DNA of 23,339 nt from Tubulanus polymorphus (Eukaryota > Nemertea > Palaeonemertea > Tubulaniformes > Tubulanidae). A model generated the notes under the pieces. It ran no database searches and had not been told where the DNA came from. It saw only the letters and a program-made list of their open reading frames with translations. A program made the position numbers and the translations under genes. This document shows, piece by piece, positions 1 to 23,339 of the stretch (position 1 is the first letter of the stretch; the number at the start of each line of letters is the position of its first letter). The stretch lies in assembly GCF_964204645.1 (NCBI RefSeq), contig NW_027437491.1, forward strand, positions 1-23,339. The letters are read 5' to 3'.

Positions 1-173
1 GCTACTACTCAATTGCTTTAGGCCTATAAAGTAATTCGATAAGCCTACAAGTCGTGTGGAAGATTCCAATCAATCCGCAGTTGAACCACATGGAGAGTCT
101 TATGACAGATAGGCCTATGAGTCAGCTTGCCGCAACCGATGGTAAATCAGTTTAGTTATTCCATATCTTTTTA
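1..173 (+). repeat. Partial, diverged copy of the L unit (end of exon-like segment and intron start)
   Basis: From about position 45 this matches the exon-like segment seen at 3424-3537. It shares the words gattccaatcaatccgcag and agagtcttatgacagat, and the donor-like GATG|GTAAATCAG with the exon edge at 141. It ends at the same junction, tttttAGCCCAC (A at 173), that ends the other L copies. An extra aggcctat inside the exon region breaks the frame. It is a relic of the family that fills 2961-12976, cut by the window edge. Confidence 0.75.
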
Positions 174-555
174 GCCCACTTGGAACTGGTCTAGTACCTA
201 GCCGTTGGTTGTAGGGAACCGGTATTCGGTAACAACGACTGGTATTCAGACTAACTTGGAACTTAAGACCTTAAGTTGATTTTATTGGGAAATATAAGAC
301 CAAGATCTAGTAACGTGTCGTATACGGCTGAGTGTTTATGTGGTAGGTAGTTTAACTTGTACAGTCGGGTATTGGATGGTGCTGCCATCTTGGGTCCGGA
401 TGGTAGTCCGCAGGCAGAGGGGAGTCGTCTTCCAGAGTTGTTTAGCCAGTCGAAAACTGGTTGTTCGGGGAGACAGTCGTAATAAAACTACTGGCATATT
501 CTATCAGTCTATGCTTTTTATTTTAATCTCTAGTTCTCAGGAGCAGGAGTTGGAG
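174..555. other. No supported gene; unclassified spacer
   Basis: The first bases (agcccacttgga) resemble the S-element head but diverge within about 15 bp. The rest shows no splice-bounded coding signal and no clear repeat match elsewhere in the window. AATAAA occurs at 481-486. A single GCCATCTTGG (YY1-like) lies near 384. The open frame across 340-603 runs on into the minisatellite and has no recognisable domain. Confidence 0.5.
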
Positions 556-2640
556 TCTTCCAAGGCGGAGTGTGCTGGCGTGTCCACCGTACACGTCCGC
601 TGAAATAGTCGCTACTGTTCGTTCCTCAACGAGAGGACCGACATCCCTCGACATCGATCGTGCGAGAAGCTCGCTAAGGGGGCGCTGCTGTTTGTCCCTC
701 AACGAGAGGATCGACATCGATCGTGCGAGAAGCTCGCTAAGGGGCGCTGCTGTTCGACCCTCAACGAGAGAATCGACATCGATCGTGCGAGAGGCTCGCT
801 AAGGGGCGCTGCTGTTCGACCCTCAACGAGAGGATCGACATCACTCGCATCGGTCGTGCGAGAAGCTCGCTAAGGGCGCGCTGCTGTTCGACCCTCAACG
901 AGAGGACCGACATCGGTCGTGCGAGAAGCTCGCTAAGGGCGCGCTACTGTTCGTTCCTCAACGAGAGGACCGACATCGCTCGACATCAATCGTGCGAGAA
1001 GCTCGCTAAGGGGGCGCTGCTGTTCGACCCTCAACGAGAGGACCGACATCGCTCGACATCGGTCGTGCGCGAAGCTCGCTAAGGGCGCGCTGCTGTTCGT
1101 TCCTCAACGGGAGGATCGACGTTGCTCCAAATTGATCGTGCGAGAAGCTCGCTAAGGAGACGCCGCTGTTCGATCCTCAACGGGAGGACCGACATCGATC
1201 GTGCGAAAGGCTCGCTAAAGAGACACCGCTGTTCGATCCTCAACGGGAGGACCGACATCGATCGTGCGAGAAGCTCGTTAAGGAGACGCAGCTGTTCGAT
1301 CCTCAACGGGAGGACCGACAGCGATCGTGCGAGATGCTCGCCAATGGCGCGCTGCTGTTCGACCCTCAATGAGAGGACCGATGTTGCTCCAAATTGATCG
1401 TGCGAGAAGCTCGCTAAGGAGTCGCCGCTGTTCGATCCTCAATGAGAGGACTGACTTCGCTCGACTTTGATCGTGCAAAAGGCTTGCTAGGGAGACGCCG
1501 CTGTTCGTTCCTCAACGGGAGGACCGAGATCGATCGTACGAGAAGCTTGTTAAGGAGACGCCGCTGTTCGACCCTCAATGAGAGGACCGATGTTGCTCCA
1601 AATTGATCGTGCGAGAAGCTCGCTGAGGAGTCGCCGCTGTTCGATCCTCAATGAGAGGACTGACTTCACTCGACTTTGATCGTGCAAAAGGCTTGCTAGG
1701 GAGACGCCGCTGTTCGATCCTCAACGGGAGGACCGACATCGATCGTGCGAGAAGCTCGTTAAGGAGACGCCGCCGTTCGATCCTCAACGGGAGGACCGAG
1801 ATCGATCGTACGAGAAGCTTGTTAAGGAGACGCCGCTGTTCGTTCCTCAACGAGAGGACCGACATCGCTCGACATTGGTCGTGCGAGAAGCTCGCTTAGG
1901 GCGCGCTGCTGTTCGTTCCTCAACAGGAGGACCGACGTTGCTCCAAATTGATCGTGCGAGAAGCTCGCTAAGGAGTCGCCGCTGTTCGATCCTCAACGGG
2001 AGGACCGACATCGATCGTGCGAAAGGCTCGCTAAAGAGACGCCGCTGTTCGATCCTCAACGGGAGGACCGACATCGATCGTGCGAGAAGCTCGTTAAGGA
2101 GACGCCGCCGTTCGATCCTCAACGGGAGGACCGACATGGATCGTGCGAGATGCTCGCTAATGGCGCGCTGCTGTTCGACCCTCAACGAGAGGACCGATGT
2201 TGACCGATGTCTCCAAATTGATCGTAGGAGAAGCTTGCTAAGGAGTCGCCGCTGTTCGATCCTCTACGAGAGGATCGACTATGATCGTGCAAAAGGCTTG
2301 CTAGGGAGACGCCGCTGTTCGTTCCTCAACGGGAGGACCGAGATCGATCGTGCGAGAAGCTCGCTAAGGAGGCGCCGCTGTTCGATCCTCAACGAGAGAA
2401 CCGACATCGCTTGACATCGTTTGTGCAATAGAGACGTGTCTACCGTTCACGTTCGCTTAAGAGAATGCCGCCGTTCGGTTCTCAACGCGGGAACCGACGT
2501 CTCTCGACATTGTTCGCGTGGGAAAGACGAGTCTAGTGTCCTCAACACGAGGGCCGACAACGACCGATAACGTTTGTGTAGGGAGTTCACTGAATTAAGC
2601 ACTGTTGTCCGTTCTCAACGCGAGGACCGACGTCGACCGA
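556..2640. repeat. CpG-rich minisatellite, 63-bp and 72-74-bp units
   Basis: About 27-30 units run head to tail. Each has GATCGTGCGAGAAGCTCGC, a GCCGCTGTTCGATCC-type block, then CTCAACGGGAGGACCGAC. The spacing of the GCGAG word is 63 bp (for example 1140, 1203, 1266, 1329), or 72-74 bp when a short spacer such as GCTCCAAATT or GCTCGACATC is present. Two small inverted repeats recur in every unit: GCGAG-aag-CTCGC, and TCCTC-5nt-GAGGA. A 209-bp higher-order unit (73+73+63) begins at 1382 and repeats at 1591. Units decay from about 2410 to 2640. Because 63 is a multiple of 3, long frames stay open on both strands by structure, so these frames are not evidence of coding. Confidence 0.9.
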
Positions 2641-2870
2641 CATTGACCGTTTAACTGTTACAGAGAGTGGAAGTAGAAGGGGACATCTTGGCAACAAGTT
2701 CCGGGCAAAAGCAGAACGACCCTGAACAGCAGCCGCCGGTCCCCTAAGAGGGATTGGAGTGTTTCGGCTGCGACATTTAGTTCCGCTATTTAACGTACAT
2801 TGTCGCTGATTGGCTGATTTACGCCGCACATGCGCACGGAGGTGCGCAACTTAGAAAATTCAAGGAAAGT
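2641..2870 (-). promoter_or_regulatory. GC-rich, promoter-like patch (minus orientation), tentative
   Basis: This stretch is clearly more GC-rich than the DNA to its right. Read on the minus strand it has an NRF1-like GTGCGCATGTGCG at about 2827-2839 and CAGCCAATCAGCG (CCAAT box) at about 2804-2816. TTAAATAG, weakly TATA-like, follows about 20 bp downstream. A promoter here would fire leftward into the minisatellite. There is no transcript evidence and no clear first exon, so this is inference from motif clustering. It could equally be part of a mobile element's end. Confidence 0.25.
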
Positions 2871-2879
2871 GTAGAGAAA

Positions 2880-2962
2880 ATAGAGCGGCTAGAGCAAGAC
2901 TCAAACCCGGGCAAGTAAATTACTAGCGCAGCGTCATCCCACTAGATCACCGAGCTCGTGAA
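2880..2962 (-). repeat. tRNA-derived (SINE-like) relic
   Basis: On the minus strand the A-box-like TGATCTAGTGGG (2949-2938) resembles the Glu/Asp-type GGTCTAGTGG core of eukaryotic tRNAs. About 30 nt inward is CCCGGG, then GTTTGAGTC (2906-2898), one base off the B-box pattern GWTCRANNC. The short outer words GAGC and GCTC can pair as a partial acceptor stem. The anticodon arm does not fold well, so this is not a functional tRNA gene. A Pol III promoter relic of a SINE is the best reading. Confidence 0.4.
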
Positions 2963-3172
2963 AACCAACCGAATGTTTTCAGATGCAAGATGGCCGTTCT
3001 GTTTCCTATTTTGTACCAAAAAAATGTCAATTTTGGCCTCAATTTCAACTAGGCCTACTACTCAATTGCTTATGCATGTTCATATTTTTTATTTTCATAG
3101 GAAGATGGACCACCGCGTTCGGTACGAGTCGTGCAGAAGATTCCAATCAATCCACAGGTTAACCACATTTTT
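2961..3172 (+). repeat. Truncated L unit (P block plus 5' part of the exon-like segment)
   Basis: It matches the block before the other exon copies: gatgcaagatggccgt, a degraded 'cctcaatttcaactaggcctactactcaattgcttatgcatg', and the acceptor attttcatag|GAAGATGG with the exon starting at 3111. Homology stops near 3170, inside the exon, and jumps to ttttgttcgctgaaatcagc, which belongs to an earlier part of the same unit. The breakpoint looks like unequal recombination or a template switch between L copies. Confidence 0.7.
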
Positions 3173-3568
3173 GTTCGCTGAAATCAGCACTTTCCTACTC
3201 ATTTTTGAAGTTTTCAAGGGAATTTTGAAGACACTGATCGAATTACCTTGATCTATCAGATCGTGTACTCGAAGGTTCCATCAGCATGAGAGAAATTTTG
3301 GGTCAATCGGATGCAAGATGGCCATCCTGTGACCTTTTTTCGTACCCAAAAAATATCAATTTTTGTCTCAATTTCAACCACTACTCAATTGCTTATGCAT
3401 GTTCATATTTTTAATTTTCGCAGGAAAATGGACCACCGAGTTCGATACAATTGGTGTGGAAGATTCCAATCAATCCGCAGTTGAATCACATAGAGAGAGT
3501 CTTATGGTAGATACGAGTCAACTTTCCGAGACCGATGGTAAATCAGTTTAGTTATTTCATACCTTTTT
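3173..3568 (+). repeat. L unit, P block plus exon copy C
   Basis: This contains the P block (gctgaaatcagcacttt, gaagttttcaagggaatttt, ttgatctatcagat, gcaagatggcc), a pyrimidine-rich stretch, the 114-bp exon copy C (3424-3537), and the downstream block gtaaatcagtttagttattt up to the AGCCCAC junction at 3569. P also resembles the S-element 5' region, so the two families share an ancestral segment. Confidence 0.8.
3424..3537 (+). CDS. Exon-like segment copy C, 38 codons, phase 1-1
   Basis: The acceptor is taattttcgcag| and the donor GATG|GTAAATCAG. The segment is 114 bp with phase 1 at both ends, so it can be added or skipped without shifting a frame. The frame is open throughout. The peptide includes WTTEFDTIGVED, SNQSAVES and SQLSETDG and is polar, acidic and Ser/Thr-rich, with no recognised domain. 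It recurs at 8482-8595 and 10936-11049 (open) and at 6058-6172 (frameshifted). Differences among the copies are largely amino-acid changing (E/K, H/Y, V/T, T/M), which suggests relaxed selection or diversification. Its phase also fits the exon at 13729. It could be a duplicated internal exon of a real gene, an exon captured by a rolling-circle element, or a chance frame in a repeat. Product unknown. Confidence 0.45.
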
Positions 3569-3830
3569 AGCCCACTAGGGACTTTAGACCGAAAGTCGAT
3601 TATTTGGGATATTTCTCTAAAACTTTTGAACACATACTGTAGGCCTACCTGAATTTGATCATCATACTACCAGTGAAACTGGTATATTGTGGGTTGACTG
3701 TAAATCAATTTTAACAATATGTTTCCGTGCCTACCATTTGAAATTATAATCAAATCATCAAAAATCAATGGTTCGTAGGCATGGAAACTCAGGACGCATA
3801 TTGTTAGAATTTCAAAAATGGCTTATTTTT
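3569..3830 (+). repeat. L unit, U block (left part, split by S1)
   Basis: It begins AGCCCACTAGGGACTTTAG, close to the S head, and runs to ggcttattttt, where S1 is inserted. The same DNA without an insertion is seen at 8627-8886 and 11081-11330. It includes ccagtgaaactggta, a small palindrome, and the words ttacca...ggttcgtaggcatgga. No coding signal is seen. Confidence 0.8.
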
Positions 3831-4523
3831 AGCCTACTTGGGAGTCCCAGCGGGCTATTGCGTTCACTTTTCGTCCGTCCGTCCGTAGACGGAATCCAGT
3901 TATTTTGGGAAGTTTTGAAGACGCTTCAAGGTAACGTCTTGATATTTGGGTTACACGTGTATCTACCCTAGACACATCTTCAGCCCAAAAACTGACCCTG
4001 TCAGAATCAAGATGGCTGACTGGCAGCCATTGTTGTTCGCCAAAATCAGCACTTTTTACACATTTTTGAACTTTTTGAGGGAAATTTTAAAGACGCTTCG
4101 ATCAATTACCTTGATCTTTCGGATATATGTGAATCCCCCCAGGGCCCATCAACGAAACAAAAATTGGGTCGGTCGGACTCAAGATGGCCGTCCTATGACC
4201 TTTTTAGTGCCCAAAAATGTTAATTTTTGCCCGAATTCTGAGTCCTGTAGCTTCCTACTGGTTTACCATTTCTCAATGCAATTTGTGATGGGTATTCTTT
4301 GGAAAGGGATGTTTTATACCTCAGACAGGTATTTTTCATCAGCCAATTATGACACAATTGGCGGCCATCTTGGTGTCACCAGTACTCATTCGTAAGTGGG
4401 AAAAAGTTTTTCCACATTATATTGATACCTAAGCGTATTTTGCTACCACAATCAATTAGAAAGTTGTAGCTCATAACGTGTTCTATGATTGTGGTGAGTT
4501 TCAAGGTAATTGGATTTCGTATA

Positions 4524-4542
4524 TGGCCACCAGGGGGCGTTG
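4524..4542 (+). promoter_or_regulatory. CTCF-like motif, S1 monomer 1
   Basis: TGGCCACCAGGGGGCGTTG agrees at 17 of 19 positions with the vertebrate CTCF consensus as I recall it (TGGCCACCAGGGGGCGCTA). CTCF occurs across bilaterians with a conserved zinc-finger core. Occupancy is untested. Confidence 0.5.
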
Positions 4543-4677
4543 AATAATACAATATCTTAGCATTTCTTTATTATATTCGTACCTATGCATATTTTGTAAC
4601 CACAATCAATTGGAAAGTTGTAGCTCATGACATCATCTATGATTGTTGTGAGTTTTAAGGACATTAGTTTTTCTATA

Positions 4678-4696
4678 TGGTCACCAGGTGGCGTTG
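4678..4696 (+). promoter_or_regulatory. CTCF-like motif, S1 monomer 2
   Basis: TGGTCACCAGGTGGCGTTG has the same orientation and position in the monomer. GGTGGC is also an accepted CTCF core variant. Confidence 0.45.
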
Positions 4697-4737
4697 AATA
4701 GTAGAATAACTTAGTATTTCCTTATTATATTGGTACC

Positions 4738-4921
4738 AAGGGCGTACTCTTTTATGACCTCCGAAGTCTCCGTCCGAAATCTCCGGTTGGCTCCACACAA
4801 AATCCGAATCACACCACCTCGACAGAAAGGAGGTTTCGGAGACTCCAAAAAGTCACGTGACCAATAAAAGAGTACGATTGGAGGCAAACGGATTCTCCGA
4901 TCTGATAAAAGAGTTCGCTCC
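4738..4921. mobile_element. Small palindromic MITE-like insertion in S1
   Basis: Comparison with the uninterrupted monomer in S3 (ggtacctaggcat near 10371) shows 184 extra bases between ggtacc and taggcat. The ends are related inverted repeats, GGGCGTACTCTTTTAT at the left and ATAAAAGAGTTCGCTC at the right. A second inverted match, ATAAAAGAGTACG at 4863, pairs perfectly with CGTACTCTTTTAT at 4745. The interior has inverted cctccgaagtctcc/ggagactcc words and a TCACGTGA. A 2-bp CC duplication is possible but uncertain. No coding capacity. Superfamily not assigned. Confidence 0.65.
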
Positions 4922-5015
4922 TAGGCATATTTTGTTACCATGATCAATTGCAAAGTTGTAGTTCATGACATGTTCTATGATTGTGGTGAGTTTCGAGGTC
5001 ATTGGGTTTTGAATA

Positions 5016-5034
5016 TGGTCACCAGGGGGCGTTG
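5016..5034 (+). promoter_or_regulatory. CTCF-like motif, S1 monomer 3
   Basis: TGGTCACCAGGGGGCGTTG, a strong core in the same orientation as the others. Confidence 0.5.
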
Positions 5035-5169
5035 AATAGTAGAATGACTTAGTATTTCCATACTAAATTGGTAACGAGGCATATTTTGTTATCACAATCA
5101 ATTACAAAATCGTAGCTGCTGACATGTTCTATGATTTTGGTGAGTTTCAAGGTCGTTGGTTTTTGTAAA

Positions 5170-5188
5170 TGGTCACCAGGGGGCGTTG
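5170..5188 (+). promoter_or_regulatory. CTCF-like motif, S1 monomer 4
   Basis: TGGTCACCAGGGGGCGTTG, 154 bp after the previous site. Confidence 0.5.
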
Positions 5189-5261
5189 AATATTGAAATT
5201 GTTAGATTGTTGAGCATTTGAAACCATTTCCCAAATGGGCATGGTGTCCCTGGACCCCTAG

Positions 5262-5720
5262 TTTCTCATTTCAACATGCGAAAATGAAAACTTTTTGGCA
5301 ATCTTTCAATACAGCGTAAAATGGATATAAAAACAATGGTTTATTAAAACTGCACAGTTTCACTGGTCGTATTAAAACCAATTAGGCGTATGTGTTCAAA
5401 ACATTAATGTATAGGCCTATTAATGTATATTATTCATCACATAGGAATCCCCGAATTGAGGGAAATCTATGATAGAATGTATTGTTATAACACAGGAAAC
5501 CCAGAGTTAGATTGGTCTGATGGTAAAATCTATCATATGGATTATTATGTACTATAAGACAAATGACCCAATAGGTCGGTACAATCTATCATGTGGAATG
5601 TATTAGTTATTACACAGGAAACCAGCTGTTTCATGGACCCAATAGATTGGTTCAATCTATAAAATGTAATGGGCCCTATATCATTCATAGAAATATATTA
5701 ATTTAATTGATTTAACGTAT
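5262..5720 (+). repeat. L unit, rest of U plus T block
   Basis: It resumes U after S1 (tctcatttcaacatgcgaaa) and then enters T. T is a degenerate ~75-100-bp internal repeat built from acaggaaacc, gacccaataggtcggta, caatctatcatgtgg and aatgtattagttatta. The order U-T-P-exon is the same in the other copies (8887-9345, 11325-11437, 12400-12740). Not coding. Confidence 0.8.
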
Positions 5721-6203
5721 TTATATACATGCATCTACCCTAGATACATCTTCTGCCCAAAAACTGAGCTTGGTCAGAATCAACATGGTTGACTGGTGGC
5801 CTTTTTTGTTCGCTGAAATCAGCACTTTCTTACTCATTTTTGAAGTTTTCAAGGGAATTTTGAAGATTCTGATCAATTACCTTGATCTATCAGATTGTAT
5901 ACCCGAAGGGTGCATCGGCATGAGAGAAATTTTGGGTCAATCGGATGCAAGATGGCCGTCCTGTGACCTTTTATCGTACCCAAAAAATGTCAATTTTGGT
6001 CTCAATTTCAACCACTACTCAATTGCTTATGCATGTTCATATTTTTGATTTTTACAGGAAGATGGACCACCGAGTTCGATACAAATTGGTGTGAAAGATG
6101 CCAATCAATCTGCAGTTGAATCACATAGAGAGAGTCTTATGACAGATATGAGTCGACTTTCCACAACCGATGGTAAATCAGTTTAGTTATTTCATACCTT
6201 TTT
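5721..6203 (+). repeat. L unit, P block plus exon copy D
   Basis: It starts tatatacatgcatctaccc and continues with gcttggtcagaatcaacatgg, the P words, the exon-like copy D, and ends at the junction tttttAGCC (A at 6204). After the junction the sequence differs from U (see 6204-6329). Confidence 0.8.
6058..6172 (+). pseudogene. Exon-like segment copy D, frameshifted
   Basis: Acceptor (gatttttacag|) and donor (GATG|GTAAATCAG) are intact. The segment is 115 bp instead of 114 because of one extra A in acaaattggtg, which breaks the frame. If transcribed and spliced in, it would disrupt the frame that copies C, E and F keep. This is the main evidence that not every copy is under coding constraint. 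Confidence 0.55.
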
Positions 6204-6329
6204 AGCCACATGAAATGGACTTAAGCGGGTTATCGCATCCGCTTTGTGTCATTGTCCCGAGCTTGACAGAATCCAGTTATTCTGATACATTTTGAAATCA
6301 GCACTTTTAGACATTGTTTGAACCTTTTT
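6204..6329. repeat. Chimeric junction segment before S2
   Basis: agccacatgaaatggacttaa and cgggttatcgcatccgctttgtgtc look like a second, diverged S head (compare gggctattgcgttcacttttcgtc), followed by agaatccagttattctg and a piece of P (gaaatcagcacttttaga). It appears to be a truncated older S copy into whose remains S2 inserted. Confidence 0.55.
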
Positions 6330-7496
6330 AGCCCACTTGGGACTTTAGTCCCAGTGGGCTATTGCGTTCACTTTTCGTCCATTGTCCGTCATAGCGTACG
6401 TCCGTCCGTAGACGGAATCCAGTTATTTTGGGAAGTTTTGAAGACGCTTCAATGTAATGTCTTGATATTTGGGTTACACATGTATCTACCCTAGACACAT
6501 CTTCAGCCCCAAAACTGGCCCTGTCAGAATCAAGATGGCCGACTGGCAGCCATTGATGTTCGCCAAAATCAACACTTTTTACACATTTTTTAACTTTTTG
6601 AGGGAACTTTTTGATCTTTCGGATGTATGTGCATCCCCCCAGGGCCCATCAGCATAACAAAAATTGGGTCGATCGAACTCAAGATGGCCATCCTATGACC
6701 TTTTTTAATGCCAAAAAATGTCAATTTTCGCCTGAATTCCGAGTCCTGTAGCTTCCTACTTGTTTGCCATTTCTCATTGCAATTTGTGATGGGTATTCTT
6801 AAGAAAGGGATGTTTTATACCTGAGACAGGTATTTTTGATCAGCCAATTATGACGCAATTGGCGGCCATCTTGGTGTCATCAGTACTCATTCCTAGGTGG
6901 GAAAAAAATTTTCCACATTATATTGATACCTAGGTGTATTTTGTTACCACAATCAATAAGAAAGTTGTAGCTCATAACATGATCTATGATTGTGGTGAGT
7001 TTCAAGGTCATTGGTTTTGTATATGGCCCAGTGTGCATTGAATAATACAATATCTTTCCATATTATATTCGTATCAATGCATATTTTGTAACCACAATCA
7101 ATTGCAAAGTTGTAGCTCATGACATCATCTATGATTGTGGCAAGTTTTAAGGACATTAGTTATTCTATATGGTCACCAAGAAGCATTGAATAGTAGAATA
7201 ACTTAGTATTTCCTTATATTGGTACCTAGGCTTATTTTGTTACCATGATCAATTAGAAAGTTTTAGTTCATGACATGTTCTATGATCTAGTATTTCCATA
7301 TTAAATTGGTAACAAGGCATATTTTGTCATCACAATCCATGAAATCATTCCTCCTGACATTTACCATGATTGTGGTGAGTTTCAAGGCCATTGGTTTTTG
7401 TATATGGTCACCAGGGGGCGTTGAATATTGAAATTGTTAGATTGTTGAGCATACGGAAACATTTCTCAAGTGGGCATGGTGTCCCTGGACCCCTAG
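6330..7496 (+). mobile_element. S2, Helentron-like non-autonomous element
   Basis: The 5' terminal hairpin is intact: AGCCCACTTGGGACT pairs with AGTCCCAGTGGGCT apart from one bulged base. The head region is like S1 but lacks about 30 bp near 6605. Monomers follow; the array is shorter because of a deletion near 7285-7290. The 3' tail is tcaagtgggcatggtgtccc and ends in CTAG at 7496. Flanks are T-runs on the left (ttttt) and tt on the right. Two of its CTCF-like sites have decayed (ggcccagtgtgcattg near 7025; ggtcaccaagaagcattg near 7170), which suggests age. Confidence 0.78.
7405..7423 (+). promoter_or_regulatory. CTCF-like motif, last S2 monomer
   Basis: TGGTCACCAGGGGGCGTTG is intact although the neighbouring sites in S2 are eroded. 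Confidence 0.45.
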
Positions 7497-8130
7497 TTCA
7501 AGTTTTCATGGGAAATATTGAAAACGCTTCGATCATTTATCTCAATTTCTCTCATTCGCAGTAAATAACTTGGCCTCATGACTTGCTCTAACATGAATTG
7601 CCCTAAGATTGTGGTGAGTTTCTAGGCATTGTTTATGTTCACCGGTGGCGTTAATTAGCCGAAGAATATGGTACTACAGTATATTAGTACCTAGACATAT
7701 GACGTTGTTACCACAAACAATTGCATGTTGTGCCAGTGCATGAAATGCCCTATGGTAATGGTGATTCTTGACATTTCCAGATTGTTCAGTATTTCACCAA
7801 GTACTAACTAGAAGGACCCATTATGTTTGTTAAAGTCTATCATGCTGAATATAAAATATTTATCACATAGGAATCCCCCAGTTTGAGGGAAATCTATGAC
7901 AGAATGTATTATTATAACACAGGAAACCCACAGTTAGATTGGTCTGGTAAAATCTATCATATGGATTATTATGTACTATAAGACAAAGGACGCAATAGGT
8001 CGGTACAATCTATCATGTGGAATGTATTAGTTATTACACAGGAAACCAGCTGTTTGATGGACCCAATAGATAGGTACAATCTATAGAATGTAATAGGCCC
8101 ATTATCATTTATAGAAATATATTAATGTAA
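7497..8130 (+). repeat. L unit variant: diverged monomer-like block plus T block
   Basis: 7560-7800 holds a diverged S-like monomer (gattgtggtgagtttctagg, ttcaccggtggcgttaatt). A second word set (attgcatgttgtgccagtgcatgaaatgc, ttgacattt..agattgt, caccaagtact) recurs at 12285-12390. T follows from about 7860 with tctatcatatgg and tctatcatgtgg repeats. No gene is seen. Confidence 0.7.
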
Positions 8131-8626
8131 TTGATTTAATGTATTTATATACATGTATCTACCCTAGATACATCTTCTGCCCAAAAACTGAGCTTGGTCA
8201 GAATCAACATGGTTGACTAGTGGCCATTTTTGTTCGCTGAAGTCAGCACTTTCTTACTCATTTTTGAAGTTTTCAAGGGAATTTTGAAGATTCTGATTAA
8301 TTACCTTGATCTATCAGATTCTATACCCGAAGGGTGCATCGGCATGAGAGAAATTTTGGGTCAATCGGACGCAAGATGGCCGTCCTGTGACCTTTTTTCG
8401 TACCCAAAAAATGTCAATTTTTGTCTCAATTTCAACCACTACTCAATTGCTTATGCATGTTCATATTTTTAATTTTCACAGGAAGATGGACCACAGAGTT
8501 CGATACAATTGGTGTGAAAGATTCCAATCAATCCGCAGTTGAATCATATAGAGAGAGTCTTATGACAGATACGAGTCAACTTTCCGCAACTGATGGTAAA
8601 TCAGTTTAGTTATTTCATACCTTTTT
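8131..8626 (+). repeat. L unit, P block plus exon copy E
   Basis: Same order as 5721-6203: catgtatctaccctagatac, P words, polypyrimidine tract, exon E, gtaaatcagtttag, junction at 8627. Confidence 0.82.
8482..8595 (+). CDS. Exon-like segment copy E, 38 codons, phase 1-1
   Basis: The acceptor taattttcacag| is a strong 3' splice site and the donor is GATG|GTAAATCAG. The segment is 114 bp and open in the phase-1 frame, with WTTEFDTIGVKD, SNQSAVESYRES and SQLSATDG. Compared with copy C it changes K/R, E/K, H/Y, V/T and E/A. The frame closes soon after the donor (aaatcagtttag), as expected for an intron. Function unknown. Same interpretation and doubts as copy C. Confidence 0.45.
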
Positions 8627-9345
8627 AGCCCACTAGGGACTTTAGACCGAAAGTCGATTATTTGGGATATTTCTCTAAAACTTTTGAACACATTGTAGGC
8701 CTACCTGAATTTAGCTTCATACTACCAGTGAAACTGTTATATTGGGGGTTGACTGTAAATCAATTTTAACAATATGTTTCCGTGCTTACCATTTGAAATT
8801 ATAATCAAATCATCAAAAATCAATGGTTCGTAGGCATGGAAACTCAGGACGCATATTGTTAGAATTTCAAAAATGGCTTATTTTTTCTCATTTCAACATG
8901 CGAAAATGAAAACTTTTTGGCAATCCTTCAATACAGCGTAAAATGGATATAAAAACAATGGTTTATTAAAACTGCACGGTTTCACTGGTCGTATTAAAAC
9001 CAATTAGATGTATGTGTTCAAAACATTAATGTATATTAATGTATATTATTCATCACATAGGAATCCCCGAATTGAGGGAAATCTATTATAGAATGTATTG
9101 TTTTAACACAGAAAACCCACAGTTAGATTGGTCTGGTAAAATCTATCATGTGGATTATTATGTACTATAAGACAAAGGACCCAATAGGTCGGTACAATCT
9201 ATCATGTGGAATGTATTAGTTATTACACAGGCAACCAGCTGTTTGATGGACCCAATAGATAGGTACAATCTATAAAATGTAATAGGCCCATTATCATTTA
9301 TAGAAATATATTAATGTAATTGATTTAATGTATTTATATACATGT
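8627..9345 (+). repeat. L unit, uninterrupted U plus T blocks
   Basis: This shows U without the S insertion. The sequence gcttattttttctcatttc at 8877-8895 is the empty site for S1. T runs from about 9030 to 9310. It ends at tatttatatacatgtatc, where P begins. Confidence 0.8.
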
Positions 9346-9454
9346 ATCTACCCTAGATACATCTTCTGCCCAAAAACTGAGCTTGGTCAGAATTAACATG
9401 GTTGACTGGTGGCCATTTCTGTTTGCTGAAATCAGCACTTTCTTACTCATTTTT
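9346..9454 (+). repeat. L unit, P block (left part, split by S3)
   Basis: ctaccctagatacatcttc through tcagcactttcttactcattttt. The P block is interrupted by S3 and resumes at 10718 with ttgaagttttcaaggg. Confidence 0.8.
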
Positions 9455-10163
9455 AGCCCACTTGGGACTTTAGTCCCAGCGGGCTATTGCGTTCACTTTT
9501 CGTCCGTCGTCTGTCCGTCCGTCTGTAGACGGAATCCAGTTATTTTGGGAAGTTTTGAAGACGCTTCAAGGTAACGTCTTGATATTTGGGATACACATGT
9601 ATCTACCCTAGACACATCTTCAGCCCAAAAACTGGCCCTGTCAGAATCAAGATGGCCGACTGGCAGCCATTGTTGTTCGCCAAAATCAGCACTTTTTACA
9701 CATTTTTGATCTTTTTGAGAGAAATTTTGAAGACGCTTCGATCAATTACCTTGATCTTTCGGATATACGTGAATCCCCCCAGGGCCCATCAACATAACAA
9801 AAATTGGGTCGGTCGGACTCGAGATGGCCGTCCTATGACCTTTTTAGTGCCCAAAAATGTTAATTTTTGCCCGAATTCTGAGTCCTGTAGCTTCCTACTG
9901 GTTTGCCATTTCTCATTGCAATTTGTGATGGGTATTCTTTGGAAAGGGATGTTTTATACCTGAGACAGGTATTTTTCATCAGCCAATTATGACGCAATTG
10001 GCGGCCATCTTGGTCTCACCAGTACTCATTCGTAAATGGGAAAAAGTTTTTCCACATTATATTGATACCTAAGCGTATTTTGGTACCACATTCAATTAGA
10101 AAGTTGTAGCTCATAACATGTTCTATGATTATGGTGTGTTGCAAGGTAATTAGATTTTGTATA

Positions 10164-10182
10164 TGGCCACCAGGGGGCGTTG
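10164..10182 (+). promoter_or_regulatory. CTCF-like motif, S3 monomer 1
   Basis: TGGCCACCAGGGGGCGTTG, identical to the first S1 site. Confidence 0.5.
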
Positions 10183-10317
10183 AATAATACAATATCTTAG
10201 CATTTCTTTATTATATTTGTACCTATGTATATTTTGTAACCACAATCAATTGGAAAGTTGTAGCTCATGACATCATCTATGATTGTTGTGAGTTTTAAGG
10301 ACATTAGTTTTTCTATA

Positions 10318-10336
10318 TGGTCACCAGGGCGCGTTG
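10318..10336 (+). promoter_or_regulatory. CTCF-like motif, S3 monomer 2
   Basis: TGGTCACCAGGGCGCGTTG, with one change in the G-run; 154 bp from the previous site. Confidence 0.4.
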
Positions 10337-10471
10337 AATAGTAGAATAACTAAGTATTTCCTTATTATATTGGTACCTAGGCATATTTTGTTACCATGAT
10401 CAATTGCAAAGTTGTAGTTCATGACATGTTCTATGATTGTGGTAAGTTTTGATGTCATTGGGTTTTGAATA

Positions 10472-10490
10472 TGGTCTCCAGGGGGCGTTG
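10472..10490 (+). promoter_or_regulatory. CTCF-like motif, S3 monomer 3
   Basis: TGGTCTCCAGGGGGCGTTG; 154 bp from the previous site. Confidence 0.4.
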
Positions 10491-10625
10491 AATAGTAGAA
10501 TAACTTAGTATTTCCATATCAAATTGGTAACGAGGCATATTTTGTTATCACAATCAATTACAAAATCGTAGCTGCTGACATGTTCTATGATTGTGGTGAG
10601 TTTCAAGGTCATTGGTTTTTGTATA

Positions 10626-10644
10626 TGGTTGCCAGGGGGCGTTG
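10626..10644 (+). promoter_or_regulatory. CTCF-like motif, S3 monomer 4
   Basis: TGGTTGCCAGGGGGCGTTG; again 154 bp. The four S3 sites are exactly periodic at 154 bp. Confidence 0.4.
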
Positions 10645-10717
10645 AATATTGAAATTGTTAGATTGTTGAGCATTTGGAACCACTTCCCAAGTGGGCATGG
10701 TGTCCCTGGACCCCTAG

Positions 10718-11080
10718 TTGAAGTTTTCAAGGGAATTTTGAAGACTCTGATCAATTACCTTGATCTATCAGATTGTATACCCGAAGGGTGCATCGGCATG
10801 AGAGAAATTTTTGGTCAATCGGACGCAAGATGGCCGTCCTGTGACCTTTTTTCGTACCCAAAAAATATCAATTTTGGTCTCAATTTCAACCACTACTCAA
10901 TTGCTTATGCATGTTCATATTTTTAATTTTCACAGGAAAATGGACCACCAAGTTCGATACAATTGGTGTGAAAGATTCCAATCAATCCGCAGTTGAATCA
11001 CATAGAGAGAGTCTTATGGTAGATATGAGTCAACTTTCCGCAACTGATGGTAAATCAGTTTAGTTATTTCATACCTTTTT
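10718..11080 (+). repeat. L unit, P block (right part) plus exon copy F
   Basis: It resumes at ttgaagttttcaaggg after S3, passes through gcaagatggccgtcctgtga and the polypyrimidine tract, and ends at junction 11081. Confidence 0.82.
10936..11049 (+). CDS. Exon-like segment copy F, 38 codons, phase 1-1
   Basis: The acceptor taattttcacag| and donor GATG|GTAAATCAG are identical to those of copy E. The frame is open, with WTTKFDTIGVKD, SNQSAVESHRES and MSQLSATDG. It is the last copy before the exon at 13729. Ending GAT-G, it supplies the first base of a glycine codon completed by GC at the start of that exon, so splicing F to 13729 keeps the frame. No known domain is recognised. Confidence 0.45.
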
Positions 11081-11437
11081 AGCCCACTAGGGAACGAAAG
11101 TCAATTTTTTTGGGATATTTCTCTAAAACTTTTGAACACATACCTGAATTTGATCTTCATACTACCAGTGAAACTGTTATATTGGGGGTTGACCGTAAAT
11201 CAATTTTAACAATATGTTTCCGCGCCTACCATTTGAAATTATAATCAAATCATCAAAAATCAATGGTTCGTAGGTATGGAAACTCAGGACGCATATTGTT
11301 AGAATTTCAAAAATGGCTTATTTTTTCTCATTTCAACATGCGAAAATGAAAACTTTTTGGCAATCCTTCAATACAGTGTAAAGTGGATATAAAAACGATG
11401 GTTTATTAATACTGCGCAGTTTGACTGGTCGTATTAA
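11081..11437 (+). repeat. L unit, U block with T start truncated by S4
   Basis: AGCCCACTAGGGAACGAAAG opens the block. A small deletion has removed the 'ctttagacc' part. An empty S1 site lies at 11318-11333. Homology to the other copies stops after ctggtcgtattaa (near 11436), where S4 begins. Confidence 0.78.
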
Positions 11438-11587
11438 GGGTGCTCCTATCCCTTAATTATCAAAATTTTCCATTTTCGACATTATATTGATACCTAAACA
11501 TATTGTATTACCACAATCTATTGAAAGTTGTAGCTCATAAGGTGTTCTATGATTTTGGTTAGCTTCAAGGTCATCGGTTTTTGTATA

Positions 11588-11606
11588 TGGTCACCAGGGG
11601 GCGTTA
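11588..11606 (+). promoter_or_regulatory. CTCF-like motif, S4 monomer 1
   Basis: TGGTCACCAGGGGGCGTTA. Further, weaker sites follow at 11752 (one G lost) and 12050 (TGGTTACCAGGGGCGCTGA). Confidence 0.4.
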
Positions 11607-11893
11607 AATAATACAATAACTTAGTATTTCTATATTATGTCTGTACCTATGCATATTTTGTTACCACAATTAATTGCAAAGTTATAGCTCATGACATCGT
11701 CTATGTATGTGGTGAGTTTTAAGGACATGAGTTATTATATATGGTCACCAGGGGCGTTGAATAGTAGAATAACTTAGTATTTCCTTATAGATTGGTATCT
11801 AGGCATATTTTGTTACCATGATCAATTGCAAAGTTGTAGTTCATGACATGTTCTTTGATTGTGGTGAGTTTCGAGGTCATTGGGTTTTGCATA

Positions 11894-11912
11894 TGGTCAC
11901 CAGGGGGCATTG
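11894..11912 (+). promoter_or_regulatory. CTCF-like motif, S4 monomer 3
   Basis: TGGTCACCAGGGGGCATTG, one C-to-T/G-to-A change from the family form at the CpG. Confidence 0.35.
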
Positions 11913-12132
11913 AATAGTAGAATAACTTAGTATTTCCATATTAAATCGGTAACGAGGCATATTTTGTTATCACAATCAATTACAAAATCGTAGCTGTTGA
12001 CTTATTCTAATTGATTGTGGTGAGTTTCAGGGTCATTGGTTTTTGTATCTGGTTACCAGGGGCGCTGAATATTGAAATTGTTAGATTGTTGAGCATTTGA
12101 AACTACCTGGCATGGTGTCACTGGACTGCTAG

Positions 12133-12976
12133 TTTACTTATTTTTGAAGTTTTCATGGGGAATTTTGAGGACACTCTACTTGATCTATCAGATTGTATTC
12201 CTGAAGGGTGCGTCAGCATGAGAGAGATTTTGGGCAAATCGGATACAAGATGGCCGTCCTGTGACCTTTTTGTACCAAAAAATGTGACGTTATTACCACA
12301 AGAAATTGCAAGTTGTGCCAGTGCATGAAATGCTCTATCGTAATGGTAATTCTTGACATTTGCAGATTGTCAGGTATTTCACCAAGTACTTACTAATCAC
12401 CTTGAGGGACCCAATATGTTTGTTAAAGTCTATATTCATACTGAATATATATTATTTTTCACATGCCCCGTTTGAGGGAAATCTATGATAGAATGTATTT
12501 ATAACACAGTAAACCCAAAGTTAGATTGGTCTGGTCAAATCTATCATATGGATTATTTTGTATTATTAGGGCCCAACAGGTCGGTACAAACTATCATGTG
12601 GAATGTATTAGTTATTACAGAGGAAACCATCTGTTTGATTGACCCAATAGATAGGTACAATCTATAATCTATAATCTATAAAATGTAATAGGCCCTATAT
12701 CATTTATAAAAATATATTAATGCAATTGATATAATTTATTTATATACATGTATCTACCCTAGATACACTTTTTTACAAAATACTAGCTTAGTCAGAATCA
12801 ACATGGTTGACTGGCGGCCATTTTTTGTTTGCTGAAATCAGCATTTTTTACTTATTTTTGAAGTTTTCAAGGGAAATATTGAGGACACTCTGCTTGATCT
12901 ATCAGATTGCATTCCTGAAGGGTGCGTCAGCATGAGAGAGATTTTGGGTCAATCGGATGCAACATGGCCGTCCTGA
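12133..12976 (+). repeat. Two further partial L units without the exon
   Basis: 12133-12285 and 12740-12976 are P blocks (gaagttttcaaggg, gatctatcagattg, catgagagagattttggg, atggccgtcctg). Between them lie the monomer-like word set shared with 7700-7800 and a T block (12400-12735) with an aatctat triplet repeat near 12658-12677. Homology stops at 12976 (cgtcctgagttttaagg), before the polypyrimidine tract and exon. This is the right edge of the L array. Confidence 0.78.
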
Positions 12977-13728
12977 GTTTTAAGGTCACATGAGCAATTG
13001 TAATTTAAAACATAACCAATACATATTCTTCAGATTATTCTCGGGTCGAAATTCAATATTATGATGTAGTGCAAAGTTGCAGATTATGTCCCTATGAACA
13101 TGTACATCAAGTTTTACAGGGATGCATTATTCATCATGGCCACCAAGCAGTGCTAAATATCAATGGTTGAAATTAACCGTAATAACATTTGAAAGCAGTT
13201 TAGTTTTACTAGTATATCATAAAGAATATATAAAGTTTAAAGGTCATACCTTTTTCGATATGCTGCCAGGCTGAGGCGATGTTTAATATACATACAATAT
13301 AATAGTGCACTTCCCGAGTTTCAATGTCACAATTTTGATATCCCTACCCAGGTAGCTTACTTTCAAAAAGGTTAATTTAAATAGCTCAAGTACCTGAACA
13401 AGTAGTGCCTCCCACTTTGACTGTGCACGTATGTTTTATATAATTTGACGGGTCATGTATTCAAATTGGTCAATTAAGGGAAAAAATGATACCTTGTTTC
13501 TCCGCTCTACCTAGCTTAAAGTTAATTTACCCTGCAGCCTATCTACCCAGTACATTATTTTTCTAATCACTATCAGGCATACAATTATAGACCCTGCAGC
13601 TATAGAAATGAACTGATTACAAATTTTATTGGAATTTACACTATTTCCCGGCAGCTGCAGAGAAACAAAGTATCATTTTTTAACCTAAACCAAATATAGA
13701 AATAAATGAATTTTCTTTCTTTTAATAG
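12977..13728. other. Repeat-poor interval, no supported gene
   Basis: AT-rich sequence with no match to the L or S families apart from its first few bases and no splice-bounded open frame. It ends in a clear polypyrimidine tract (ttttctttcttttaatag). Under the gene model suggested here it is intron. Confidence 0.5.
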
Positions 13729-13909
13729 GCAGAATGAAAACACGAAGGCGCTGGTCATCGGATGAAGATAAAATATTTCATACGATCTTGCATTCGTTCC
13801 AACAGAATGCCTAATCGTGAACTTTTGGACGAAGCCACTAAAATGCTGACAAAGAAAATTATAAAAAAGAGAAAGATTCCAAATAAACTTATAATGATGT
13901 ATAATCCAG
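13729..13909 (+). CDS. Candidate exon with a Myb/SANT-like motif, one frameshift
   Basis: The acceptor ttctttcttttaatag| is strong and the donor is CCAG|GTGTTTGTG. The first frame gives KTRRRWSSDEDKIFHTIL, the start of a Myb/SANT-like helix (basic run, Trp, Ser-x-Glu/Asp-Glu/Asp), and stops after FQQNA. One base over, the frame continues with RMPNRELLDEATKMLTKK and IIKKRKIPNKLIMMY. Together they resemble a single ~58-residue basic helical domain broken by one base. Tryptophan-led SANT-like domains of this layout are common at the C-termini of transposon-related proteins in marine invertebrates. In its first frame the exon begins in phase 1, matching the L-exon donor. In its second frame it ends in phase 1, matching 15913. 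It is either a decayed exon or carries a sequencing error. Confidence 0.45.
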
Positions 13910-14068
13910 GTGTTTGTGTTAAATTCACAGGCTTTACCCAAATATCGATTTGATTTTTCTAGGAACCGTATACACATTAGACTGCGCTAAACTTGGATAA
14001 TTCCTAATTATTGATGTTTAGACAAACATGAGATCAAAATTGAACTGATCCCGATTAGCCAATGATAA

Positions 14069-14152
14069 CAATTGAAACCTATTCAATTCTCAACCCCTTC
14101 TGACAAAGTTTGATTTAAACTTTGTCAGATGGGGTTGATATAGGTTTCGATA
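14069..14152. repeat. Imperfect hairpin, 21-bp central stem
   Basis: CAACCCCTTCTGACAAAGTTT (14091-14111) pairs with 14117-14137 with one mismatch across a 5-nt loop (GATTT). Beyond small bulges the outer words ATTGAAACCTAT and ATAGGTTTCGAT also pair. Its size is in the range of a metazoan pre-miRNA hairpin, but the loop is small and a short palindromic MITE is at least as likely. Confidence 0.6.
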
Positions 14153-14434
14153 ATACAAGACATAGTGGAATTAGGATTAAGGCCTACGTGTATGCGCAAG
14201 CACTCTTCGATTTTGAAGGATAAACTACATGTATATTGATGACTATGCTGAGTTGATTTAGTAATTTGGTGAATTCAAAGGAAGGAACAGTGCAGGAACT
14301 TCCTCACATTGCCAAACGTTTCCATGTGGATATGCAGCGGCACTTGAATATGCCATATTACATGAATCCATACATCCCTTCCATTCTCTTGGATTATGCC
14401 AATGCAGTACCGTGAAAACAGAAAATAAAATTAT

Positions 14435-14700
14435 TTCACAGGAAACCACTTAGAATGGTCTATTAAAGTCTCCCATATGGGTATCGGAATGTATAAGTTT
14501 GATATAAGACCATATTTGACCCAATAGATAGTACAATCATGTATCATGTGATATATATTAGTTACTACAGAAAACCAACTGTTTGATGGACCCAACAGAT
14601 AGGTACAAATATCAAAAGAAATATATTAGTTATTACTGAGGGCCCCAATATGTCTGTTTAATATTATCTCATAAACTCAACAGTTTGAAACGGGGGAAAT
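14435..14700. repeat. Diverged T-type repeat array
   Basis: acaggaaaccact, gacccaatagatagtaca, tgtatcatgtgatatatattag, gatggacccaacagata and gaaatatattagttatt match the T block of L in order, with many changes. Further T-like patches lie at 15535-15690 and 16770-16990. Confidence 0.6.
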
Positions 14701-15763
14701 CTTATGATATGAAATGAGAGACTACGTAGAAAAAACCAGTGCCTGTGGCTACTAGTCGACAATTTCTAAATTAATTTTCCTGTGCGATTTGGTTTCGTAC
14801 AATTGAGAGACTACTTTTTTCAGTAGGGCATCTTTTGGATCACATCACTGGAAATTGGCTTGTGCTTTTGGGCCCCTTCGTTGGTTATCTACAAATGTTT
14901 CATATAAGCTATCGACCACAATGCTGACACCGAGATGGTCAGAAACTGACCAATTGAGATATGATCCCCGAGTCTGAACGATTCAGACTTCGAATGTCGG
15001 AAAATTCTCAAGCCATGTTTGTTTACAAACTACCAAGTATTCATCATTGCAAATTCATAAGCTGACCAACACTGACCACTACTGACGAATTACAATTTCA
15101 CGAACATGAGAACGATATACCGCGTTTGGTGTGAAACTAGAAAAGATTCGCCATTGAAGATTCATAAATTGACCATTGACCACCAATGACCAATTCAAAA
15201 CGAATAAGATCACAATACAATGATTTACCCCCACTTTCATCCAACAGCACGATACCATTTAATTGAATCATTAAACGCATTGGGCTTCTGATATTTGAAA
15301 TCATTTGTTACAATGAAGTTGATCCTAAGACTTGATCACCTGCGCTACAGAAAACGTACAAGACGAAATTTTAAGATTGTAAAATCCGATTAGGTGATCG
15401 TCATTATGACGACAGCTCCATCTCTGTAATTCTTAAGAGATTAGAACCACTTCTGGGTCGTCAATACAATTAAACTTTGACTCGAAATAATGTTTAATTT
15501 ACTAATTTGAATAAGCAGTTCAAACTTGGGACTCATAAGGTGATGACCCAATAGACCTGTACATAATGTTTCCGCAGTTTGAGGCACCCAATAAGTCTGT
15601 TAAATCTATGGAATATATAATTTTTAGTATGAACCCATATAGGTCCCAATAGGTAAGTAAAGTCTACCATATGAATATATATAAAATTATGTACCGTACA
15701 GTAATATCAGGATACACAGCCGACATCGGGGATTCGTGATTAAATATTCACATCTTAGATGAA

Positions 15764-15875
15764 TTCTAGAGGCCATAAGAGCTAATTTTGACCACTTTGA
15801 CCAATTTTCTAGAGGCCATAAGAGCTAATTTTGACCACTTTGACCAATTTTCTAGAGGCCATAAGAGCTAATTTT
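15764..15875 (+). repeat. 43-bp tandem repeat, about 2.6 copies
   Basis: TTCTAGAGGCCATAAGAGC starts at 15764, 15807 and 15850, an exact period of 43 bp. The first two copies are essentially identical; the third breaks off at agctaattttt, just before the polypyrimidine tract of the exon at 15913. Confidence 0.95.
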
Positions 15876-15912
15876 TTTAAAAATACATTTTCTTTTCTTC
15901 CAAATTTCCTAG

Positions 15913-16032
15913 ATCCGCCTGGTAATGAAAATGGCATCTTAGGTACCGGGTATACGATTGATACTATTGAGTCAAAACTTCATCAAAATCGAAAACAAAT
16001 GGTTCAATTGGATCGAAGATTTAGATTTGTTT
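15913..16032 (+). CDS. Candidate terminal exon, 39 codons plus stop
   Basis: The acceptor ttttcttccaaatttcctag| is strong. With the phase-1 base from 13909 the frame reads DPPGNENGILGTGYTIDTIE, then SKLHQNRKQMVQLDRRFRFV and TAA at 16030-16032. The C-terminus is basic (KLHQNRKQ, DRRFRF). AATAAA lies 117 bp downstream. The phase match with the upstream exon and the nearby poly(A) signal support a last exon. No domain is recognised. A chance frame cannot be excluded because it is short. Confidence 0.45.
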
Positions 16033-16148
16033 AAATCCGTTTACTGGGCAACTTTCATGAAAAAAACCTGCCTGGTTCAGTGCGGCCGCCTACCGTAAAC
16101 ACTTGTTTTTCTGGTCATTCCACCTGATGATGGCTGTGGTTTCATAGT

Positions 16149-16154
16149 AATAAA
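16149..16154 (+). terminator. Polyadenylation signal AATAAA
   Basis: A canonical hexamer within catagtAATAAAtttgatcg, at normal 3'-UTR distance from the stop at 16032. The downstream sequence is T-rich. It supports the end of a plus-strand transcript. Confidence 0.4.
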
Positions 16155-16254
16155 TTTGATCGTATAATCTTAAATTTGAAGTGTAGGATTTCTTCATTTA
16201 TCTACAGTATACACGGATTATAGTGTTTATTCGACATCTATTAAGCAATCCTTT

Positions 16255-16465
16255 AGCTAAGACTATCTCAGTGGTTATTATTGTGGCATTTCACTGTCAA
16301 AGGGCTATGCTTACAACAACTTAAATTGGACAGCTCATATATGACCAAACTCAAACTTGTTCTTTTGTTACATGTGGCCCGTACACAGAAAATCCCAACT
16401 GCTTTAAATATCACCGTATTTGTGCCTCAGAACAAAATGCTGCTGTTTGCAATTCGGACTAATTT
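16255..16465 (+). pseudogene. Cysteine-rich, frame-broken coding-like fragment
   Basis: One frame (from GACTATCTCAGTGG) reads YYCGISLSKGYAYNNLNWTA and stops at TGA near 16342. One base over, the frame reads TCSFVTCGPYTENPNCFK and YHRICASEQNAAVCNSD before TAA at 16460-16462. Six cysteines in about 65 residues over two adjoining frames look like a decayed extracellular cysteine-rich domain. The pattern does not match Kazal, EGF or WSC well enough to name. No clear splice sites are seen. A C-run (16474-16485) follows. Confidence 0.25.
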
Positions 16466-17172
16466 GATACTCCCCCCCCCCCTTAAATGCAGAATAACAT
16501 TTATTATGGCGTCTTGGGTTATTCAATTATTGGTGCGGCATGTCGCTTTACGGTCGTAGGTGGCACGTCCCTGATCGAGTAGCTAGGCGTTCGCGTTCGG
16601 TATTTTTGAAAAGCGTCGGCTGTTTGCGAGGCCGGTGGTGTATCGGAGGGTGCGAGGCTGGTTGTGTATCGGGGGTGTATGGAGATGACTATTACAAAGG
16701 AAACGAACCGTTCTGTTGGTCTCGAAATCATATACCGGGTACCCGATATACCGGTATGCTATTTAAGTTTTATACAAGACCCAATAAGGACTGTCGTGCC
16801 CCGAATTCTCTGCTGGTGCTTGAGTCCCAGGTCTCAAATGGTCGTTCTATCTATCATGTGGAATGGCATGCAATGGGCTATAACACATTGAAAACCCAAT
16901 ATTCGAGGGACTGTGTGTGTATGTGTGTGTGTGTAATGGTCCTATGGATCAGTTTCGTATAAAAACATGACCCACTAATACTGTATCAGATTAGTGTGGA
17001 GTATATATTTGTTACGAAAGCGTCGACTTATTTCGCAATATCCGAGTCTAAATTCATTTATTTGTCTATCCATTAATAAATCAGCCATACCTTTTTCATC
17101 AAAATGAACAATACATGAAACAGCATATTTGTATAACAAAATCGTCAACCGGTCGCATAACGAAGGCCTGCC
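16466..17172. other. Mixed low-complexity and T-like repeats, no supported gene
   Basis: It contains a poly-C run (16474-16485), a GC-richer patch (16545-16670) with the near-repeat gtgtatcggagg/gtgtatcgggggt, the palindromic accgggtacccgatataccggt (about 16735-16756), diverged T words (tctatcatgtggaatggc) and a GT microsatellite (16911-16936). The 140-codon frame across 16540-16962 spans these unrelated repeats and ends in the microsatellite, so it is not supported. Confidence 0.5.
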
Positions 17173-17340
17173 CTTATGAAAATGGTACACGTGTATTTAG
17201 CTAAATACACGTGTAATATGAAATTACACGTGTACTTTTGACGTGTATTTTGAAATACACGTGTAACTTATGACGTGTATTTTAAAAACACGTGTAAATT
17301 CATATGTGGCTTCTGAAATACACGTGCAATCTGGATGCAT
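17173..17340 (+). repeat. Left inverted end and ACACGTGT cluster
   Basis: Six CACGTG cores plus two GACGTGTA variants, separated by AT-rich spacers, starting at the terminal repeat. AATACACGTGTATTT-type extended palindromes recur. CACGTG is the canonical E-box bound by Myc/Max, USF and MITF-type bHLH proteins. Confidence 0.8.
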
Positions 17341-17422
17341 GTACTAGGCTAAAAAATTATACATGTACCTTGTTTCTCATAATTGGTCACTTTTGTAATC
17401 TGCAATAAAATTTGTAATTACA

Positions 17423-18046
17423 TCATTTAGCATCACATGATTTTATTAAAAGTAAGATTGTGCATGTAATGTTTGAGAAATTGAAGGAATCTCCTGTCTT
17501 TTTAATTATTTGATCCTCATTTAGTAGTTTTTTCCAGGATGCCGTGTCAAAAAAGTCATGTTGTTTGTCCTGTATTGACTAGATTGGATCCTGTATGAAT
17601 GAAGCACATGTCTTTGTTGCCCCTTGAATAAATCCAAAAACTGTTTCACAAAAATCATGATCTGAACAAAAAATTTTGGATATTTTTCATTTATTATCAA
17701 GATAACTAGAGGCTTAGGGGACTGCCCAAGCCCCGAATTACAATGTTATTTATGAAAAATGTTGAATATATTGCTGTCACCAGCTCGAAGTGTTCTGCTT
17801 TCCTTGTAGGCCCATTCATTAATTTTGCTAGCTAGCTCTTCTTAGCCGAGGAGTCTTTTCAGTTGTTCATTAACGGGCATGTACACAAAAAAATGTCCTT
17901 TTTCCTCTAATGTTGCCTTATCATACTGTATAACACATAATGAACATTTGTATCATACCTGCAGTTTTTTGAATAATGTCTTATATACGGGGCAGTAATA
18001 TTTGTTCACCTCCGGACATAGAGAAAATCTTTTGAAAATAGGGTAA
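17423..18046 (-). pseudogene. Decayed continuation of the minus-strand coding region
   Basis: Continuing leftward from the stop at 18047, another frame reads RSSNYPIFKRFSLCPEVNKY and YCPVYKTLFKKLQ, then, past an in-frame stop or a 33-nt GT...AG stretch, YKCSLCVIQYDKATLEEKGH, FFVYMPVNEQLKRLL, a stop, EELASKINEWAYKESRTL, and a stop. After a gap come TVFGFIQGATKTCASFIQDP, a stop, and DKQHDFFDTASWKKLLNEDQ. YYCPV and YKCSLC look like zinc-finger knuckles with one Cys replaced by Tyr. Long protein-like stretches broken by single stops indicate a pseudogene, probably of a transposon-related protein. Family not certain. Confidence 0.4.
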
Positions 18047-18227
18047 TTAGAACTGCGTAGAACCGCTTCTCAGTAACAGTAAATTCAACTGATCCAACAA
18101 TCCAGTCAAAACAGTTGATGTGGATCCAGCTTTGAGGGAGAACGCCATAATAGTAGTAACAGCCCCACGATGGTTCACCTCAGCATTTGTGTGGAGAGGA
18201 TCATCTATTTCCATCAATGAGCTGTGG
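18047..18227 (-). CDS. Minus-strand exon 2 (coding, ends at TAA)
   Basis: The acceptor, read on the minus strand, is atctgttttgcag|CCACAGC. It joins the exon at 18336-18460 with matching phase (AC + C). The frame reads HSSLMEIDDPLHTNAEV, NHRGAVTTIMAFSLKAG, then STSTVLTGLLDQLNLLLLRS and stops at TAA (18047-18049). With exon 1 this gives about 95 residues. The end seems premature: a neighbouring frame continues protein-like (see 17423-18046), so a one-base change near the Leu run may have truncated it. No named domain. Confidence 0.5.
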
Positions 18228-18335
18228 CTGCAAAACAGATTAAACATTTTTGTGATTGGTCAAGTTCATATCGGATGAGTAGATTGGCAATTAAGATTGC
18301 ATTTTTAGTCATAAGGCACTGTATTACTAACTTAC

Positions 18336-18460
18336 GTTGTCATAACCATTGTCTGCATTATTGGTGGATTGTGGCCATTTTCAATTCTTAAATCTTCCAG
18401 ATTCTCAAAATCCACTTCTTGAAAAATCGAAATGTCCATCATTTAGCAACATATTACCAT
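18336..18460 (-). CDS. Minus-strand exon 1 of a small spliced gene (start codon)
   Basis: On the minus strand the acceptor is attactttttgttttgtag| and the donor GTAAGT, the best donor in the window. An ATG pair at 18442/18439 opens the frame MDISIFQEVDFENLEDLRIE, then NGHNPPIMQTMVMT; the preceding codon is a stop, so the start is well defined. The 107 coding bases end in phase 2 and join 18227. The peptide is acidic. An upstream non-coding exon with its donor at 18819/18818 probably precedes it. The coding region lies inside the candidate transposon, so it may be element-encoded. Function unknown. Confidence 0.5.
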
Positions 18461-18818
18461 CTACAAAACAAAAAGTAATTTGAGATTAAATTATTCCCAA
18501 ATAGAACCCATATAGAACTTAAGGCTACAGTAGGCCTATACGACGTAGGTTGATTTCCAGCTAGCGATTTTGTAGCCTATTGTTGCGATGAACAGTAAAC
18601 CTCATGCATAACATACCAGATCGGACCTGGATTAAAAGATTAACTAACAACATTAACATTAAACTAAACAATTGACCTATGCAATTGCATAATTCTCCAT
18701 GTCTCTTGTTTGTCCTGTCAACTTTATTGAACTGTCAAACCAATAATATACATGTTTATTGATATTGATAAGGACCAATAAAGTCAATTTGATTTGCTTA
18801 CATTTAAAATGATCTTAC

Positions 18819-19000
18819 CTTCAAATGTTTAACATGTAGGCCTACTCGCGTATTTTCACTGGCCTTTTTACTTGCAATTTTCTTTTTCAAACTCCATGCT
18901 TGCAAAAGACGAATTCGGTTGGTGTATATCGATATTTACGGGTAATTTTCCACTAAAAAGCGCATCTTTGTGTTACTTGTCTTCCATTTTGGAACACTAC
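18819..19000 (-). other. Candidate 5' non-coding exon of the minus-strand gene
   Basis: On the minus strand this reads caaaatggaagacaagtaa through catttgaag|GTAAGATC, with a good donor at 18818. The ATGs inside (followed by GAAGACAAGTAA, or by GAGTTTGAAAAAGAAAATTG and TAA) make only very short upstream frames. The upstream boundary is a guess. Confidence 0.3.
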
Positions 19001-19760
19001 CAAAATGAAAACCTCACTGACGAACTGACGAGCTCTAGATAAATGGTTTTCATGAACAGAAAAACAACCTAGACAAAATAATCTCATCTAAATGTTGAAT
19101 TAAATAGTTAGAGGCCTTATTCATGCACCTTTTTGTCTATTTTTATAATACAGCGTATATTAAAATGATCGTCATTTCTTCACTGAATCGTTATTTTCAA
19201 TTTACTTAATTGATTTTGCCTTAGCTTCATATTAACCCTTAGTATAAGTAATTTTTGCTAATTAAATATCACTTAACACGATTATTTTTTAATTCTAATT
19301 GAACTAAAATGCAGACATAAAACTTATTAATAATTAAATAATTTATTTCAATTAAACTCCCAAGCACCCCTGCGCGGTGGCAGCCATATTGCCATTGTTA
19401 AGCAACACGTTTTCACAGGTTTTCACCATCTATTCTATTCTCATAATGATTGCAAAACGCAATAATGGATGACAATCAGTCCATAAAAGGGGATCATTGA
19501 CAACTGGGCCGAAAGTGACACTGTTTCTTTGTTTGAGGTCAAACACATAGTGGATCCTTGAATGGATCATTGAATTAGATTCATTAGAATGGATTGGAAG
19601 AATGGAAGTGGAAGAACAAAAAAGTCGAAGGCCATTTATTATTATCCCGCGTATAAAGGACGCGTTGTGGATTGTTCAGGTATGATTATTGTTATGTAGT
19701 AAAGTAAAGGTTTATAGGTCACTAAAAGAATATGTTTATTTGAATGAAAAGCAACATGAC
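19001..19760. other. AT-rich interval, no supported gene
   Basis: Very AT-rich from 19080 to 19360 (runs of taattaaat), then gcgcggtggcagccatattgcc, a lone YY1-like patch near 19382. It may hold the promoter of the minus-strand gene. No coding signal. Short direct repeats of tggatcattgaattagattcattagaatgga type occur near 19553-19600. Confidence 0.45.
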
Positions 19761-20308
19761 CTAATGTCTATTTATTAATTGATGAGACCTGTTTTTCTGG
19801 GATATTTTGCTTACTTTTTGGGGTACATACCTCATTTATGTCTTAACAGAATGCCAAAAATCGCGGACAACAACTGAATATCCGATATATTTCCAGTTCT
19901 GTACCAATTAGATGGATTGGCAAAAAGACTCCTTAAGTCCAGTTGAATGAGAGAGAAAATCCTCCATTTTGTCAAGTTTCTTGGATTTGAACATTGTTAC
20001 CATGCCTACGCCACCCTGATTTAGTTGTTGAGACTCCACAAGAAAAATAACTTCATTTCGTAAGCATGGTGACAATGTAAAAATTCAAGAAATTTCACAA
20101 AATGGAGGATTTTCTCTCTCATTCAATTGGACTTAAGGAGTCTTTTTGCCAATCCATCTAATTGGTACTGAACTGGAAATATATCGGATATTCAGTTGTT
20201 GTCCGCGATTTTTGGCATTCTGTTAAGACATAAATGAGGTATGTACCCCAAAAATTAAGCAAAATATCCAAGAAAAACAGGTCTCATCCATTAATAAATA
20301 GACATTAG
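19761..20308. repeat. Long fold-back: 250-nt arms, 48-nt loop
   Basis: The left arm 19761-20010 (ctaatgtctatttatt ... ccatgcctacg) is the reverse complement of the right arm 20059-20308 with about 12 mismatches by eye (about 95% identity) and no length change. The loop is 20011-20058. The equal arm lengths mean no indels since formation. It could be a fold-back MITE or a local inverted duplication. A transcript across it would form a long hairpin RNA. No terminal duplication is evident: gcaacatgac is outside the left arm and tattgaattt outside the right. Confidence 0.92.
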
Positions 20309-20452
20309 TATTGAATTTGAATTAGTTAGCATAGTATTAGTAGGCCTTAAATGATTGAATGTCCAGTGAAAAAATTGTAAATGATCATTCCAATTGTGAG
20401 GGATAAAAACGGAGTGTCTTTGGTGTTTATGCATCCAATCTAAAAACTGCAG

Positions 20453-20766
20453 GGTCATTTAGATTTTGTTGTGCGCCCATCATCGCCATTAAACTTGTAT
20501 GCTGGACATGAAATTAGGTCGCTGTCGGAGTTTCGACTGGGGGCAAAAACCACGTTAGTGCAATCAATTCTTGACCATTTTTTTTCAAACTTTATAGGGT
20601 ATACACCAATAAGAATTGATCCAAGGACAGACACTATAAAATTGGAATTCCCGTTTTTTTGGCTTAAAAATGTGTCCACTGGGGGATTGTTGGAAAACGA
20701 TGTTAGCGCGAGAGAGCCTTCAATTCTCCACTGATTTCTCAACAACGACAGCGTGATGAAAATCAG
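20453..20766 (+). pseudogene. Candidate exon, coding-like, with a late frameshift
   Basis: The acceptor is weak (taaaaactgcag|) and the donor is AATCAG|GTATTT. The main frame runs about 93 residues: HLDFVVRPSSPLNLYAGHEI, RSLSEFRLGAKTTLVQSILD, HFFSNFIGYTPIRIDPRTD, TIKLEFPFFWLKNVSTGG, then stops at TGA (20732-20734). One base over, the frame carries on as FNSPLISQQRQRDENQ to the donor, suggesting a frameshift near 20715. The opposite strand is also open for 96 codons (20455-20745), so the strand is not certain. Plus is preferred because it links in phase 0 to the exon at 20851. Not recognised. Confidence 0.35.
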
Positions 20767-20850
20767 GTATTTACATTATATATTATATGAGCGTCGGAAT
20801 GGTTTTAGTAAAGATTATAGCGTAAGCATTGTAAATTCTTCTCATTTTAG

Positions 20851-21000
20851 GATGCCTACTCACTATTGGATGATACAACAGCTGCTGCCATACGCTGATT
20901 AGTCGGAAAACCTAATACTGTTGGGTGCATGCATGCTGTTGTCCACTCATTTAAAAGAAGAACTAATTGTCAAGGCATTGGACTGGATGTGACGCAATGA
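20851..21000 (+). pseudogene. Candidate exon with one internal stop
   Basis: The acceptor aattcttctcattttag| is strong. The frame, in phase 0 with the donor at 20766, reads DAYSLLDDTTAAAIR, TGA (20896-20898), then LVGKPNTVGCMHAVVHSFK, RRTNCQGIGLDVTQ and TGA at 20998-21000. The single stop between two protein-like halves suggests decay. A donor (ATAC|GTAAGTAC, about 21052) follows. The intron between 20766 and 20851 would be 84 bp. Confidence 0.35.
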
Positions 21001-21106
21001 AAGTCTTCCATGAGGAAAAAAGTTGGACCCAAACCGGGTCAGCTAAATAATACGTAAGTACATGAATTCAATATATAATGGCTAGCATTCATTTGTTGTT
21101 GTTTTA

Positions 21107-21260
21107 CAGGGGCGGATCCAAGCTGGAAGAACGAGGGTTCAGCTCTTATGAAAAGGGCACTAGTCAATACAAGTCTCCCTGTGTGAAACGGTTGTATGGG
21201 GTTTGTGCACTTTGATCATTGGGTGGAATTTTTCACCTGTGATTCAAAAGGGCACTTGGT
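21107..21260 (+). mobile_element. hAT-like terminal fragment, tentative
   Basis: CAGGGGCGGATCC at 21107-21119 has the form of a hAT-type terminal inverted repeat widespread in animal genomes, followed by the G-rich, frayed interior typical of old copies. No matching right end is found. The same bases also look like a splice acceptor (tgttgttgttttacag|), so the reading is uncertain. Confidence 0.3.
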
Positions 21261-21474
21261 CAGAAAAGGGGAGGGTTTAACGTTTAATATGGCGCTCAAT
21301 GCGAACAATCACTGTGGCCTGATGCGTTGGGTGATTCAGTCGCAGGACGTGTTGGATTCGGGCGATTCAGTCGGCGCAGACCCTGACAAACTAGGTGATT
21401 TTACCGACGATTTCGTTGCACAACTTAAGTGCTCGACGAAATTGCCTAATGTGTCCCCAGCTTTAGCCCATTTG
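21196..21474 (+). CDS. Unrecognised open frame, possible coding remnant
   Basis: The CpG-containing part (from about 21286) reads FNMALNANNHCGLMRWVIQS, then ADPDKLGDFTDDFVAQLKC and STKLPNVSPALAHL. The first third overlaps the hAT-like fragment, so the start at 21196 is not trusted. The frame then runs straight into the head of an S copy at 21475. The composition differs from its surroundings (more CpG, fewer A/T runs). No domain is assigned. It may be an internal piece of the same decayed protein family as the other fragments in 17.4-22.6 kb. Confidence 0.25.
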
Positions 21475-22238
21475 AGACGTAAGTCCAAGCAAGCGGGCTA
21501 TTGCATTCACCCTTTGTTCGTCTGTAGATGGAATCCAGTATTTTGGGAAGTTTTAATACTCTTGATATTTAAGTTACACACATATCTATCCTAGACATGT
21601 CTTCAGCCCAAAACTGGTCCGAATCAAGATGGCCAACTGCATTGGCCATTTTCGTTCCCCAAAATCATCACTTATGCAATTTTTTGAAGTTTTCAATGGA
21701 GATTTTGAAGATGAAGATGGCCATCTTGACACAAGATGGCCATCATGTGACCTTTTTTGTACCCAAAAAGGTCATTTTTGCCTTTGAAATTTGTGATGGG
21801 TATACATTTCTTAACAATCTAAAACATACGAGACAGATTTTTTGGATCAGTCAAGCATGACACATTTGGCAGCCATCTTGGTGTCATCAGTTCTCATTCG
21901 TAGATAGAAGAAGGTTTTTGAAGGAAAATATCGACGGGTTTTGACTTATAGTCTTGATATTTGATAATTGTTACCACTGTTGTAGTATTCACCTCATGTG
22001 GAATTGGGGTTACCCAGGTTTTTGTTCTCACCACCAGGGGGAGTTGAGTATTGAATTATATACAATTTGTCTAATTTATTTTGGTACCTATGCATACATT
22101 ATAACATCGATCAATTGTAAAATTGTAGCTTGTGACATGTTCTATGATTGTGGTGAGTTTCAATGTCCTGTTTCTATTTCATTATGTTGATTGTTTAGCA
22201 TTCGTAACCATACGGGAATGGTGTCCCTAGACCCCTTG
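21475..22238 (+). mobile_element. S5, older diverged Helentron-like copy
   Basis: The head agcccatttgagacgtaagtcc and gcgggctattgcattcac, then tgtagatggaatccagtatttt and ctagacatgtcttcagccc, follow the S head in order. YY1-like aagatggccatc words are repeated. The monomer region is reduced, with a CTCF-like CACCACCAGGGGGAG near 22029. The tail is atacgggaatggtgtccctagacccc, ending cttg instead of ctag. A further monomer scrap (catcaggtggcgttgaa) lies at 22244-22300. Divergence is much higher than in S1-S3, so it inserted earlier. Confidence 0.65.
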
Positions 22239-22472
22239 TTTTTCATCAGGTGGCGTTGAACATTGAAATTTCCAGATTGTCAAGCAATTCACCATATGGC
22301 TTATAATCAAGTCATTAAGAGTGAAAAAACTTAGCTGTTATATGCAGAAGACTGTTAGAAAAAGCTATATAATTTAATCATCATCCCAAGCAGCTGAAGT
22401 TGATTTATTTATCCTCGTAAAGAAATCATTGTATACTTTTGCTTAATTTTTTTCAAATGGTTATCATTTCAG

Positions 22473-22621
22473 AACAATGTCGAAAGGAGAAGGGTGCAAA
22501 AGAGGCCAACATAAGACATGCAATTACTCAAAAATTTATAAAATTTATGAAGATGAATAAATCAGTTAGTATGGAAAATGTGAATCTCTTGAGTGTTCAT
22601 TCTAAACAGCACATAGATTAA
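22473..22621 (+). pseudogene. Candidate terminal exon fragment
   Basis: The acceptor tggttatcatttcag| precedes a frame (one base in from the exon start) reading QCRKEKGAKEANIRHAITQ, KFIKFMKMNKSVSMENVNLL and SVHSKQHID, with TAA at 22619-22621. The basic N-terminal run followed by a helical F-x-x-F pattern faintly resembles the SANT-like C-terminal region of the exon at 13729. The similarity is weak and not decisive. It lies inside the candidate 6-kb transposon. Confidence 0.3.
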
Positions 22622-22698
22622 GGAGATTTCCTCACATGGTGGTTTGATTTGAATTCAACAAAAAATGGCAATCAAAGACACATGTATTTAGCATGAAG

Positions 22699-23155
22699 TA
22701 CACGTGTAAGACACGTGTAATATTGGATGAAATACACGTGTAATTAGGATAAAGTACACGTGCAACACTGGATGAAATACACGTGTAATTAGGATGAAGT
22801 ACACGTGTGGGATAAAGTACATGTGTAATACAGGATGAAATACACGTGTAATAAGGATGAACTACACGTGTAGTTAGGATGAAGTACACGTTTAATTTGG
22901 ATGAAGTACACGTGTAATACACGTGTAATTAGGATAAAGTACATGTGTAATACAGGATGAAATACACGTGTAATAAGGATGAACTACACGTGTAGTTAGG
23001 ATGAAGTACACGTGTAATTTGGATGAAGTACACGTGTAATACACGTGTAATTAGGATGAAGTACACGTGTAATTGGGATAAAGTACACGTGTAAAATTGG
23101 GCCAATTTTACACGTGTATTTTCATTTACAATTACACGTGTACCATTTTCGTAAG
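22699..23155 (-). repeat. Right inverted end and 22-bp E-box tandem array
   Basis: About 22 units of TACACGTGTA plus a 12-bp spacer of the form ATTAGGATGAAG, with 19 intact CACGTG cores. A 122-bp higher-order unit is duplicated (gataaagtacatgtg at 22811 and again at 22933). The last two units and the terminal repeat mirror the left end at 17173. Open frames across the array on the minus strand (YTCISS-type repeats) are a by-product of periodicity. Confidence 0.92.
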
Positions 23156-23339
23156 ATGAATCTGGCTCGATGATATCGATATTATATTGATATTGATGAT
23201 ATTTCACTTATTTTAAGGGATTTCTGCCACTTTCATCTAATTTAAAGCTATCGCGACTACGGATACATGATCCAATCAACAAATCATATTATTAGAGAGC
23301 ATTACTTCAATATTTGCACTTTTTGCACTTATCCAGATG
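23156..23339. other. Flank, no feature seen
   Basis: AT-rich sequence with a gatatcgatattatattgatattgatgatatt run near 23172-23202. No repeat family from this window continues into it, consistent with an element boundary at 23155. Confidence 0.5.

What the first reader, a model, noticed from the sequence alone, without database searches (positions are those of the whole stretch)
3111..11049. Tandemly amplified symmetric (phase 1-1) exon with conserved splice sites
A 114-bp segment bounded by a polypyrimidine-AG acceptor and GATG|GTAAATCAG donor occurs intact at 3424, 8482 and 10936, with a 1-bp frameshift at 6058 and partial copies at 3111 and 1-141. Both ends are phase 1, so any number of copies could be spliced together in frame to give a protein with 38-residue repeats. 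The copies ride on a ~1.2-kb repeat. Seen directly: splice words, length, frame. Inferred: that it is an exon array, captured or host-derived.
Basis: partly seen in the sequence, partly recalled or inferred. Interest (0 to 1): 0.85.

Follow-up and report, generated by a model that had tools for sequence, protein, structure and literature searches.

The report
Repeated exon inside giant worm transposon

Summary
The exon array is real: the 114-bp phase 1-1 segment is intact at 3424, 8482 and 10936, frameshifted at 6058 (115 bp), with relics at 3101 and 46-141. The window is a whole contig of the Tubulanus polymorphus (Nemertea) genome and most of one copy of a giant TIR element: 22 exact end motifs, six complete pairs of 9.4-30 kb, all eight junctions read lying in (TA)n. 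Joining 8482-8595 | 10936-11049 | 13729-13814 gives exactly the last 103 residues of NCBI model LOC141914458 isoform X2, two of the three predicted junctions. The terminal exon is a broken SANT/Myb-like domain; in two diverged relatives it is intact and lies behind tyrosine-recombinase-like exons. So the array is best read as the amplified 3' tail of a transposon recombinase gene whose catalytic exons were not found in the window family. Full-length copies number 2-6 per element. Replacement changes are 17 of 22, 16.1 expected; pooled pN/pS is 0.75 with a very wide interval. No clear selection and no host source was found. What moves the element is unresolved.

The parts
1..23339 (+). Interior of one giant TIR element; both ends lie outside this contig (about 1.2 kb to the left and 1.3 kb to the right by comparison with the C12 copy)
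46..141 (+). Degenerate relic of the repeated exon; the donor GATG|gtaaatcag is kept, the frame is not
600..2430 (+). Minisatellite of 63/73-bp units inside the element, between the first relic and the array
3101..3168 (+). Partial relic of the exon. In the window copy it is cut short at 3168; in the C5, C12, C13 and 9.4-kb C6 copies it is longer, and the first exon of the NCBI model on C5 lies in it
3424..3537 (+). Exon copy A, 114 bp, phase 1-1, open frame
6058..6172 (+). Exon copy B, 115 bp, frameshifted; the same type occurs one to three times in each of the six other element regions read
8482..8595 (+). Exon copy C, 114 bp, phase 1-1, open; gives residues of LOC141914458 isoform X2 exactly
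10936..11049 (+). Exon copy D, 114 bp, phase 1-1, open; gives residues of LOC141914458 isoform X2 exactly
13729..13814 (+). Terminal exon, phase-1 acceptor, first half of a SANT/Myb-like domain, then a stop
13815..13911 (+). Decayed remainder of the SANT/Myb-like domain in another frame
19766..20309 (.). Nested palindromic insertion of about 545 bp (250-nt arms, 95% complementary), TA at both edges; the C12, C5 and C9 copies lack it

Best explanation
The window is most of one copy of a giant, probably non-autonomous TIR DNA transposon of the ribbon worm Tubulanus polymorphus that sits in (TA)n microsatellites. The repeated 114-bp segment is a true exon of this element's resident gene: the exon before a C-terminal SANT/Myb-like exon, of a gene that in two diverged relatives includes tyrosine-recombinase-like exons. 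In the window family the catalytic exons were not found and the SANT exon is broken. The remaining exon-plus-intron tail has been duplicated head to tail. Symmetric phase 1-1 ends let any set of intact copies splice in frame, and an NCBI model splices copies C and D to the terminal exon. Shown: anatomy, copy numbers, ends, insertion sites, phases, identity with the model. Inferred: that RNA supports the model; that exon plus SANT exon is a partial 3' duplication of the recombinase gene; that ordinary tandem duplication made the array; that the short product does nothing selected.
For: Exon copies with splice words in every element region read. The window's C+D+terminal product equals residues 15-117 of P0008, an NCBI protein on a contig as long as C5. 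Intact SANT exon with phase-1 acceptor and stop in two relatives, C4:16918512-16918300 and C12:9955033-9954821, with recombinase-like exons 5.1 and 5.6 kb upstream on the same strand. 14 of 19 SANT loci outside the window-type family lie within 10 kb downstream of recombinase matches on the same strand; at most 1 did in 2000 random placements on approximate chromosome lengths. A family member's model resembles Xer, Cre, lambda integrase and topoisomerase IB. 22 exact end motifs, control 0, six complete inverted pairs. 5 of 5 left and 3 of 3 right junctions read lie in (TA)n. Arrays of 4, 5, 6, 5, 4, 2 and 3 full-length copies in seven element regions. Frameshifted copies multiplied too.
Against: No RNA read was seen; the NCBI model could be wrong. 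The recombinase gene of the relatives was not shown to hold a 38-aa-type exon between catalytic and SANT parts; there the 38-aa exons lie downstream of the intact SANT exon. For the C12:9.95-Mb relative a left end but no right end was found, and in C4 the right end is partial, so that the recombinase lies inside the element is likely, not proven. Pairwise pN is below pS in 30 of 45 (non-independent) pairs and pooled pN/pS is 0.75, interval 0.29-3.3, so weak constraint is not excluded. In the 6 pairs with one C4 copy the exon is 4-7% different while the upstream flank does not align, perhaps because of a breakpoint 53 bases upstream. The recombinase fold call rests on a low-confidence model.
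Confidence: 0.7

Rival explanations
1. The exon was captured from a host gene by the transposon and amplified there.
For: The SANT/Myb-like domain type also occurs in host proteins, and giant transposons can carry captured gene pieces (recalled).
Against: All 46 matches to the peptide lie in this element family. SANT-exon relatives sit beside recombinase matches in 14 of 19 loci.
Confidence: 0.1
2. A functional array: the element makes proteins with a variable number of 38-residue modules, kept by selection, for example to set the distance between a catalytic part and a DNA-binding SANT part.
For: Phase 1-1 ends, intact splice words in the full-length copies, open frames in three of four window copies, 2-6 copies per element, two NCBI models with two modules each, pooled pN/pS 0.75 with pN below pS in 30 of 45 pairs.
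Against: 17 of 22 changes are replacement, 16.1 expected; the pN/pS interval includes 1. In 13 of the 15 pairs with an alignable upstream flank the exon differs more than the flank. Frameshifted copy B was itself multiplied up to three times. The SANT exon is broken in all six window-type copies read.
Confidence: 0.12
3. Not an exon: a non-coding transposon repeat whose open frame and splice words are accidental, with NCBI's predictor misled.
For: No clear constraint; the segment moves with long non-coding units.
Against: The downstream exon is a SANT-like domain, intact with acceptor, phase and stop in relatives. Isoform numbers in such models usually reflect RNA evidence (recalled). The phases agree.
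Confidence: 0.08

Closest known systems
Crypton (tyrosine-recombinase DNA transposons)
   Same: Relatives of the element carry a tyrosine-recombinase-like gene with introns.
   Different: Cryptons are described as having neither TIRs nor long direct repeats (PMC3212892, passages read); this family has imperfect TIRs of about 25 bp and lies in (TA)n. No Pfam recombinase profile matched four family members from other sources or the L046 pieces; the C4 and C12 exons themselves were not run.
Starship giant transposons of fungi
   Same: Tens of kilobases, with a tyrosine recombinase (Starships known here from search listings and abstract starts only).
   Different: Animal host; no cargo gene recognised in what was scanned; recombinase not found in the window family and internal in its relatives.
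Sesarmid endogenous nimaviruses with a Ginger2-like integrase
   Same: Large elements with TIRs inserted in (AT/TA)n microsatellites (PMC10871703, abstract and passages read).
   Different: 265-285 kb viruses with a DDE-type integrase; no viral or DDE gene was recognised here in the pieces scanned.
MuTAnT, TA-microsatellite-targeting Mutator-like elements
   Same: TIR elements in TA microsatellites (PMC4486113, listing and abstract start only).
   Different: Plant elements; sequence not compared.
Tandemly duplicated symmetric exons in genes
   Same: A same-phase exon repeated with its introns (general knowledge).
   Different: Here the array is inside a transposon, shows no clear constraint and varies between copies in one genome.

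Membership tests
TIR DNA transposon | Inverted terminal repeats at both ends of several dispersed copies | tested here: met
   22 exact matches to the end pattern, 12 left-type and 10 right-type, control 0; six complete inverted pairs; TIR similarity score 43 against at most 28 in 2000 shuffles
TIR DNA transposon | Target-site duplication | tested here: inconclusive
   All 8 junctions read lie in (TA)n, so a TA duplication cannot be told from the target
TIR DNA transposon | DDE transposase in cis | tested here: inconclusive
   No Pfam family reached its cut-off for 8 chosen ORF or exon pieces; multi-exon genes could be missed, and the larger relatives were read only in part
Tyrosine-recombinase element | Tyrosine recombinase fold in the encoded protein | tested here: inconclusive
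Tyrosine-recombinase element | Recombinase gene present in the window family | tested here: not met
   tblastn of 7 recombinase sequences gave no match below E 0.1 in the window or the C12, C5, C9, two C6 and C13 regions; the relatives' own recombinase DNA matched only C4 and C12 9.96 Mb among 40 scored of 519 candidates
Crypton | No TIRs; short direct repeats at the ends | tested here: not met
   TIRs present; definition from PMC3212892
Tandem symmetric exon array | Repeated same-phase exon with flanking intron and splice sites | tested here: met
Tandem symmetric exon array | Splicing seen in RNA | not testable with these tools
   Only NCBI protein models were available
Selected protein repeat | Purifying selection on the exon | tested here: inconclusive
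   17 of 22 changes replacement, 16.1 expected; pooled pN/pS 0.75, codon bootstrap 0.29-3.3; exon diverges more than the upstream flank in 13 of 15 alignable pairs

The most novel reading that the evidence does not exclude
An animal giant transposon family moved by its own SANT-tailed tyrosine recombinase (an animal counterpart of fungal Starships, but with TIRs and a (TA)n target), in which the exon before the SANT DNA-binding domain is amplified and spliced in variable number, so that elements make recombinase tails or interfering tail proteins of different length.
Probability: 0.08. Interest if true: 0.78.

Novelty: new variant of a known kind. Interest (0 to 1): 0.5.

Why it matters
It shows tandem exon amplification inside a mobile element: closely similar copies in one genome carry two to six copies of a splice-ready symmetric exon. 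That makes the birth of an exon array open to study where selection seems weak or absent, and warns that a predicted repeat protein can be a by-product. It also draws attention to giant elements in a ribbon worm, and to relatives that join tyrosine-recombinase-like exons to a SANT-like exon, a family that no Pfam recombinase profile picked up in the members tested.

Tried and rejected
Rejected: origin from a single-copy host gene (no such match). A transposase in the window family: none of the 31 ORFs of 75 aa or more listed for the C12 copy looked like one by eye (the minisatellite was left out of that list), and 8 pieces reached no Pfam cut-off. Clear purifying selection on the exon, not excluded in weak form. 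A longer isoform of the NCBI model: a length-padded search over about 263-838 aa found none, so isoform X1 was not seen. Homology of the 38-aa exon to the linker exon of the L046 recombinase (both hold K-W-T and lie just before a SANT exon): too short to claim. No solved structure matched by sequence. Naming the species by COX1 did not complete; it rests on P0007 and P0008 and on contig lengths equal to C12 and C5.
Full report
1. Observation. The 114-bp segment is at 3424-3537, 8482-8595 and 10936-11049, and as a 115-bp copy at 6058-6172. All four follow a pyrimidine-rich stretch and AG and precede gtaaatcag. Relics lie at 46-141 and 3101-3168. The three 114-bp copies are open over 38 codons when one base is taken from upstream, and the four joins tried with the exon at 13729 stay in frame. 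Spacing is 2.4-2.6 kb, not 1.2 kb.

2. Where it is. The window is a complete contig (C74) of a 268-Mb genome in 77 contigs. Two NCBI proteins with the peptide come from contigs of 11,548,486 and 24,873,478 bases, the lengths of C12 and C5, and are named Tubulanus polymorphus, a palaeonemertean ribbon worm.

3. The element. The window aligns over long stretches to other places, for example 98.5% over 11.9 kb to C12 and 99.4% over 13.9 kb to C13; other blocks over 3 kb outside the minisatellite are 96-99%. The shared sequence stops, at all five left ends and three right ends read, inside a (TA)n tract. There the left end begins GTTTTATAAACGCCAACTTATCGGGAC and the right end, reversed, CTTAAAAACGCCCACTTAACGGGAC. 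Their local score is 43 against at most 28 in 2000 shuffles. A 20-base core pattern with up to one mismatch has 22 matches in the genome, all exact, 12 of left type and 10 of right type, none for the reversed control. Six pairs face each other: C5 (30.0 kb), C9 (25.6), C12 (27.4), C6 (9.4) and two on C47 (27.2 and 29.6). The two on C47 are head to tail about 60-70 bases apart; the bases between were not read. By comparison with C12 the window starts about 1.2 kb inside the left end and stops about 1.3 kb before the right end.

4. The array varies. Full-length exon copies: window A B C D; C12 A B C C D; C5 A B B B C D; C13 A B B C D; C9 A B C D; the 9.4-kb C6 copy A B; the C6 copy at 17.74 Mb, with no left end found, B B D. 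Type B, the frameshifted one, is multiplied as readily as the open ones. The 46 genome matches to the peptide lie on stretches that hold other parts of this family; counts are lower bounds.

5. Is it spliced? NCBI protein P0008 (LOC141914458 isoform X2) ends in 103 residues identical to the product of window 8482-8595 | 10936-11049 | 13729-13814. Exact copies of these exons lie on C5 at 15826039, 15828493 and 15831254; its first exon starts inside the partial relic at 15815183; copies A and B are skipped. P0007 (LOC141913846) has two modules of the diverged relative on C12, after an exon that lies in the same locus and resembles scattered places elsewhere at E 0.001 to 0.4. Isoform numbers in such models usually come from RNA evidence (recalled); I saw no reads.

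7. Is it selected? Among ten distinct open copies (of 13 given) there are 17 replacement and 5 silent changes, 16.1 of 22 expected replacement under neutrality, and no stop (chance of none 0.44). Pairwise, pN is below pS in 30 of 45 pairs; pooled pN/pS is 0.75 with a codon bootstrap of 0.29 to 3.3. Of 21 pairs compared with their flanks, 15 have an alignable 220 bases upstream, and in 13 of them the exon differs more than the flank (for example 6.1% against 3.6% for C and D), in 2 less; in the other 6, all with one C4 copy whose homology starts 53 bases upstream, the flank does not align while the exon differs by 4-7%. Pairs are not independent. So there is no clear constraint, and weak constraint is not excluded.

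8. Mechanism. Tandem duplication of exon-plus-intron blocks in a transposon, spread by transposition, with further gains and losses in single copies. Symmetric phase makes splicing tolerant of this. That the exon and the broken SANT exon are a partial 3' duplication of the recombinase gene is inferred from the order in the relatives: recombinase-like exons, intact SANT exon, two 38-aa exons, decayed SANT exon. What moves the family is open: a tyrosine recombinase from the relatives, or a DDE enzyme of the Ginger2 or Mutator kind, since both are reported for TIR elements in TA microsatellites.

9. Literature. PMC3212892, PMC10871703 and PMC6431247: passages read, and the abstract of PMC10871703 in part. 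Others: search listings with abstract starts. The rows listed by searches, in part capped lists, showed no paper on this element or on tandem exon arrays inside a transposon.

Noticed in passing
C2:9581500-9602024, C1:18273344-18293939, C6:16684077-16704319, C7:12045512-12066218, C12:9373976-9395322: A second family of large repeats (about 20 kb or more, five copies; a 4-kb query is 99-100% identical in them and smaller repeats follow in the same order) carries a SANT-tailed recombinase gene (L046). Ends not read.
   Followed up: partly
window 19766-20309: Palindromic insertion with 250-nt arms and TA at both edges, absent from three other copies: looks like a young nested foldback or mariner-type MITE.
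   Followed up: partly
window 17190-17330 and 22690-23140: Two clusters of the palindromic word ACACGTGTA in the 3' part of the element (by eye; the second also).
   Followed up: no
C12:10377013-10377300: A 96-aa ORF near the right end, outside the window, that by eye looks a little like an RNA-recognition fold; no Pfam match.
   Followed up: partly
C13:216734-225446 and C6:8769222-8777934: 8.7 kb identical at 100% between an unplaced contig and the 9.4-kb C6 copy, with different left flanks: perhaps a very recent move with an internal deletion.
   Followed up: no
C47:31187-31258: Two elements head to tail about 60-70 bases apart, as if one inserted in the microsatellite beside the other.
   Followed up: no
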